Source of the DNA: Levilactobacillus wangkuiensis
GTDB lineage: Bacteria > Bacillota > Bacilli > Lactobacillales > Lactobacillaceae
DNA: 64,000 nucleotides
NCBI RefSeq assembly: GCF_016861605.1
Contig: NZ_BOLM01000010.1
Coordinates: 1 to 64,000 of the forward strand
Direction: 5' to 3'
Below, piece after piece: positions 1-64,000 of the stretch. The notes under the pieces were generated by a model. It saw only the letters and a program-made list of their open reading frames with translations, made no database searches and was not told the origin of the DNA. Both the position numbers and the translations under genes were made by a program. Within the stretch, counting starts at the first letter, position 1. Each line of letters begins with the position of its first letter.

Positions 1-177
1 CTCATCGATTGTTGTTACTTTATTTGTTATAAAAGCGAATTGACTTCGCAAATATTGTTTGGGTTTGATACCAAGTACCAAACCGCCCTACACATATTTG
101 GTTTGTCGAAACAATGTTCAGTTTTCAAAGGTCTACCAAGTTGTCATAAGAAGCAATCGCTCCGTGACAACTTTTAA
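1..177 (-). other. rRNA operon leader (16S rRNA gene starts at or just beyond the left edge)
   Basis: Read on the minus strand, this stretch follows a strong promoter and contains ACCTTTGAAAACTGAACA (about 116-133), the antitermination/processing motif usual in Bacilli rRNA leaders. It ends in CAATCGATGAG at position 1. Firmicute 16S genes begin with GAGAGTTTGATC-type sequence, so the window probably stops at the first bases of 16S rRNA. No mature rRNA is visible, so the call rests on the leader motif and the promoters. Confidence 0.8.
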
Positions 178-206
178 AGTATATCATGTCGTTTAAATCG
201 TGTCAA
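178..206 (-). promoter_or_regulatory. rRNA promoter P2
   Basis: On the minus strand TTGACA (201-206) and TATACT (178-183) are separated by exactly 17 bases. The -35 box is a perfect consensus and the -10 has one deviation. It drives transcription leftward into the rRNA leader. Together with P1 it forms the tandem arrangement usual for rRNA operons in Bacilli. Confidence 0.85.
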
Positions 207-290
207 CATCTTTTTTCAACTTCCTGAATATTTATTCAACATCCAAAGAAATGAATTCGACGTGATTGGCACGTCTTGACAACATAAATC

Positions 291-319
291 ATTGTATCAG
301 TTACGATTTAACACGTCAA
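291..319 (-). promoter_or_regulatory. rRNA promoter P1
   Basis: On the minus strand TTGACG (314-319) and TACAAT (291-296) are separated by 17 bases, about 110 bp upstream of P2 and in the same direction. The DNA upstream is A+T-rich and could serve as an UP element. Confidence 0.75.
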
Positions 320-439
320 GCATAAATTTCAAATTTTGATTAACTATTCAAGAACCTGTTATTTATGCATTGCTCGTCTCAAATCAGCAACAGGTAATAT
401 CTTACCAATCATCTCCAGGTAGGTCAAGCACTAATTGCA

Positions 440-474
440 AATAAAATAAAAAGCCTCCCCCTAAGAGGAAGCTT
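440..474 (-). terminator. Rho-independent terminator of the S1-domain gene
   Basis: Minus-strand hairpin AAGCTTCCTC / GGGGAGGCTT followed by TTTTTATTTTA. The gene's last codons form the 5' arm and its TAG stop lies in the loop. It shields the rRNA promoters from read-through in the same direction. Confidence 0.85.
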
Positions 475-850
475 GTTCTTGATCTAAGCGCTGTGAGGCC
501 TCGGACTTCCAGCCTTCTAGCCGATCCGCAATTGGTTTAAACCCAATGTTAATGCGGTGATTCGTCCAGTAATGTCGGTGTTGATGTTCCAGGGGCTCCG
601 GACTATACGCCACGTGCTCAAGGCACCGTAACGACAAGCTGATTTTTCCCGTGAACTCATCAATGTCCAGAATAACAACGTTCACTTCCTGATTGACCTT
701 TAAATAGTCGTGAATGTCCTTCACGTACCCACAATGACATTCAGAAATATGAATGAGACCCTGACGATGACCGCCCAAACTGACAAACGCCCCGTAAGGC
801 TGAATGCCCGTAATGTGGCCGGTCACCCGTTGACCAATTTGAAACGGCAT
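461..850 (-). CDS. S1 RNA-binding domain protein (CvfD / general stress protein 13 type)
   Basis: A 129-residue protein made of one S1 (OB-fold) domain over about residues 3-75 (GQRVTGHITGIQPYGAFV, HISE, SLSLR), followed by a short tail. Proteins of this type (YugI, CvfD) bind RNA or ribosomes and affect post-transcriptional regulation, cold growth and virulence traits in Firmicutes. I chose the ATG at 850 because GAGGAGGG lies 6 bases before it. An in-frame ATG 8 codons upstream has no comparable ribosome binding site. It follows the cyclophilin gene by 35 bp and probably shares its transcript. The exact physiological role is not readable from sequence. Confidence 0.85.
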   Translation of the reverse strand: MPFQIGQRVTGHITGIQPYGAFVSLGGHRQGLIHISECHCGYVKDIHDYLKVNQEVNVVILDIDEFTGKISLSLRCLEHVAYSPEPLEHQHRHYWTNHRINIGFKPIADRLEGWKSEASQRLDQEQASS

Positions 851-885
851 AGTCGTGCCCTCCTCACTAATCATCTGGTTCTCGC

Positions 886-1479
886 CTATTCGGCTTCTGT
901 AACCGTGACTTTGTCCATAGTAACAGGCGTTGCGGGTTGATCACTCGCATCCGTCTTGACCTTGGCAATGGCGTCAACAACGTCCATCCCCGCGATAACT
1001 TGACCAAAGACCGTGTGACGGAAGTCCAGCCAAGGGGTCCCACCGTCTTTATAAGCATCGACGATTTCTTCTGGGAAACCCGCGTCCTTCATCTGAGCCT
1101 GCATCTGTTCCGTCATATCCTTATCTTGCACGATAAAGAATTGGCTACCGTTAGTGTTGGGACCCGCATTGGCCATTGAAACGGCCCCACGCAAGTTGTA
1201 TAACTCTTGTGAGAATTCATCTTCGAACGGTTGACCCCAGATGCTTTCGCCACCCATACCCGTACCGGTTGGATCGCCACCTTGAATCATAAAGTTAGGA
1301 ATGACCCGGTGGAACGTCAAGCCATCATAGTAACCGGCCTTGGCATGGGTCACAAAGTTTTCAACTGTCTTTGGTGCTTGTTCGGGGAAGAGTTGCAGCT
1401 GAATGGTCCCCATGGACGTTTCAATCGTTACTTGTGGACCCCTGGCGTTAGCCAAATCAATTTGTGGAAACTTTGTCAT
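886..1479 (-). CDS. Cyclophilin-type peptidyl-prolyl cis-trans isomerase
   Basis: A 197-residue cytoplasmic protein-folding enzyme that isomerises Xaa-Pro bonds. The cyclophilin core runs over about residues 14-190. It contains [19 protein letters not shown] (catalytic Arg and substrate-binding Phe/Met/Gln), [16 protein letters not shown], and the F-T/H-x-V-F-G strand as FRHTVFGQV. No signal peptide or lipobox is seen, so it is the soluble PpiB type rather than PrsA. The ATG is preceded by GGAGG at a spacing of 6. Its neighbour downstream is the S1-domain gene, in the same direction. Confidence 0.93.
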
Positions 1480-1607
1480 AATTATCCTCCATATCTTTTC
1501 AAAACACTATCTGCTTATCTATTATCACCGCCAACCGTCAAAAATGCAACTGACAGCCACGGTGTTATACTAAGAGAACACAATTTAATTCGAAGGAGTC
1601 TGATTAA

Positions 1608-2117
1608 ATGACAAAACCAACCACGGCCTTAAAGCAACGGACGATTGACTTACTTAACGAACGAGGCGTCGAGCTTGCGGCTATCGCCGACCTGGTCATC
1701 TTCCTCCAAAAAGATTACATCGTCGGTCTCACTGCCGAGGAAGCACTCGCCAGCGTGCAAACCGTTCTTAGCAAACGAGAAGTGCAAAATGCCATCATCA
1801 CCGGCATTCAACTCGACATTGCTGCGGAACACCACACCCTGATGGAACCTTTACAGACCATTGTCGAACGAGACGAGGGGCTTTACGGTGTGGACGAAAC
1901 CATGGCGCTCTCTATAGTAGATATTTACGGCTCGATTGGCTTCACCAACTACGGGTACATCGACCGGATCAAGCCTGGAATCCTATCTAAGCTCAACGCC
2001 CACGAACCCGGCATCATCCACACCTTCCTCGATGACTTAGTCGGGGCCATTGCTGCGGCAGCGGCTGCCCGGCTAGCCCATGACGATACTGGTGAACAAG
2101 ATACCCCGTTTAAGTAA
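1608..2117 (+). CDS. YutG/PgpA-family phosphatidylglycerophosphatase A-like protein
   Basis: A 169-residue protein matching the PgpA/YutG family. Diagnostic stretches are KREVQNAIITGIQLD, EGLYGVDETMALSIV and YGSIGFTNYGYID, then HTFLDDLVGAIAAAAAAR. Family members are annotated as dephosphorylating phosphatidylglycerophosphate in phospholipid synthesis. The Gram-positive YutG branch is less well tested, so the substrate is inferred. It starts at an ATG with AAGGAG 9 bases upstream and is divergent from the cyclophilin gene. A -10-like TATACT lies at about 1568. Confidence 0.8.
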   Translation: MTKPTTALKQRTIDLLNERGVELAAIADLVIFLQKDYIVGLTAEEALASVQTVLSKREVQNAIITGIQLDIAAEHHTLMEPLQTIVERDEGLYGVDETMALSIVDIYGSIGFTNYGYIDRIKPGILSKLNAHEPGIIHTFLDDLVGAIAAAAAARLAHDDTGEQDTPFK

Positions 2118-2182
2118 GCTGGCCATCGTTACCACGAGCCTAGCAACAAATATCATAATTTCGTTAAGGTTCACCGACTCTG

Positions 2183-2211
2183 CTGACAGTGGGGTCAAAA
2201 CCTTCTACAAT
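2183..2211 (+). promoter_or_regulatory. Promoter of the dedA-family gene
   Basis: CTGACA (2183-2188) and TACAAT (2206-2211) with a 17-base spacer, 42 bp before the ATG of the membrane protein. Confidence 0.65.
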
Positions 2212-2252
2212 GTAGGCATAACAAATTTCACACTAGCATAAGGAGACCCTTA

Positions 2253-2918
2253 ATGGGATATTTAATTGATTTCGTCTTACACATCGACGACCACTTGGTG
2301 AACATCGTCAACACCTTTGGCGGGTCCACCTACTTCATTCTTTTCGCCATCGTTTTCGTGGAGACCGGTGCGGTGATTCTGCCCTTTCTTCCCGGCGACT
2401 CGCTGTTATTTGCCGCGGCGGCCCTCGCTGCGAACCCCGCCTACAAGTTGAACATCTGGTTCTTCGTGGCACTCTTCCTACTAGCTGCCGTTGGTGGCGA
2501 CTCACTCAACTTCTACTTGGGTGGCAAAGCCGGCGCCGCCCTGTCCAGTCACTCGTGGTTCGGGCGACTGATCAACAAGGACAAGCTGGCCCAGTCGGAG
2601 AAGTTCTTCCGCAAACACGGACCGTTGGCCATCTTCTTGGGACGCTTCATGCCCATCATTCGGACGTTCGTGCCTTTCACGGCTGCTGGCTCCCAATTCC
2701 CTTACCGGCGTTTTCTCAAATACAACGTTAGTGCCGCCCTTACCTGGGTTGCCATCTGCTGTGGCGGTGGATATTTCTTCGGGAACATCCCCTTCGTCAA
2801 GGCACACTTCTCTGCCGTTGTCTTAGGCATCATCGTGATTTCCCTGATTCCCGCCGTTGTTGGCTGGTTAAAGGGGCGTCACCCGTCAACCCCGAGTAGC
2901 CTCCCGGAAGACGACTAA
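2253..2918 (+). CDS. DedA family membrane protein
   Basis: A 221-residue multispanning membrane protein of the DedA/SNARE-associated superfamily. Members take part in lipid-carrier (undecaprenyl phosphate) or phospholipid transbilayer movement and membrane homeostasis. Visible marks are the N-terminal ETGAVILPFLPGDSLLF, the re-entrant FxGRFxPxxR signature as FLGRFMPIIRTFVPFTAG-like sequence around residue 130, and hydrophobic segments at both ends. The acidic DDE-type tail is short. AAGGAG precedes the ATG. Its own promoter and a downstream bidirectional terminator make it monocistronic. Confidence 0.9.
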   Translation: MGYLIDFVLHIDDHLVNIVNTFGGSTYFILFAIVFVETGAVILPFLPGDSLLFAAAALAANPAYKLNIWFFVALFLLAAVGGDSLNFYLGGKAGAALSSHSWFGRLINKDKLAQSEKFFRKHGPLAIFLGRFMPIIRTFVPFTAAGSQFPYRRFLKYNVSAALTWVAICCGGGYFFGNIPFVKAHFSAVVLGIIVISLIPAVVGWLKGRHPSTPSSLPEDD

Positions 2919-2940
2919 AAAATAAATTCTTGTCACATAA

Positions 2941-2981
2941 ATAAAGCAGGACCTGAGAGTTTTCTCAAGTCCTGCTTTTTA
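2941..2981. terminator. Bidirectional terminator between converging dedA and TIGR01906 genes
   Basis: AGCAGGAC-TGAGA / CTCA-GTCCTGCT hairpin, followed by TTTTTA on the plus strand and by TTTATTTATG on the minus strand. It serves both converging genes. Confidence 0.85.
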
Positions 2982-2990
2982 GTTTGCCAA

Positions 2991-3620
2991 TTAAGCGCGT
3001 TTAATGGCGACGCGGCCCCGCCAGTATAACCAGCCGAGTCCCGCCTCGAACAGCACGAACGCCAGCACGAAACAGTGCAGGAAGAACGTGTCTGGTAGCG
3101 CATTGATGATGGGATCGAGGTCCGGATCAAAGAGCCAGTCGTTGTTGCGAAAGAGCACCTCGTGAAAGGCAATGAAGAAGCCGTTAAAGTTCACAGCTAG
3201 CATCGCCCCTAGCACCAGTGGCACAATCGCCGCAATCTGGACCGGCCGCAAGAGACGCCACTGTTCGGCCCGTTGCTTGATCTGGTGCAGATACCACCCC
3301 GCGGGCCCCACACTAAGAACGAGGACCACGTTATTGAGCAAAAAGAGGTTCTTCACATCATGGAAGTGGATCATCCCCGTAAATGACGTGGGAAAATCAC
3401 TCATTTTTAAGTCAGTCACCCACGGCAGTTCCAGGTACGCCAGCATTTGCAGATAATTGTGCATGATCTTGTGGGCGGACATCTGGACCGTTTGACTGAT
3501 AGCCAACCAGTGAATGTCTAAGCGATACAGCCACACGGCGTTGATCGTTAAGAAGATACTTAACGTGATCAGTGCTAAAAAGAGGGCGGTTAACCCACCC
3601 CAGCGTGCTAACCTAGTCAA
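2991..3620 (-). CDS. TIGR01906-type integral membrane protein
   Basis: A 209-residue membrane protein with about four or five hydrophobic segments (near residues 10-30, 95-112, 128-155 and 180-200) and a loop rich in His and Asp between the first two. It fits the TIGR01906 family found in low-GC Gram-positives beside NagD-like and YutD genes, as here. The function is unknown. The start is a TTG at 3620 that overlaps the stop of the NagD-like gene, with GGAGG upstream. It is the last gene of a translationally coupled operon ending at the terminator near 2960. Confidence 0.8.
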   Translation of the reverse strand: MTRLARWGGLTALFLALITLSIFLTINAVWLYRLDIHWLAISQTVQMSAHKIMHNYLQMLAYLELPWVTDLKMSDFPTSFTGMIHFHDVKNLFLLNNVVLVLSVGPAGWYLHQIKQRAEQWRLLRPVQIAAIVPLVLGAMLAVNFNGFFIAFHEVLFRNNDWLFDPDLDPIINALPDTFFLHCFVLAFVLFEAGLGWLYWRGRVAIKRA

Positions 3621-4407
3621 TCGGCCCCGCCTCCAGATCCCAGTGAGCCAGGTCCGGCACGGTATAGGTCGGCTGGATGGCCTGCTGGGCCACTTGTGCC
3701 GGTGTCGACACCCCCGTATAGGTCAACAGGGTATCTACCCCCGCGTGAATGCCGGCTAGAATATCCGTCTGGTAGTTATCCCCTACCATTAACGCCTGAT
3801 CAGCCGCAATGCCCAGCTGAGCCAGGGAATTATTTAAGATAATCGGTTCCGGCTTACCCACAAAAATCGGGTCCTGTTGCGTGGCGTAGCGCACCATGTC
3901 GACCAGCGCCCCGGCACCGGGCATCAAGCCCCGGGCCTTGGGAATGTTGGAATCCGAATTGGTCCCAATAAACGTCGACCCACTGCGAATCGCCAAAATG
4001 GCCTTCGCAAATTTTTCGTAAGTCACGTCACTGTCTAGTCCGACAACCACGTACTCGGGATGGTCTTCATCGACCGTAAATCCCTTGGCAGCCAAGGCTT
4101 GTTTGAGCCCGATTTCACCCACCACGTAAACGGTTCGTTTGCCCGTCTGACCGGCGCGACGGTCCAAAAAGTCTGCCGTTGCCAGTCCGGCCGTATACAC
4201 GTTGTCCGTGGTGACGTGAATATCATGGTTATCGGCCAGGTTCGCCACCACGTCGACCGGGAGCTTGGTCGTGTTATTCGTCACAAATTTAAAGGGCACG
4301 TGTGCCGCCTGAAGCCGCTCCACGAACGCCTTTGCTTTGGGATAGCGCTTGCTACCCGCGTAGATGGTCCCATCGAGGTCGATTAAATAAGCCTGATACT
4401 TTTTCAC
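3613..4407 (-). CDS. NagD-type HAD-IIA hydrolase (YutF-like)
   Basis: A 264-residue haloacid-dehalogenase phosphatase. Motif I is LIDLDGTIYAG with the nucleophile and acid Asp pair, motif II is FVTNNTT, motif III is a Lys in VGKPEP, and motif IV is MVGDNYQTD. The C2 cap lies between motifs II and III. This matches the TIGR01457 NagD-like subgroup (YutF), which acts on small phosphorylated metabolites; the true substrate is unknown. I chose GTG at 4407 because GGGAG is well spaced from it. A TTG two codons earlier lies too close. It sits between YutD and TIGR01906, a conserved gene neighbourhood. Confidence 0.88.
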   Translation of the reverse strand: MKKYQAYLIDLDGTIYAGSKRYPKAKAFVERLQAAHVPFKFVTNNTTKLPVDVVANLADNHDIHVTTDNVYTAGLATADFLDRRAGQTGKRTVYVVGEIGLKQALAAKGFTVDEDHPEYVVVGLDSDVTYEKFAKAILAIRSGSTFIGTNSDSNIPKARGLMPGAGALVDMVRYATQQDPIFVGKPEPIILNNSLAQLGIAADQALMVGDNYQTDILAGIHAGVDTLLTYTGVSTPAQVAQQAIQPTYTVPDLAHWDLEAGPID

Positions 4408-4419
4408 TGCCAACTCTCC

Positions 4420-5139
4420 CTAATCTTCTTTTTTACGAATGGTAAAGTGCCGCCGTCCCTGACCACCAGAGGCCACGGTGACCGTCTTCTTGTCGTTGCC
4501 CGTTGTGGGCTTGGCGACTGGCCGCCGTTCTTCCGTGTAGGGATGTGACGTGTTGCGGTGACGGCGGTGTGACCGTCGCCGATGCGTGTTGTGTGAACCA
4601 TTGCCGTTCCCGTTGGAATGGTTTTCAGCGGTCTCCGCCTTTTTAGCTGGCGTCGCTTCTCGCTTAGACGACTGGTTATTTGGCTTTTCTGCCGCGGCCT
4701 TCGTCTGATTACTGGAGCTGGTTGGCCGTGAATTCCGCCGCCGTCTTGGCCGCCGGGGCTTGGGTGCCGATTTGACATCCAAATTGTGCAGAATAAAGTA
4801 GGCACAGCCAAAGTTACAGGATTCATAGAGATAGTCCTGCACGGCATCGATCTGATTCTGCTTGGCGCCCGCACGGTCTTCGGCGTAAAAGCCCTTTAAC
4901 CGCAGCTGTTCGAAGCCCCAGTCGCCGACAATGTAGTCGAATTTGCTCAAAATGGTGCTGAAGCGTTGGGAGAATTCCGTGAAATCAAATCCGTCCCGGA
5001 CGTCGGCAACCACTTCATAGGGATGGCCGTTGATGTTTAAATGTGTCTCATCGACCCGGACCACTTCGGCGGCTGGCTCCCGGGTTTCTTTTTGTTCGGC
5101 AACAAGTGCCTCTAAATCTTTGCGATCCACCGTCGTCAT
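4420..5139 (-). CDS. YutD-family protein with long basic tail
   Basis: A 239-residue protein. Residues about 28-125 are a YutD (DUF1027) domain (GHPYEVV, VRDGFDFTEFSQRF, YIVGDWGFEQLRLKGFY, YLYESCNFGCAYF). The last 110 residues are low-complexity and strongly basic, rich in Arg, Lys, Ser, Asn and His (RRPRRRR, HRRRSHRRHR), and look disordered. Most family members lack so long a tail, so it may be a nucleic-acid-binding extension (inference). The family function is unknown. The gene is 11 bp downstream of the YunD-type gene and is co-oriented with it. Confidence 0.85.
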   Translation of the reverse strand: MTTVDRKDLEALVAEQKETREPAAEVVRVDETHLNINGHPYEVVADVRDGFDFTEFSQRFSTILSKFDYIVGDWGFEQLRLKGFYAEDRAGAKQNQIDAVQDYLYESCNFGCAYFILHNLDVKSAPKPRRPRRRRNSRPTSSSNQTKAAAEKPNNQSSKREATPAKKAETAENHSNGNGNGSHNTHRRRSHRRHRNTSHPYTEERRPVAKPTTGNDKKTVTVASGGQGRRHFTIRKKED

Positions 5140-5150
5140 CCTCTCTGTTT

Positions 5151-6530
5151 CTAAGTTAAGGGGTAGTGCTTCGCCAGATATTTGGCAAAGACTTCCCGTA
5201 ATAAGTCTTCATATAAAATTTGATTCTGACCCACGATTGAGATCGTTGGGAAAAATGGAATAAACAAGTAATGATCCAATCCCGCAATCGTGTACTGCTT
5301 AGTTGGCGATAGCGGTTCGCCCCGCCAGGTGACCTCGTGGGTCTTGGCGTCATAGGCGATACCCAAATAATTGATCTCTCCAAAGATTTTACCACGAAAC
5401 CCCATGCCTTTTTGCGGAAAGTACCGTAAAAATAGGCGAGCGAGCTCAAATTCCTGAATCAACCGCCACAAGTCGTAGCCACTCAGCGTGATCTTCATCA
5501 CGTGCATGTTGTGGGGCAAGAGCTGGTGGAGTTGATTTTGGTTGACCACGCCACTGGGTAAATCGTGAAGAAAGAGCCCGGCATTTAAAATAGCCGCCTG
5601 GGTACCGGCATACTCCGCCACCGCGTGCAAGCCCTCTTGGACCAGACGGGGATGGCCGGCCGGATCAGCCTCCATAGCGACCGGCAAATTAGCGACTCGT
5701 TGCTCGGACAAAATGGATTTGCCCAAGTCCTCGAGTCCACCGATTTCAGCGGCATCCCCACTCTGTTCGGGTAAGGTCGCCGTCTCCACCACACCAGCCT
5801 GGCCCCGTTTCAGCTGATGGTCCTCGAGATCGAGCGTAATGCGGCCCACGTACCGGCCCCATTTGCCAGCCGCGGCCAACAGGCTATGATTGTCCTGCTC
5901 GCCGTGCTTGAGCAAGTGGTGCGTGTGACTGCCGATGATGACCGTCACCTCGGGAAAACGCTTGGCAATCTGCCGGTCGACGTCTAACCCTAAATGTGAC
6001 AGTAAGACGCACACGTCAAATTGCCCGGCGTAGGTCTGCAAGAGCCGCGTTAATGCCGGATTGACGGCAATCGGGTACCAACCGGCCAACGGATAGGTCA
6101 GATGGTATGGCGCCGTTAGCCCTAACACCAGCATGCGAGTCCCTGCCGGCGTCGTGAAAATCTGATGGTCGATGGCCCACTCCGGTTGCTCGTGCGTATC
6201 GCCGGTCAGAATGTTGCCCAGAATCACCGGGAAATTCGCGTGATCATAGAGATGGTCCAACTGCGCGCGCATGAAACCTAGGCCCTCGTTGTTGCCAATC
6301 GTGGCCGCATCGTAGCCAATCTGATTCATCAGTTCAATGTTTTTCTGACCGACCGTGGCCTCACTCACGGGATGGACGCGGTCAATGTTATCACCCAAGT
6401 CAAAGGTGTAGACGGTGTCCCCCGCTTGTTCGGCCTGCTGCCGGGTGGTCGCCAGGTAGCGACGAATCCGCGGCCAGTTCTCAAAGTGCGAGTGCAGGTC
6501 GTTGGTATGCAAAATGGTAATCCGTTCCAT
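5151..6530 (-). CDS. Bifunctional metallophosphatase / 5'-nucleotidase family protein (YunD-like)
   Basis: A 459-residue enzyme of the UshA/YunD type. The N-terminal calcineurin-like metallophosphatase domain carries the metal ligands in HTNDLHSH, DLGDN, GNNEG, SHLG and GSHTHH (residues about 8-210). A C-terminal 5'-nucleotidase domain follows (LNAGLF, PHNMHVMKITLSG). No signal peptide is present, unlike periplasmic UshA, so a cytosolic role as in YunD is likely. The ATG at 6530 is preferred over the adjacent TTG because AGGAG lies 9 bases upstream. It heads the YutD-NagD-TIGR01906 operon. Confidence 0.88.
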   Translation of the reverse strand: MERITILHTNDLHSHFENWPRIRRYLATTRQQAEQAGDTVYTFDLGDNIDRVHPVSEATVGQKNIELMNQIGYDAATIGNNEGLGFMRAQLDHLYDHANFPVILGNILTGDTHEQPEWAIDHQIFTTPAGTRMLVLGLTAPYHLTYPLAGWYPIAVNPALTRLLQTYAGQFDVCVLLSHLGLDVDRQIAKRFPEVTVIIGSHTHHLLKHGEQDNHSLLAAAGKWGRYVGRITLDLEDHQLKRGQAGVVETATLPEQSGDAAEIGGLEDLGKSILSEQRVANLPVAMEADPAGHPRLVQEGLHAVAEYAGTQAAILNAGLFLHDLPSGVVNQNQLHQLLPHNMHVMKITLSGYDLWRLIQEFELARLFLRYFPQKGMGFRGKIFGEINYLGIAYDAKTHEVTWRGEPLSPTKQYTIAGLDHYLFIPFFPTISIVGQNQILYEDLLREVFAKYLAKHYPLT

Positions 6531-6644
6531 CAATTCTCTCTCCTCTTAACACTGATTTCAATCGTACGGCATCGGAGAGAAACGGTCAAGCATCGCCCAC
6601 ATCGCCTGGCCGACCTGATAGCCGTGACCGTCCTAAACGACCAC

Positions 6645-7253
6645 TTACTGTTTTTCCTGGAACTCCTTGGCCTTACCCGCCACCATTTCTTCAATCTCAC
6701 TGGTTGAGAATGGCGTTCCAAATGGGACCTGTTCGGTGAGGTAGCGGGTTTCTGGCGTATCCACGCCAACGTTGATGTTCTCTTTGACTGGGACCGCGTA
6801 ATGGTGAATATGCCCGTGCAAATTGATAATCTGGTTTACGATTCCCAGCATCATTGGGTAATGGGTCATGTAATACTGCCGGTGATCATATTTAATCAAA
6901 ACCCCAACATCGTGGAAGGCGAATTTCGGTTGGCCGTTTTCAATGGGGTTATGGGCCGCCAGGTATTTGAACAGGGCGCGGCTGTCATGATTTCCCTTGA
7001 TTAGTTCCAAATGGCCGTTCAGTTGCGACAGGACGTTTCAGACGGCCTCATCCGACTTCACGGCGGGCTTGGTAAAGTACAAGGCAATGTCGCCCAGGTG
7101 ATAGACCGTGTCGGTCGGTGCCACCCGTTTGTTCCAATTATCAATGATGGTTTGATTCATTTCGTCCACACTCGCAAAGGGCCGTGGGGCAAAATCACTG
7201 TCCCCCAACAGGTCTTCGTGAAAGAAGTGGGTATCTGACGTAAAAAATTCCAT
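6645..7253 (-). pseudogene. Calcineurin-like metallophosphoesterase gene interrupted by one in-frame TGA
   Basis: One reading frame of 203 codons runs through a TGA at 7038-7040. The N-terminal piece holds SDTHFFH and HLGDIA; the C-terminal piece holds GNHD, THYP and HGHIHH. All metallophosphoesterase motifs are therefore present and in frame. The stop falls after SDEAV and before NVLSQLNGHLELIKG, where a Trp codon (TGG) would fit. No frameshift is needed. A TTG at 7010 could restart translation but has no ribosome binding site and would lack the first metal ligands. It is therefore either a very recent nonsense allele or a sequencing error. Confidence 0.85.
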
Positions 7254-7267
7254 GAGTGCTCCCCCTT

Positions 7268-8119
7268 TTATAAGATATCTAATGGTTGTTTCGTCGTTGG
7301 TGCTGGAAAGGCCTGGTCCAACTGGGCCAATTCAGCCGGCGACAGCGTCAGGTCGGCCGCGGCCACATTCTGTGTCATATGGGCCACGGAACTGGTCTGC
7401 GGAATCGCCAGGACTTGTGGTTGGTGAATGACCCACGCTAGAAGAATCTGGTAGACCGACACGTGGCGTTGAGCTGCGAGAGTCTTGACCGTTTCGTTCG
7501 TGGTCAAATGGTGGCCCCAAGCATCCCCCTGGGCGATTGGTGAATAGGCAATCAGGGGCAGTTGGTGGTCCCGCTGCCACGGCAAGACGGCGTAGTCCAG
7601 ACCCCGACTCCCCAAGTGGTACAGGTCTTCGTTGGCCACAGCCTGATCACCACCGGGTAACTGCCAGAGTTCTTTTAAGTCGTCAATATCAAAGTTAGAC
7701 ACGCCCCACGCCCGGATTTTACCGGTCTGTTGCAGGCGTTGAAGCTCCGCCACCGTTTCGGCTAATGGCACGTTGCCCCGCCAATGATACAGGTAGAGAT
7801 CCAGATAGTCCGTCCGTAGCCGGCGTAAACTAGCATCCAAGCTGGCGGCCATGCGTTGCCGCGAGGCATTCTCTGGCAACACCTTGGAAATGAGATAGAT
7901 CTGTTGGCGGTCGATGGGGGCCAACGCCTCCCCGACTAGGTCCTCGGCCCGACCGGAACCATACATCTCGGCCGTATCAATGACCCGCGCCCCCGCAGCG
8001 ATTCCCGCGCGGATGGCCGCAATTTCTGTTTCTCGTTGGTCTGGGCGGTCGCCCATGTGCCAGGTTCCGATGCCAATTGCGGGCACTGTCTGTCCGGCAA
8101 TCGTGACTTGTTTCATCAT
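7268..8119 (-). CDS. Aldo/keto reductase
   Basis: A 283-residue NADPH-dependent oxidoreductase with a TIM-barrel fold. The catalytic tetrad is visible: Asp and Tyr in VIDTAEMYGSG, Lys in LISKVLP, His in LYLYHWRG. It also has the WGVSNFD strand and an IPQTS cofactor-binding stretch near the C-terminus. It reduces carbonyl compounds; the substrate is not predictable. AGGGG precedes the tandem ATGs. It ends 14 bp before the start of the broken phosphoesterase gene, so the two were probably cotranscribed. Confidence 0.9.
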   Translation of the reverse strand: MMKQVTIAGQTVPAIGIGTWHMGDRPDQRETEIAAIRAGIAAGARVIDTAEMYGSGRAEDLVGEALAPIDRQQIYLISKVLPENASRQRMAASLDASLRRLRTDYLDLYLYHWRGNVPLAETVAELQRLQQTGKIRAWGVSNFDIDDLKELWQLPGGDQAVANEDLYHLGSRGLDYAVLPWQRDHQLPLIAYSPIAQGDAWGHHLTTNETVKTLAAQRHVSVYQILLAWVIHQPQVLAIPQTSSVAHMTQNVAAADLTLSPAELAQLDQAFPAPTTKQPLDIL

Positions 8120-8310
8120 TAAACACCCCTATTAGCTTAGTCGCCAACTTAACTGAACGTCCAACCATTTAGGCTGCTCATAGCTTGGCAATTTGCCTAA
8201 GCCTGCGCCGCCAAATACCCGATATTCTAGCCAAAACAGCAACCGTTATATTACTCCTATCGTAGCACTTTCAGCGGATTTTCGCTGACTCTGACCCGCG
8301 GATGAGCTCA

Positions 8311-8343
8311 ATTAAAAAGAGCCTGGAATTTTATTCCAGACTC
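8311..8343 (-). terminator. Terminator of the amino-acid permease gene
   Basis: Minus-strand hairpin GAGTCTGGAAT / ATTCCAGGCTC followed by TTTTTAAT, 22 bp after the permease stop. Confidence 0.85.
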
Positions 8344-8364
8344 ACGTGTTTTGTTTGACATTAT

Positions 8365-9789
8365 TTAGATTTCTTTGGTGTCGTCGGCCCCGCCATCATC
8401 CACAACGGGATGACTAGCTGTCCGCCGATCCTTCAGGTATTTGCCGACACTCAGCGCTGCGAGCCAGAAGATGGACCCAAGCAATGCAATCAGCGTGTCC
8501 ACCCGGAACAGGAGAACAATCCCGACCATGGCCAGGAATGCCAAGATAAAGTAATCGCTCCAAGGGAAGAACGGCATCTTAAAGCTGGACTTGGTCGTGA
8601 CACCGGCCGCCAACTGTTGCTTCTTGTATTTAATATGTGCCACAACGATTGCGCCCCAGATGAACAGGAAACACGTTGTCGCCACACTGGAAACAAACGC
8701 GAAGACGTGGCCCGGAATCAAGAAGTTCAGGAAGACCGACACGGCAATCACGACGGTTGAGAACCGCAGCGCCCGGACTGGGACCTGCGCATGAGAGAGA
8801 ACACCCATGTGCTTGGCAAACTTCCCCTCACCCCGGTAGGTCAGGGAGAACAGCATCCGCCCGGTCGTAAACAACGAACTGTTGCAGGCCGAGGCCGCCG
8901 CCGTCAAGACCACGAAGTTGATCACGGCCGCAGCGGATTGAATGCCCACGTTCTTGAAGACTTGCACGAACGGACTGCTGGTTGGGGAAACGGCTTGCCA
9001 TGGGTAGATGGACATCAGTGCTAACAGAGAGCCCAGGTAAAACAGGATGATTCGCAGCGGAATCTCGTTGATGGCCTTAGGCAAGACCTTCTTCGGGTTG
9101 GCCGTTTCGGAAGCGGTCATCCCCACCATTTCGATGCCGACGAAACTGAAGAGCACCATCTGGAAGGAAAGGAAGAAGCCCTTGGCCCCGTTGGCAAAGA
9201 AGCCGCCGGAAACCAAATTCGTGACGCTGGCGTGACCCGCCGGCGTTGGGTAGTGCACGGCAACCATGTACGCCCCAGCAAGAATCAAGGCGATGATAGC
9301 CACAATTTTAATGATGGCAAACCAGAATTCCGTTTCACCGAAGGCACTGACCGTGACCGAATTTAAGGTCAACAGGATGCCCAGCAGGACCAGCCCCGTG
9401 ACCCACTGTGGCAGGTGTGGGAACCAGAATTGCATGTATTGCCCCGCGGCGGTGATTTCTGCCATGGCAATCGTAATCCAGCAGACCCAGTAGGTCCAGC
9501 CGGCCACGAAGCTCATGTTGTCCCCGAGGTATCGCTGAATAAAATCAATGTACGAATGTGCATTTAAATCCGAGAGTAAGAGTTCACCTAATGCCCGCAT
9601 TAACAGGAAACACATGATTCCCGTTACCAGGTAGGCCAACACAATGGATGGTCCGGCAAGGTGAATCGATTGGCCGGCCCCCAGGAATAGCCCCGTCCCG
9701 ATTGTGCCCCCCAGCGCAATCAGTTGGACGTGACGACTCTGAAGGCCCCGTGAAAATTCTTGGTTTTCATTCACTTGACTTTTTTTCAT
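8365..9789 (-). CDS. APC-superfamily amino-acid permease (AAT family)
   Basis: A 474-residue proton-coupled amino-acid importer with about 12 membrane helices. The family signature near the N-terminus is RHVQLIALGGTIGTGLFLGAG (residues about 14-35), followed by GPSIVLAYLVTG and the E-T-A-N-P loop in GMTASETANPKKVLPKAI. It resembles CycA/AapA/ProY-type carriers (D-Ala, D-Ser, Gly, Pro or aromatic residues), and specificity cannot be fixed. The start is the ATG at 9789 with AAAGGGG 8 bases upstream. The frame is open further upstream but lacks any ribosome binding site. A TATAAT lies at about 9815-9820. It is probably monocistronic. Confidence 0.9.
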   Translation of the reverse strand: MKKSQVNENQEFSRGLQSRHVQLIALGGTIGTGLFLGAGQSIHLAGPSIVLAYLVTGIMCFLLMRALGELLLSDLNAHSYIDFIQRYLGDNMSFVAGWTYWVCWITIAMAEITAAGQYMQFWFPHLPQWVTGLVLLGILLTLNSVTVSAFGETEFWFAIIKIVAIIALILAGAYMVAVHYPTPAGHASVTNLVSGGFFANGAKGFFLSFQMVLFSFVGIEMVGMTASETANPKKVLPKAINEIPLRIILFYLGSLLALMSIYPWQAVSPTSSPFVQVFKNVGIQSAAAVINFVVLTAAASACNSSLFTTGRMLFSLTYRGEGKFAKHMGVLSHAQVPVRALRFSTVVIAVSVFLNFLIPGHVFAFVSSVATTCFLFIWGAIVVAHIKYKKQQLAAGVTTKSSFKMPFFPWSDYFILAFLAMVGIVLLFRVDTLIALLGSIFWLAALSVGKYLKDRRTASHPVVDDGGADDTKEI

Positions 9790-9991
9790 CTTAATCGCCC
9801 CTTTGTTGAAATTCATTATACACGTCCAAGGGGGCAATACTAGTAGCGACACTGGTTGGTTCGGTAAATTAAAAAGCGTTGCTGGCCCAGTGTAATCCAC
9901 TTTGCGTCACTTTCATGGTTTTTAGATGAAATGTATTCAACTATTGTTGCAAGATGCCAATCGGTCGTGAAACCGCGAGAAAAGATGGCGC

Positions 9992-10032
9992 AAAAAAGCG
10001 ACCCCACCAGCGCAAAATGCCAGTGAGGTCGC
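9992..10032 (-). terminator. Terminator of ackA
   Basis: Minus-strand GCGACC-CAC / GTG-GGTCGC hairpin followed by TTTTTT, 38 bp past the ackA stop. Confidence 0.85.
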
Positions 10033-10069
10033 TGTCGTGAGTGGCCTATTGCCCCTCACTTTTTAAAGC

Positions 10070-11260
10070 TTATTTCCGTAACCGTTCGATGTCCCGAACG
10101 ATCATTAATTCTTCATCGGTTGGAATTAAGAGCGTCTTGATCTTAGAACCGGCAACACTCAAGTCGCGTTCAACGCCACGAATGTTGTTCTTTTCTGGGT
10201 CAACGCCAATGCCGAAGTAGCTTAACTTGTCGGCAACCTCTTGACGAATCATGATGTCGTTTTCACCAACACCGGCCGTGAAGACGATGGCGTCAGCGCC
10301 ACCCAATTCAGCCAGGTAAGACCCAACGTAGCGAATGATCCGGTTGATGAACATGTCACGGGCTAACTTGGCACGTGGGTTCTTGGCTTGAACCTTTTCC
10401 AGGTCACGCATATCAGCGGAAACACCAGAAACCCCGATCAAACCAGACTTCTTGTTCAAGATGTTGATCATGTCATTAGGCTTGTCGATGTTCAGCTTTT
10501 CCATCAGGTAAGCCACTAAGGAAGCATCGATATCCCCAGAACGGGTCGCCATTTCGATACCGGCCAGTGGCGTGAAGCCCATGGACGTGTCAAATGACTT
10601 GCCATCCTTGATAGCGGTGATAGAACCACCGGCACCCAGGTGCATGGTGATCAACTTCAAGTCCTTCAATGGCTTGCCTAACATGGCAGCGGCCCGGCCA
10701 GCAACGTAACGGTGGCTAGTCCCGTGGGCACCATACTTACGAGCACCATACTTTTCGTAGTATTCGTAAGGGATGGCGTACATGTAGTTTTCTTGGGGCA
10801 TAGAGGTGTGGAAGGACGTATCAAAGACGGCCACACTCAAGACATTAGGCAAGATTTTCTTGAAGGCTTCGATGCCTAAAGCAGCGGCTGGGTTGTGCAG
10901 TGGGGCATATTCGGACAAGTCCTTGATTTTTTGTAAGACCTCGTCATCGATAATGGCGGAGTCCTTGAATTCTTGGCCCCCGGCAACGACCCGGTGACCA
11001 ATCCCAGTGATTTCGTTGAAGTCGGTGATGATCTTCAAGTCAGTCAATTGGTTCAACATCAATTGGATAGCGGCACTGTGGTCGTCCACGTCTTCATGCG
11101 TTTCGTACTTTTGGCCGTCACCGTACTTGATTTCAACTAAAGAGTTGCCCAAACCAATTCGTTCAATGGCCCCTTCAGCGATAACTGATTCTGCAGGCAT
11201 TTCGAACAGTTTGAACTTTAAAGTTGAACTGCCGGCGTTAATTGCTAATGATTTTCCCAT
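10070..11260 (-). CDS. ackA: Acetate kinase
   Basis: A 396-residue cytosolic enzyme that converts acetyl phosphate and ADP to acetate and ATP, the ATP-yielding last step of the phosphoketolase and acetate branches in lactobacilli. Signatures are the N-terminal LAINAGSSTLKFKLF, FDTSFHTSMP, YGAHGTSHRYV, and MHLGAGGSITAIKDGKS in the phosphate-binding site. TPLAGIEMATRSGDID and FTAGVGEND follow. It is full length. AAAAGGAGAAA precedes the ATG. It lies 15 bp after the methyltransferase gene, the usual comG-methyltransferase-ackA order in Bacilli. Confidence 0.97.
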   Translation of the reverse strand: MGKSLAINAGSSTLKFKLFEMPAESVIAEGAIERIGLGNSLVEIKYGDGQKYETHEDVDDHSAAIQLMLNQLTDLKIITDFNEITGIGHRVVAGGQEFKDSAIIDDEVLQKIKDLSEYAPLHNPAAALGIEAFKKILPNVLSVAVFDTSFHTSMPQENYMYAIPYEYYEKYGARKYGAHGTSHRYVAGRAAAMLGKPLKDLKLITMHLGAGGSITAIKDGKSFDTSMGFTPLAGIEMATRSGDIDASLVAYLMEKLNIDKPNDMINILNKKSGLIGVSGVSADMRDLEKVQAKNPRAKLARDMFINRIIRYVGSYLAELGGADAIVFTAGVGENDIMIRQEVADKLSYFGIGVDPEKNNIRGVERDLSVAGSKIKTLLIPTDEELMIVRDIERLRK

Positions 11261-11275
11261 GTGGTATTTCTCCTT

Positions 11276-12298
11276 TTATTTGCGATCGGTCAGTAGGTTC
11301 TGTTCTTCCCACTGCACGATCTCTGCAACAAACTTTTGGAACGCTGATTGATTCTTAAATGAAGGGAATTCCCCCAACATGACTTGTTCAACTTGCTTGG
11401 CGCCCGCACCCGGCTTCTGTAAGATCAGGATAGCCTTTTGTGCGTTGGCGTTCGCAAATAACTCACTTGGCAGATTCAACAATCCCTGCAAATAAGCGTT
11501 GTTTGGCAACCACTTCAACAGGTTCTGTGCCTGTTCACTCTGGAAGAGTTGTGAGGGCACCAGAAAGACCCCGATACCGCCGGGCGTCAACTGATTCATG
11601 GCTTGCTCCAACAACAAATGATGCACATAGGTGTGCCCCTTTTGCGCTGCTGTCTTGAAGTTGACTGCGTTGTCATCAACCGGGTAATACCCAATTGGTA
11701 AGTCAGCCACAATCAAGTCACTAGCTGGAACCAATAACCGTTCCAAGGCATCCTGGTGAACCAGTTCCACCGGAATGCGTTGCAGGTCACTGGATGTTTG
11801 GGCAATCGCTAACATGGTGTCATCGTTATCGATCCCGTACGCATCAATTTTACCAGCAACGACCGCTTTTAACTGTGAAATCACCGCAGTTAACAAGTTC
11901 CCTGTCCCTACCGTTAGGTCCAGCAATGACAGGTGGGTCTTCCCCTTCTCTAACCGGGTAACCAAATAGCCCATGATGTAGGCAATGGTATCAGGCGTTA
12001 ACTGATGATTGGCTTGGACTTCATCGACACGAATGGCTTTCAGCATTGCTAACTGCACTGCTCGCCGCACCGTTTCCGAATCAAAACTTTGCCAATCGGC
12101 CTGCTGGTACAAGTCAGTTAATTGGGCGACGGTCTTTTGATCTGGCCGATCGTCTTCAACTTGAACTTGTCCGTTGAGGAGGTTATCCCCCGTCTCAACG
12201 AACGCATCTAAATAAGATGTGCTTAGTGCTGCTTGTAAGGTCGTCGTGGACTCGTCCAGTACCTTAAAGAGCGCTTCAGTCTGTTCTTGTGACAGCAC
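11276..12298 (-). CDS. Class I SAM-dependent methyltransferase (YtxK-like)
   Basis: A 340-residue protein with an N-terminal helical region and an N6-adenine-type methyltransferase fold. SAM-binding motif I is LLDLTVGTGNLL (about residue 130), acidic motif II is YGIDNDD, and the catalytic motif IV is DLPIGYYP in place of NPPY. It looks like the YtxK family found between the comG genes and ackA. The substrate is unknown and it need not be a restriction methylase. The start is a GTG at 12298 with AAGGAGGCG 5 bases upstream. An in-frame ATG 11 codons earlier lacks a site. Confidence 0.85.
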   Translation of the reverse strand: MLSQEQTEALFKVLDESTTTLQAALSTSYLDAFVETGDNLLNGQVQVEDDRPDQKTVAQLTDLYQQADWQSFDSETVRRAVQLAMLKAIRVDEVQANHQLTPDTIAYIMGYLVTRLEKGKTHLSLLDLTVGTGNLLTAVISQLKAVVAGKIDAYGIDNDDTMLAIAQTSSDLQRIPVELVHQDALERLLVPASDLIVADLPIGYYPVDDNAVNFKTAAQKGHTYVHHLLLEQAMNQLTPGGIGVFLVPSQLFQSEQAQNLLKWLPNNAYLQGLLNLPSELFANANAQKAILILQKPGAGAKQVEQVMLGEFPSFKNQSAFQKFVAEIVQWEEQNLLTDRK

Positions 12299-12366
12299 GC
12301 TTCGCCTCCTTGTGAATTTTCCATGACACATTGTATCCGCTATCTATACTACCGATTTTTTACCCT

Positions 12367-12633
12367 TTATTCAAGCAATCTTTGCGGCGAATCCGCTTTG
12401 GCCGGCTGGTGACGTTGGGCTTGGGCCCTCTTTTTAACGAGCTGTCGGGTCTGGTGCACAATCTTTTGGGTCGACTGACTGTAGTCGCGCACCAGCTGAT
12501 TGGTCGTCTCCCGGCGGGCCGCTAGCCCAACTCCCACGACGCTCAAAAGCAGGCTGACACTGGCCAAGAAAAAGAGTGCCCAGAGCGTCAGGAACCCGTG
12601 GTGCCGCGCAAATCGACGAGTGTGGTCTGCCAA
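12367..12633 (-). CDS. Putative ComGG-position competence protein
   Basis: An 88-residue protein with one hydrophobic segment (about residues 14-38, LTLWALFFLASVSLLLSV) after a basic start, then a charged tail. It occupies the last position of the comG operon, where ComGG minor pilin is expected, but sequence similarity is not evident to me and it lacks a clear prepilin cleavage motif. I placed the start at a TTG (12633) with AGGAGG 7 bases upstream. This overlaps the comGF end by 46 bp. Confidence 0.6.
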   Translation of the reverse strand: MADHTRRFARHHGFLTLWALFFLASVSLLLSVVGVGLAARRETTNQLVRDYSQSTQKIVHQTRQLVKKRAQAQRHQPAKADSPQRLLE

Positions 12634-13019
12634 GGTAATCCCTCCTGTTTGAGTCGTAGCCGCACCACCCCCTTGCCCAGATTCTGCCAATGAATGGCCG
12701 TGACCTGGCGAAGCAGGGGGTCGTACCCCCGAAACCGGGCGTTGGTCAGCTTCAAGACTTGTTTACGGTCAACTGACAGCCTCACTGGCTTATCGGCCTG
12801 CCGCTGGTCGTAAATGGTGAGCACGTCATCATTGGCCGCCGCGAACCGGTAGCGGCCCGGCTGTTCGAGGAGCTGAACCACCTGATACCAGGCAACCGGG
12901 TCGTGGCGCAGTGGCCGCAAGAACGTTTGCTCCGTACCGGTCGCCAGGACAAACATCCCCGCCGCAATCGCCAACGCCACGACCGTTTCAATTAGGGTGA
13001 ATCCCGTGTGGCGCCTCAC
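12588..13019 (-). CDS. comGF: Competence pseudopilin ComGF
   Basis: A 143-residue type IV prepilin-like protein. The short basic leader RRHTG is followed by FTLIETVVALAIAAGMFVLA, with Gly before the cleavage site and Glu at +5 of the mature form. Minor pseudopilins prime the competence pilus used for DNA uptake. The start is a GTG that shares bases with the comGE stop (GTGA), which indicates translational coupling. Confidence 0.8.
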   Translation of the reverse strand: MRRHTGFTLIETVVALAIAAGMFVLATGTEQTFLRPLRHDPVAWYQVVQLLEQPGRYRFAAANDDVLTIYDQRQADKPVRLSVDRKQVLKLTNARFRGYDPLLRQVTAIHWQNLGKGVVRLRLKQEGLPWQTTLVDLRGTTGS

Positions 13020-13222
13020 TGCTGGTCCAACCAGTCCTGTAAGGCCCGGTCATGGGACCGACGCGCCGTCTCTAATCTGACCTGTCGCTGCTGCTCTAAA
13101 TGATGGGTGGTCTGTAAGAAATCCGTGGTCAGAGTCACCGCCAAGCACACCACCGTTAAGGCCAACAAGGCATCAGGTAGCACCCACCCGTGGCGGTCGA
13201 CGCGTTGCCGTGGTTTCCACAT
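13016..13222 (-). CDS. comGE: Competence pseudopilin ComGE-like
   Basis: A 68-residue protein with a basic start (MWKPRQRVDRH), GWVLPDALLALTVVCLAVTL as the prepilin hydrophobic segment, and a short charged tail. Position +5, usually Glu, is Asp here (after the presumed Gly cleavage), and the mature domain is short. The start at 13222 has GGAGGAG 7-8 bases upstream. Assignment is by operon position and the prepilin-like segment. Confidence 0.7.
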   Translation of the reverse strand: MWKPRQRVDRHGWVLPDALLALTVVCLAVTLTTDFLQTTHHLEQQRQVRLETARRSHDRALQDWLDQQ

Positions 13223-13640
13223 AAAAAATCGCTCCTCCCAATTGAAACGTTTGATAAATCCAGTTATGGCTCGCCGTACTGTACCATTCCATTCGTAACG
13301 CTGTAGAGGCACCGGAAGGCCGAATGGTCCAAGCCGTGTCCGGATCACGCAATTGTAGGGTTGACGGAATCCTTAGCCGCCCCAGAACCTGGTGACCCTT
13401 GATGGTGCTGAGCGTTATCAGGTGTTGTGCTGTGTTCACTCGAATGCCCACCACTTCTTGGCGATGGATGGCGGTTTGCCGGCCTGCCGTCCACATCCGT
13501 TGCCAGGAGGGCCAGAAGGCGCGTTCCGCCAACAACCGTTGGTGGCGCTGCCCTTGAAACGTGACCAATACCGTGAGTCCCGAAACGATGACCAGCACAA
13601 TCAGCATTTCGTATAGGGTAAAGCCCCTACTTCTGGGCAA
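13173..13640 (-). CDS. comGD: Competence pseudopilin ComGD
   Basis: A 155-residue prepilin. SRGFTLYEMLIVLVIVSGL shows the Gly cleavage site and Glu at +5, followed by an alpha-helix and a beta-rich domain. I placed the start at a TTG (13640) with AAAGGGG 9 bases upstream, which gives a five-residue leader typical of these proteins. It overlaps the comGC end by 14 bp. Confidence 0.8.
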   Translation of the reverse strand: MPRSRGFTLYEMLIVLVIVSGLTVLVTFQGQRHQRLLAERAFWPSWQRMWTAGRQTAIHRQEVVGIRVNTAQHLITLSTIKGHQVLGRLRIPSTLQLRDPDTAWTIRPSGASTALRMEWYSTASHNWIYQTFQLGGAIFYVETTATRRPPRVGAT

Positions 13641-13947
13641 TGGCCTGGTCCCCTTTAATCTGAATACGTTCCTGCTCGGCCCGTTCAACCTGTTGGACAG
13701 TCAGGTATTTACCGCTCTGTAGCATTTGATAGGTTACACGTGGTTGCTGGGCGTCCTTGACCGGATGATCATCCAGATAGGCTGTGACCTGGCCCTGAAC
13801 GACCGTGGTCATGGCATTCCCGTGAATCTGATTGGCACGCTGCCGCTGATTATTCAGGTTGGGCAGGATAATTAAGATCAATAAGGAAATAATGAAGAGC
13901 ACGATAGTCATTTCCACCAGCGTAAAGCCGTGCCGCACGTTAGTCAT
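13627..13947 (-). CDS. comGC: Major competence pseudopilin ComGC
   Basis: A 106-residue major pilin of the transformation pilus. The leader NVRHG is followed by FTLVEMTIVLFIISLLILIILP, with Gly at the prepilin peptidase (ComC) site and Glu at +5. A coiled-coil-like stretch rich in Gln and Arg and a small C-terminal domain follow. It overlaps the comGB stop by 8 bp. Confidence 0.92.
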   Translation of the reverse strand: MTNVRHGFTLVEMTIVLFIISLLILIILPNLNNQRQRANQIHGNAMTTVVQGQVTAYLDDHPVKDAQQPRVTYQMLQSGKYLTVQQVERAEQERIQIKGDQAIAQK

Positions 13948-14995
13948 TGTAGACCCCCTGTAAGTTTTGATACATCGGTAACAAGAGACTCAGATAGGCG
14001 CCAACAATCAGGATGGCTACGACGCCCAGTAGAATCGGTTGGACCAAAGCCAAGCCCCGTTCCGTCCGGCGCACCAGTTCCCGGTACTGAAGCGTGCTGA
14101 ACGCTCGAAGTTCCCGGGCCAGTTGGGCACTGGTGCTCCCCTTTTGTAGAAAGACCAACACCTGTGCCGGGATAAATGCTTGTTCCTTTAACCAGCCAAC
14201 TGGCGATTGCCCACCGGCCAGCTGGTGTTCCAGCCGGTAGGCCAGTTGATGAAGCAAGGCCCGTTCCGGCAGGTGTTGGAGCACCACTATCATCTGTTTG
14301 ACACTCAGCCCACTCTGTACCAGCTGACCGAGGTTGGCCGTTAAATAGTACGCATAGTAGGTCCGACAGATGCGGCCGATAAATGGGACGCGCAGATACA
14401 GGCTTGCCAGGCGCAGGCTCGGTTGACGCATCCACCACCGTCCGGCACTGACTAGTGCCAGAACCAAGATGAGGCCACCACCCAGCCAGCCGTACTGTTG
14501 CCAGCCAAAGGGGAGCGATTTAGTCGGCGCCAGGCCCTGTTGCAGCTGGGGGAGAATCCCCACCTGTAGCGTTAGAAACAACCCAGCCATGCTGACAAAT
14601 AGGCCTAGCGGGTACGCTAACAATTGCCGAAGTCGTTGCCGCTGGGTCGCCATCAACCGTAAAAGTTCGGCCGCCTCCCGTAACGCCGGTGCCAGCTCGC
14701 CATAGGTCGTGGTCACTTGTAATTGAAAGTAGACGTTGGGTTGCAGGTACGGCGCTAACAGGGGGACCAGGTCGGCCCCTGCTAGTAAGGCTTGCTCGAG
14801 AGTTGCCAAACTTGCTGGAAACTCCCCACCAACTGTCCGTAAGAAGGTCACGGCCTGCTTCAGTGAAAAGCCGCTCGCCAGTTGGTCGGCGAGCAATTGG
14901 CAGAACCGGGCCTGGGTCGCTAGCGACCACCTAGCCCGCCCGAAATTTAGCCGCCGTAGCCGGGCTAATAAGTTGGGTTGCTGCTGCGTTTTCAA
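13940..14995 (-). CDS. comGB: Competence pilus inner-membrane platform ComGB
   Basis: A 351-residue GspF/PilC-family membrane protein that anchors assembly of the ComGC pilus. Two related cytoplasmic helical domains (about residues 20-120 and 220-320) are separated by hydrophobic segments (about 125-150 and 165-190), with a third near the C-terminus (LGVVAILIVGAYLSLLLP). The start is a TTG at 14995 inside the comGA end (65-bp overlap) with a GGTGG-type site upstream. Confidence 0.88.
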   Translation of the reverse strand: MKTQQQPNLLARLRRLNFGRARWSLATQARFCQLLADQLASGFSLKQAVTFLRTVGGEFPASLATLEQALLAGADLVPLLAPYLQPNVYFQLQVTTTYGELAPALREAAELLRLMATQRQRLRQLLAYPLGLFVSMAGLFLTLQVGILPQLQQGLAPTKSLPFGWQQYGWLGGGLILVLALVSAGRWWMRQPSLRLASLYLRVPFIGRICRTYYAYYLTANLGQLVQSGLSVKQMIVVLQHLPERALLHQLAYRLEHQLAGGQSPVGWLKEQAFIPAQVLVFLQKGSTSAQLARELRAFSTLQYRELVRRTERGLALVQPILLGVVAILIVGAYLSLLLPMYQNLQGVYND

Positions 14996-15896
14996 GTGTT
15001 TCTCGCCACCTTTCCGTGGTTGTCGTGGTTGTTTGCCATAGAGCGGGCCCGGTCACAATATCCAATAGGACGGCCGGGGTACCATCCTGCTTGGGGATTA
15101 ACCGTTGGTAACACGCCGCCGTCAACACCTGCCGAAGCTGGTTCGGGGCAATCCCCAAGTCCGCCAACCGACTAACAGTTCCGGCCGCCGTTTGCGCGTG
15201 CACCGTGCTCAGGACTAGATGCCCACTCAGTGCCGCACGAACCGCCGCCTGGGCCGTCTGTTGGTCGCGAATCTCCCCAATAATAAAGGCGTCAGGGCGG
15301 TGCCGTAAGCCCACCTTGATCAGTGCATCGTAGCTCATCCCCGCCGGTTCATTGACCTGTAGCTGAATAAACCGGGGCTCCTTGATTTCCACCGGATCCT
15401 CCACGGTCAGCACCACGGCGCGTTGATCCAAACCACTCGCCGTCGTATACATGGTCGTGGTCTTCCCCGCCCCAGTTGGCCCGGCAAACAACATTAACCC
15501 CCGCCGCTGGGCCAGGGTCACGAGTTGTCCCTGTTGCGGCGGCACTAAATAAGCCGTCCGAGTGGCCGCATAGGGGTAGATGACCCGAATCACCAAAGAT
15601 TCCTGGTTGGCGTAGTCCCCCACGGTCGAAAAGCGGAGCTCAACCGGCACGGGGCCCGGCCAGGTCAGTGCCCCGACTTGGGGCCGCCGCCGTTCACTAA
15701 CGGCCATGTTGGCGTGAAATTTAAAATACGTCATAATCTGCATCCCCACCGCTAGCGTCACCGTTTGCCACACGACGAGTTCCAGTGCCTGTCGCAACCG
15801 AATCTGATACCCCGTTTCGTGGGATAAGACGTAAATATCACTGGCGTGTTGGGTTACCGCTGCGGCAATGAGTTTTTGAATCAGGTCCTCTATCAA
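14931..15896 (-). CDS. comGA: Competence pilus assembly ATPase ComGA
   Basis: A 321-residue secretion-type ATPase (GspE/PilB family) that powers pseudopilus extension in DNA uptake. Walker A is GPTGAGKTTT (about residue 140), the Asp box is ILTVEDPVE-like (VLTVEDPVEI), Walker B is AFIIGEIRD, and a His box is LVLSTVHAQTA. The start is a TTG at 15896 with GGAGG upstream. It heads the seven-gene comG operon, and every junction is an overlap or near-overlap. I see no convincing consensus sigma-A promoter in front, consistent with control by a competence sigma factor (inference). Confidence 0.93.
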   Translation of the reverse strand: MIEDLIQKLIAAAVTQHASDIYVLSHETGYQIRLRQALELVVWQTVTLAVGMQIMTYFKFHANMAVSERRRPQVGALTWPGPVPVELRFSTVGDYANQESLVIRVIYPYAATRTAYLVPPQQGQLVTLAQRRGLMLFAGPTGAGKTTTMYTTASGLDQRAVVLTVEDPVEIKEPRFIQLQVNEPAGMSYDALIKVGLRHRPDAFIIGEIRDQQTAQAAVRAALSGHLVLSTVHAQTAAGTVSRLADLGIAPNQLRQVLTAACYQRLIPKQDGTPAVLLDIVTGPALWQTTTTTTERWRETLENAAATQLISPATAAKFRAG

Positions 15897-15972
15897 GTTG
15901 TGCCACCTCCAAGTCCTTTTAAGTTAACTCCGTAATCAATCGCCAAATGTTTTTTATTTTTGAAAAAAAGGG

Positions 15973-16009
15973 CAAAAAAAATAACGCCCACCGAAGTGAA
16001 CGTTATTTC
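15973..16009 (-). terminator. Terminator of yebC
   Basis: Minus-strand AAATAACG / CGTTATTT hairpin with CACTTCGGTG inner stem, followed by a run of T. It separates yebC from the comG operon. Confidence 0.88.
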
Positions 16010-16018
16010 TAAAAAAAT

Positions 16019-16756
16019 CTATTCAACACTTTCAGGCAATACGGCTGCTTCATAAATATCAGAAACATCGTCGTTGTCTTCGAGTTCTTCAATCAAACCT
16101 TGGTATTGCGGAGCCTTAGCTTCTGGTACTTCGGTCGTGTTTTGTGGGAACATCCGCACTTCAGCGGTGTCCAGCTTGTAGCCCTTGGCCTGTAATGCAT
16201 CACGGGCACTGATTTCACTTTGTGGATCCGTGAAGATCTTGAACTCGTCGTCCGTGGTCTGCATGTCATCTGCCCCGGCGTCTAAAGCATCCATCAACAT
16301 CGTGTCTTCATCCGTATCCAAGCCATCACGCAAGATAACAATGTAACCCTTACGATCAAACATGTATGAAACGGAACCGGCTGCACCCAATGCACCACCA
16401 TGGTGCGTGAAGGCAGAACGAACAGCCGCAGCCGTCCGGTTCTTGTTATCCGTTAAGGCAGCAACCATGATTGCTGTCCCGGCTGGACCGTAGCCTTCGT
16501 AGGTGATTTCTTCGAACTTAGCGCCACCAACACCAGAGGCCTTATCTAAAGCCCGCTTGATGTTGTCCTTAGGCATGTTAGCTGCCCGCGCTTTGTCCAT
16601 TTCCAAACGAAGTTGAGGGTTACCGTCGGGATCAGGACCACCTGCTTTTGCAGCTTGGTACAAATCACGTGAGATTTTTTGGAAGATTTTTCCACGTTTT
16701 GCATCCTGAGCATTTTTCCGGCCCTGGATGTTATGCCATTTAGAATGTCCTGACAT
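16019..16756 (-). CDS. YebC/PmpR-family protein
   Basis: A 245-residue protein with the family start [45 protein letters not shown] and [13 protein letters not shown]. The family was described as transcription regulators. More recent work links some members to relief of ribosome stalling at proline-rich stretches; which applies here is not readable. It is cytosolic and full length. GAGGAG precedes the ATG, a sigma-A promoter lies 54 bp upstream and a terminator follows, so it is monocistronic. Confidence 0.92.
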
Positions 16757-16809
16757 CGTAACTCCTCTTTTCTAAAGTTTTATATATCCGTATAAAACAG
16801 ACACTGTTC

Positions 16810-16838
16810 ATATTAGCACTTACTCCGCTTTCATTCAA
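16810..16838 (-). promoter_or_regulatory. Promoter of yebC
   Basis: On the minus strand TTGAAT (16833-16838) and TAATAT (16810-16815) are separated by 17 bases. The predicted transcript starts near 16803, about 47 bases before the ATG. Confidence 0.6.
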
Positions 16839-16968
16839 TTGGCAAGCTCACTATTTATCTATACAACAAAAAATGTATAAACGTTAGCACCCTTTCTCTT
16901 TAAAACAGTGTTTTCATAATTCATAAAAGAATAGATTATGTATAAAACCACCTTTTTCAAAATAATTC

Positions 16969-16997
16969 TTGTATAAATAATCGAGTCCTGCTATACT
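16969..16997 (+). promoter_or_regulatory. Promoter of the amino-acid ABC transporter operon
   Basis: TTGTAT (16969-16974) and TATACT (16992-16997) with a 17-base spacer, 36 bp before the ATG. The -35 box overlaps one of four GTATAAA repeats in the intergenic region (16790, 16875, 16940, 16971), which could be operator half-sites. Confidence 0.65.
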
Positions 16998-17033
16998 CGT
17001 TAGCAACATCAAAAAATATTGAGGAGCCTTTAT

Positions 17034-18509
17034 ATGAAGAAGAGATTGGTATTATTCTTTGCTCTGCTGTTGGCGCTGGTCACCGGCTTCACCGCCCTAA
17101 CCACGACGGCGAACGCTGCCACCGACAACTCACTGACAAAGATTGAGAAGAAGGGGACGCTGGTCATGGGGACCTCGCCCGATTATCCCCCTTATGAATT
17201 CCAGGCAACCGTTCACGGCAAGACCAAGATTGTCGGCATGGACGTTGCCGTCGGCCAAAAGATTGCTAAGGACATGGGCGTCAAGCTCGTCGTAAAGTCG
17301 ATGTCGTTTGATTCCTTATTAGTCGCCCTGCAAACGGGGAAAGTCGACATGGTTATCTCCGGGATGAACCCTACGCCCGCTCGGCGGAAAAACGTGGACT
17401 TCACCCACACCTACTACCAAGGTGGGTACAGCATCGTCATCAACAAGAGTGACAAGGGAATCTATAAGAACAAGGATTCCTTCGTTGGCAAGACCATTGG
17501 GGCCCAAACCGGCTCCACCATGTACAACGAATCCAAGAAGCAAACCAGTGGCACGACCGTCAAAGGGATGACCTCCGTATCCGACCTGATCCTGGCGCTG
17601 CAAAGCCACAAAATCCAAGGGGTCGCCATGGAAAAGCCTTCTGCACAAGCCTACGTGGCCAACAACAAGGAACTCGCCGCTATCCCCAGTGACTTTAATT
17701 TAAGTGCTTCGGATACCAGTGCTTCCGTTGCCTTTGCTAAGGGCTCCACGGCTTTAGTCAACAAGGCCAACAAGTCCGTTGACCAAATTAAAAAGCAGAA
17801 CCTCGTCAACAAGACTTACCTGCCCGCCGCTGGGAAATACTTAAAGACCAACACGGTTAACACCAGCATGTTCCATTACTGGAAGGCCTTCCTGACTGGG
17901 GTTGAATACACCTTGATCATCACCGTCTGCTCCGTTTTCTTCGGGTTTATCTTAGGGGTGCTCTTATCCCTGGCACGGATGGACCGGGGCGGCGTCTTCA
18001 AGACGGCCCTACGGTGGTTAGCCACGGCCTACGTTGAATTTATCCGGGGCACGCCAATGATGGTCCAAGTCATGTTCGTTTACTTCGGTTTGGGACTCAT
18101 CGTTAACCTCCCCGCCTTAACTTCCGGGATCATCGCCATCTCCCTGAACTCTGGGGCTTACGTGGCCGAATACATCCGTGGGGGAATCAACTCCGTGGAC
18201 AACGGTCAAACGGAAGCTGCTCGTAGCCTGGGGATGTCCAGTGGTGCCACCTTACGCTACGTCGTTTTACCACAAGCCCTAAAGAACATCTGGCCATCAC
18301 TGGGGAACGAATTTATCACCCTGATCAAGGACAGTTCCATCGTCTCCATCATTGGGGTCTCCGAACTGATCTTCCAAAGCAACATTGTGCGTTCTGACAC
18401 TTACCGGGGGGTTGCCCCAATCGCCGTCATCATGGTGCTCTACTTCATCCTGACATTCACGGCTTCTCGGATTCTGAACTACTTCGAAAGGAGAATGCAA
18501 CATGACTAA
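17034..18509 (+). CDS. Polar amino-acid ABC transporter, substrate-binding/permease fusion
   Basis: A 491-residue fusion. A signal segment ([21 protein letters not shown]) is followed by a bac_3-type substrate-binding domain (about residues 35-270: [27 protein letters not shown]). A permease domain with about five membrane helices follows (about 285-490), including the coupling EAA loop in [22 protein letters not shown]. Fusions of this layout (GlnP type) import glutamine, glutamate, arginine or related polar amino acids, displaying the receptor on the outer face. GAGGAG precedes the ATG. The stop overlaps the ATPase start. Confidence 0.92.
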
Positions 18510-19242
18510 ACCAATTATTGAGGTTAAAGATCTCGCCAAGAACTTTGGCAAAAACCAAGTCTTAAAAGATATTACGGAACAAGTCACCCCTGGCCAAGTC
18601 ATCGTCGTCATTGGTCCTTCAGGTAGTGGGAAATCCACCTTCCTGCGGTGCTTGAACCTGCTGGAGACGCCCACTTCTGGTGAGGTCGACTTCGCCGGTG
18701 AAAACCTGACGACCCTGGATACCAAGCGGGTCAACGAGTTACGGGAACAAATGGGGATGGTTTTCCAAAGCTTCAACCTCTTCCCCAACATGACCGTCCT
18801 TGAAAACATCAAGCTGGCTCCGATGAAGGTCAAGCACATGGACGACGCCACGGCGACCAAGCGAGCCCACGAACTCCTCAAGCAGGTCAACTTAGACGAC
18901 CACGCCGACGCCTTCCCTGCCAGCCTCTCCGGTGGACAAGCACAACGGGTTGCCATCGCGCGGTCCCTGGCCATGGATCCCAAGGTTATGCTGTTTGATG
19001 AGCCAACCTCTGCCTTGGACCCCGAAATGGTCGGTGAAGTGTTGAGCGTTATGCAACAACTAGCCGAACAAGGCATGACGATGGTCGTGGTCACCCACGA
19101 AATGGGCTTTGCCAAGTCCGTGGCCGACCGCGTCTGGTTCATGGCCGATGGCTACATTCAAGAAAACAGTACCCCGGACGACTTCTTCAGTAATCCGCAA
19201 ACGGAACGGGCACAAGACTTCTTATCCAAGATTCTGATGTAA
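18502..19242 (+). CDS. Polar amino-acid ABC transporter ATP-binding protein
   Basis: A 246-residue ABC ATPase (GlnQ type) that energises the preceding permease. Walker A is GPSGSGKST (about residues 35-43), Q-loop [11 protein letters not shown], signature LSGGQAQR, Walker [15 protein letters not shown] and switch His VVTHE. It overlaps the fusion gene by 8 bp and ends at a strong terminator, so the two genes form a complete transporter operon. Confidence 0.96.
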
Positions 19243-19254
19243 ATAGCGACTTAA

Positions 19255-19289
19255 AAATGCTCGTCGACGTGTGCCGGCGAGCATTTTTT
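19255..19289 (+). terminator. Terminator of the ABC transporter operon
   Basis: AAATGCTCG-CG / CG-CGAGCATTT hairpin followed by a T run, 12 bp after the ATPase stop. Confidence 0.9.
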
Positions 19290-19323
19290 CTGTCTAGTTT
19301 TAATTTCACAAAAGTAAGTCAAA

Positions 19324-19366
19324 GAGGACCGTCCACGATTTAGTCTCGCAGACGGTCCTCTTTTTC
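19324..19366. terminator. Hairpin terminator between converging transporter and surface-protein genes
   Basis: GAGGACCGTC / GACGGTCCTC with a 17-base loop. TTTTTC follows on the plus strand and a shorter TTTGAC on the minus strand, where it lies 20 bp after the surface-protein stop. Confidence 0.75.
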
Positions 19367-19386
19367 GTGATAACGACTAACTTACT

Positions 19387-22300
19387 TTATTCATGACGAC
19401 GTTTCCGCAATCCCGCAAGGCCAAGGCCGCCTAACAAGACGCCTAAGGCTGCCCACCAGGTTGTCGGGGCCTCGTTGGTCTGTGGCAACGTTGCCTTCGT
19501 GACAGGTGCGACAACCGGCTGTGTGGCCGACTTCTTAGCGATTTTAGTGGTTGTTGGCATAATCAAAGCGCCATCCCCACCATGGTGCAGGGTCCCCGTC
19601 ACTGGGTCACCGGTGATGGCTGCCCCAACGCCGCCGTTGTAGCGGCTAAGTGTCTTCTGGGCACTCTTTCTAGCCTGCACGTTGAGGGTTGCGCCGGCCC
19701 CCTTCTTATGAACACCCTGGTCACTAATGACCTTGTGCACATCGTCGGGGTCGGTCGGCTTGGCCGGATCAACGGGCTTGACGGGATCAGTTGGGTCGGT
19801 CGGATCGGTTGGGTCCGTGATATCTGGGTCACCCCCGTTACCGGGATCCGTGGTACCGCCACCGCCGCCCGTGGTTGGGGCAACGACGTGGAGCGTGACC
19901 GTCTTGGTCAAGTCACCGTAGTGCAACGTCACGGTGTAGTCACCAACCTTGGTCGTGTCCGCATCCCCCATATCCAGGGTCAGTTCACTGTCCGCGACCG
20001 GCAACGCATTGGTATCCGTTGCCGCGGCCTTAAAGTCAGCGAGCGTTGGCGCAGTGCCGTTGACCTGCATGGTGTAGTCACTCCCGGTCAACGTTGCTGC
20101 CACCGGGTTAATGGTCAATTTGCCAAGGGTGACGTTAGCTGCTGTATAGTTTGCGTCCAACTGGCTGGTATCCAGCAGGTAAGCGTAGTCACCGGCCGTT
20201 TCACCGGGTACCCGCGTCACCTGCAGGCCGGACGTCGTCATCGCATCGCCCTTGCTATCGGTCACCGTAAACACAGGCGTTGGATCGGCGGTGCCGGCTT
20301 CCTTGGTGGCACTGGCCACGTTGACCGTCAGTGGTGCCGCCACGATGGTCAGCGTCGCGTCAGTCCCATTGTCGGTCCAGTCGTAGTAATCACTGGCGGG
20401 GGCTTCCGCTTGAACCCGGGCAATGGCGTCCGGGTCGAGGCTGACCTGGTACGTCCCCACGTTTGGCAGTGAGGCCGCCGTCAGGGCTGAGGTCTTGCCG
20501 TTAAATTTAGACGTGCTGGTTTCGCCGGATGGTGTGACGATCAAGTCGCCGCTCTTCAAGGTGTACACGAACCCATCGGACAACGTCAACGTGTACTGCG
20601 ACGCGTCAAAGACGGGCGCTTGACCGGTATACGTGACGGTGGCGTTGCCGGACAGACTGTAGCTGGCTTCCCGTTTGATAACGGTCACCTGGGCGGTCGC
20701 AGAGTCGACGCCTTCGTAGCTGTAGGTCACGTTGTAGACGCCGGCGTTTTGCGTCACTTGATCGGGCTGAACAGTGTTTCCCTTGGCATCGGTAATCGCG
20801 ATTCCCAGTTTGTCTGCCTCAATTGGCGTACCATCGGTCATCACGGCGCTAACCACGTTGTCCGTTGGTTGCCAGCCATCGCCGTACCAAACCGTCGAGT
20901 TGGCCACTTGAATCTTCGGGTCATTCAAGACAACTTGGTAATTCCCGGTGTAGGTGGCGCCGGTACTGTCGGTCAGTGTCCAAGCAAACGTGAAATTCTC
21001 CACACTATCTGGAATGGTAAATTTGCCATTGCTGTAGGTCACGCCGTTAGACAACTTGGTCAAGGTTAAATCAGTGTTTTTGAGGTCACCCACCGCAACA
21101 TCAAATAGATCATCGATTGAATTTAATTTAGCCTTACTCGTGAAAATGGTGGCCGTCTGGTTTTGTGCCAGAATCGCCATGTCACCAGCGGCGGTCAGGC
21201 TGGTCAACCGGTTGTAGTCAAACGCATTGGCACCGACCTTTGTCGACGTTGCCACCTGAACGCCCGCCAGTTGATTGCCGAAGAACGCCTGCTTGCCAAT
21301 CGTGGTGAGCACCGGGTTACTGAGGTCCAGCTGGCCGCCCAAGGCGTTGTAGGTGAAGGCGCTCGTGCCAATCGTCGTGAGGTTCGCATTGACTGTCAAT
21401 GATTCCAAACGGTTCCCGGCAAAGGCCAGGTCGCCGATGGTCGTTAAGGCTGGTGGCAGGGTCAAGTTCCCTGTCAGACCAGCGTATTCAAACGCGCCAC
21501 TCTTAATCGTGGTGAGTGCCGTGGCTTCACTGGTGTCCACGGACGTTAATTTAGAATCGTAGGTAAAGGCATTAGCCCCAATCGTAACCAGGCTGGCAGG
21601 TAATTTGATACTTTTCAGCGAAGAATTCGCCAGGAAGGCTTGGTCACCAATGGTCTCTAAGCTGGCGGGTAAGGTGATGTTGGCCAGCACGGTGTCGTAA
21701 ATGAACGCCGAGTTGCCAATCGTGGTCAACTGGCTGCAATCGGCAAAGTTGACCGTGGTCAAACCGCCGGCCGTGCTGCCCGTAGCGTCCTTGGTCGTCA
21801 TGGCCCCGAATGCGTAGTCACCGATACTGGTCAGACTCGCCGGCAGGTTCAGCGTGGTGATGCCGCCATCGTACGTGAAGGCGTAGTTGCCAATCGTTTG
21901 CAGGCCGTTGCCAAAGTCGACCGAAGTCAGCGCCGTGTCGGGGTCAAAGCTGACATCGCCACTTTGGTAACTTGAAAAAGCGTTATCACCAATTTGTAAG
22001 ACGCCATCACCCAAGGTCAGACTCTTAAGGCTCGTCGTGCCGGCAAAGGCCGCCGTTCCCATAGTAGTTAGTGTTGGGATGTTTAAGCTCGTTAAGGACT
22101 CATCCCCAGCAAAGGCCAAATCGCCAATACTTTCTAACTGGGTCGCCTGACTGAAGTCGACGTTGGCCAATTGGGTATTGTATTCAAAGGCGCTGGTCCC
22201 AATTGTTTTCACGGTTGCGGGTAAGACCAGGTCGGTGATACTGCTACTGAGAAAGGCCCCTTCACCAATGTTCGTTAACGTGTGATTCTCACTTAAATCA

Positions 22301-23265
22301 ACGACCTTGATACTGTTCAGGTACCCAAATGCGTAGTTCCCAATCGACGTGATGCCGTCCCCAATCACCAAGCCCGTGATGTTCTTCGTTAGGTCTGGTT
22401 GGTTGTAGAAGGCACCATCCCCAATAGCCGTGACGTTGTAGGTCTTACCGCCATTGGTTACAGTCGTTGGAATCACAACTGTGCCCGATAGCACCTGGTT
22501 ATTCAGCGTCAGCAGTGTCGCCGTCCCAGTGTCATCATCATAGCCAAACAGAAAATTGCTTTGATCCGTCGCTGGTAAGGCTACCCGCGCCATTTGGGTC
22601 GCTGAAAAACTGACCGCGGATACTGGTTGAACTGGTGTGTCGCCGGACTGGTCAGATTTTTGATTACTATTCGTGGCATCGTTGTCTGACCCAGTCCCTG
22701 AAACCGACTGGTCATTCGATTTTTCTTGATTGCTTTCGTCAGAAGTTGGTGTCTCCGTTTCAGTCCCGGTCCCAGTTGATCCCTCACCGGTATCCTTTGG
22801 GGATTGCTGACCATTTTCCGTATTAGTGGGCGTGGTTTCTTCATTTGAAGTCGACTGATCATCATCCTGGCTACCGGTTTTACCGTTTTCCTGTCCAGCA
22901 CCACTTGCCGATTCGCTGCCAGTAGTGTCGCCATTGTCCACTGACGACTCCGTTTCAGTCCCGGTCCCAGCACCCGCTTCGGCGCCATTTTCGCTTGCAT
23001 CATCGTTCTCCGTAACCGTACCCGCCACGGCAGCGCTTGCATTTTCAGCGTCGCTCGTTGGATTGGCAATAGGCACGACCTTATCCGTCAAACTCCCCGT
23101 ACCTGAACTCTGTTGACTCACGCTGTCCCCGCTAGTCGTGTCGGTGTCCGCATGAGCTGTCTCTTGTCCAACCAGGGTTCCCAGGCCGACCGCCACGACC
23201 GTAATCGCTGCGAAGACCCAGTGCTTGCCATCCTTGTACATCTTGTAATGTTGTTTTGTTTGCAT
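19387..23265 (-). CDS. LPXTG cell-wall-anchored BspA-type leucine-rich-repeat protein (1292 aa)
   Basis: A 1292-residue surface protein. It has a KxYKxGKxW-type signal (HYKMYKDGKHW, residues 6-16, cleaved near AHA) and a Ser/Thr/Asp/Gly/Gln-rich linker to about 215. About 20 BspA-like LRR_5 units (IGDxAFxxxxxLTxLxLPxxLxxIG) run over roughly 235-700. MBG/Ig-like modules lie at about 770-1115, then a DPTDPTDP proline-rich wall span, LPQTN at 1260-1264, a membrane helix and RKRRHE. It is probably exported and attached by sortase for adhesion or interaction. LPQTN has Asn where sortase A sites normally have Gly. AGAGGGG precedes the ATG. It is a paralogue of the next gene. Confidence 0.9.
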   Translation of the reverse strand: MQTKQHYKMYKDGKHWVFAAITVVAVGLGTLVGQETAHADTDTTSGDSVSQQSSGTGSLTDKVVPIANPTSDAENASAAVAGTVTENDDASENGAEAGAGTGTETESSVDNGDTTGSESASGAGQENGKTGSQDDDQSTSNEETTPTNTENGQQSPKDTGEGSTGTGTETETPTSDESNQEKSNDQSVSGTGSDNDATNSNQKSDQSGDTPVQPVSAVSFSATQMARVALPATDQSNFLFGYDDDTGTATLLTLNNQVLSGTVVIPTTVTNGGKTYNVTAIGDGAFYNQPDLTKNITGLVIGDGITSIGNYAFGYLNSIKVVDLSENHTLTNIGEGAFLSSSITDLVLPATVKTIGTSAFEYNTQLANVDFSQATQLESIGDLAFAGDESLTSLNIPTLTTMGTAAFAGTTSLKSLTLGDGVLQIGDNAFSSYQSGDVSFDPDTALTSVDFGNGLQTIGNYAFTYDGGITTLNLPASLTSIGDYAFGAMTTKDATGSTAGGLTTVNFADCSQLTTIGNSAFIYDTVLANITLPASLETIGDQAFLANSSLKSIKLPASLVTIGANAFTYDSKLTSVDTSEATALTTIKSGAFEYAGLTGNLTLPPALTTIGDLAFAGNRLESLTVNANLTTIGTSAFTYNALGGQLDLSNPVLTTIGKQAFFGNQLAGVQVATSTKVGANAFDYNRLTSLTAAGDMAILAQNQTATIFTSKAKLNSIDDLFDVAVGDLKNTDLTLTKLSNGVTYSNGKFTIPDSVENFTFAWTLTDSTGATYTGNYQVVLNDPKIQVANSTVWYGDGWQPTDNVVSAVMTDGTPIEADKLGIAITDAKGNTVQPDQVTQNAGVYNVTYSYEGVDSATAQVTVIKREASYSLSGNATVTYTGQAPVFDASQYTLTLSDGFVYTLKSGDLIVTPSGETSTSKFNGKTSALTAASLPNVGTYQVSLDPDAIARVQAEAPASDYYDWTDNGTDATLTIVAAPLTVNVASATKEAGTADPTPVFTVTDSKGDAMTTSGLQVTRVPGETAGDYAYLLDTSQLDANYTAANVTLGKLTINPVAATLTGSDYTMQVNGTAPTLADFKAAATDTNALPVADSELTLDMGDADTTKVGDYTVTLHYGDLTKTVTLHVVAPTTGGGGGTTDPGNGGDPDITDPTDPTDPTDPVKPVDPAKPTDPDDVHKVISDQGVHKKGAGATLNVQARKSAQKTLSRYNGGVGAAITGDPVTGTLHHGGDGALIMPTTTKIAKKSATQPVVAPVTKATLPQTNEAPTTWWAALGVLLGGLGLAGLRKRRHE

Positions 23266-24053
23266 CGTTGTTTACCCCTCTCACCGTTGGAGTCCCTTGT
23301 CCCCCAAAGCCTGTCTATCAACAACTAAATGACCGGCTAGTTAATCTCTTACTTAGCATATTAGCGCCTCAATCAATGAGTGCAACTAAACCCCACTTGT
23401 GAAATCAAGTTAGGCTCTAAGCCTTACCAAGTCACTAATCATTTTCCTCAACTTTATAAATCCCTAACGACTGTTCATTTGAAACTTATTTCGACGCAAT
23501 AGTCCCTAACCCCATGATTGAAAGGCCTCACTCACGGGTAAACAAGCCGCCACTTAGGCTCCTAGTTAGCGCTCTTGGCTTGCAACTAATCGTTGTGTAA
23601 ATACAGCTTAATTTTAGGACATTGTGTCTACTTTTTGCTTTGTTATATGGCGTTACTATAGCATATTATTAAATGAAATAATAGTCTTGAGTCGCATTGT
23701 ATCAGTATTTTTGTTGACTATTAAAATTCAATTAATCTGTTCTTTCACTAAAATATGATTTGCACATTATTCTTTCTCTGGCCAGCTGTTTCAAATTCTC
23801 TTTGCCCTTAGTTCATGCCTGAAACGGTTCTCGCCTAAACTATCGCCTATCCCTTGATAAATCAATCTTTATAATTCTGGCTATCAAAATCATCGACGGC
23901 GTCATCTCTTTACCTACTTAAATTTCCCGACATGATTGTTCAAAATGACAAATCAATGTGAACAACCAAACAAAATTAGAAAATCAGGAGGCGCCAGTGG
24001 AACCTGTCACTTTTTCAATCAAGAAGAATCGGCAACTTGCCTGACAGTGAACG
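23266..24053. other. A+T-rich intergenic region upstream of the first LRR protein
   Basis: No convincing gene. It holds the minus-strand promoter at 23358-23385 and then several hundred A+T-rich bases with no repeat-family element. A 61-codon open frame at 23936-24121 runs into the neighbouring terminator and lacks a ribosome binding site. The length and richness in A+T suggest regulatory DNA for a highly expressed wall protein (inference). Confidence 0.6.
23358..23385 (-). promoter_or_regulatory. Candidate promoter of the 1292-aa surface protein
   Basis: On the minus strand TTGCAC (23380-23385) and TAATAT (23358-23363) with a 16-base spacer, about 95 bp before the ATG. Confidence 0.5.
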
Positions 24054-24114
24054 CAAAAACGCCCCATCAGAGAATTCAGCGGTTAATCTGGCTGAGTTTC
24101 TCTGATGAGGCGTT
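24054..24114 (-). terminator. Terminator of the 1471-aa surface protein gene
   Basis: Minus-strand long hairpin AACGCCTCATCAGAGA / TCTCTGATGGGGCGTT, followed by a short run of T. A CAGC/GCTG inner pairing extends it. It lies 30 bp after the stop. Confidence 0.88.
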
Positions 24115-24143
24115 GCTTTAAATTTAGCATCTTCTAACGTGGT

Positions 24144-27100
24144 TTAGTCATGACGCTTTCGTTGCCAACCGACCAGGCTCAATCCACCTAGTAGGGTGCC
24201 TAACAAGGCCCACCATGGGGTTTGCGCGTCGCCCGTCTGCGGCAGTTTAGTAGCTGCCAGTTGGTCAGTGGTTGACGTTGCGGTCGTGCCTTGGTTCCGC
24301 TTGGTAGTTTCTGGCGCGGTTGCCATGGTTGCCTTAGCTAACCGTTTCGCTGCAGTCTGGTGACTAGCCGTTGGCGTTTCGTCTGCCATTTGAACCATGG
24401 CAGCTGCCCCACCGGATTTCACCAAGAACTGTTGCACATCGTGTTCTCCAGACGTCCCAGCGGAGACATTTTCATGTGCCCCCGATTCGCTGACAATATA
24501 CTGAGCACCACTCTGACCAGGGATCGGCTTTGCTGGCATCACAGGTGTCGTTGGCGTTACTGGTTTTGTCGGCTTTGCTGGTTTCGTCGGCTTTACCGGC
24601 GTGGTTGGTTTAACCGGCTTCGTCGGTGTGGTTGGCTCAGTCGTCGTACCGCCATTGCCTGTGTCCGGGTCAGTCTGATTGCCAGAATTGCCGGTATCGC
24701 CGCCGGTTGCGGCTGCATTAACGTGTAAAGTGACTAGGAATGTCTTTCCACCATAGCTGAGCGTAACTTCATAATCGCCGGCCTTGGTGAGGTCAGCCTT
24801 ACTCAAATCCACGGCAATTTTATCAGCCGACACGGCTTGGGCATTTTCATCCGTCCCCGTGGCACCGAAGTCTGCGGCCGTTGGCATCGCATCCCCCACC
24901 GTCATGGTGTATTCCTTACCAGACACCGTGACTGGTGCCGCTACAATTTTTAACGTTGCCGGCAGGTAGGTGACGTCAAAGTTAGACGCAGATACCGCGT
25001 CAGTGCCTTGAACAGATGGCACGTATTTATATACTCCAACAGTCTCACCCAGTTCCCGAGTATAGCCAATGGTCAAGGGAAAGTTGGTCAGCGGCGTTTG
25101 CGTTTCGTCATCGTCGGCTGTCACTACAAATGTTAGTGCTGGATCAACGGTTCCGGCAACCTTAGTTAACTGCGTAGTGCCGTCAATCTGATCACCTTTA
25201 ACAGCTACGGTTACCTTGGCTGGCGTGATGGTCAACGTTGCCTCTGAAGGATTTTCCGTCCAGGCAAAAAGATCTGTTGCATCTGCCTCACCCATTACCC
25301 GCTGGATAGCCTCTGCCTTTAGAATAACTTTGTACTTTCCAACATTGGGTGCAGTGCTTGCACTTGTATTTTCTGCTGAATCAGTTAGCGTTCCGTCTGG
25401 AACAATTTCTACATCATCGTCCTTGATGGCGTAGATTAGGCCATCAGGCATATCAATTTGAAAACTGCTTCCTATCAATATTGGTGTTGCCCCCGTATAC
25501 TGAACGGTTTGATTGCCTTCCAACGTGAACGAGGCTGTCCGTTTGACAACGGTTAAGGTAATTGTTTGGGCATCGCTACCGCCATCACTATACGTCACCT
25601 TATACACACCAGGTGTTTGCGTCACCTTGTCGGCATCTACAGTGTCTCCCTCACTATTCGTAATGGAAACATCCAAGTCCCCAAGTGCCATATTCGTTCC
25701 ATCCGGCTTCACTGCACTCATAAAGTTATCCGCTGGCGTCCAGTTATCTTTGTACCAAGCCTGACCGTCTACGACCTTAATGTCTGGGTCATTCAAAACG
25801 ACTTGATAGGCGCCGGCATAAATATTGGTGCCATTTGTGCCCGGCAAGGACCAGTTGAATTTAAAACCAGCCGTCCCCTTGGGAACAGTGAACGTCCCAT
25901 CCGTTTGATTATAGGTGACCCCATTTGTAATCGACGACACTACTAAATTCTTGTTCGTTAAATTACCAACATGTGTATCAAACAACGTATCGATGGTCAC
26001 ATCCGCAGACTTGCCAAAGTAAGCGGCATACTGATTTTGAGCAATATGCGTGCTATTCGTACTGGCTGTCAGTTTCGTAATCCGGTTGTAGTCAAACGCG
26101 CTGTCGCCAACTTTCGCCGTTAACGGCACCTTGACATCTTGTATTTGATTCCCATAGAAGGCTTTCGCCCCCACAATTGTCACTGAATTTGGCAAATTGA
26201 GGCTGCCATCCAGCTCATTGTAGCTAAATGCATTGTTGCCAATTGTCTGAAGGCCATCATTAAAGCTGACTTCCTTGATATGACTTCCGGCAAACGCATA
26301 GTTCCCAATCTTCTGTGTGTTGGTTGGCATCACAAAAATTGGATTGCCATCGGCGTCCGTTTGACCAGAGTCTGTGATCCCAGAATACTCAAAAGCCCCA
26401 TCACCAATTTCTTCAAGCTGGTTTGCCTTACTAGTGTCTACCGTCTTGAGCCCATCATCATAGGTAAAAGCGTTATTGCCAATACTTTGGAGACTCGCTG
26501 GCAAGGTGAAACTCTTCAGCGCCGAATTGGCTAAGAAGGCTTGCGCACCAATCGTCGTCACGCTATCTGGCAAAGTAATATCTTCCAAAACCGTGTCATA
26601 AACAAACGCACTGTCGCCCACAGTTGTCAGTCGACTGTCATCGGCAAAGGTCACCGTTTTCAGCCCACCAATCGTGTTTCCAGTGGCATCCTTTAAATTG
26701 TCCGCAGCAAAGGCTTCCTTACCAATCTTCACCAAGTTCGCTGGCAAATTCAGGTTCACAATATGCCCGTCATAAGCAAACGCGTCATCCCCAATAATGA
26801 GGTCGTCGTTCGCTGTCTGACCGTCAAACGTGATGTCAGCCAGATTTGTGTTTGACTCAAAGGCTGCGGTCCCAATCGAAGTCAGCGTCGCTGGGAAGTG
26901 CACAGCCGTTAACCCGGTCCCATAAAAGGCGCTGGCATCAATGGTGGTTAACTGACTGTCGCTCGGAATGTTCAGCGTTGTTAAATTCTTATCGCCATTA
27001 AATGCCGACTCCCCAATTTCTGTCACGTTAGAACCCAAGGTTACCGTGGTCAAATCTTGGTTATTCTCAAAGGCCCCGGCCCCAATCGTCACACCATTAA

Positions 27101-28559
27101 GGTTGAGACTAGTAATCTTAGCGCCGGCAAACGCACTTTGCCCAATGCTAGCTAAATTTGGTGCCACGGAAAGGTCCACATCTGCAAGCTGACCATCATT
27201 GGCAAAAGCAGAATCCCCAATCTTGGTCAAACTTTGCGAGAGCTTTACACTTGTCAAATTACTGTTGTACTGAAAAGCTTTATCACCAATAGTCGTTACG
27301 CTGTCAGGCAAGACTAAGGAATCAATTTTGCTGCCCAAGAAGGCTTCGCTGCCAATCGTTTGTAGCTGCGTGGCTTGGCTTAAATCAAGTGCCGTCAAGT
27401 TATCATACGTAAACGCACTGTCGCCAATACTAGTCACTGTCTCCGGTAACGTTAAGGACGTCACACCAGTACCAACAAACGCCCGATCACCAATCGTTTC
27501 CAAAGAGTGATTTTCACTAAGATCAACCACCTGCAGATTTTTCAGGTAAGCAAATGCATTAGTCCCAATACTCTTGATACCATCACTAATCACAACGGTT
27601 GACACATTAGCCGTCCGTCCTGTGCTGCTGGCAAAGGCGCCACTGGCAATGGCAGTAACGGCATAAGTCTGCTTATTCTCCGCATTAACCGTGGTCCCAG
27701 GAATCGTCAGTGTGGCCGAATTAACCACACTGGCAACCCCATCCAGGGTCGCAGTTCCATCGTCATTGTAGGTGTACACAAAACTCGCATCAGTCGTTGG
27801 CACCTCGGCTGAAAGATTCATGGCCTTCAGCATCCCAAATTTACCAGCTGGTATTTGCAGTAATGAACCTGCTAGATCAGATACCTTAGCGTCTTCTAAA
27901 TCGTTGACGTCCAATACGTCTTGCTTGATTTGGTCGACATCAGTTTCCTTCTTATCTGAACCGGATGCCTGGTCGTCAGTCGTCTGGTTTGATTGCGCGT
28001 TAGTCACCGTGCTTCCGTCAGACTTTTCACTAACACCATTCTGGGCTGATTCGTCCGCAACTACCTTGGTGTCAGACGTTTCCTTGGCCGCTACCAGTGA
28101 ATCGGTATCGGTCGTTTGCTTATCTGCATCTGAATTTGCATCTTTACTTGTATCTGAATTTGAATCTGAATCTTTACCTGTAGCTGAATCTACCCCAGTA
28201 CCAGCATCTGAGCCTGACTCATCTGCAGTTTCAGTCTCGTTTGTCGTCTCTTTAGTCCCCTGATCAGAGCTGGCCGCATCGGTGTCTTTCTCACCAGTCG
28301 TCTCAGTTCCCTGTGGCAACTCGTTCTCTACTGAACTCTCTTTAGCCGCCCCACTGGTCTTCAAAATTGTGGTCGTTCCGGTCGTCGTTTGCGTTCCGGT
28401 TGCCGTTTGACTACTGTCCGCCCCTGTCGAGGCCGTCTCGGCGTGGGCCACTGTGCCTTGACCAATCATGGTTCCTAGTCCCATGGCAGCAACGGTCACA
28501 GCTGCGACAACCCAATGTTTCCCATCCTTGTACATCTTGTAATGTTTTTTCTCTTGCAC
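24144..28559 (-). CDS. LPXTG cell-wall-anchored BspA-type leucine-rich-repeat protein (1471 aa)
   Basis: A 1471-residue paralogue of the preceding protein. The signal (HYKMYKDGKHWV) is nearly identical, followed by an acidic Ser/Thr/Asp linker to about 230. LRR_5 repeats run over about 265-875 (units such as LPDSVTTIGDKAFQYNSNLT). Ig/MBG-like modules follow at about 910-1290, then a TPVKPTKPAKPTKP wall-spanning region and a canonical LPQTG at 1439-1443. A membrane helix and QRKRHD end it. The start is a GTG with AAGAGGAG upstream. The repeat array is longer than in the neighbour. It may act in adhesion or aggregation; ligands are unknown. Confidence 0.92.
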   Translation of the reverse strand: MQEKKHYKMYKDGKHWVVAAVTVAAMGLGTMIGQGTVAHAETASTGADSSQTATGTQTTTGTTTILKTSGAAKESSVENELPQGTETTGEKDTDAASSDQGTKETTNETETADESGSDAGTGVDSATGKDSDSNSDTSKDANSDADKQTTDTDSLVAAKETSDTKVVADESAQNGVSEKSDGSTVTNAQSNQTTDDQASGSDKKETDVDQIKQDVLDVNDLEDAKVSDLAGSLLQIPAGKFGMLKAMNLSAEVPTTDASFVYTYNDDGTATLDGVASVVNSATLTIPGTTVNAENKQTYAVTAIASGAFASSTGRTANVSTVVISDGIKSIGTNAFAYLKNLQVVDLSENHSLETIGDRAFVGTGVTSLTLPETVTSIGDSAFTYDNLTALDLSQATQLQTIGSEAFLGSKIDSLVLPDSVTTIGDKAFQYNSNLTSVKLSQSLTKIGDSAFANDGQLADVDLSVAPNLASIGQSAFAGAKITSLNLNGVTIGAGAFENNQDLTTVTLGSNVTEIGESAFNGDKNLTTLNIPSDSQLTTIDASAFYGTGLTAVHFPATLTSIGTAAFESNTNLADITFDGQTANDDLIIGDDAFAYDGHIVNLNLPANLVKIGKEAFAADNLKDATGNTIGGLKTVTFADDSRLTTVGDSAFVYDTVLEDITLPDSVTTIGAQAFLANSALKSFTLPASLQSIGNNAFTYDDGLKTVDTSKANQLEEIGDGAFEYSGITDSGQTDADGNPIFVMPTNTQKIGNYAFAGSHIKEVSFNDGLQTIGNNAFSYNELDGSLNLPNSVTIVGAKAFYGNQIQDVKVPLTAKVGDSAFDYNRITKLTASTNSTHIAQNQYAAYFGKSADVTIDTLFDTHVGNLTNKNLVVSSITNGVTYNQTDGTFTVPKGTAGFKFNWSLPGTNGTNIYAGAYQVVLNDPDIKVVDGQAWYKDNWTPADNFMSAVKPDGTNMALGDLDVSITNSEGDTVDADKVTQTPGVYKVTYSDGGSDAQTITLTVVKRTASFTLEGNQTVQYTGATPILIGSSFQIDMPDGLIYAIKDDDVEIVPDGTLTDSAENTSASTAPNVGKYKVILKAEAIQRVMGEADATDLFAWTENPSEATLTITPAKVTVAVKGDQIDGTTQLTKVAGTVDPALTFVVTADDDETQTPLTNFPLTIGYTRELGETVGVYKYVPSVQGTDAVSASNFDVTYLPATLKIVAAPVTVSGKEYTMTVGDAMPTAADFGATGTDENAQAVSADKIAVDLSKADLTKAGDYEVTLSYGGKTFLVTLHVNAAATGGDTGNSGNQTDPDTGNGGTTTEPTTPTKPVKPTTPVKPTKPAKPTKPVTPTTPVMPAKPIPGQSGAQYIVSESGAHENVSAGTSGEHDVQQFLVKSGGAAAMVQMADETPTASHQTAAKRLAKATMATAPETTKRNQGTTATSTTDQLAATKLPQTGDAQTPWWALLGTLLGGLSLVGWQRKRHD

Positions 28560-28944
28560 GATTCCTTACTCCTCTTGAGGCGGGGATGGCCACTCCCACT
28601 GAACATCTATCCAATTTCTTGGTCAACATGCTGCCCTGATATTTTAACGTCCAAATCAATCAATACTACTAATCTTAATTTGTGGCGCCAAATCGTTTTT
28701 TAAACGCCGTTAGATAGCCATTTGTTTGGTGGTTCTTTTTATTTATACATTAAAGTTATTCATATTCTATTCCCAAGAATTGTGCCCGTCAACTAATAAT
28801 TTAAATAAAGGTCAATCTAATTAAAAGAATCACCGATTAACCAATTCAACATGGGGTACATCGTTTTCAGTAAAAATTTGGCAAATAAAAAGGCATTCAG
28901 CAACGAGTCCAGCCTACGGATCATCGCTAAACACCTTTTTGGTG
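28560..28944. other. A+T-rich upstream region of the 1471-aa surface protein
   Basis: No gene seen. The stretch is A+T-rich with several possible -10 boxes but no clearly spaced promoter that I can defend. A small AACACCTTTTTGGTGC hairpin lies near 28930, next to the terminator of the following gene. Confidence 0.5.
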
Positions 28945-28981
28945 CAAAACAAAAGGAGCTACGGTTTTCACCCAGCTCCTC
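28945..28981 (-). terminator. Terminator of the 276-aa membrane protein gene
   Basis: Minus-strand AGGAGCT / AGCTCCT hairpin followed by TTTTGTTTT, directly after the stop. Confidence 0.8.
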
Positions 28982-28990
28982 AACCAATGA

Positions 28991-29821
28991 TTATTCTTTT
29001 CTAAATGTTCGGTGACCCAGCATGACAACCAAGCCAATCACGATTTCCGCCACACCGGCGAAAATAATGACGCCGAGACCACTGCGGCCAATCGTGATCA
29101 GCAGGTTCGCAGCCGTTTTACTGGTACTGGTGACCACGTATGGCAAGAAGAAGTAACTGCCAACACCGACCAAGCCCGTCAGTATGCCACCCACCGTCAT
29201 GCCGGAACCCAGGCTCGCAAACACGTGATGCACACTGAAGGCATAGAAGAACGTGACGATCAGTAGCAGGATGCTCCCCAGGAGGACCGCGAAATTAATC
29301 TTCTTAGCCCGTTGCACCTGAATAGCAGCCCGGGACATGGCAGACGTGCTAAACGCCGCCTGGGCCCGTTTTTTCGCCTGCTTAGCGATGGCCGTGGTCA
29401 TCCCCGCCGTCGCGGTTACCCCCATGGCCTGAGCCTGCGTGCTGATGGCGGCGGACAGGTCCGTGGTGTCGACCGACGTATCGGCCGTTTCCCCGTAGAG
29501 CTTGGCAACGCCCATGGCCAAGTACGGTTGCATCAAGCTAGACGTGACCGGCGCCCCGGAGACACCCAGGTTTTGCAGATCATCATTGACGTGATTGATG
29601 ACTTTTTCACCAACCGACGACCGTGACACCACACCCGCCGTATAATTGGCGTTAAACACGGTGAGTTTTAGACCCGCGCTGACCGTCAATAATAAGATTA
29701 GAAAAGCCACCCACCGGGCCAAGGCTGGGCGCCGTTGATACGTTTCAATTGTTTGTGGTGCTTGTTGTGGTTCCGGTTCTTCATCTGAGTGGTAGCGCGC
29801 CATGCGACTGTTTTCACTCAT
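28991..29821 (-). CDS. Membrane protein of unknown function
   Basis: A 276-residue protein I do not recognise. An acidic, Gln/Pro-rich cytoplasmic start is followed by a helix at about 35-55. An extracellular-type region rich in Ala/Thr/Ser comes next (about 60-165; it contains VSRSSVGEKVINHVN). Three hydrophobic segments follow (about 175-200, 205-230, 240-268) and a basic end. The ATG at 29821 is chosen because GGGAGGTGG lies 5 bases upstream. It is a single-gene unit between the surface protein and the repeat cluster. Confidence 0.75.
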   Translation of the reverse strand: MSENSRMARYHSDEEPEPQQAPQTIETYQRRPALARWVAFLILLLTVSAGLKLTVFNANYTAGVVSRSSVGEKVINHVNDDLQNLGVSGAPVTSSLMQPYLAMGVAKLYGETADTSVDTTDLSAAISTQAQAMGVTATAGMTTAIAKQAKKRAQAAFSTSAMSRAAIQVQRAKKINFAVLLGSILLLIVTFFYAFSVHHVFASLGSGMTVGGILTGLVGVGSYFFLPYVVTSTSKTAANLLITIGRSGLGVIIFAGVAEIVIGLVVMLGHRTFRKE

Positions 29822-29951
29822 AAGAACCACCTCCCGTTACCCAATATGATTTGCTTATCATTGTAGCACATCTAAATTTCAGATTGGTTAAGAGCAGCTT
29901 AATTGGGCGAAATCTTACATAATTGTTCCCCTGCACCATCGATGGGGCTGT

Positions 29952-30138
29952 CCGCCTCCGGCTTCTAGGAACTCCGCCTGCTGTGGGGAACGCTTCCAGC
30001 CTGAGAAACGGTCTTCCAGCTCGCCTTTAAGCCTGGAAAACCACCAGTCTCAAAGGTCGTCCCGTGGACTAAGCTGAGAAAATTCACTCAGCTAACACCA
30101 TCGACACAGCTGGCTACGTTTCTGGCCTCCTGCGGCTA
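29952..30138 (+). repeat. Structured intergenic repeat, type B, copy B1
   Basis: Begins CGCCTCCGG and ends CCTGCGGCT like the type A shell, but carries the B core: GCCTGAG-AA-CGGTC loop, CGCCTTT/AAAGGTCG stem and AGCTGAG/CTCAGCT hairpin. In that last stem the terminal G-C pair of other copies is replaced by A-T, a compensatory change. It is in a head-to-head arrangement with B2. Confidence 0.8.
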
Positions 30139-30254
30139 ATATAACCCCATCGATAAACACTCAGCAACTTGAGTCTCAACAGTAACTGGCCTCAACCACC
30201 AATAATATTGCGGTAAAACTATTCCCTGCCACAAAGCTAGTGAAACTGCGCCAA

Positions 30255-30450
30255 TACGGTCAGTATCAGTGACCAGAGGCGGGTCAAGATGGCCAGCTGC
30301 GTCGGTGGTCTTAGCTGGGGTTCTTTCCCAGCCTAGCCTACGGGACAACCTTTGTGACCGCTTATCAGGCACAAAGTTGAGGTGGAAGCCCGCTCCTCGG
30401 CTGGAACCGACCCCATAGCAGGCCGGCTTGAGCCCGCCGCCGGGAACGGT
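30255..30450 (-). repeat. Structured intergenic repeat, type B, copy B2
   Basis: Reverse-oriented copy, closest to B3 (shared GTTCCCGGCGGCGGG start, GGCTGGG/CCCAGC hairpin, ACCGACGCAGCTGG, GCCTCTGGTCACTGA end). It lacks the outer shell seen in B3 and B4. It lies about 50 bp downstream of the ccpA terminator. Confidence 0.85.
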
Positions 30451-30497
30451 CCTATCCGTGTTCTGGCACAGTTTTCACGAAAGACAAAATTATGTAT

Positions 30498-30536
30498 ATG
30501 AAAAGGTTCTGGAAACGGATTCCGGAACCTTTTCAT
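30498..30536 (-). terminator. Terminator-type hairpin after ccpA
   Basis: ATGAAAAGGTTC-GGAA / TTCC-GAACCTTTTCAT, a stem of about 16 pairs starting 5 bp after the ccpA stop. The T-run is short (CCTTTTCATATA), so it may also act as an mRNA-stabilising hairpin. Confidence 0.75.
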
Positions 30537-30541
30537 GACGC

Positions 30542-31543
30542 TTATTTAGTCGAACTCCGCTTCATTAACCCGTAAGGCAAGATAACGGTGTTCTCTTCAA
30601 CAGTTTCGTTGTTCATCAGTTTCGTCAACAGACGCATGGCAACAGCACCAATATCGTACAATGGTTGCGTGATAGAACTCATCTTAGGCCGAACCAATTC
30701 GGTCAGCTTCGTATCGTTGCTGGTGATGACTTCAAATTCACCAGGAACGTCGATGCCGGCGTCAGTTAACCCGTTCATCACACCAGCGGCCAGTTCGTCG
30801 TCGCCAACAAAGGCAGCCGTGGCACCCACTGCGCTCAAGGCTGGTTCGAGTGATTGGCCCGCCTTGTACGTGTAGTCCGTTTCAAAGACCAACTTGTCAT
30901 CGTAAGCAATCCCTGCGTCCTTCAGGGCCTTCTTGTAGCCTTTCAACCGGTAGTCGTGGTTGATAGCTTGGTCCATGGAGCCGGAAACGAAGGCAATCTT
31001 TTCATTGCCGTGATCGATCAAATTCTTAACGGCTTCCGCCACAGCGGCTACATAGTCGATGTTGACACTGGGTTGCGCCTTTTCAGAATCCACGGAACCA
31101 GCTAAGACAACTGGCGCTTTAGAACGCTTGAATTCTTCGCGAAGCTCATCGGTCACCTGGTTACCCATGAAAATGATGCCATCAACTTGCTTAGCCATCA
31201 AGGTGTTCAGCACTTGAACTTCCTTGCCGCCGTTTTCATCGGAGTTGGTCAAGATAATGTTGTACTTGTACATCATGGCAATATCATCGATACCTCGTGC
31301 CAGTGATGAGAAGTAGATGTTGGTGACGTCCGGGATGATGACCCCAACCGTCGTGGTCTTCTTACTTGCTAAGCCTCGTGCAACGGCATTTGGCCGGTAG
31401 TCAAGACGGTCAATGACCTCAAGCACTTTCTTTCGTGTAGCTGGCTTGACGTTGGGATTTCCATTGACGACCCGCGAGACGGTGGCCATGGAGACCGCCG
31501 CTTCTCGTGCCACATCGTAAATTGTAACTGTTTGTTTTTCCAT
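30542..31543 (-). CDS. ccpA: Catabolite control protein A
   Basis: A 333-residue LacI/GalR-family regulator, the master of carbon catabolite control with HPr-Ser-P as corepressor. The helix-turn-helix is at the N-terminus (VTIYDVAREAAVSMATVSRVVNG), followed by a hinge (LDYRPNAVARGLASKK) and the periplasmic-binding-like core (VGVIIPDVTNIYF). The ATG at 31543 gives the usual MEKQTVTIYDVA start and has AAAGGG 9 bases upstream. A perfect cre lies upstream of its promoter. It is divergent from pepQ, the standard lactobacillus arrangement. Confidence 0.97.
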   Translation of the reverse strand: MEKQTVTIYDVAREAAVSMATVSRVVNGNPNVKPATRKKVLEVIDRLDYRPNAVARGLASKKTTTVGVIIPDVTNIYFSSLARGIDDIAMMYKYNIILTNSDENGGKEVQVLNTLMAKQVDGIIFMGNQVTDELREEFKRSKAPVVLAGSVDSEKAQPSVNIDYVAAVAEAVKNLIDHGNEKIAFVSGSMDQAINHDYRLKGYKKALKDAGIAYDDKLVFETDYTYKAGQSLEPALSAVGATAAFVGDDELAAGVMNGLTDAGIDVPGEFEVITSNDTKLTELVRPKMSSITQPLYDIGAVAMRLLTKLMNNETVEENTVILPYGLMKRSSTK

Positions 31544-31603
31544 AGCGATAGCCCTTTCTTCCTTGTTTTGGTTTGTTTTCATTCGTTTTCAAGCAACTTG
31601 ACC

Positions 31604-31632
31604 AGTATACAGAAAGTCAATCAGGGACGCAA
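31604..31632 (-). promoter_or_regulatory. ccpA promoter
   Basis: On the minus strand TTGCGT (31627-31632) and TATACT (31604-31609) are separated by 17 bases, about 60 bp before the ATG. Confidence 0.65.
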
Positions 31633-31635
31633 CAT

Positions 31636-31649
31636 TGAAAACGCTTTCA
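31636..31649. promoter_or_regulatory. cre site in the ccpA-pepQ intergenic region
   Basis: TGAAAACGCTTTCA matches the catabolite-responsive element consensus TGWAANCGNTNWCA at every fixed position. It lies 3 bp upstream of the ccpA -35 box, so CcpA could regulate its own promoter. Position upstream of -35 fits activation or mild autoregulation better than roadblock (inference). Confidence 0.88.
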
Positions 31650-31990
31650 TATCAAAGAATACCTTAATTTCATCCAATTTTCAAGGCACATCTCCCCATA
31701 CGGTAGAATCTTTGGCCCTGATATTGTTTACTATAGGTCACTTTAACCGCGTTGTTAAGCCGTTTACAGAAAACAAAATCAATTAGCGGGTGATAAAAAA
31801 TTAATCCGACCTTATTCGCTTGAATTATGAGAAATAGTTAATTTTCATTTTCCGTTATATAATTTCAATTATACCAACATCGTCTTTCCCTGATACACCA
31901 GCATTTTGCGCGCGATACCGGTCTAATTTCTACCGAGAGTTTTACGGGACGTGGCAGTCCTTTTCACAAGTGCAACTAGTCTCTAGCTTA
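31650..31990. other. A+T-rich remainder of the ccpA-pepQ intergenic region
   Basis: About 340 bases without a gene or a copy of the repeat family. Apart from A+T-rich tracts I see nothing further that I can name. Confidence 0.5.
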
Positions 31991-31999
31991 TGCTATAAT
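31991..31999 (+). promoter_or_regulatory. Extended -10 promoter of pepQ
   Basis: TGCTATAAT is a perfect extended -10 element 27 bp before the pepQ ATG. No good -35 is seen, as is usual for extended -10 promoters. Confidence 0.7.
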
Positions 32000-32026
32000 T
32001 AACACATCTTTTAAAGGGGTGATTGA

Positions 32027-33124
32027 ATGACTAAACTCGAACAAATTCAGCAATGGACCGCAGAACAACACGCTAGTATGACCTACCTCAGCAATCCCAA
32101 AACTATCCAGTATCTCACTGGCTTTGGGAGTGACCCGATTGAACGGGTATTAGCCCTGGTCATTTTTCCAGACCAAGACCCATTCATCTTCGCACCAGCC
32201 TTAGAGGTCGAAGTGATTAAGGCAACCGACTGGCAGTTCCCCGTCGTTGGTTACTTGGACCACGAGAACCCCTGGGCAATGATTGCCGCTCAAGTCAAGC
32301 AACGCCACGTCAACCCCGATCACATCGCGTTGGAAAAGGGTCAACTTCAGGTTGCCCGGATGGAAGCCTTGGCTGCCCAATTCGACAATCCTAAATTCGA
32401 CCTGGATATCACCAGCTTCATCGAACGCATGCGTTTGATCAAGTCAGCCGAAGAAATCAAGAAGTTGGAAATCGCCGGTAAGTGGGACGACTTCGCCTTT
32501 GAACACGGCTTTGCCGCAGTTAAGGCCGGCAAGACGGAACAATCCGCCGTTGCCGAACTCCAATACGCCTTGATGCAAGAAGGCATTATGGAAATGTCCT
32601 TCGGTAGCCTGGTACAAGCCGGCGCCCACGCCGCAGAACCCCATGGTGCCACCAACGACACCAAGTTCCAAAACAACGAACTGGTCCTGTTTGACCTGGG
32701 AACCGTCTACGATGGCTACATTTCCGATGCGTCCCGGACGGTTGCTTTAGGCACCCCGACGGCCAAAGAGCTGGAAATCTACGACGTTTGTTTGGAAGCC
32801 CAATTGACCGCCCAAGCCGCCGTTAAACCTGGCATGACCGCCGCTGAACTCGACAAGATTGCCCGCGACATCATCACCAAGGCCGGCTACGGCGAATACT
32901 TCATTCACCGGTTGGGCCACGGGATGGGCATGAGCGATCATGAATTCCCATCCATCATGGAAGGCAACGACCTGGTCCTCGAACCCGGCATGTGCTTCTC
33001 CATCGAACCTGGTATCTACATCCCAGGTGTCGCCGGCGTCCGGATCGAAGACTGTGTTCACGTCACCGCCGATGGCAGCTTACCATTCACCCACACCTCT
33101 AAAGAATTAACTTACGTTGGGTAA
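32027..33124 (+). CDS. pepQ: Xaa-Pro dipeptidase
   Basis: A 365-residue M24B metallopeptidase that hydrolyses Xaa-Pro dipeptides in the cytosol, completing proline-peptide use. The creatinase-like N-domain runs to about residue 130, then the pita-bread domain. Metal ligands are visible: Asp in LFDLGTVYDGYISDASRT (two), His in HRLGHGMGMSDHEFP, Glu in FSIEPGIY and GVRIEDCV. AAAGGGG precedes the ATG. It has its own promoter and terminator and is divergent from ccpA. Confidence 0.95.
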   Translation: MTKLEQIQQWTAEQHASMTYLSNPKTIQYLTGFGSDPIERVLALVIFPDQDPFIFAPALEVEVIKATDWQFPVVGYLDHENPWAMIAAQVKQRHVNPDHIALEKGQLQVARMEALAAQFDNPKFDLDITSFIERMRLIKSAEEIKKLEIAGKWDDFAFEHGFAAVKAGKTEQSAVAELQYALMQEGIMEMSFGSLVQAGAHAAEPHGATNDTKFQNNELVLFDLGTVYDGYISDASRTVALGTPTAKELEIYDVCLEAQLTAQAAVKPGMTAAELDKIARDIITKAGYGEYFIHRLGHGMGMSDHEFPSIMEGNDLVLEPGMCFSIEPGIYIPGVAGVRIEDCVHVTADGSLPFTHTSKELTYVG

Positions 33125-33141
33125 TTAAATGATTAATCCTT

Positions 33142-33187
33142 AAGTTCTCGCCTTTCATGTTTGAAAATGGCGGGAACTTTTTCTTTT
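33142..33187 (+). terminator. Terminator of pepQ
   Basis: AAGTTC-CGCC-TTCA / TGAA-GGCG-GAACTT hairpin followed by TTTTCTTTT, 20 bp after the stop. Confidence 0.88.
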
Positions 33188-33195
33188 CACCGGCA

Positions 33196-33228
33196 AAATA
33201 AAAAGAGCCACGACCGCAGTCGCAACTC
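33196..33228 (-). terminator. Terminator of the YtxH-like gene
   Basis: Minus-strand GAGTTGCGAC / GTCGTGGCTC (three G-T pairs) with TGCG loop, followed by TTTTTATTTT. Confidence 0.8.
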
Positions 33229-33248
33229 CTAACTAGTCTTTGTTTAAA

Positions 33249-33644
33249 TTAAACGGGCTTGTCCGCCGTTGGTTCATCGCTAGCGGGTGTTTCGTCGTTG
33301 TCGGCTTCATCAGCGGCATCGGCGTCTTCGCTAGGTAAATCAGGAACCTGGTCGCTGCTTAAGACGATATCGTCGTCTTCATCTTCGGCCGTTTCATCGG
33401 CATCCGTGTTCCGCCAAGCTGGCGCATCGTTTTTACCGGCCAACCGGTCGTCTAAGGCTTCCTTGAAGTCGTCGGCGGCATCGGCTGCGTAAAATGCGTA
33501 GTCGACAGCGCGGTCCTTGAAGGCGTTGTACCGGTCACGAGCGGCATCCTTTAAGGCTTCGCGTTGTTCCAAGTCGAGGGCGTGGTAAGCCGCATAGGCT
33601 GCGCCACCCAGTACCAATCCTGCTAATAACTTGTGTTTTGCCAT
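33249..33644 (-). CDS. YtxH-like general stress protein
   Basis: A 131-residue protein with an N-terminal membrane-associated segment (KLLAGLVLGGAAYAAYHAL), a charged Ala-rich helix (about 25-70) and a very acidic Asp/Glu/Ala/Ser tail from about 80 to the end. The layout fits YtxH-type stress proteins, though similarity outside the N-terminus is weak. The ATG at 33644 has AAAGGGAG 8 bases upstream. It follows the DUF948 gene, the usual partner of YtxH in Firmicutes, with a 26-bp gap. Confidence 0.72.
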   Translation of the reverse strand: MAKHKLLAGLVLGGAAYAAYHALDLEQREALKDAARDRYNAFKDRAVDYAFYAADAADDFKEALDDRLAGKNDAPAWRNTDADETAEDEDDDIVLSSDQVPDLPSEDADAADEADNDETPASDEPTADKPV

Positions 33645-33670
33645 CTTCATGACTCCCTTTCCGTAAGCAA

Positions 33671-34075
33671 CTATTCTTTGTTTCTGCGGTTCTTGTATAA
33701 ATCAAACACGGTCTTGCCAGCGCGGGCAGCCAGTGATGTCTTAGCCGTCGTTTTGGCGGTCTCACTTACCCGGTCGGTTAAATTACGAGTGGCGGTGTTT
33801 AAATCAGAAACACTTTCACCCAAATCAGCGGCAGCTTGGAAAACGGGATCAATGGTCGCAACCTTCTTGTTCACGTCTTCCAAAAGTTCGTTGGCATTTG
33901 CCATGATGTCCTCGGCTTGGTGGCTGATTACGTCCACGTCCGAAGTCATCGTCTTCATCGAGCGATTCACCTCACCCAACGTTTTATTCATCTTTACTAA
34001 GAACATGCCAATGAAGAGAACCAAAATCAAAAACGCAATCGCCGCGATTAGGCCCGCTACTTGTCCACCGGTCAT
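33671..34075 (-). CDS. DUF948 domain protein
   Basis: A 134-residue protein with one N-terminal membrane helix (VAGLIAAIAFLILVLFIGMF), followed by a long coiled-coil-like region (MNKTLGEVNRSMKTM, QAEDIMANANELLEDVNKKV) and a basic end. It matches DUF948 proteins, which are typically paired with YtxH-like genes, as here. The function is unknown, probably envelope-associated. AAGGAGG precedes the ATG. Confidence 0.85.
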   Translation of the reverse strand: MTGGQVAGLIAAIAFLILVLFIGMFLVKMNKTLGEVNRSMKTMTSDVDVISHQAEDIMANANELLEDVNKKVATIDPVFQAAADLGESVSDLNTATRNLTDRVSETAKTTAKTSLAARAGKTVFDLYKNRRNKE

Positions 34076-34223
34076 GACAACCCCTCCTTGTGCTCGTTAC
34101 TTACCAATAGAATAGCATTCTCAGCGCTTACACGCAATTAAAACCCCGAATTCGATTGGTTTTATTCGTCAAGACTAGTAAAATATGGGATAGCGCTGAA
34201 TCTTGGGTTAGATCTTTATCATT

Positions 34224-34497
34224 CGCCTCCGGGAGGTTGAAAATTGAGCCGTGACGCTGTGGCGGGTCTGTCCGTTCCCGGCGGCGGGTTCAAAACGCCC
34301 TGCTATGGGGCCGGTTCCAGCCAAAGAGCGGGCTTCCACCTCAACTTTGCGCCTGAGAAACGGTCGCAAAGGTTGTCCCGTGGGCTAGGCTGGGAAATAA
34401 CCCCAGCCAAGACCACCGACACAGCTGGGCATTTTGACCCACCTCTGGTCACTAACACTGACCGGTCCGACTCATTTTTACCCACCTCGGGCGATTA
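34224..34497 (+). repeat. Structured intergenic repeat, composite, copy B3
   Basis: A type B core (GTTCCCGGCGGCGGG to CTCTGGTCACTAA) enclosed by a type A-like outer shell: CGCCTCCGGGAGG, TTGAAAATTGAG on the left and CTCATTTTTACCCACC on the right. The inner hairpin is GGCTGGG/CCCAGCC where B4-B6 have GGCTGAG/CTCAGCC, a paired substitution. The shell is partly degraded. Confidence 0.82.
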
Positions 34498-34726
34498 ACA
34501 CTGTATTAACAACTAACCCTAATTGATTCACTAACTCATCAGCTATGCTTCAATTGCTGTCATTAACCAATGGCTGACCAACCAAATCGGACAACTAATC
34601 AGTTTCTTTTACATTATGTAAACTGGTGTTTACTCAATACTCCTCACTAATGAGTATCCTGTTCAACTATAACCAGTTAGCAACCAACACCACAAGAAAT
34701 TTATTGACGGGCTAAATCCGTGTCAA

Positions 34727-34899
34727 CCGCAGGGCTGGTGAAAATAGGCTCAGCCGTGGGAGTTGCCTTAGCGGTTTACCGCTTAGGCAACTGATATCTT
34801 TGAGACATGGTCTTCGGCTCAAAGTAAGCGCGGAGACCGCCCTTTGGCTCCGGGCGTTCGCCCACAGCGTCACGGCCTATTTTCACCAGCCCGGAGGCG
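34727..34899 (-). repeat. Structured intergenic repeat, type A, copy A1
   Basis: Outer stem GGTGAAAATAGGC / GCCTATTTTCACC. P2 stem CGGAG/CTCCG with GCCAAAG-GG-CGGTC loop, P3 TACTTTGAG/CTCAAAGATA, P4 TTGCCTAAGCGGT/ACCGCTAAGGCAA with the A-A mismatch shared by A5-A8. It lies directly upstream of the mscS ribosome binding site. Confidence 0.88.
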
Positions 34900-34959
34900 A
34901 TGTCAGGACCACGTTTAACCCGTAAAATCAAAAAATTATTGAAAAGGAGGGCTCGTCTC

Positions 34960-35829
34960 GTGACGGACCTAGTAACTACCACAGCCACCTCTTCCAAGTG
35001 GCTGCAACATTATTTAAATACTTTCGACTGGGAAAAGGTGCTGCACCTGATCACCAGTCGCTTTCTGAGTCTCCTCTTCCTCACCCTGTTGTTTTTCGTA
35101 ATCAACGTGGTCGGCCGGTGGATTCTCAACCGAAGTTTCAAACGCTACCTGGTGCCTAAGGACGGCCCTACCAATCGCCTGCAGACCATCAGCATGCTGA
35201 CGATGAACCTGTTTCACTACACCATCATCTTCTTCTGGGCCTACGCCATGCTCTCCACTTTGGGCGTGCCGGTCGGGACGTTGGTCGCCGGTGCCGGAAT
35301 CTTCAGTTTGGCTTTAGGCCTGGGTGCCCAGGGCTTTGTCAGCGACTTGGTCACCGGGATTTCCATCCTGATGGAACAACAATTTGACGTGGGCGACACG
35401 GTTAAAATTGGGCTGATCACCGGGACCGTTTCCGCCATGGGCTTGCGCACCACGCAGGTCACCGAGGCGGATGGAACCGTCAACTTCATCCCCAATCGCA
35501 ACATCACCATCGTGGCCAACCGCTCGCGTAACGACATGCACGCGACCATCAATATTCCCATCGCCCCAACGACACCGGTCGAAAAGTTACCCGCTATTAT
35601 TCATGCTACAAACGACCGCCTGTTGCCGGAACATCCCAGCGTGGTCGGCGAACCCGTCATCACCGGTGTGGTCACGTTACCAACCGGTGAACTGGTTTAT
35701 CAGGTCAATCTCGTTGCCAAGAGTGGCAGCCAATTTGGGTTACAGGCCGCCTTTCTAACCGCCTATCTCAAGGCGATTCGTGAGGCTGGCATTCTGCTAC
35801 CCACGCACAATACGCTCCAGAATAAATAA
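34960..35829 (+). CDS. Mechanosensitive ion channel (MscS family)
   Basis: A 289-residue membrane channel that releases solutes on hypo-osmotic shock (YkuT/MscS type). Three helices are seen (about 35-60, 85-108, 113-140). The last is the pore helix, with GAGIFSLALGLGAQGFVSDLVTG showing the Gly/Ala ridge, then the beta domain (FDVGDTVKIG, GTVSAMGLRTTQV, NRNI) and a cytoplasmic vestibule. The start is a GTG at 34960 with AAGGAGGG 8-9 bases upstream; the open frame extends into repeat A1 but without a site. Confidence 0.92.
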   Translation: MTDLVTTTATSSKWLQHYLNTFDWEKVLHLITSRFLSLLFLTLLFFVINVVGRWILNRSFKRYLVPKDGPTNRLQTISMLTMNLFHYTIIFFWAYAMLSTLGVPVGTLVAGAGIFSLALGLGAQGFVSDLVTGISILMEQQFDVGDTVKIGLITGTVSAMGLRTTQVTEADGTVNFIPNRNITIVANRSRNDMHATINIPIAPTTPVEKLPAIIHATNDRLLPEHPSVVGEPVITGVVTLPTGELVYQVNLVAKSGSQFGLQAAFLTAYLKAIREAGILLPTHNTLQNK

Positions 35830-35833
35830 CCCG

Positions 35834-35870
35834 AAGCTTGACCCGAGTTTTCTTGGGTCAAGCTTTTTTT
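35834..35870 (+). terminator. Terminator of mscS
   Basis: AAGCTTGACCC / GGGTCAAGCTT hairpin followed by TTTTT, starting 5 bp after the stop. Confidence 0.93.
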
Positions 35871-35874
35871 GCAC

Positions 35875-35911
35875 GAAAAAACAGGTAACGGCCGCTGCCA
35901 TCACCTGCTTT
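35875..35911 (-). terminator. Terminator of the minus-strand cbpB operon
   Basis: Minus-strand CAGGT-ATGGC / GCC-TTACCTG hairpin followed by TTTTTT. It ends transcription after the small membrane-protein gene, back to back with the mscS terminator. Confidence 0.82.
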
Positions 35912-35932
35912 TCAATTGCAATTTTCAGTTGC

Positions 35933-36091
35933 CTAGCGGTCCAGCCGCCACCAATCAATGGTGCTGATCAGGGCCAAGACAAATAGGATCAAAAATGACC
36001 AGTAACTCCCGGCACCGGTGGCTGCCATAAAGGCTAGTCCAATCGCAAACAACCAGAGGATCCCAATCAGGATACCTAAAACAAGTTTCAT
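35933..36091 (-). CDS. Small membrane protein, unknown function (52 aa)
   Basis: A 52-codon gene read directly from the minus strand: it starts MKLVLGILIGILWLFAIGL and ends STIDWWRLDR. Two hydrophobic segments fill most of the protein. AAGGGGGAA lies 6 bases before the ATG, an in-frame TAG closes it, and a terminator follows 22 bp later. It is 45 bp downstream of cbpB on the same strand. I do not recognise a family. Confidence 0.75.
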   Translation of the reverse strand: MKLVLGILIGILWLFAIGLAFMAATGAGSYWSFLILFVLALISTIDWWRLDR

Positions 36092-36136
36092 TAGAAATTC
36101 CCCCTTCATTTAACGATTGTGGGCCACCCGCGATGC

Positions 36137-36628
36137 TCAGTGGTCGCCATTTTCAATCACTTTTTCCCGTGGGGTGACCTCGTAATGGTCATCCAAATTG
36201 TGGGCTAAGTAGTTTACGCGTTTTAAAATTTCGCGGCGGGTAATGATGCCCTGAAAAACATTATCCTGATTCAATAACGGGATAAAGGGTTCATCCACCA
36301 TATAGCTTAAGATTGTTTCTAATTTAGCTGGGTCGTCTACCCAGTGCTCTACCGGTAACATGGCGTCGGCCACGGTGTAGTTGCTCAACTGTTCCACCGC
36401 CGCGCCTGGCACATGCAACAATTTATCGGTAATTGCGGCTAGCGAAATCATCCCCTGCAGGTGATCATCGGGGTCGAGGACCGGAATCCGGCTGTACCCA
36501 ACCTTAGAGAGCACCATCAAAGCATGCTCCAGCGTATTGGTCGCTGTCACGTTGGCAACGACCGCGGCTGGAATCACATAACTCTTGGGGTCATTGCGCA
36601 ATAGCTGCTCAACAGCAGGGTCAATCAT
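36137..36628 (-). CDS. cbpB: CBS-domain protein, likely cyclic-di-AMP-binding CbpB
   Basis: A 163-residue protein made of two CBS domains (about 15-75 and 85-150: HALMVLSKVGYSRIPVLD, MVDEPFIPLLNQDNVFQGIITRREIL). It resembles CbpB (DarB, YkuL), which binds c-di-AMP and links it to the stringent-response enzyme Rel and to pyruvate carboxylase in other Firmicutes. Partner binding here is inferred. It is 21 bp downstream of the phosphodiesterase gene in the murI-rdgB-yfcE-cbpB operon. Confidence 0.82.
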   Translation of the reverse strand: MIDPAVEQLLRNDPKSYVIPAAVVANVTATNTLEHALMVLSKVGYSRIPVLDPDDHLQGMISLAAITDKLLHVPGAAVEQLSNYTVADAMLPVEHWVDDPAKLETILSYMVDEPFIPLLNQDNVFQGIITRREILKRVNYLAHNLDDHYEVTPREKVIENGDH

Positions 36629-36649
36629 GGGTCATGTCATCCTTTCTAG

Positions 36650-37168
36650 TTACAAACGGTCAAAGGTAAATTTTAAATCGGGCACGGGCTGGGCATCACG
36701 GGTGTAATACTGGACGACCCATTGCGTCGGTGTCACGGTGATCATGGCACAGGTGCCCCCTAGCTGGCGGAACTCACCGCGCGGCTGACTGATACTTCCG
36801 GGATTCACGAAAACGTGGCCCCCGACCGCTTCGGCCGCCAGCTCATGAGTGTGACCGTAAAAAACGAGGTCGGCCTGTTCCTGATCCGCGTGCAATTTCA
36901 GCTTAGTGAGGTCCCAATGCACCTCATCGTAGTGGCCGTGCGTCAACAAGACCTTGCAGCCGTCAACCGTGGGCGTCTGCACCAACGGTAACTGACTATC
37001 GAAGTCCATGTTGCCCATCACCACGTACGCATCCTTGAACCAGGGATCATCGGCGTTCATTTCGGAATCGCCACAGTGAAAAATGGTATCCGGTTGCAAA
37101 GCCTGCTTGAGACTGACCAGGATGTCCCGGTCTCCATGATTATCACTGACTACCAGCCAACGTGTCAT
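36650..37168 (-). CDS. YfcE-type metallophosphoesterase
   Basis: A 172-residue calcineurin-like phosphodiesterase. The metal-binding motifs are VSDNHGD, HCGDSE, VMGNMD, LLTHGHYD and FYGHTH, in order. Small MJ0936/YfcE-type enzymes act on artificial phosphodiesters; the natural substrate is unknown. The ATG at 37168 shares one base with the rdgB stop (TAATG) and has GGGAGG upstream, so translation is coupled. The murI-rdgB-yfcE order is common in Bacilli. Confidence 0.9.
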   Translation of the reverse strand: MTRWLVVSDNHGDRDILVSLKQALQPDTIFHCGDSEMNADDPWFKDAYVVMGNMDFDSQLPLVQTPTVDGCKVLLTHGHYDEVHWDLTKLKLHADQEQADLVFYGHTHELAAEAVGGHVFVNPGSISQPRGEFRQLGGTCAMITVTPTQWVVQYYTRDAQPVPDLKFTFDRL

Positions 37169-37770
37169 TATTTTTCCTCCCACCATTCATCGAATTGCGG
37201 TAACATTGCCGCCGTGGCCTTAGCCCGGTGACTGTGTTGATTCTTTTGAGCCAAACCCATTTCGGCAAAGGTCGCGTGTTCGGCAGGCACATAAAATAAG
37301 GGATCATACCCGAAGCCATCTTCGCCACGAGGCGCCGTTAAAATTTCACCACGCACCTCACCCGTGGCCACGAGCTTCTTGCCATTCGGCTTGATCAACA
37401 CTAACGACGTGTGAAACCCAGCGCCCCGTTGTGCGGCGGGAACGCCTTGTAGATTTGCCAACAATTTGGCATTGTTCTTGGCATCATCGTGATCGCCGGC
37501 GTACCGTGCAGAATAGATGCCCGGTTCACCATTGAGGGCGTCGACCATCAGGCCAGAATCGTCCGCTAAAACGGGCAATTGCGTCTGTTTGGCCACCGCA
37601 GTCGCCTTCAGCGTGGCGTTTTCCGTGAAGGTCGTCCCGGTCTCCGCAACCTGCGTGAGGTCCGGAAAATCTGCCAGTGTCTTCACCGTCAGACCCTTGG
37701 GCTCAAAAATAGCGCGAAATTCACGGGCCTTTCCCGCGTTGTTCGTGGCGATTACCAATGTGTTCTCCAT
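37168..37770 (-). CDS. rdgB: XTP/dITP diphosphatase (RdgB/HAM1)
   Basis: A 200-residue house-cleaning enzyme that hydrolyses non-canonical purine triphosphates (XTP, dITP, ITP) and so prevents mutagenic incorporation. Signatures are LVIATNNAGKAREF, TFTENATLKA, LADDSGLMVDALNGEPGIYSARYAG and GFGYDPLFYVP. The ATG at 37770 has GGAGG upstream and lies 2 bp past the murI stop; an open upstream extension is rejected. Confidence 0.95.
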   Translation of the reverse strand: MENTLVIATNNAGKAREFRAIFEPKGLTVKTLADFPDLTQVAETGTTFTENATLKATAVAKQTQLPVLADDSGLMVDALNGEPGIYSARYAGDHDDAKNNAKLLANLQGVPAAQRGAGFHTSLVLIKPNGKKLVATGEVRGEILTAPRGEDGFGYDPLFYVPAEHATFAEMGLAQKNQHSHRAKATAAMLPQFDEWWEEK

Positions 37771-37772
37771 GC

Positions 37773-38603
37773 TTATTCTACCTCCGCGGGGGTCGCTAAC
37801 GTGCTGACATCTAAGTGGGTGACGTGCTTGGGGGCGATTTCTAACCATTCACTGGCCAATTGATTAAACTGGTCAACGTCACCGGTTGTGTAATACGTCG
37901 CCGTCACGGGCTGTCCCGTGGTATTCAGTTCATGCTTGTCTTTCAAAATAGCTGCAGTCTGTTCAGCCGCGGATACGCCGGGATCAACCAACGTCACTTC
38001 GGGCCCGATTGCCCGCTGAATGGCGTCTCTCAGCAGTGGAAAATGGGTGCAGCCCATGACTAGCGTATCAATGTCGGTTCCTTGGAAGGGTGCCAAGTTT
38101 TGCGCCACCACTTCTTGGGCGTGCGCCGAGGTCAAATCATTGTGTTCGGCCAGTGTCACCAGTTGGGGACAGGCGACACTCACGACCTGGTTCTGCGCAT
38201 CGACGGCCAAAATATCCTGTTGATATTGGCCACTCTTAACGGTCCCTTCCGTCGCGATGACGCCAATCTTGTGGTTCTTGGTGACCTTAGCTGCCGTCGT
38301 GGCGCCGGGGGCAATCACCCCAACCACGGGCACGGGTAGCTCCGACTGCATCTGCGTTAAGGCCGCCGCTGTTGCCGTGTTGCAAGCGATAACAAATATT
38401 TTAATGTTGGCATGTTGCCGTAAGTAAGTGGCAATCTGTCGCGTAAAGGTCGTGACTTCTTCGACCGACCGGGGACCGTATGGCAAGCGCGCCTGGTCGC
38501 CCAAAAAGACCGTATTTTCAGCTGGTAATAATCGCTGAACTTCCTTTAAAACTGTTAAACCGCCGACTCCTGAATCCATGAGACCAATCGGATCTGTTTG
38601 CAT
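37773..38603 (-). CDS. murI: Glutamate racemase
   Basis: A 276-residue cofactor-independent racemase that makes D-glutamate for peptidoglycan. The two catalytic Cys are in VIACNTATAA (about residue 74) and VMGCTHFPLL (about 185). LMDSGVGGLTVLKE marks the N-terminus. AAGGAG precedes the ATG. It is the first gene of the murI-rdgB-yfcE-cbpB operon. Confidence 0.96.
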   Translation of the reverse strand: MQTDPIGLMDSGVGGLTVLKEVQRLLPAENTVFLGDQARLPYGPRSVEEVTTFTRQIATYLRQHANIKIFVIACNTATAAALTQMQSELPVPVVGVIAPGATTAAKVTKNHKIGVIATEGTVKSGQYQQDILAVDAQNQVVSVACPQLVTLAEHNDLTSAHAQEVVAQNLAPFQGTDIDTLVMGCTHFPLLRDAIQRAIGPEVTLVDPGVSAAEQTAAILKDKHELNTTGQPVTATYYTTGDVDQFNQLASEWLEIAPKHVTHLDVSTLATPAEVE

Positions 38604-38790
38604 GAATCAACGCTCCTTCTCGATGTTCTTGAATCTCCATTATCGCCTTTTTATTAACCGGTTTCAAGTTTCCTGCCAGGCAAAACGCCAATTCTCATAA
38701 ATATACGTAAAATTTACCGGATAGTCATATTCCTGAAACAAATACGGTATAATGAGTTCAGAAACTATCGGAATGAAGGAGTCCACCATC

Positions 38791-39309
38791 GTGAAAAACT
38801 TATATCAAACCGTCATGGCTGATGCCGACGGTGCCGCAAATCTGCCACAAATGTTACTCAGAGAAGCCTTACTCCCAGAATTGTTAGGCGATGACCAGGG
38901 CGACATCAACTACTGGGCGGGCAAATCACTGGCTCGCCGGTTCCCAATCGGCAACCCCAAGGACGCCGCTACCTTCTTTGAGCAAGTTGGGTTTGGCCAC
39001 TTGTCCCTGATCAAACAGACGGCCCAAATGACCCGTTGGCAACTCAGTGGCACGCCCGTTAAGCTACGGAAACAATTACAAGGCGATGGCGATTTCACGT
39101 TGGAAGCGGGTTTCCTCGCAGAAATGATGGCCCAACAGCTAGGCGTTTCCGCTGAAGCCGAGTTAACTGAAACTTCCCGCAAGCTGCAGGCCACCACCGT
39201 CACCTTCGACGTCTACACCGATCCCGAAGATGTGATTCCGGACTACGATGCCCCCACCCCACTGGCAGTGGTTCGCGACGAACCTACTGAATCGCCTGAA
39301 GAAAACTAA
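38791..39309 (+). CDS. YslB family (DUF2507) protein
   Basis: A 172-residue protein with the DUF2507 pattern: LLREALLPELLGDDQGDINYWAGKSLARRFP, FFEQVGFGHLSLI, then FTLEAGFLAEMMAQ. The fold resembles V4R-type ligand-binding domains and the function is unknown. The start is a GTG at 38791 with AAGGAG 9 bases upstream. A TATAAT (38747-38752) serves as -10. It is divergent from murI. Confidence 0.85.
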   Translation: MKNLYQTVMADADGAANLPQMLLREALLPELLGDDQGDINYWAGKSLARRFPIGNPKDAATFFEQVGFGHLSLIKQTAQMTRWQLSGTPVKLRKQLQGDGDFTLEAGFLAEMMAQQLGVSAEAELTETSRKLQATTVTFDVYTDPEDVIPDYDAPTPLAVVRDEPTESPEEN

Positions 39310-39324
39310 CCAAGTTTCATGTCA

Positions 39325-39361
39325 GCACTGACCGCACTATCACGATGGTCAGTGCTTTTTT
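39325..39361 (+). terminator. Terminator of the yslB-type gene
   Basis: GCACTGACC / GGTCAGTGC hairpin followed by TTTTTT. Confidence 0.92.
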
Positions 39362-39365
39362 CGTC

Positions 39366-39403
39366 AAAAAAAAACGGCCGCCACCGCAGTGACGACCGTT
39401 TGC
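39366..39403 (-). terminator. Terminator of trxA
   Basis: Minus-strand AAACGG-CG-CAC / GTG-CG-CCGTTT hairpin followed by T8, 8 bp after the stop. Confidence 0.9.
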
Positions 39404-39410
39404 CAACGCG

Positions 39411-39731
39411 TTAAGCTTCCACGTATTGGTCCAAAATCTTCTTCAATTGGTCCTTGGAGTGGTAACCCACGATAGAGTCGACCACTTGGCCGTCCTTCTT
39501 CACGAGTAAGGTTGGGATACTCATGATACCAAAGGATTGTGGCGTGTTAGGGTTGGCGTCAACGTCCATCTTGTTGAACGTGACGTTATCCATTTCCTCA
39601 GATAATTGTTCAACGACTGGTGATTGCATCCGACAAGGACCACACCAAGTTGCCCAAAAGTCCGTCAGGGTTACACCCTTAGCGGTGTCCTGTTCAAAGG
39701 TCTTATCAGTTGTTTCTGCTACTGCTGCCAT
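39411..39731 (-). CDS. trxA: Thioredoxin
   Basis: A 106-residue cytosolic thiol-disulfide oxidoreductase. The redox motif WCGPC is at about residues 29-33 within DFWATWCGPCR, and the cis-proline is in SIPTLL. It reduces disulfides in ribonucleotide reductase and other enzymes. AAGGAGG precedes the ATG. It has its own promoter and terminator. Confidence 0.96.
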   Translation of the reverse strand: MAAVAETTDKTFEQDTAKGVTLTDFWATWCGPCRMQSPVVEQLSEEMDNVTFNKMDVDANPNTPQSFGIMSIPTLLVKKDGQVVDSIVGYHSKDQLKKILDQYVEA

Positions 39732-39777
39732 TCAGAATTGCCTCCTTATCAAATTTAATCACGACTTCATATCTTTC

Positions 39778-39805
39778 AGTCTACCAGAATTTTTTGAAAT
39801 CACAA
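39778..39805 (-). promoter_or_regulatory. trxA promoter
   Basis: On the minus strand TTGTGA (39800-39805) and TAGACT (39778-39783) with a 16-base spacer and a TGG extension before the -10. Confidence 0.65.
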
Positions 39806-39862
39806 CTAAGTTGCTTACAATTTATTAGCATTCGCATTTGCTGCGGGGGAACTGCTTTGTTC

Positions 39863-40134
39863 GCACCTCCGGGTCGGTGAAAACTGAGCCGTGACGCTGT
39901 CGGTTGTCCGTTCCCGCCGGCGGGTTCAAAATGCCCTGCTATGGGGCCGGTTCCAGCCTGAGAACCGGGCTTCCGCCTCAACTTTGCGCCTGAAACCCGG
40001 TCGCAAAGGTTGTCCCGTGGACTAGGCTGAGCAAAAACCTCAGCCAAGACCACCGACACAGCTGGGCATTTTGACCCGCCTCTGGTCACTCACACTGGCC
40101 AGCTCGGCTCATTTTCACCAGTCCTGCGGCTGAC
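39863..40134 (+). repeat. Structured intergenic repeat, composite, copy B4
   Basis: The clearest composite. The outer shell CACCTCCGGGTCGGTGAAAA-TGAGCC pairs with GGCTCA-TTTTCACC and ends CCTGCGGCTGAC. Inside lies a complete type B core (GTTCCC start, CAACTTTGCG/CGCAAAGGTTG P3, GGCTGAG/CTCAGCC P4, CACCGACACAGCTGG). In P3 the base of the stem is CAA/TTG where others have CG/CG or TA/TA. Confidence 0.88.
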
Positions 40135-40361
40135 ACGGCGTTCCCCGTATCAAACGGCTCATCAATCAATTGGTTGGCACTTACTTGTCTGACTCATTAG
40201 CTAATGGTTAGTTTCTACTCACGCAACTATGCAATGGTCGCCTAACCAAAAATCCCCCAGTAAGCAATTTACTGAGAGACTTTAATCACAAACAATTTAA
40301 TACACACAACCCACACACGCCTCGGTGATGGCTCCACCGTTGGGCTCTCACGCCATGTAAG

Positions 40362-40541
40362 CCGTGAGGGCGGGGAAAATAAGTTCAGCCGTGGGAATTT
40401 CCTTAACAGCTTTTTTTGCTGTTAAGGAAATTGGCGTCTTTGAGACTCGGGTTTTGAGGCTCAAAGCGAGGTTAAAGACCGCTTCTCAGGCTTTGACCGT
40501 CCTTCCCTCGCGTTCCGACTTATTTTCCCCGCCCGGTAAGG
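40362..40541 (-). repeat. Structured intergenic repeat, type A, copy A2
   Basis: Outer stem GGGCGGGGAAAATAAGT / ACTTATTTTCCCCGCCC, a version of the shell changed on both arms. P4 is a perfect AATTTCCTTAACAGC/GCTGTTAAGGAAATT hairpin and P2 is GGT-AAAG/CTTT-ACC. It starts 12 bp after the mutS2 stop, reading in the same direction. Confidence 0.85.
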
Positions 40542-40553
40542 CCCTGAAAAAGA

Positions 40554-42917
40554 CTACTTAAACCGCACAACCGTCGACCCGTCACCACCGGCGTTGGCTG
40601 GGGAGAAGCCGAAGCTCTTGATGCGGTTATTCCGCTTCAAGTACTCGGTGACCCCTTTCCGCAAGGCCCCGGTGCCCTTTCCGTGAATGATCGTCACAGA
40701 TGGGTAACCCGCTAGCAAGGCGGAATCAATGTACCGGTCAACTTCGGCCATGGCCTCTTCATAACGGTGACCGCGGAGATCCAAGGTTGGCGACATGCCG
40801 CTGGAGCCACTGCGTTTCACACTAGCCCGCGGTTGTTTGGCCGACTTGGCTGGGTCCTTGGCCTTTTCCAGGTCGTTGGTGGCAATCTTCATTTTCAAGA
40901 TTCCCAGTTGGACTTCCCAGTGGCTGTCATCCAGTTGCTGCATCAGGACCCCGATTTGACCGTAGGACTTGACCAGCACGCTGTCACCCTTGTGGAAGTC
41001 GAGCTTGGCCTTTTCCCGCCGCAGGACTCGGTTCTTCTTGAGCTTGGTATCCTGTTGCAGGGCGTTCAAGGCGCCTTGAGCCGCAATCAGCTCGTCTTCC
41101 TTAACGACGCTCTGACCGGCAGCCAACTGCTTCTTCCGCAAATCAGAAATGATTTGGTTGGCCCGCTTCCGGGACTCATCGACCAGCCGGTTGGCGTCGC
41201 GCTTGGCGTCCGTCATCAACTGATCCTTCTGATGTTGATAGCTGTCAAATTGCTTTTGTAATTGATCGTGTAAGTCATCGGCTTCGGCCAATTGGGTCCG
41301 TAAACTCTCGGCATCATCGTCGACCCGCCGCTTTTGTTCGGTCAGGTCGGAAATCATGGCGTTCAAGTCTTGACTGTCTTGGTCGGTCAACCCCCGAGCC
41401 GCGTCAATCACCTGTGACGGCATCCCCAGCCGGGCCGCAATGTCTAAGGCATTACTTCGTCCAGGAATCCCAATCAACAGCTTGTACGTTGGTTGGAGCG
41501 TTTCGCCGTTGAACTCCATGCTGGCGTTAATCGTATCTGGCCGGTTGTACCCGTAAGCCTTCAGCTCAGGATAGTGGGTCGACGCCATGACATAGCTACC
41601 TAGCGTCCCGATTTCGTCCAAAATAGCGATGGCCAGTGCGGCCCCTTCTTGGGGATCGGTGCCGGCACCCAGTTCATCGACCACGATTAAGCTGTGGTCG
41701 TCGGCCTGTTTCAGGATGGCTACGATATTTTCCATGTGCCCGGAGAACGTACTCAGACTTTGCTCGATGGATTGTTCATCCCCGATGTCCGCAAAAATAT
41801 CGTTGAAGATACCAATCACACTGTTTTCATTAGCGGGAATAAACAAGCCCGACTGCCCCATTAATTGGACCAGTGCCAACGTCTTCAGCGTGATGGTCTT
41901 CCCACCAGTGTTGGGCCCGGTCACGATGATGGCCTTGTAGTCCTTACCGATGGTGATGTCGTTGGCTACGACCTTCCGCTGATCAATCAGTGGGTGGCGT
42001 GCCTGCCGCAAGCTGACCTGATTATCCAGGGACAGCTTGGGTTCAGTAGCCTTCAAATGATGGGCGTACTTGGCCTTGGCATTGATGAAATCAAAGTGCC
42101 CCAGAATTTCTGAGTTCCGTAAAATTTCATCCTGGTACGGATCAAGTAAAGCCGTCAATTCGGCTAAAATGCGTTGTTCCTCGTGACGTTCATCCATTTG
42201 ATTTTGTCGTAACCGGTTGTTCAAGCCCACAACTGCTTGGGGTTCAATGAACAGCGTTTGGCCACTGGCACTTTGATCATGCACGATTCCACCAAAGTGT
42301 TGCTTGTAAGCGGCCTGAACGGGAATTACGTAACGGTCATCCCGAATGGTCACGATAGTTTCACTCAGATATTTGGCATCCTTGCCCCGGGTGTATTGGT
42401 CCATGGTCCGGCGGATTTCCGCCTCGGTCTGAGTGATGTGCTGGCGAATCTGCTTCAAGGCGGGTGAGGCTTCATCCGTGATGTGGCCGTCGCCCTCTAG
42501 TGAAGTCCGCAATCGCCGTGTCACATCGGGTAACGTGACCAGTTCCTTCACAACTCGGTCGAGCCGACGTAAATCGACTTCCTTTTCAGCTAAGTCATGG
42601 AAAAATTTGACCACGGTTCCGGTCGTCCATAAGACCCGACTGATTTGAGCCAATTCCAACCCGTTCAGGGCAGCCTCCATGGCTAACCGGTGTAAATGCG
42701 GCCGGATATCATCCAGCTTGGGCAGTGGAATCCCACTCTCCAAGCGGTAGATGTCGGCACCGTCTCTGGTTTCGTCCAACCAGGTCTGCAGTTGTTTGGC
42801 ATCCGCGGTTGGGGCCAGCTGACTCAGCTCATGCTGACCAGCTGCCGAGACCAAGTAAGTGCGTAAGGCTTGCTTGATTCGGTCGTACTCCATAATTTTC
42901 AATGTTTTTTGATTCAT
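40554..42917 (-). CDS. mutS2: MutS2 (endonuclease MutS2 / ribosome-collision rescue factor)
   Basis: A 787-residue protein. A MutS-like core and clamp (about 1-310) is followed by an ATPase with Walker A GPNTGGKTIT (about 335), VDELGAGTDPQEGAAL and STHYPELK. A coiled coil follows (about 510-640), a KOW-like segment, and a C-terminal Smr nuclease domain with LDLRGHRYEEA and HGKGTGAL. Unlike MutS it does not do mismatch repair. It suppresses homologous recombination and, in Bacillus, acts on collided ribosomes. It is downstream of zapA-cvpA with a 27-bp gap. Confidence 0.95.
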   Translation of the reverse strand: MNQKTLKIMEYDRIKQALRTYLVSAAGQHELSQLAPTADAKQLQTWLDETRDGADIYRLESGIPLPKLDDIRPHLHRLAMEAALNGLELAQISRVLWTTGTVVKFFHDLAEKEVDLRRLDRVVKELVTLPDVTRRLRTSLEGDGHITDEASPALKQIRQHITQTEAEIRRTMDQYTRGKDAKYLSETIVTIRDDRYVIPVQAAYKQHFGGIVHDQSASGQTLFIEPQAVVGLNNRLRQNQMDERHEEQRILAELTALLDPYQDEILRNSEILGHFDFINAKAKYAHHLKATEPKLSLDNQVSLRQARHPLIDQRKVVANDITIGKDYKAIIVTGPNTGGKTITLKTLALVQLMGQSGLFIPANENSVIGIFNDIFADIGDEQSIEQSLSTFSGHMENIVAILKQADDHSLIVVDELGAGTDPQEGAALAIAILDEIGTLGSYVMASTHYPELKAYGYNRPDTINASMEFNGETLQPTYKLLIGIPGRSNALDIAARLGMPSQVIDAARGLTDQDSQDLNAMISDLTEQKRRVDDDAESLRTQLAEADDLHDQLQKQFDSYQHQKDQLMTDAKRDANRLVDESRKRANQIISDLRKKQLAAGQSVVKEDELIAAQGALNALQQDTKLKKNRVLRREKAKLDFHKGDSVLVKSYGQIGVLMQQLDDSHWEVQLGILKMKIATNDLEKAKDPAKSAKQPRASVKRSGSSGMSPTLDLRGHRYEEAMAEVDRYIDSALLAGYPSVTIIHGKGTGALRKGVTEYLKRNNRIKSFGFSPANAGGDGSTVVRFK

Positions 42918-42944
42918 CGGCGAACTCCTCTCTCCCGAATCAAT

Positions 42945-43484
42945 CTAATTCGATTCATGCTCCGTCAGCCACCAGGTGAACACCTGCTTTGAGAGCACGG
43001 GTGTCTGTTTGACAATCCACTGGGCGACTGGGGAGGCTTGATAACTGTTTTGAAAACCCTGAATTGGTAACAGGATTAGTAAATTTAAGGTTAAAAAAAT
43101 GACTACATAACGAATGACCAGATTAATCAGACCACCCGCTAAGGAATTAACTTGATGAATCACTGGCAACCAGGTCACCTTGTTGATGCCATAAGCTAAT
43201 TTGCGGACAATGAAAAAGCCCACGGTCAAAATGGCCGAAAACGCGAGACCATTTAAAAAGAAACTGCTACTCTCAGCCGCGGTCACGGCGCTGGCAGAAC
43301 TGTTCAGGGAAAGATTTCCCACGAACTGGCCCACGCCGCTTGCCAGTGGTTTGGCACCCAACCGGGCGATAACCCAAACAATCAAGTAGCCAATCGTGCT
43401 AATAATCTGTAACACCAGTCCCCGCCGGTAGCCCCGACGAAAACCAAAGATGAGAACTGCGAGAATAATTAAGCTTAAAACCAA
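42945..43484 (-). CDS. CvpA family membrane protein
   Basis: A 179-residue protein with about four membrane helices (1-30, 65-95, 118-140 and a weak one near the start). The basic FRRGYRRGLVLQI after the first helix is typical for the CvpA/colicin V production family. Its role is unknown, perhaps linked to envelope maintenance. The start is a TTG one base after the zapA stop with GGAGG upstream, so it is translationally coupled. zapA-cvpA-mutS2 is a conserved Firmicute order. Confidence 0.88.
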   Translation of the reverse strand: MVLSLIILAVLIFGFRRGYRRGLVLQIISTIGYLIVWVIARLGAKPLASGVGQFVGNLSLNSSASAVTAAESSSFFLNGLAFSAILTVGFFIVRKLAYGINKVTWLPVIHQVNSLAGGLINLVIRYVVIFLTLNLLILLPIQGFQNSYQASPVAQWIVKQTPVLSKQVFTWWLTEHESN

Positions 43485-43485
43485 A

Positions 43486-43749
43486 CTATTCCTCCGTTTC
43501 TGATGAGTCCTTGCTGGAATCCGTTTGGTCGTTGGCCGCTGCCATCTTTAATTGGTCCGAAACAGCGTTGAACGCCATCAAGATTGCCGCGTCTTCTTTA
43601 CTAATATTGGGTGACAGCTCCTTGAGCTGGGTGAACTGTTCATTCAGCACCTCAGTCACCGCCCGCATATGTTCGTCCGTGGCTTGCCCGACAATCGTGT
43701 AACTCTTGCCGGCAATGACGGCTTTAAAGCGGTGTGTTTCTTCAGTCAT
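43486..43749 (-). CDS. zapA: Cell division protein ZapA
   Basis: An 87-residue FtsZ-associated protein that bundles FtsZ protofilaments in the division ring. The N-terminal beta region (RFKAVIAGKSYTIVG) is followed by a coiled-coil helix (MRAVTEVLNEQFTQL, AAILMAFNAVSDQLKM). AGGGGGAA precedes the ATG. It is the first gene of the zapA-cvpA-mutS2 operon. Confidence 0.9.
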   Translation of the reverse strand: MTEETHRFKAVIAGKSYTIVGQATDEHMRAVTEVLNEQFTQLKELSPNISKEDAAILMAFNAVSDQLKMAAANDQTDSSKDSSETEE

Positions 43750-44007
43750 TTTAAAATTCCCCCTGTTTTGCGCAACGTCTTATTTTACCATTAAACAGTG
43801 GTCGGGCGCACGTTTTGGCCTTTAAAATGGTTGTAAGATTGTCCGTTTCGCCTGCGGTAGACAGATACACTGGCTTTCACCCATTTTAACTGCACCGTCT
43901 TCTCTGCCGGTAATTTCACTGTCAGCTAAACATACTTTAGGCTGCCGCTCATACTCACTAACATGCCACCCATTTACTCGTTAATCCCACCAAATTTTCT
44001 CGTCATA
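43750..44007. other. Non-coding gap between zapA and the DUF1292 gene
   Basis: About 260 bases with no gene. A GTTTCGCCTGCGGTAGACAG stretch near 43847-43866 and CACCCATTTTAAC near 43879-43891 recall ends of the intergenic repeat family, but no full core or hairpin set is present. At best it is a decayed copy. Confidence 0.4.
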
Positions 44008-44036
44008 CAAAAAAGGACGGAAAAATTCCGTCCTTT
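44008..44036 (-). terminator. Terminator of the DUF1292 gene
   Basis: AAAGGACGGAA / TTCCGTCCTTT hairpin with a T-rich loop, followed by a short T run on the minus strand, 13 bp after the stop. Confidence 0.93.
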
Positions 44037-44048
44037 CGTTGAAACTGA

Positions 44049-44360
44049 CTAGTCTTTTTTACCAGCGTTAGGATCAATGGTCCCATCAGCCAGGAAAGTG
44101 TTCAGTACGGATTCAACCATATCCCATTCTTCGTCGGACTCGATCAATTGCAAGTCGCCACCGGATGGGTTAGCTGGATCATCGTCTGCAGGTAACGCGT
44201 AGGCTTGGATGTCAACTTCCTCGTCGTCGCTCTTGCCTGAAGGGTAAATCAAGATGTATGACTTACCAAAATCGTCAGATTCAAAGGTAAACAGGACATC
44301 GTAAAGTTCTTCGTTACCATTTTCGTCAACTAATGTAATTTGTTCTTGGTCTTCGTTCAT
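44049..44360 (-). CDS. DUF1292 protein (YrzB-like)
   Basis: A 103-residue acidic protein: EQITLVDENGNEELYDVLFTFESDDFGKSYI-type beta domain, then an Asp/Glu-rich C-terminus. It matches DUF1292 proteins (YrzB), always found with ruvX and ireB. The function is unknown. The ATG at 44360 has GTGAGG 6 bases upstream. It lies 8 bp after the ruvX stop. Confidence 0.88.
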   Translation of the reverse strand: MNEDQEQITLVDENGNEELYDVLFTFESDDFGKSYILIYPSGKSDDEEVDIQAYALPADDDPANPSGGDLQLIESDEEWDMVESVLNTFLADGTIDPNAGKKD

Positions 44361-44368
44361 GGGAAACC

Positions 44369-44806
44369 TCACTTTTCTTGAGTTAACTTGCCGTGACGAT
44401 CCAAATAATTTTGGAGAATCAGTCCGGCAGCTAATTTATCAATTACTTTTTTTCGTTTGCGGCGCGAAGTATCCGCTTGTTCCACTAACATACGCTCCGC
44501 CTCAACGGTTGTCAACCGCTCGTCTTCAAAATCGACGGGCAAGTGGAACCGTTCAGTTAACATCTCACCGTACCGCTTAGATGCCGCGGCCCGGGGACCT
44601 AACGAATTGTTCATGTTCTTGGGGAGCCCGACCACAAAGCCTTGGACTTCGTGTGACGCCACCAGTTCTGCGACCCGATTCAACCCGAAGACTTCTTCCT
44701 CTTCTTTGATTGGAATGATCTCAATTCCTTGGGCGGTCCACCCGAGAGCATCGCTAATCGCAATACCCACGGTACGGGAACCCACGTCTAAACCCATTAA
44801 CTTCAT
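44369..44806 (-). CDS. ruvX: RuvX/YqgF Holliday-junction resolvase-like protein
   Basis: A 145-residue RNase H-fold protein. Acidic residues are in [23 protein letters not shown] and the final [14 protein letters not shown], and [14 protein letters not shown] is the central motif. It is essential or near-essential in many bacteria; roles proposed are junction resolution and 16S rRNA 5'-end processing. Its ATG overlaps the ireB stop (ATGA). Confidence 0.93.
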
Positions 44807-45075
44807 GAAGGCTTCACCGGTCCATTCTGATTCAGGTAGAAACGCACTAGCTCTTCAATAATCTCGTCGCGCTCGTGCTTCCGAATCAAGTTCCGTGCAT
44901 CATTGATACGTGGAATATATGCAGGATCGCCCGATAGTAGGTAGCCGACAATCTGATTAATTGGATTATAACCCTTTTCCTCTAGTGCTTGATAGACCGT
45001 TACCAGCGTATCATGAACGTCCTTTGGTTGGTTAGCCCCAAAGTCAAAATACATCGTTTTGTCTAATGAACTCAC
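44803..45075 (-). CDS. ireB: IreB family regulatory phosphoprotein
   Basis: A 90-residue protein with the full IreB pattern: [63 protein letters not shown]. In Enterococcus IreB is a substrate of the Ser/Thr kinase IreK and controls cephalosporin resistance. The conserved Thr near the N-terminus is present. I placed the start at a GTG (45075) with GGGGGTG upstream, which gives the usual length; the longer open frame has no such site. Confidence 0.93.
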
Positions 45076-45183
45076 TATAAAACACCCCCGCACTTCCTCG
45101 CTTAGCCTTAATTTTACTCGATTACCGCCCAAACTACAACGCACTTCAGCAATGTAATCTATTCGTAATACTGTTGCTGGGAA

Positions 45184-45210
45184 GGGAGCCACTCGAATCG
45201 AGCCGCTCCC
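45184..45210. other. Strong inverted repeat in the alaS-ireB gap
   Basis: GGGAGCC-CTCGA / TCGAG-GCTCCC around ATTCG-type loop, between the alaS stop and the ireB start. No T-run follows on either strand, so it is more likely an mRNA-processing or stability hairpin than a terminator. Confidence 0.5.
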
Positions 45211-45357
45211 TCCTCCTGACTAAGCTTTTAGCTAAATTTCAATAATTAGTGTCGCGCCATCACTGGCAAATTCACCCGTACTGCCGCCAGCACCAACCTT
45301 AAACATGATTAATAGTTTAACAGAATGACCACGAGATTCAAGCAAAACGCCTCAGCG

Positions 45358-47997
45358 TTAGTCTTGATCAGCCAACCAATCGGCCGCAGCCGTCATGGCA
45401 TCTGGTAAGCCCGCTGGGTTCTTCCCACCGGCTTGGGCCAGGTTAGGCCGACCGCCGCCACCACCGTTGATCTTTGGTGAAATGGCTTTGATCAAATCGC
45501 CAGCCTTGACCTGCTTTTGCTTGTCCGCGCTAACGGCCACAATCAGGTTCGCCTTACCATTGACTTCCGCACCCAATACTAACACATCGGAAAGGGCTTG
45601 GTCACGCCAAGTGTCGGCTAAGGCCCGCAACTGGTCCATCTTGGAGACTTGAACGGTCCCGCTGATCAACTTGTAGTTACCAGCCGTGACCACGTTGTCA
45701 AAGACAGCACCGGCCTGTTGGCTAGCTAATTTGCCTTCTAAGGCCGCTTGCTTTTGTTCTAAGCTCTTGACTTGGGCTTGCAGGGCGTTAACCTTCTGAG
45801 CGACTTCAGTGACCTGAGTCACCTTCAAATCGCTCGCAACGGCATGCAAGATGTCATCGTGTTCATGCAAGTACTTGTAGGCAGCCGCAGAGGTCACCGC
45901 TTCGATCCGCCGAACACCGGCACCGACACCAGATTCCGAGGTAATCTTGAACAGGCCAATTTCATTGGTATTCTTGACGTGGTTCCCCCCACAGAATTCG
46001 GTGACGAAATCGCCAGCACTGACAACCCGAACGACCTTACCGTACTTTTCGCTGAACAAGGCAATGGCGCCCATTTGCTTAGCAGATTCGATATCGGTTT
46101 CAACCGTCGTCACGGGTAATTCGGCGAAGATCTTTTCGTTCACAATGGCTTCGGCCTTGGCCAAATCGGCAGGATCAACCTGACCGAAGTGGGTGAAGTC
46201 AAACCGCAAGTAGTCGCCTTCAACCAGTGAGCCGGCTTGTTGGGTGTGTTCGCCAAAGACCTCACGCAACGCCTTGTCTAACAAGTGGGTTGCGGTATGG
46301 TTCTTTTCGACCTTGCTATGGAAGATGGTGTCGACCTTGAGTTGGTAAGTTGCACCCTTCTTCAATGGCGCAACGACCGTCAGCGTGTGCAGGTTCTGGC
46401 CGTTAGGGGCGTGTTGGACGTCAGCAACGTGGGCAACCACGTGCCCGGCTTCGTCCAAGATGTCCCCTTTGTCAGCGACCTGGCCACCCATTTCAGCGTA
46501 GAATGGCGTGGTGTCAAACATGGCTTCAACGGTGCCAGTTGTGGCTTCGTCAGCCAGTTGGTCATCAACCACGAGTTCGGTTAACTTGCTCGTCGTTTCG
46601 AGTTGGGTGTAACCCACGTATTGGCTAGGCGTCGTCACGTTGATCAAGAGATCATGTTGCAGGCCCATGGCCGTTTGCTTGCCACGTGCGTTACGAGCGC
46701 GATCTTTTTGCTTTTGCATTTCAGCCTTGAAGCCGTCAACGTCGACCGTGATGGCCTGGTCATCGGCATATTCTTCGGTCAGTTCAACCGGGAAGCCGTA
46801 CGTGTCGTACAACTTGAAAGCGTCGGGACCGGCGATTTGGCTACCGCCCTGCTTCTTTAAGTCGGCAATCAAGCTGTTCAGCAGCGTTAATCCACCGTCC
46901 AGCGTTTCGCCAAAGCGGTCTTCTTCGGAACGCACGACCTTGGCAATGTAATCGGCCTGAGCCAAAACGTCTGGGTAGTAAGACTGCATGATGGTCCCAA
47001 CGACGGGAACCAATTGGTCTAAGAAGGCCCCCTTGATGCCTAACTTTTGGCCATTCACAACGGCCCGCCGGATCAAACGACGGATGACATAGCCACGGCC
47101 TTCGTTACCAGGCAACGCACCGTCACCGATGGCAAATGTGATGGCCCGCGCATGGTCCGCAATCACCTTGAAGGACACATCGTCTTCCTTGTTGGCACCA
47201 TACTTCTTGCCATCGCTGAGTTCAGCGGTCTTTTCAATGATTGGCATGAACAAGTCAGTTTCAAAGTTTGTCCGGGCATTTTGGAAAATCGAAACGACTC
47301 GTTCGAGGCCCATCCCCGTATCAATGTTCTTCCGAGGCAATGGCTTGTAGCTGCCATCGGGTTCGTGGTTGAACTGGGAGAACACGATGTTCCAGACTTC
47401 CAGGTAACGTTCGTTTTCGCCACCAGGGTAGTTTTCAGGATCGTCATCGGCCAGATTGTTAAAGGCTTCACCACGGTCGTAGAAGATTTCGGAGTCAGGA
47501 CCAGAAGGACCCTCACCAATATCCCAGAAGTTATCTTCAACGCCGATAATGTGGTCAGGGGCCACGCCAGCAGCCTCCCAATCAGCCTTGGCGTCGGTAT
47601 CCTTCGGGTAAACGGTCATGTACAGTTTATCTGGATCCCAACCGAACCAGTCTGGGGACGTTAAGAGTTCCCATGCCCAAGTGATGGCTTCCTTCTTAAA
47701 GTAATCACCAACGGAAAAGTTCCCGAGCATTTCAAATAACGTATGGTGCCGCGCAGTCTTCCCCACGTTTTCAATATCGTTCGTCCGAATACTCTTTTGT
47801 GAACTGGTCAAACGAGGATTCTCTGGCACAACTTGGCCGGAGAAGTATTTCTTCATCGTGGCAACCCCGGAATTGATCCACAGTAATGATGGATCATCCT
47901 TGGGAACCAGTGATGCACTAGGCTCAATGGTGTGGCCCTTCGACTTGAAAAAGTCGAGGTACATTTGCCGAATCTGACTACTAGTTAGCTCTTTCAT
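45358..47997 (-). CDS. alaS: Alanine-tRNA ligase
   Basis: An 879-residue class II synthetase that charges tRNA-Ala and edits mischarged Ser/Gly. The N-terminal catalytic domain has SSQKSIRTNDIENVGKTARHHTLFEMLGNFS and GMGLERVV. The editing domain has HTATHLLDKALREV and FCGGNHV, and the C-terminal DHHA1-like oligomerisation domain has GGGGGRPNLAQAGG. It is full length. It is controlled by an upstream T-box leader with a perfect promoter. A short AACGC/GCGTT hairpin at the stop codon may end the transcript or leave it running into ireB-ruvX. Confidence 0.97.
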   Translation of the reverse strand: MKELTSSQIRQMYLDFFKSKGHTIEPSASLVPKDDPSLLWINSGVATMKKYFSGQVVPENPRLTSSQKSIRTNDIENVGKTARHHTLFEMLGNFSVGDYFKKEAITWAWELLTSPDWFGWDPDKLYMTVYPKDTDAKADWEAAGVAPDHIIGVEDNFWDIGEGPSGPDSEIFYDRGEAFNNLADDDPENYPGGENERYLEVWNIVFSQFNHEPDGSYKPLPRKNIDTGMGLERVVSIFQNARTNFETDLFMPIIEKTAELSDGKKYGANKEDDVSFKVIADHARAITFAIGDGALPGNEGRGYVIRRLIRRAVVNGQKLGIKGAFLDQLVPVVGTIMQSYYPDVLAQADYIAKVVRSEEDRFGETLDGGLTLLNSLIADLKKQGGSQIAGPDAFKLYDTYGFPVELTEEYADDQAITVDVDGFKAEMQKQKDRARNARGKQTAMGLQHDLLINVTTPSQYVGYTQLETTSKLTELVVDDQLADEATTGTVEAMFDTTPFYAEMGGQVADKGDILDEAGHVVAHVADVQHAPNGQNLHTLTVVAPLKKGATYQLKVDTIFHSKVEKNHTATHLLDKALREVFGEHTQQAGSLVEGDYLRFDFTHFGQVDPADLAKAEAIVNEKIFAELPVTTVETDIESAKQMGAIALFSEKYGKVVRVVSAGDFVTEFCGGNHVKNTNEIGLFKITSESGVGAGVRRIEAVTSAAAYKYLHEHDDILHAVASDLKVTQVTEVAQKVNALQAQVKSLEQKQAALEGKLASQQAGAVFDNVVTAGNYKLISGTVQVSKMDQLRALADTWRDQALSDVLVLGAEVNGKANLIVAVSADKQKQVKAGDLIKAISPKINGGGGGRPNLAQAGGKNPAGLPDAMTAAADWLADQD

Positions 47998-48008
47998 CTC
48001 TCAAATAC

Positions 48009-48231
48009 CTCCAAAAATGTCAAAAACACCGTTGCCCGTAGAGACGCCGAAGCGCGGTACCACTCTACTTGCAACGATGTTTTAATCGTTAACCTCTTAA
48101 ACTCATAACGCTGAGTCGCGATGTTCCTGAGGGAGCGCCACTGAATCCATGAGTCGTTTTTCACAGCAACCAAAACGTTTCTGAAAGTCATGGGGTCAGG
48201 GTATGTCCTCGATAGTATATTTAAATGTCCA
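48009..48231 (-). promoter_or_regulatory. T-box riboswitch leader of alaS
   Basis: Minus-strand leader of about 220 nt between a perfect promoter and alaS. The T-box sequence AGAGTGGTACCGCG (48053-48066) is the conserved antiterminator bulge; its TGGT pairs with an ACCA tRNA end, fitting tRNA-Ala. It is followed by CTTCGGCGTCTCTACGGG and GTGTTTTTGAC, the terminator arm and T-run. Stem I occupies about 48125-48225. Uncharged tRNA-Ala should promote read-through. I could not fix the specifier codon with confidence. Confidence 0.93.
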
Positions 48232-48237
48232 CTTGAA

Positions 48238-48266
48238 ATTATAGGTGTGGCGCACTTTCTTGTCAA
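48238..48266 (-). promoter_or_regulatory. alaS promoter (perfect sigma-A consensus)
   Basis: On the minus strand TTGACA (48261-48266) and TATAAT (48238-48243) are separated by exactly 17 bases. Both boxes are perfect, which suits a leader whose output is set by T-box attenuation. Confidence 0.9.
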
Positions 48267-48310
48267 CTAAACGTTCGGGAAAACTTTGGGTGATTGTCAG
48301 CAGTCTACAT

Positions 48311-48485
48311 CGCCTACCGGACCGCCAAAATGAACCGGAACGCGGTGGGCAGGACATCCAGAGCCACAGAACGGTCTCTGAACTCGCTTTGAACCGCCAA
48401 AGGCCGCGTTTCAAAGTCGCCATTTAGAGCCCGTGCCGTGCCCTAAATCCCACGGCTGAGTTCATTTTGGCCGTCCTCTCGGCTT
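48311..48485 (+). repeat. Structured intergenic repeat, type A, copy A3
   Basis: Outer stem CCGCCAAAATGAAC / GTTCATTTTGG with GGAC/GTCC below it, so the usual GGTGAAAA shell is changed on both arms. P3 is CGCTTTGAA/TTTCAAAGTCG and P4 is ATTTAG-GC/GCCCTAAAT-type. It lies 45 bp upstream of the alaS promoter. Confidence 0.85.
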
Positions 48486-48593
48486 AGACTGGTTTGGGGC
48501 GTTCCCGTCTGAACTTACTCGCAGTGTGTTTAAACTTGTTGACGGGTTGTGCCGAATCCGGCTTCCCTTGATTGGCAGTATCTTTGCTGACGG

Positions 48594-48869
48594 GCTTGGC
48601 TTACTGCGTTAATCTTTCTCTCGCCAAACTATCCAGAAACTTGCGGCCTCTGAAACGTGTCACTGTCGGGCAACTGGTTCCGCTTAGAAAAATAAGACGC
48701 TCCTGTCCGGCATAGGCGTTTTACCGATTGCATTGGCTTACTGCGTTAAACCTGCTCTCGCCATTTTATCCGAAAACTTGCGGCCTCTGAAACGTGCTAC
48801 ACAGGGCAGGTCCCTGCGCTTAGCAAAAAGAGAGCTCCAAGCCGGCTCTGCCGACTTGAAACTCTCTTC
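48594..48869 (-). repeat. Tandem duplicated terminator unit downstream of cshB
   Basis: Two units spaced 138 bp apart (conserved cores 48597-48660 and 48735-48796) share TTGGCTTACTGCGTTAA, CTCTCGCCA, AACTTGCGGCCTCTGAAA and CGTG, then GCTTAG and A-rich DNA. On the minus strand each is a terminator-like hairpin with a T-run followed by the conserved core. The first hairpin met by cshB transcripts (48825-48869) is strong: AAGAGAG-CAAGTCGGC / GCCGGCTTG-CTCTCTT then TTT. The second (48693-48721) is weaker. Confidence 0.75.
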
Positions 48870-48907
48870 TCGCTAATGCTCAGGACCTAACCGCCCTGTT
48901 CCGCACT

Positions 48908-50266
48908 CTATTGATACCGATCCGACTCGCGTTTCCGCCGCTTACGTTCATTTCTGGCGCTTTGGCGTTGGGCGATTCGGCGTTCTTGGTCTTTTCTACG
49001 GTGAATTTCTTGCTTGATTTGGTGCTTGTAACCCGGCTTGATTTTCTTCTTCTTTTTCATAACGAAACCAATCAAACCTGGATCAAGCTTTTCGGTACTC
49101 TTGTTCCGTTGCGTCCGGCGGTTCCGGTCGTAGGAATCGATGATTTCGCCGTTGCTGATTCGCTTAGGCTGGAACTTGATGCCCATGGCTTCAATCTCAG
49201 CGACCTTGGCTTCTTCATCTGGTGAGTACAACGTGATGGCCGTGCCGTGCATCCCCTGACGACCCGTCCGGCCGACCCGGTGGACGAAGAAGTCTAGGTC
49301 TTCTGGAATGTCATCGTTGATCACGTGAGAGACCCCTTCAATATCAATTCCCCGGGCAGCCAAATCGGTCGCCACAACGAATTGGAATTGGAGGTTCTTG
49401 ACTTCACGCATGACCCGCTTCCGTTCACGAGGCTTGATACCCCCATGAATCATCGCGACCTTCATGCCCTGGGCCTGCAAGAAGTCGTGGATTTGTTCAA
49501 CCCGCGTCTTGGTGTTGGCAAAAATCAGGACTAAGTAAGGTTCACCCATCGTAATCAATTGGTAGATCAATTGGTTCCGGTTCTGACCTTTGGTTGAAAT
49601 CAACCAGTTGTCGATCGTATCAGAAATAATCGTATCGGTTGGAATCTCTTCAACGACGGGATGGTTCATGTATTTCTTTAAGAAGGGATTCAATCGTTGT
49701 GGAATGGTGGCCGAGAAAACCATCATTTGCAAGTCTTTCGGCATCCGTCCAGCAATCCGGTCGACTTGGTCCAAGAACCCAAGGTCTAAGGTCATGTCGG
49801 CTTCATCCACGACAAATTGACGTGCGGTATGCACATCCAAGGCGTCTGATTGGATCAAGTCCATGACCCGACCGGGCGTCCCGATAACCAATTGGGGTTG
49901 GAAGTGCCGCAGTTTTTCAACTTGGCGCTTCTTGTCGGTCCCACCGACGTAGTTCCCAATCCGAATTTCAAATGGGGATTCAGCAGCTAATTGTTCAGCG
50001 GCCGTGTGAATCTGGTAAGCCAGTTCCCGGCTAGGCGTGGTGATGACGGCCTGAACCTGGTTTTCTGACGTTAACTGGTTAAAAATGGGCAGTAAGAACG
50101 TATGCGTCTTCCCGCTCCCAGTCTGGGATTGGCCCACGACATCTTTGCCCGAAGCAATCACGGGAATTAATTTTTCCTGGACCTTGGTCGGGGTCGTGAA
50201 ACCAATCTTTTGCAAGGCCGTCATTAAGTACGGCTGCAAGTTGAATTGTTTAAAATCTGCGGTCAT
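48908..50266 (-). CDS. cshB: DEAD-box RNA helicase (CshB-like)
   Basis: A 452-residue ATP-dependent RNA helicase. In order: Q motif GFTTPTKVQ, motif I SQTGSGKTH, PSREL, TPGR, DEAD box VVDEADMTLDLG, motif III FSATIP, then in domain 2 IHGGIKPRERKR, ATDLAARGIDIEGV and HRVGRTGR. A Lys/Arg-rich C-terminal extension (about 380-452) probably binds RNA. CshB (YqfR) aids mRNA folding and decay and cold growth. It overlaps the nrnA stop by 4 bp. Confidence 0.92.
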   Translation of the reverse strand: MTADFKQFNLQPYLMTALQKIGFTTPTKVQEKLIPVIASGKDVVGQSQTGSGKTHTFLLPIFNQLTSENQVQAVITTPSRELAYQIHTAAEQLAAESPFEIRIGNYVGGTDKKRQVEKLRHFQPQLVIGTPGRVMDLIQSDALDVHTARQFVVDEADMTLDLGFLDQVDRIAGRMPKDLQMMVFSATIPQRLNPFLKKYMNHPVVEEIPTDTIISDTIDNWLISTKGQNRNQLIYQLITMGEPYLVLIFANTKTRVEQIHDFLQAQGMKVAMIHGGIKPRERKRVMREVKNLQFQFVVATDLAARGIDIEGVSHVINDDIPEDLDFFVHRVGRTGRQGMHGTAITLYSPDEEAKVAEIEAMGIKFQPKRISNGEIIDSYDRNRRTQRNKSTEKLDPGLIGFVMKKKKKIKPGYKHQIKQEIHRRKDQERRIAQRQSARNERKRRKRESDRYQ

Positions 50267-51228
50267 TCATTTTCTCCTTTAGTGTTAGCCACTAACTCAT
50301 CGAGCTCGTGAATAACTTGGTCAATTTCTGCCTGATCGTGGGCTGTGGCGCCACTGGCCAAGGCGTGACCGCCCCCACCGTGGTTCTTAGCCAATTCGTT
50401 GATGGAAGGTCCCTTTGAACGCAACCGAATGCGGAAGGTCTTGTCCTTGGCTTCAACGAAGATGGCCCAAGCCACAACGGAGGTGATCTTACCGGGCAAT
50501 GGCACGACGGCGGACGTGGAGTCACTGGCAGCGAGGCCAAAGGATTCCACGATTTCGTCGGTCAGCTTCAAATAAGCCGCCCCACTAGGCAAAATTTCTA
50601 AGTTCTGGTAAACGTAAGCGGACAACCGCGCCATTTCTGGGGAAATTTCATCCTCAGCCTGGTTGACGTCCGTCATTGAGAAGTTGTAAGTCAGTAACTT
50701 ACTGGCAACGGCAAACGTGTTGGCTGACGTGGCCGGGTACATGAACCGCCCGGTGTCGCCAATGATGCCGGCATAAAGTAGTCGTGCCGCATCGTCAGAC
50801 ATGGTGAGTGCCGTGGCATTCTTGGCGTACCAATCATAAATAATCTCGGACGTGCTGGACGCTTGGTCCAACACCCATTGAATGTCGCCAAAGGCATCAT
50901 CATTGGGATGATGGTCGATCTTGATGACTGCGGCCCCCGTGGACCACCGTTCATCGTCGACTCGGGGTTGGTTAGCGGTGTCCACAACAATCACTAACGC
51001 ACCCTGATAAACGCCATCTTCCACGTCTTGGTCGGCTTGACCCATCCAGTCGAAGCCGGGGTAATGCTTACCCACAGCCAGAATCTTCTTTTCTGGGAAG
51101 CTCGCTTGTAAAATGTCCCGCAAAGCCAGTTGAGCCCCGATACAATCGGGATCAGGCCGCTGGTGACGGTGAATAATAATTGTCTGATACTTTTTGATTT
51201 CTTCTAAAATGGCAGCTTCAATAGCCAT
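50263..51228 (-). CDS. nrnA: DHH/DHHA1 nanoRNase and pAp phosphatase NrnA
   Basis: A 321-residue bifunctional phosphodiesterase that degrades 2-5 nt oligoribonucleotides and dephosphorylates pAp. Motifs: HQRPDPDCIGAQ, VIVVDTAN, IKIDHHPNDD, YAGIIGDTGRF, then DHHA1 with NHGGGGHALASGA. It lies directly upstream of and overlapping cshB, so nano-RNA turnover and RNA unwinding are encoded together. It follows repeat copy A4. Confidence 0.94.
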   Translation of the reverse strand: MAIEAAILEEIKKYQTIIIHRHQRPDPDCIGAQLALRDILQASFPEKKILAVGKHYPGFDWMGQADQDVEDGVYQGALVIVVDTANQPRVDDERWSTGAAVIKIDHHPNDDAFGDIQWVLDQASSTSEIIYDWYAKNATALTMSDDAARLLYAGIIGDTGRFMYPATSANTFAVASKLLTYNFSMTDVNQAEDEISPEMARLSAYVYQNLEILPSGAAYLKLTDEIVESFGLAASDSTSAVVPLPGKITSVVAWAIFVEAKDKTFRIRLRSKGPSINELAKNHGGGGHALASGATAHDQAEIDQVIHELDELVANTKGENE

Positions 51229-51344
51229 AGGTTCACCCGTTTTCTATCCGATTTTTTCGACCAAGACGCGTCGATACCGCGTTTCAGTATACAAGTTTTA
51301 GCGCGCAATTTCAATAAAACTCGGTCCAAGCTGGGTTAAGCCAT

Positions 51345-51521
51345 CGCCTCCGGGGTGGGAAAAACTGGACCGGAACGCGGTGGGCAGGACGTCCAGAGCC
51401 AAAGAGCGGTCTCTGAACTCGCTTTGAACCTCTGAGAAACGAGTTTCAAAGTCGCCATTTCTTAAGGGTTCCCCTTAAGAAATCCCACGGCTGAGTCCAT
51501 TTTTCCCACCCCTGCGGCTGA
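51345..51521 (+). repeat. Structured intergenic repeat, type A, copy A4
   Basis: Outer stem GGGAAAAACTGGAC / GTCCATTTTTCCC, P2 CAGAG/CTCTG with the GCCAAAG-AG-CGGTC loop, P3 CGCTTTGAA/TTTCAAAGTCG, P4 ATTTCTTAAGGG/CCCTTAAGAAAT, closing CCCACGGCTGAG and CCTGCGGCTGA. It lies between the dinB stop and the nrnA start. Confidence 0.9.
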
Positions 51522-51641
51522 TATTGGTTGAACCCATGCCACCGTATTTTATTGACCTTGTTGCTAATCGCCATTAATCATTGTTCTTGTAAGTTAGATT
51601 TAATTCCTAACTACCGATAACTTGACCTCACCCAACATTTT

Positions 51642-52748
51642 CTAATCATCGCCACCAAACAGTGGTAACTTGACGTTTTCAAAAGTTTGCGCGGCTAGTC
51701 CAGTTAACGTGATGCCCAGCAAGCGGACCTGCTCGTCATCCCCGGCCACGCTGTGGTAGAGATCCAGAGCTAAGTCGTAATAGACGCTGGCATCGTTGGC
51801 AATGAAGTCCGTTTGGGTCACGCGCTTCGTGATGGTGTTGAACTCGCTGTCCCGTAGCTTGAGAACTAGCGTCTTGCCGTGCCGTTGCTTTTGCTTGACC
51901 GTTGCCGCGACCATTTCTGCCAGCCGTTGTAGTTGCGTTTCCACCTCGCCGACCGACGACAACGGTGGCCCGTACGTGCGCTCCTTGCCAATCGACTTGC
52001 GCTCACGCAAATACTCGACCGGCCGCTCATCAATGCCGCGTACCCGTTGATACAAAATGTAACCGAACTTGCCGAAGTCATGAATCAATTCCAACTGGGA
52101 TTTTTGATACAGATCCGCCCCGGTTTGAATGCCTAGCTCATGCATCTTGGGCACGGTCTTCTTGCCCACGCCCCGGTAGCGCTCAATCGGCAACGCCATC
52201 AAGAAGTCGTGCGCGTCCTCCGGCAGAATCACGCTCACCCCAACTGGCTTACGGAAGTCCGAGGCCTCCTTGGCTAGAAACTTACTATAGGAAATGCCGG
52301 TCGAACAGGTCAAATGGGTCTTATCAAAAATTTCCACCTGAATCTCGTGGGCCACCTGAACCGCCGAACGGATATGTTTCTTATTCTCCGTGATATCCAA
52401 ATAGGCTTCATCAAAAGCCACGGTCTCAATCTTATCCGTGTACTCATGAAAAATTTCGTGAATCTGATCGGAAATTTCGCGGTAATGGGGAAAGTCTGGC
52501 GTCTTAAAGGTGGCATGTGGGGCCAGCTTAAACGCCTCGTTGGCATTCATGGCGGAATGCACGCCTAGCTGCCGCGCCACGTAATTGGCCGTGGTCACGA
52601 CGCCGCGGCCGCCAGTCGTTCGGGGATCTCTGGCAATGATCAACGCGTGGCCCTTGAACTCGGGGTGGTCCCGTTCCTCAATCGACGCGTAAAACGCATC
52701 CATGTCGACGTGAATGATTTTTCTTTGCGTGTATTTTTCCGGGACCAC
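51642..52748 (-). CDS. dinB: DNA polymerase IV
   Basis: A 368-residue Y-family translesion polymerase. Metal-binding Asp residues are in [13 protein letters not shown] and [11 protein letters not shown]; the little finger domain begins near residue 240 (SIGKERTYG). The start is a GTG at 52748 with AAGGAGGGG 8 bases upstream; the open frame extends toward repeat A5 but that region is repeat, not protein. It lies between copies A4 and A5, so it forms its own transcription unit. Confidence 0.94.
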
Positions 52749-52790
52749 GGCCTTCCCCTCCTTTCCACGATTTTCCGGTTGTGCAGTCGT

Positions 52791-52980
52791 TGTCAGCGCC
52801 TCCGGGATGGTGAAAACTGCGCCGGGACGCGGTGGGCGACCGCCCGGAGCCAAAGTACGGTCTCCAGGCTTACTTTGAGCCGAAGCCCCGTCTCAAAGAT
52901 ATCAGTTACCTAAGCGGCCAACCCACCCGCTAAGGTAACTCCCACGGCTGAGCGCATTTTCACCATCCCTGCGGCTGACA
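52791..52980 (+). repeat. Structured intergenic repeat, type A, copy A5 (reference copy)
   Basis: A 190-bp element bounded by a perfect 7-bp inverted repeat, TGTCAGC...GCTGACA. In order: CGCCTCCGGG; outer stem P1 ATGGTGAAAACTGCGC / GCGCATTTTCACCAT; ACGCGGTGGG pairing with CCCACGGC; P2 CGGAG-GCCAAAG-TA-CGGTC-CTCC; P3 TACTTTGAG / CTCAAAGATA; P4 GTTACCTAAGCGG / CCGCTAAGGTAAC with a single A-A mismatch; CCTGCGG. The result is a cloverleaf-like fold. It begins 43 bp upstream of the dinB start, without coding capacity of its own. Confidence 0.9.
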
Positions 52981-53255
52981 CTGACTTAACCAATAGCATT
53001 TGCGCCATTAACAACACGCTGAACAAACATGGTGTGCCAACACGTTAACTGAATTGACTGTCGATCTACCAACTTCAACGACGTTTGCCAACCACATGTT
53101 TTACCGTTTATTAGTATATAAATTATACCCAAACAAACGTTTGTCTTCAATCAAAAGCCGTTATCTTTTTCCCGTAATTCTTCGGCTTTTACTCACCGTT
53201 AACCAAAATTTAGCCGAAAAAAAACGGCCTCTAGGAGACCGAACTTTTTGATGTC

Positions 53256-53705
53256 TTATTTAGCTGAGTCATCGTCAGTTTTTTCAACAGTTTCGTCACT
53301 TGCAGCGGCGTCACTTGCTGGTTCTTCAGTGGCATCTTCAGCGGGTTGATCCGCGCTGGCTGCTTCACTGGTTGCGTCGTTAGCGGCTGGGGCCGTAACG
53401 GCTTGTGGTGCTTGAGACGTTACTTGGGCAATGGCACGCAGGTCAAAGACCAAGTAGATCCCGTCGCAATCCAAGGTAACCGTTTGGTCAGCTTGGTTGA
53501 TTTCGTCGATCACACCGTGTAACCGGCCAATCGTGATGACGTGGTCGCCCTTTTTAAGTTCGCTCATCATGTCACGATGCTTCTTTTGTTGCTTTTGTTG
53601 TGGACGTAACATTAAGAAGTACATCAACCCCAAGAAGACAACTAAGATAATCAACGTTGAATAACCACCGGCGGCGCCAGCAGCGATATTTAAATTATCA
53701 AACAC
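53256..53705 (-). CDS. yajC: Preprotein translocase subunit YajC
   Basis: A 149-residue membrane protein of the SecDF-YajC accessory complex. One N-terminal helix (GYSTLIILVVFLGLMYFLMLR), then QQKQQKKHRDMMSELKKGDHVITIGRLHGVI with the usual basic and beta-rich domain. The last 50 residues are an Ala/Asp/Glu/Ser-rich acidic tail, making it longer than the usual 85-115. GGGG precedes the ATG. A sigma-A promoter lies upstream. Confidence 0.92.
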   Translation of the reverse strand: MFDNLNIAAGAAGGYSTLIILVVFLGLMYFLMLRPQQKQQKKHRDMMSELKKGDHVITIGRLHGVIDEINQADQTVTLDCDGIYLVFDLRAIAQVTSQAPQAVTAPAANDATSEAASADQPAEDATEEPASDAAASDETVEKTDDDSAK

Positions 53706-53740
53706 ATTTGTTCACCCCTTTATATTCTATCTATTGGACA

Positions 53741-53770
53741 ACTTTACCAGAATACGGGGAATCCGTCCAA
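53741..53770 (-). promoter_or_regulatory. yajC promoter
   Basis: On the minus strand TTGGAC (53765-53770) and TAAAGT (53741-53746), 18-base spacer, with a TGG extension before the -10. Confidence 0.6.
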
Positions 53771-53859
53771 TTATTTCTAGAAATTCTTTAGACGTTCGGT
53801 ATTGCCGCTTCCTTTCAGAAACGGCTTGTCACCGCGGACTGGCGCTATCAGTCAGTCGC

Positions 53860-54882
53860 TTAACCATTTTCCGGTTGTGGAAATTGCCGGCCGAGGTGTT
53901 CATACCCCGCTGGTGTGACGACCCGGCCCCGTGCCGTGCGCTTTAAATACCCGCGCTGCAGGAGATAGGGCTCGTACATGGCCGCGACAGTTTCCGTTTC
54001 CTCACCAACGTTGGCCGCCAGGGTATTCAACCCGACTGGCCCACCGTTGTAGTAATCGATCATGGTCTCCAACAACTTAATGTCGGTGGCGTCTAGCCCG
54101 GCCGAATCCACGCGCAATAATTTCAGCGCGTGGTTCACAATGGCCAGGTCAATCTCGGTATGATCAGGCGACACTTCCGCAAAGTCTCGAATCCGTTTCA
54201 ACAAGCGGTTCGCGATTCGGGGCGTGCCCCGCGAGCGTAACGCAATCTCGTGGGCGCCCTCAGTTGCGATGCGCGTGTTAAAAATGTCGGCTGACCGCGT
54301 CACAATTTCTTGGAGATCTTGCGTTTGGTAGTAGGCCATGTGCTCCACGATACCAAACCGGTCCCGCAACGGTGCGGATAACAAGCCGGCCCGGGTCGTG
54401 GCCCCAATCAACGTGAACGGTGGCAACGGAAAGTGCACCGGATGGGCGGTTGGCCCCTGTCCGACCACGATATCGATGTAGAAATCTTCCATCGCGGAGT
54501 AGAGCATTTCCTCAACAATTTTCGGTAGCCGGTGAATTTCATCAATGAAGAGAATATCCCCCGGTTGCAGTTCGTTGAGCAAGGCTACCAGGTCGCCCGG
54601 CTTTTCAATCGCTGGACCACTAGTCGTGCGGATGTGCACACCCATTTCGTTGGCAATCACCATCGCCAAGGTCGTCTTCCCTAAACCAGGTGGCCCGTAC
54701 AGCAGCACGTGGTCCAAGGATTCCTCCCGTTGCTTAGCCGCCTGAATATAGACGGACAATTCGTGTTTGATGGGATCCTGACCGATATACTGGGCCAGGG
54801 TTTGTGGTCGCAATGATTTTTCAATCGAATCTTCGTTGTCATCCGCTGGTTCCGGTGAAACGACACGTTCATCATCAGTCAT
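53860..54882 (-). CDS. ruvB: Holliday junction branch-migration helicase RuvB
   Basis: A 340-residue AAA+ motor that drives branch migration with Ruv[14 protein letters not shown], Walker [13 protein letters not shown] (about residue 63), Walker [11 protein letters not shown], sensor [17 protein letters not shown], and the C-terminal winged helix ([31 protein letters not shown]). AAAGGAGG precedes the ATG. It lies 21 bp after the ruvA stop. Confidence 0.97.
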
Positions 54883-54903
54883 GGGTCAGCCTCCTTTCAA
54901 AAA

Positions 54904-55509
54904 CTAGGTCGTCAATAAGCGTAAACCTTCGCTCAAATAATCATTGGTTGAGTCTCCGGCAAATTTCCGCAACTGCGGCGTGATTTTCTTAACAGCAGCG
55001 GCCTTGTAACCCAGTGCCGTCAAAGCTGCAATCGCATCGTCTAATTTCGGATTCCCCTCGCCAGTCGTGACGGCTTCCGGTGTGAACAAAGCCCCATCGT
55101 CGACTGGTGCCAGGTCATCCAACTTGTTCTGCAGGTCCAAGACAATCTGCCCCGCCGTCTTCTTCCCAATCCCGGGAAACTTCGTCAGGAAGCTGATATC
55201 GTTGGTTTTAATCGCCAACATCAGCCCTTGATGGTCCGGATTGGCCAGAATCGCCAGCGCACTCTTGGGTCCAATACCGTTAACGTTGATTAATTTTAAG
55301 AATAATTGTTTTTCAGCAAAATCTGCGAAACCGTAAAGGGTCTGCGCCGTGTCACTCACCGCCTGGTAGACGTAAATCGTGACTGGCGTGGTGCCAACGA
55401 CGTAACGGTAAGGGTTAGCGGTGTTGACCAGGTAGCCCACTCCGTTAACGTCAACGACCACGTGGTCCGGATAGACCGCCGCAATCGTGCCGTGAAGGTA
55501 TTCATACAT
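54904..55509 (-). CDS. ruvA: Holliday junction DNA-binding protein RuvA
   Basis: A 201-residue protein: N-terminal OB fold (YEYLHGTIAAVYPDHVVVDVNGVGY), tandem helix-hairpin-helix motifs (LKLINVNGIGPKSALAI and LTKFPGIGKKTAGQIVLDL), an acidic flexible linker and domain III. The ATG at 55509 with AAAGGAG upstream gives the standard MYEY start; an upstream extension of 13 codons lacks a site. Confidence 0.96.
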   Translation of the reverse strand: MYEYLHGTIAAVYPDHVVVDVNGVGYLVNTANPYRYVVGTTPVTIYVYQAVSDTAQTLYGFADFAEKQLFLKLINVNGIGPKSALAILANPDHQGLMLAIKTNDISFLTKFPGIGKKTAGQIVLDLQNKLDDLAPVDDGALFTPEAVTTGEGNPKLDDAIAALTALGYKAAAVKKITPQLRKFAGDSTNDYLSEGLRLLTT

Positions 55510-55564
55510 GCCAGTTAGTCTCCTTTGCGCTTGTTTCAAGGTTAACATTCAGCTAGTAAAAACG

Positions 55565-55787
55565 AAGTCGGGCCGACGCTTCCGTTCCCGGCGGCGGGCT
55601 CAAACTGCCCTGCGGTGGGGAACGGCTCCAGCCTGAGGAGCGGTCTGGGGCCTCGTCTTGAAACCTCGCTAAGGACCACGAGTTTCCAAGGCCGTCCCGT
55701 GCTCTAGGCTGAGAAAAATCACTCAGCCAAGACCACCGACACAGCTGGTCAGTTTGGCCCGCCTCTGGTCACTTATATTGGCCAAGA
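55565..55787 (+). repeat. Structured intergenic repeat, type B, copy B5
   Basis: GTTCCCGGCGGCGGGC pairing with GCCCTGCGGTGGGGAAC, GCCTGAG-GA-CGGTC loop, P3 TTGAAAC/GTTTCCAA-type, P4 GGCTGAG/CTCAGCC, CACCGACACAGCTGG and CCGCCTCTGGTCAC. It lies about 15-20 bp upstream of ruvA. Confidence 0.87.
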
Positions 55788-55962
55788 CATTTTTACTAGC
55801 TCAAAACTGACTGATTGTTAGCCAACATCAAGCGTCTCTTTCATTCATCAATGATCTATCTTTAAGAAAACATATGTTTGCTTTTTAAATTGTACCACAC
55901 TTGGCTCGACTTAGACTACAGATTCTGTTCTGAGTTTACCAATGTCAAAACAAGGCCCAACC

Positions 55963-56213
55963 CAGCAATTACTGAGCGGTTAGCCGGAGACTGCCAACTT
56001 ACAGCATGGGCCATCTCGGCTTTAAACATATTTCATAGCAAAGCAAAAAGCAAACGCCAACCGAATAGATGGTCATTCTGGAGGCAGCTAAGGTTCACAC
56101 CTGTGTCGGGGACCTTAGTCGGCGTTTTCAGCCGGCTTAGGTCCCGGGACGACTTTGAGATTGCGCTCTTGGCAAGCTCAAAGCGAGACTGAAGACCGTT
56201 CTTTGGCTTCAGT
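55963..56213. repeat. Tandem duplication next to mutL, left unit (contains copy A7)
   Basis: 251-bp unit from CAGCAATTACTGAGCGG to GGCTTCAGTC, repeated downstream with many substitutions. It contains AAAGCAAAAAGCAAACGCC and CGAATAGATGGTCATTCTGG, which are identical in both units. The right part (from 56082) is a minus-oriented repeat-family element. Confidence 0.85.
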
Positions 56214-56216
56214 CTC
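56082..56216 (-). repeat. Structured intergenic repeat, type A, copy A7 (outer arm truncated)
   Basis: Minus-oriented. P2 GACTGAAG/CTTCAGTC with the GCCAAAG-AA-CGGTC loop, P3 CGCTTTGAG/CTCAAAGTCG, P4 GACCTAAGCCGGC/GCCGACTAAGGTC with the A-A mismatch. The outer 5' arm present in A8 is missing here. Confidence 0.82.
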
Positions 56217-56240
56217 GCTGCTAAATAACGTCCATCGCAT

Positions 56241-56517
56241 CAGCAATAACTGAACGGTTAGCCGGAGGTAGCCAACTTGCGCACCCTGCGTCGATGGTGT
56301 GCTTACAGCATGGGCCATCTTAGCTTCAAGCATGTTTAACGGCAAAGCAAAAAGCAAACGCCAACCGAATAGATGGTCATTCTGGAGGCAGCTGAGGCCC
56401 ATACCTGTGTCGGGGACCTTAGTCGGTGTTTTTTACCGGCTTAGGTCCCGGGACGACTTTGAGATTGCGCTTTTGGCAAGCTCAAAGCGAGACTGAAGAC
56501 CGCTCTTTGGCTTCAGT
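56241..56517. repeat. Tandem duplication next to mutL, right unit (contains most of copy A8)
   Basis: 277-bp second unit, CAGCAATAACTGAACGG to GGCTTCAGTC. It differs from the left unit by an insertion of about 26 bp (56279-56304, containing a GCACCC...GGTGTGC hairpin) and many point changes. Confidence 0.85.
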
Positions 56518-56551
56518 CGGTACCCACAGGTGTGGGCCTTAGCTGCCGGAA
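56383..56551 (-). repeat. Structured intergenic repeat, type A, copy A8
   Basis: Minus-oriented copy with the longest outer stem: 22-bp arms reading GCAGCT-AGGCCCA-ACCTGTG on the left and CACAGGT-TGGGCCT-AGCTGC on the right, two mismatches. P2-P4 match A7. It begins 14 bp after the mutL stop and could act as its 3' hairpin. Confidence 0.87.
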
Positions 56552-56565
56552 GAATTTAGGACCAC

Positions 56566-58566
56566 CTATTCGCCCCAGTCGTCGCCGGAGTGGTGGGGAT
56601 CCTGAATCCGTTTAAACAGCTTTTCCAAGTCCTGATCCGTGAAGTGGACCAGCACTGGCCGGCCGTGAGGACAGTTGAACGGGTTCTCTGCCGTAGCTAA
56701 TTTCACCAGCAAAGCCCGAGCTTGTTGGTCGTCCAGGTGATGGTTGGCCTTGATAGCCCGCTTACAGCTCATCATGATGGCCGTCTTTTCTCGGAAGGCC
56801 GCCACGGAAATCTTACCGTCCTTTAAGACCCAGTCAATCATTTCCTTAATGGTATCGGTCTCCTGCCCCGCCTTGAACCAGGTCGGGTGCTCGTGCACGA
56901 TGAAACTATTGGGGCCAAATGACTCGAGGTTGATGCCGACACTGGCTAACGTTTCCAAGTGGTTGGTCAGCTCCAAGACGTCCGTCGTCGGGTAATCCAA
57001 AACGATGGGCACCAGCAATTTTTGCTCGTCATCGCTGACCTCGCCGATTGCTTGGCGGTAAAACTCGTAGTTCACCCGTTCCTGCGCGGCGTGTTGGTCG
57101 ACTAAATACAACCCATCATCGGCCTCGGCCAACAAATACGTGCCGTGGACTTGCCCCAAGTAGCGTAACTGAGGAAAGCGTTGAGCTGGCGGTTCGGGCG
57201 CCGTCAAAGAGACTTCGGCGACCGGTTCCTCAACGGGCGGCGTTTTCCCACCCAGGGGTGCGGCGACCCGTTCCGTTTGGTATTTCTCATCAAATTCTTG
57301 CACGGCTGGCAGCTGGAAATCCTGCTTGTCATGCACGACCACGGGCTCAACCGGGACCTCTTCTGGGGTGGTCAACGGTTGGGGACCAGCGGCTGGTGTT
57401 GCGGCTGGTTGCGCCGGTGTAGGCGTCGGTGCCGCACTCTCTGCCGGTTGTGGCGCTGGCTGGGTGTGGCGCGCCGACATGTCGTATTTGGCCGAGACGT
57501 CGTTTAACGCCATGGTCAGCTGATCCGTGGTTGCGGCTTCTCGCTTTTTCGTTGGCATTTCATCGAAGACATCCGGAATCAGATTCTCACGGGAAAGCCG
57601 CTTGAACACGGTGTCCTGAATCAGCTGCGTCAGTTCCGGCTCTTCACTGATGCGGACCTCCTGCTTGGTTGGATGCACGTTCACGTCTACCAGTAAGGGG
57701 TCCATTTTAATATCCAGCACAGCCAGCGGGTAACGGCCGACCATCAGCTTGGACCCGTACCCGGCGATCAAAGCCTTACTCAACTGAAAATTGTGAATGT
57801 ACCGGCCGTTTAGCAGTAGCGAAATGTACTGCCGACTGGCCCGGGTCAACTCGGGCAAGCTCACGTAACCGCTCACCTGAAAATCCGGGTTTTTGCCGTT
57901 GATGGCCACCATTTTCCGGGCGCTTTGGACGCCATAAATACCGGCAATCACCTGTTGTAGGTCGCCCCGCCCGGCTGTCCGAGTAAGTTCACGGCCGTTG
58001 TGGACTAGGGAGAACGCCACGTCAGGATAGCTTAGGGCCAGCCGGTTGACGATATCCGTGATCCGGGCCAGCTCGGTGGCTGGTGATTTCAAATACTTCA
58101 GCCGTGCCGGCACGTTACCAAAGAGGTCCTTGACGGTAATCGTGGTCCCCTTGCGAGCGGCTGCGGCGGTGTGTTCCTTGATGATGCCGCCCACGTTATG
58201 AATCAACGTGCCGACACCCCCGGTCGAGGTCGTCATCGTGACGTCGGCCACGGAAGCGATACTGGGCAAAGCTTCACCCCGGAACCCCAGGGATTTGATA
58301 CGAAAGAGGTCCCGCCGGTCGGTAATCTTACTAGTGGCGTGACGTTTGAAGGCCATTTCGGTGTCTTCATCCGCGATGCCATCCCCATCATCGACCACGG
58401 TAATCCGTTGTAACCCGGCCTCCTCGACCGTGATATCAATCTGTTTACTGTGAGCGTCGACCGCGTTTTCCACCAGTTCCTTGACCACGGATGCGGGCCG
58501 TTCAACCACTTCACCCGCGGCAATCTGGTCGGCTAAGACCGACGCTAATTCATGAATTTTGGCCAT
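56566..58566 (-). CDS. mutL: DNA mismatch repair protein MutL
   Basis: A 666-residue GHKL ATPase and endonuclease. N-terminal motifs: [54 protein letters not shown] Pro/Ala/Thr/Glu-rich linker runs over about 350-440. The C-terminal dimer/nuclease domain has [12 protein letters not shown], the DQHA(x)2E(x)4E metal motif, then SCKRAIKAN and CPHGRPV, so it is the nicking type used by bacteria without MutH. It follows mutS but is separated from it by copy B6. Confidence 0.96.
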
Positions 58567-58595
58567 TAACGACCCTTCCTCTCATTGGATAAATA

Positions 58596-58823
58596 AAAAC
58601 AGGTGGTCTACCCCGTTCCCGGCGGCAGGCTCAACTCGCCCTGCTGTGGGGAACGGCTCCAGCCTGAGAAGCGGTCTGGATCCTCGCCTTGGAACCTCGC
58701 TGAAGTCCGCGAGTTTCCAAGGTCGTCCCGTGCTCTAGGCTGAGTGAAAAACCTCAGCCAAGACCACCGACACAGCTGGTCAAGTTGGCCCGCCTCTGGT
58801 CACTCACAGTGATCACCTGTTTT
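58596..58823 (+). repeat. Structured intergenic repeat, type B, copy B6
   Basis: Bounded by 13-bp inverted arms AAAACAGGTGGTC / GATCACCTGTTTT (one mismatch). Core: GTTCCC..GGCAGGC/GCCCTGC..GGGGAAC, CCAG-CCTGAGAAGCGGT-CTGG, CGCCTTGGAA/TTCCAAGGTCG, GGCTGAG/CTCAGCC, CACCGACACAGCTGG. On the minus strand the closing arm runs into TTTTTATTTATCC, so this copy could also terminate mutS transcripts. It separates mutS from mutL. Confidence 0.88.
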
Positions 58824-58958
58824 CATTTTCTTTTTTCTACGACATATTTTAGACACATAGCTTTACTTATCAACAATTCTGTTTGAATTTCACTAAACCG
58901 ACCACCCAAACGACTCGTAGTCCCTCTTAGCCAGCTAGTTTACCGACATTCAACTCGT

Positions 58959-61676
58959 TTACTTCTTCGCCAATTTCTGTTGCCATTGGTAAACCTGGTT
59001 CATGATGGCCATTGGGGTCATCCCCATCAGGTTCAGGTCGGAAATTTGGGCCAGTACCTTGGCTTGTGCCGGATTCAGCTCTGGTTCTTCCGTGAACAAC
59101 GAGAGCTGTTGATCGGTGGCCGGTTCTGTTGGTTCTACTGATTCCGGCACCGGTTTCTGTGTCGATTCACTGACAGCTGGTTCCGGCTTGACCGACTCTG
59201 CCGGTTGTTCCTGCACGGGTACCGCCGATTCTGGTGCCGTTTGGGCTGCCTGTACGGGTGTCTGCGCCGTTTCTGGTGCGGACAGGGGTTGGTCCTCAGC
59301 TGACTGTTCCAAGTCCTCTAAGATGACCTCAGCACGGTCTAACAGCTTCGTTGGCATCCCCGCCAATTTAGCCACGTGAATCCCGTAGGACTTGTCCGCG
59401 GGACCCGGTTGCATTTGGTGTAAGAAGACCAGGTCGCCATCGCGTTCGACAGCGCCCACGTGGACGTTGCGTAACTGCTTTAAGGACTGGTCTAACGCCG
59501 TCAACTCGTGGTAGTGGGTTGAGAACAATGTCTTGGCGTGGACCCGGTTGTGAACGTATTCGATAATGGCCTGAGCCAGCGCCATCCCATCATACGTGGC
59601 CGTCCCCCGCCCGATTTCATCGAATAAGATCAGGCTGTTGGCGGTGGCTTGACTCAACGCGTGGTTGGCCTCTTGCATTTCCACCATGAAGGTACTTTGC
59701 CCAGAAATCAGGTCGTCTGCGGCACCGATTCGGGTGAAAATTTGGTCAAAGATAGGCATCTGGGCGGACTCTGCCGGCACGAAACAGCCCATCTGCGCCA
59801 TAATTACGGTCAAGGCCAGCTGCCGCATGTAGGTACTCTTCCCGGACATGTTCGGCCCGGTAATCAGTAAGATGTTGGTCTGTTCATCCATCATGACATC
59901 ATTAGGAACGTATGATTGACGACCCAAAACCTTTTCGACTACGGGATGTCGGCCCTGTTTAATGGCTAAGTTATGCCCTTCAATCAGCGTTGGCTTGATG
60001 AAGTGATAGTCCTCACTGACCACGGCAAAGCTTTGGAGCACGTCTAGACTGGCAATGGCGGCGGCTAATTTCTGTAACCGGGTGATGGCCAGCTTGACCT
60101 GTTCGCGCAGATCAACGAATAATTTATATTCCAGCGCCACGGATTTCTCCTCGGCCTCCAAGATCAGGCGTTCCTTATCCTTCAGCTCAGGTGTGGAGAA
60201 CCGTTCGGCGTTGGCCAGCGTCTGCTTCCGTTCGTACCGGTCTGCTGGCAGCTTGTCCAGATTGACCTTGGTGACCTCGATGTAGTACCCGAAGACGTGG
60301 TTGTAGCCAATCTTCAGGTTATTGATTCCGGTCACTTCACGTTCGTGGGCCTCCATTTCGGCCAGCCAGGTCTTCCCGTTACGCATGGCATCCCGGTATT
60401 CATCCAATTGGGCGTTAAAGCCGTCGCGAATCACCCCACCGTCGGAAACGGAGATTGGGGGTTCGGGAACGATGGCCTCACGAATGGCCGCCGCAACATC
60501 TTCCACGGGGTCCAGGCCGGCCAGCGTGTCGTCGAAGACCGGTTCGGCCAGCTCTTCAATCGTGTGCTGGATTTGTGGCACCTGCTCCAAGGACGTTTGC
60601 AGCTGGATCAAGTCCCGGCCGTTTACGCTCCCGAAGGCCACGCGCCCGGCTAAGCGTTCCAGATCATAGACCTTAACCAATTCTTCCTGCAAATTATTGC
60701 GTTCGAAATAGTGGTCGAGTAACGCGCCGACCTTGTCCTGCCGTTCTTCAATCTGTTGCCGGTCAATCAGTGGCCGGTCCAACCATTGCTTCAGTAACCG
60801 GCCCCCCATGGCCGTCTTGGTTTGGTCCAAGAGCCACAGTAAGGTCCCGGATTTTTTCTTGGTTCGTAGGTTTTGGGTGATTTCCAGGTTACTTTGTGAG
60901 GAGTGGTCCATCTTCAAAAAGGCGGTTGGCCGGTAAGCCACGGCGCGTTGTAAATGCGCCAGGCTGCGCTTCTGCGTCACCGTCACGTAGGTCACCAGGA
61001 CACCGACAACTTGTTTCAGTAAATCGGTCTGTAGGTCCTGCTCCACGTAACTGAGCTCGGAACTTGGCTGAATCTCGTCTTGATTAGAAATCATCATCCC
61101 GAGCTGTTTCATCCGGGCCTTCAGCTCATCGTCAATCGTGGTATCCACGACGACTTCCTTGGTCTGCAGGCTCATTAATTCATTCATGACGGGGTCGTCA
61201 CCGCTGATTTCCGCGGCCTTCAGTTCCCCGGTCGACAGGTCGGTGTAGGCCAAGCCGTATTGTGACTTGGTGCTCATGGTTAGGGCGGTCAAGTAGTTGT
61301 TGCGCTTGGCCCCGGCAGCGCCGGTATCGGTCTGAGTCCCTGGGGTGACCAATTGAATGACCTCTCGCTTGACCATTCCCTTGGCCAACTTCGGGTCCTC
61401 CATTTGTTCACAAACGGCAACCTTGTAGCCCTGATCCACCAAAATATCGATGTAATTTTGCACGGCCTTGTGCGGCACCCCACACATGGGAATCGGGTTC
61501 TTGGCACTGTGACTCCGGGTCGTCAACGTTAGCTCCAGCAATTGCGAACCCTTGACGGCGTCTTCATTGAACATTTCATAAAAGTCCCCGAGCCGGTAGA
61601 ACAAGAACGCATCGGGATACTGGTCTTTAATCTTTTGGTACTGCACCATCATGGGCGTCGTGTTCGTTTTCGTCAT
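58959..61676 (-). CDS. mutS: DNA mismatch repair protein MutS
   Basis: A 905-residue mismatch-recognition ATPase. N-terminal mismatch-binding Phe-x-Glu is in [11 protein letters not shown]. The ATPase has Walker [26 protein letters not shown] and STHYHEL. The C-terminus is unusual: a linker of about 75 residues rich in Pro, Glu, Ala, Gln and Ser (about 790-865) precedes QQLSLFTEE, a good beta-clamp-binding motif (QLSLF), and a final helical tetramerisation segment. ATG start. It lies 28 bp after the ymdB stop. Confidence 0.96.
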
Positions 61677-61704
61677 GAAAAATGGTTCATCCTTCCGTTA
61701 TCGT

Positions 61705-62499
61705 TTAGCTTTGGTACGGGTGTTGTGGGCTGATCAAGATGGGCTTGATGCTAGCCGCATGCCCCGTTTTATCGTTTAAGTCAATGACGGCACCGGAGAG
61801 AATCCCGGGACCGACTTCTTGGACCGTGTAGCGGGTTGGCCGTTGGTTTTCAAAGCGTTCAATGACGCTATCGGCCTGCATCCCCAAGACACTGTCGGCG
61901 GGACCGGTCATGCCGGCTTCGGTCATGAAGGCCGTGCCGCCACGCAGAACCTGCGCGTCACTGGTCTGCACGTGTGTGTGGGTCCCAACGACTGCGGAAA
62001 CCTTACCGGCATAACGCATCGCAAAGGCCCGTTTCTCACTGGTCGTTTCCGCATGGAAATCAACGAAGACAAAATCCGTGTCCAGTTTTGGCAGTAACTC
62101 TTTCATTTTCGCAAAGGGATCGTCCATGGGGTTCATGAAGACCCGGCCTTGCATGTTGACGACGGCCAACACTTGTTGGTTCACTTTGACCTTCGTCCAG
62201 CCTTGTCCCGGCGTGTCGCCAGGGAAGTTAGCGGGCCGAACTAGCCGGTTGGCGCCACCGATGAAATCATACAGTTCGGCGTTGTCCCAGGTATGGTTTC
62301 CCATCGTGACCACGTCGGCGCCATCCTTTAAGAGTTGCTTGTAAATACTTTGACTGATACCGCGACCAACGGGGGTTGAATTTTCCCCGTTGACGATGGT
62401 GACCTGGGGCTTTAAGTCCCGCTTTAATTGGGGGAGGTACTCATGAATCATATCCACACCAATGTTTCCAACAACGTCACCAACAAATAAAATACGCAT
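61705..62499 (-). CDS. ymdB: YmdB family 2',3'-cyclic-nucleotide phosphodiesterase
   Basis: A 264-residue TIGR00282 metallophosphoesterase. Motifs: LFVGDVVGNIG, VNGENS, GNHTWDN, DFHAETTSEK and VGTHTHVQTSD. In Bacillus YmdB hydrolyses 2',3'-cAMP/cGMP and affects biofilm decisions. It follows rny, whose product it is genetically tied to in other Firmicutes, but is separated here by copy A6 and the rny terminator. Confidence 0.93.
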   Translation of the reverse strand: MRILFVGDVVGNIGVDMIHEYLPQLKRDLKPQVTIVNGENSTPVGRGISQSIYKQLLKDGADVVTMGNHTWDNAELYDFIGGANRLVRPANFPGDTPGQGWTKVKVNQQVLAVVNMQGRVFMNPMDDPFAKMKELLPKLDTDFVFVDFHAETTSEKRAFAMRYAGKVSAVVGTHTHVQTSDAQVLRGGTAFMTEAGMTGPADSVLGMQADSVIERFENQRPTRYTVQEVGPGILSGAVIDLNDKTGHAASIKPILISPQHPYQS

Positions 62500-62625
62500 C
62501 TTCGTTCCCCTATCTAGACCGTTTTGGCCCGCCTGGCTCTTGTGACCAGTTCTCGTAAATAACCTCTATTTTACCATGGTTTTTCTAATCCTGCGTGAGT
62601 TAAATCTAAGCTAATCCCCCGTTCA

Positions 62626-62812
62626 CGCACCTCCGGACTGGTGAAAATGGGATTGGAACGCGGTGGGCGGACGCCTGAAGCCTGAGGGGCGGTCTTCAGA
62701 CTTACTTTGAGCTGCCCAAACCGCATCTCAAAGATACCAATTATCTAAACGGCCAGCCGTTAAGATAATTCCCACGGCTGAACCCATTTTCACCAGTCCT
62801 GCGGTTAACGGC
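62626..62812 (+). repeat. Structured intergenic repeat, type A, copy A6
   Basis: Outer stem CTGGTGAAAATGGG / CCCATTTTCACCAG, P2 CTGAAG/CTTCAG with GCCTGAG-GG-CGGTC loop, P3 TACTTTGAG.. with CTCAAAGATA-type return, P4 TTATCTAAACGGC/GCCGTTAAGATAA with the same A-A mismatch as A5. It lies between rny and ymdB. Confidence 0.9.
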
Positions 62813-62906
62813 CGCTTAGCCATTCTGTCACTCATTTACCTTCACCTGCTACCATGCCACACAACATCATGATAGTTCCTAACCCCGATGTTCTTCTGCA
62901 GAGACG

Positions 62907-62940
62907 TAAAAAAGCTAGGACCAAATGGCCTAGCTTCTCT
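62907..62940 (-). terminator. Terminator of rny
   Basis: Minus-strand AAGCTAGG-C / G-CCTAGCTT hairpin with ATTT loop, followed by TTTT, directly after the stop codon. Confidence 0.92.
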
Positions 62941-62943
62941 GAC

Positions 62944-64000
62944 TTATTTCGCATATTCAACTGACCGGACTTCCCGGATGACGGAAACTTTGACGTGGCC
63001 TGGGTAATCCAGGTCGCCTTCAATTTGTTTCTTGATGTCGCGTGCCAAGACAACGGCATCCGTGTCGGAAATCTTCTCGGGCCGCACAATGACTCGAACC
63101 TCTCGTCCCGCCTGAATGGCAAAGCTATGGTCGACGCCGTCAAATGAATTGGCGACGGTTTCCAGCTTGTCCAACCGGTGGATGTAACTTTCCAGAGAAT
63201 CTGAGCGTGCGCCTGGCCGGGTGGCTGAAATAACATCAGCGGTCCCAACCAGTTCCGCAATAACGGATTGCGGTGCCGTTTGATCTGCTTGAGCTGCGAT
63301 AGCGTTAACCACAACGGAACTTTCACGGTACTTCTTTGCGAGTTCCGTGCCCGTCGTGATGTACGAGCTATCATCTTCATGCTCTGCAGCGCGGCCAATA
63401 TCATGTAATAATCCTGCACGTTTTGCTAACGTAACATCCTCACCTAATTCAGCAGCCAACACCCCAGTGATCTTGGCAACTTCGATTGAATGGGCCAACG
63501 CGTTTTGCCCATGAGAAATTCGGAAATTCAAGCGACCAACCAGTTTGACCATTTCGGGATGCATGGAATGAATCCCCAAGTCAAAGGTTGCTTGCTCGCC
63601 AAGCTCCCGGACGTGTTCGTCCAGTTCTTTTTTCGCCTTGGCTACCATTTCTTCGATCCGTGCCGGGTGAATCCGCCCGTCTTGGATCAACTTCTCAAGC
63701 GCAATCTTCGCAACTTCTCGCCGTAAGGGGTCGAAGCCACTCAAAACGACGGCTTCTGGCGTATCATCAATGATCAGGTCAATCCCGGTCAGAGTCTCTA
63801 ACGTCCGAATATTCCGTCCTTCACGACCGATAATCCGGCCCTTCATGTCGTCGTTAGGTAACGTCACCACCGTAATGGTGGTTTCGGTTACCATATCGGC
63901 AGCACTCCGTTGGATGGCATCGACAATCAGGTCTTTAGCATTGGCCTGAGCTGTCTTCCGCGCCGTTTCTTCGCTTTCTTTAATCATCTTTGCCCGTTCG
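62944..64000 (-). CDS. rny: Ribonuclease Y, C-terminal part (5' end outside the window)
   Basis: At least 351 residues of the main membrane-anchored endoribonuclease that starts mRNA decay in Firmicutes. The KH domain shows [20 protein letters not shown], and the HD catalytic domain shows [16 protein letters not shown] (the usual Lys after HDIG is Arg). The C-terminal [17 protein letters not shown] is complete. The frame stays open to the right edge, and whole proteins are about 520 residues, so the N-terminal membrane helix and coiled coil lie beyond 64000. The Met at 63987 is internal. Confidence 0.95.

Follow-up and report, generated by a model that had tools for sequence, protein, structure and literature searches.

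Palindromic intergenic repeats present in many copies are familiar from the REP and BIME sequences, which occur with RAYT, a Y1 transposase. Mobile palindromes whose arms vary but stay paired are also known from fungal mitochondria, where they appear as mobile double-hairpin elements and GC clusters. In Streptococcus pneumoniae, BOX, RUP and SPRITE are described, in the excerpted account, as short dispersed repeats that hardly occur beyond a narrow clade, fold tightly and insert slowly at present; SPRITE repeats lie near gene 3' ends, and BOX and RUP have terminal repeats and target duplications (PMC3049150). For rRNA genes, the excerpted text of a further study reports that template-switch mutations create and maintain hairpins, extend their arms and give several compensatory changes at once (PMC8794818).

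The locus analysed here lies in a 64,000-nucleotide stretch of Levilactobacillus wangkuiensis DNA (the window) and belongs, as one copy, to a large family of dispersed repeats. The Levilactobacillus repeat is non-coding, intergenic, present in many copies, folded and nearly confined to a narrow clade, as is the case for BOX-like repeats; in being short, dispersed, folded and clade-restricted it resembles BOX, RUP and SPRITE as far as the excerpt describes them. Unlike BOX and RUP as described there, it has a four-way cloverleaf, a gene-facing polarity and inverted gene ends, and no target duplication was seen. With REP and BIME it has in common that it is palindromic, intergenic and present in many copies, whereas it is longer, has a four-way fold and resides in a genome with no PF01797 match. 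From the fungal mitochondrial double-hairpins and GC clusters it would differ in size, fold, host and gene polarity. Template switching, which the excerpt describes for rRNA genes (PMC8794818), would here act around a repeat family and gene ends. The best-listed titles and abstracts of open-licence papers on such repeats do not describe this one, and in one L. brevis genome paper ‘repeat’ and ‘palindrom’ occur only within the CRISPR name.

The repeat, its copies and its distribution

The core of the repeat comprises an outer stem, P1, followed by P2, P3 and P4 on a four-way junction, with looser arms flanking the 52798-52976 core on the outside. Folded as RNA, positions 52781-52990 reach -100.8 kcal/mol against -68.1 (sd 4.8) for shuffled sequences (z -6.8); folded as DNA, they give a z of -6.2. 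The paired P1 arms quoted in an earlier sequence-only reading of the locus are present in the type-A copies at 34725 (-), 40360 (-), 51346, 52798 and 62629. The same reading described an A-A mismatch in P4 as kept in five copies. It is plain in three of the six type-A copies of the window (34725, 52798, 62629); at 40360 and 51346 the stem has no mismatch at that position, and a total of five could be reached only by counting other types.

Searched against its own genome, a 190-base query gave 47 matches (270 first-look candidates, 40 scored). A covariance model built from 30 copies then matched all 150 candidates scored out of 1,888, and the true copy number is therefore probably higher. The window, a stretch not selected for copies, holds 14 (Table 1), which extrapolates roughly to ~690 copies in 3.14 Mb if they are evenly spread. 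Across 457,659 bases, comprising the window and 20 stretches picked for many type-A copies, we counted 201 copies (type A, 98; type B, 103). Type B has the same core motifs as type A with different arms, and some copies are chimeras in which a type-B core sits within type-A arms. None of the 201 lies inside a called ORF, an absence caused in part by the gene calling, which took long ORFs as genes and dropped shorter ORFs covering a copy. Copies occupy 118 of the 245 intergenic regions of at least 60 nt, in stretches mostly picked for copies, and copy-bearing intervals are longer even without the cores (median 352 versus 197 nt).

Table 1 Copies of the repeat in the window, and the outer arms of the copy at 52798
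Feature	Position	Strand	Score or basis
Type-B repeat	29954..30137	+	R2 143.2 bits
Type-B repeat	30271..30444	-	R2 174.2 bits
Type-B core (34277-34450) in type-A arms; plain type A in G043	34226..34493	+	R2 188.6 bits (core)
Type-A copy, 5' side towards ORF at 34900	34725..34898	-	R1 204.7 bits
Type-B core (39913-40087) in type-A arms	39865..40131	+	R1 47.5 bits, R2 188.8 bits
Type-A copy beside stop codon of ORF 40554-42917(-); core replaced in G020	40360..40542	-	R1 114.8 bits
Type-A copy, mostly deleted in G020	48312..48484	+	R1 105.3 bits
Type-A copy	51346..51519	+	R1 138.3 bits
Type-A cloverleaf repeat of the sequence-only reading	52798..52976	+	CM R1 183.1 bits; folds
Outer arms beyond core of 52798 copy, with TTAACC-like end	52771..53000	+	Fold; alignment of 29 copies
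Type-B repeat	55587..55770	+	R2 170.1 bits
Third variant, weaker match	56076..56248	-	R2 69.8 bits
Third variant	56380..56553	-	R2 122.4 bits
Type-B repeat	58618..58801	+	R2 172.3 bits
Type-A copy; in G043 an extra copy gene-side, 5' half of old copy missing	62629..62806	+	R1 156.6 bits

Other repeats were also seen in the window. Both third-variant copies are contained in a direct repeat (55998-56214 / 56302-56518, 92% alike) of which the two closest species, G043 and G020, show one unit; by position, it sits between ORFs that we take to be ruvA and mutL. A duplication with 137 bp spacing (48583-48659 / 48720-48796) is shared with G043, whereas G020 shows one unit where it aligns. Two very long minus-strand ORFs at 19387-28559 (1292 and 1471 aa) share repeats and are perhaps surface proteins. 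At 53240-54890, ORFs that we take to be yajC-like and ruvB-like are adjacent, and they lie ~3 kb apart in several genus members (G003, G040, G047).

With 79 candidates scored per genome, the covariance model matches 33 of the 35 Levilactobacillus genomes examined, counting the own one. Outside the genus, 97 other genomes sampled from its taxonomic order gave a single, weak match, in a member of the same family (for most of them 28 candidates were scored). A blastn search with one type-A query matches 14 of 39 relatives, 14 of the 23 within the genus and none of the 16 outside, and 72,556 plasmid and 50,697 phage records give no match to that query. Named loci of Levilactobacillus cerevisiae, L. 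mulengensis and L. lanxiensis carry the type-A motif among the matches listed. In another genus of the family (G129, L189-L194), two copies were read of a shorter relative of ~140 nt with a similar P3 hairpin, CTTTGAGCC..GGTCTCAAAG; judged by eye, the P3 hairpin and a P4 motif of the family recur in them.

Covariation and constraint of the stems

In the 30-copy alignment, 99.1% of cells across the stem pairs are paired. Two-sided changes occur in 15 of the 59 pairs against 6.0 (sd 1.2) in shuffles, none of 500 shuffles reaching 15, and sliding the partners by one to three columns leaves at most three such pairs. Covariation with phylogeny accounted for, the check that the sequence-only reading had proposed, was carried out on 99 type-A copies of the same genome with a purpose-written script (12 simulated alignments) in place of R-scape; the alignment was made without structure, and the null preserves the FastTree tree and how many changes each column has undergone. 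At E<0.05, 14 of the 59 stem pairs covary; of the 16 column pairs that are significant overall, 14 fall within the fold and two outside it. Parsimony on the tree gives 314 changes from one Watson-Crick pair to another in type A, together with 88 single changes from Watson-Crick pairs to A-C, 44 to G-U and 55 to other mismatches, counts that are descriptive only because copies may exchange sequence. Covariation within the fold fits structured RNA or single-stranded DNA, of either strand.

Whether single copies keep their stems is seen in orthologues. The window was compared with G043 and G020 in collinear stretches of 85-96% identity, which gave 19 copy comparisons at 12 sites, several sites counting twice as two species are set against the window. 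With stems defined by the computed fold of the own copy, 159 of 2370 stem positions (6.7%) and 116 of 963 unpaired positions (12.0%) have changed; with the other species' copy folded, the counts are 168/2361 and 107/972. Stem change is below unpaired change in 15 of the 19, whichever copy is folded. Summed over the 19 comparisons, the flanks at 25-120 nt show 397/3429 changes (11.6%), a figure that may overstate flank change as these alignments are ungapped-unfriendly. The stems have changed less than unpaired bases and flanks and are therefore moderately held; stems of single copies are thus constrained to some degree. Taken with the covariation, this bears out the view that the repeats are held as a folded cloverleaf across the family. 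The constraint could equally be read as selection on an RNA of the opposite strand.

Four comparisons with more than 13% stem change, which we read as replaced cores, account for 107 changes in 491 stem positions and for 31 of the 34 double changes. The other 15 comparisons have 52/1879 changes in stems, 72/767 in unpaired bases and 317/2725 in flanks, a split that is circular, being made on stem divergence itself. Restriction to comparisons with unpaired divergence of at most 15% leaves, with the own fold (13 comparisons), 33/1648 stem changes, 47/647 unpaired changes and 3 double changes, and with the other fold (16 comparisons) 83/1991 stem changes and 13 double against 46 single changes. 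Exchange between diverged copies thus brings paired differences along, and the argument that simple copying would not produce paired substitutions is not supported.

Arm-to-arm conversion was rejected as the keeper of the stems. Unbiased correction between the arms would double a change as often as it would revert one and so, we reason, cannot lower the number of changed stem positions. The lower stem change in orthologues would be left unexplained, which disfavours the possibility, raised in the sequence-only reading against its own claim, that the arms match only via conversion within each palindrome.

Polarity towards genes and turnover in place

An ORF is present on both sides of 190 of the 201 copies, and in 165 of these the 5' side of the repeat is the one nearer to a gene (80/94 of type A, 85/96 of type B). 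Within 60 nt of a gene we find 79 5' sides and two 3' sides. Whether the gene presents its start or its end matters little, the 5' side facing the gene in 84 of 99 cases at starts and 81 of 91 at ends. Of the 25 exceptions, the majority lie well inside an interval, are fragments or overlap a called ORF. None of the 54 intervals with several copies contains an outward-facing pair (no ‘<’ left of ‘>’), nor do 11 further such intervals in G003 and G050, where the polarity recurs in 35 of 39 and five of five copies, respectively. Between tandem gene pairs, copies are sense in 63 cases and antisense in 56, and an orientation tied to transcription was rejected on this ground.

The 3' flank of copies beside stop codons often resembles the inverted gene end, at times with the stop codon included. 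The inverted 3' flank was scored against the last 33 bases of the gene for full copies lying 4-45 nt from a stop codon (n=46). Its mean score is 14.7, compared with 11.0 for mismatched partners (p=3.7e-10); the score exceeds the 95% level of the null in 41% and the 99% level in 26%. A direct-orientation control shows no difference (10.5 versus 10.5, p=0.36), and the gene-end copies of G003 and G050 taken together do not reach significance (n=8, p=0.10). Short inverted ends like GGGTTAAAC / GTTTAACCC are found in many of 29 type-A copies and run on into gene-specific inverted sequence. More generally, the nearest 40-nt flanks pair above the 95% level of same-type mismatched pairs in 56% of 167 full copies, a signal that in type B is partly that of the surrounding type-A arms. 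Once masking of the copies is extended 28 nt past the core, the 99% level is exceeded by only 4.9% of flank pairs (n=163), and the palindrome extension is therefore short. The best masked matches are mostly in register and within ~80-90 nt, and as the longest of those in register stop by about 50-90 nt, a long inverted duplication of gene ends was rejected.

Most sites and orientations are common to the window species, G043 and G020, and turnover is seen within them. Cores have been swapped between these close species at 34278, 34726 and 52798, inner deletions occur near 43.85 kb in the own genome and near 48.3 kb in G020, and a third-variant copy has been lost or gained near 56 kb. At 62630, G043 has an extra copy on the gene side, an old copy without its 5' half and, behind it, an imperfect inverted gene-side flank; the site fits renewal by fold-back copying, with an inverted flank that is only partly identical. 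Loss of the 5' part is the rule among fragments (25 of 33, of which three are cut only by the end of a stretch and three are 3' arms of chimeras). Sixteen fragments lie within 400 nt of a full copy, separated from it by more than 20 nt; all of these have the orientation of that copy, and 14 are on its 3' side.

These observations bear on whether a transposase mobilises the repeat as a MITE-like element. In that case the fold would be needed for transposition, so that only multiplying lineages keep paired stems, and the orientation would reflect the choice of a T-rich target strand. The many dispersed copies, the short inverted ends of many type-A copies, the nested look of type-B cores inside type-A arms, and a + strand that is T-rich for ~75-100 nt on both sides of copies would all be accounted for. 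However, base skew is weak at element-free gene borders, for which reason a T-rich target strand was rejected as the full cause of the polarity, and inverted gene ends are not expected of such an element. Nor was a clean empty site found among the 14 window sites in comparison with G043 and G020, where place and orientation are kept, and the one type-A query has no blastn match in plasmid or phage records. A search for the Y1 transposase (PF01797), the sole transposase family searched, gave no match in the own genome (G000), and a RAYT system was rejected on that result; Y1 is present in 23 of 35 genomes of the genus, two of them without a match to the repeat model (79 candidates scored in each). 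We regard transposase-driven movement as somewhat unlikely.

Strand of the fold and proposed renewal of the copies

Read in the reported direction, the stem mismatches of type A comprise 127 A-C and 57 G-U cells, with A-C:G-U ratios of 50:22 at gene starts, 61:21 at gene ends and 16:14 in copies without context. Type B shows 144 G-U against 96 A-C, a count dominated by one pair that is G-T in 80 of 90 rows and without which the numbers are 64 and 96, nearer to even than in type A, in an alignment fitted to the model. In orthologues the ratio is 34:14 or 25:24 by reference, the asymmetry vanishing when the other species' copy is folded. Rfam gives no match in the window at gathering scores and none at E<=5 in 52700-53060. 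Given the type-A excess of A-C over G-U and the lack of an Rfam match, an RNA in the reported direction is not supported and was rejected. The excess looks as though folding took place on the opposite strand, and points to a DNA fold of one polarity or to an element-tied mutation bias, short of proof.

Selection, copy by copy, on an RNA element that is co-transcribed within 5' leaders and 3' trailers and acts as attenuator, stabiliser, processing site or terminator is a doubtful, indeed unlikely, explanation of the same data. It would agree with the constraint on orthologous stems, with the adjacency of copies to coding sequence and with the terminator-like site found after 13 of the 52 copies that end up to 45 nt from a gene end (4/99 controls), and as RNA the opposite strand is slightly the more stable one (70/99 copies of type A, 66/90 of type B). 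Yet leaders carry the reverse strand and trailers the forward strand, and their A-C:G-U ratios agree, contrary to what selection on host transcripts would give; the orientation mirrors the gene and not its transcription, as the tandem pairs show, and Rfam offers no match. The element also appears to be without a promoter of its own. Promoter scores reading into it are not above control in the nearest 130 nt, where copies at gene ends score higher in the outward direction. Between 20 and 200 nt there is a weak excess, confined to copies at gene starts, which fits the gene's own promoter.

Purely mutational palindromes, in which template switching or conversion matches the arms without selection, would agree with palindromes that run on into gene ends and with such mutations as the excerpt describes for rRNA genes (PMC8794818), but are very improbable given that stems change less than loops, which unbiased correction cannot bring about, that, replaced copies apart, double changes are scarce (by reference, 3 among 37 or 13 among 59 single plus double changes, leaving out those passing through or starting from G-U), and that many unpaired bases are invariant among 30 copies.

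We class the repeat among the small dispersed structured repeats of bacteria, as a new family of unusual polarity that is probably renewed in place by strand-polar fold-back copying of DNA, a mechanism that we infer. More specifically, we tentatively suggest that the fold that is kept is one of DNA, as a single strand or a cruciform, and not of a host RNA, and that copies are renewed by strand-polar copying. The family extends across Levilactobacillus and consists of non-coding repeats of about 175-230 bp able to fold as a four-way-junction cloverleaf.

Sequence footprints suggest template switching. A new strand would leave a gene and copy another family member from its 5' side; the growing strand would fold back at the outer arms and copy a little of its own just-made flank, giving an inverted gene end; and it would rejoin further out, inside the old copy, which would thereby lose its 5' part. 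Directional copying of this kind is the simplest shared cause that we can propose. It would explain the inverted ends, the outward remnants and the swaps in place, though not the first orientation at each gene side.

The wider proposition, that a transposase-free folded DNA element persists, renews itself and spreads by strand-polar fold-back copying at gene borders, we consider unlikely. If true, inverted copies of gene ends would be written into intergenic space, lengthening and remodelling many intergenic regions genus-wide. If our reading is right, each genome would be a natural system with very many replicates, and one could measure for every copy whether its compensatory changes stem from selection, conversion or template switching. 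Levilactobacillus would then also show how a single polar repeat shapes many of the intergenic regions of a genus, and leaders, trailers and the evolution of these genomes may be affected.
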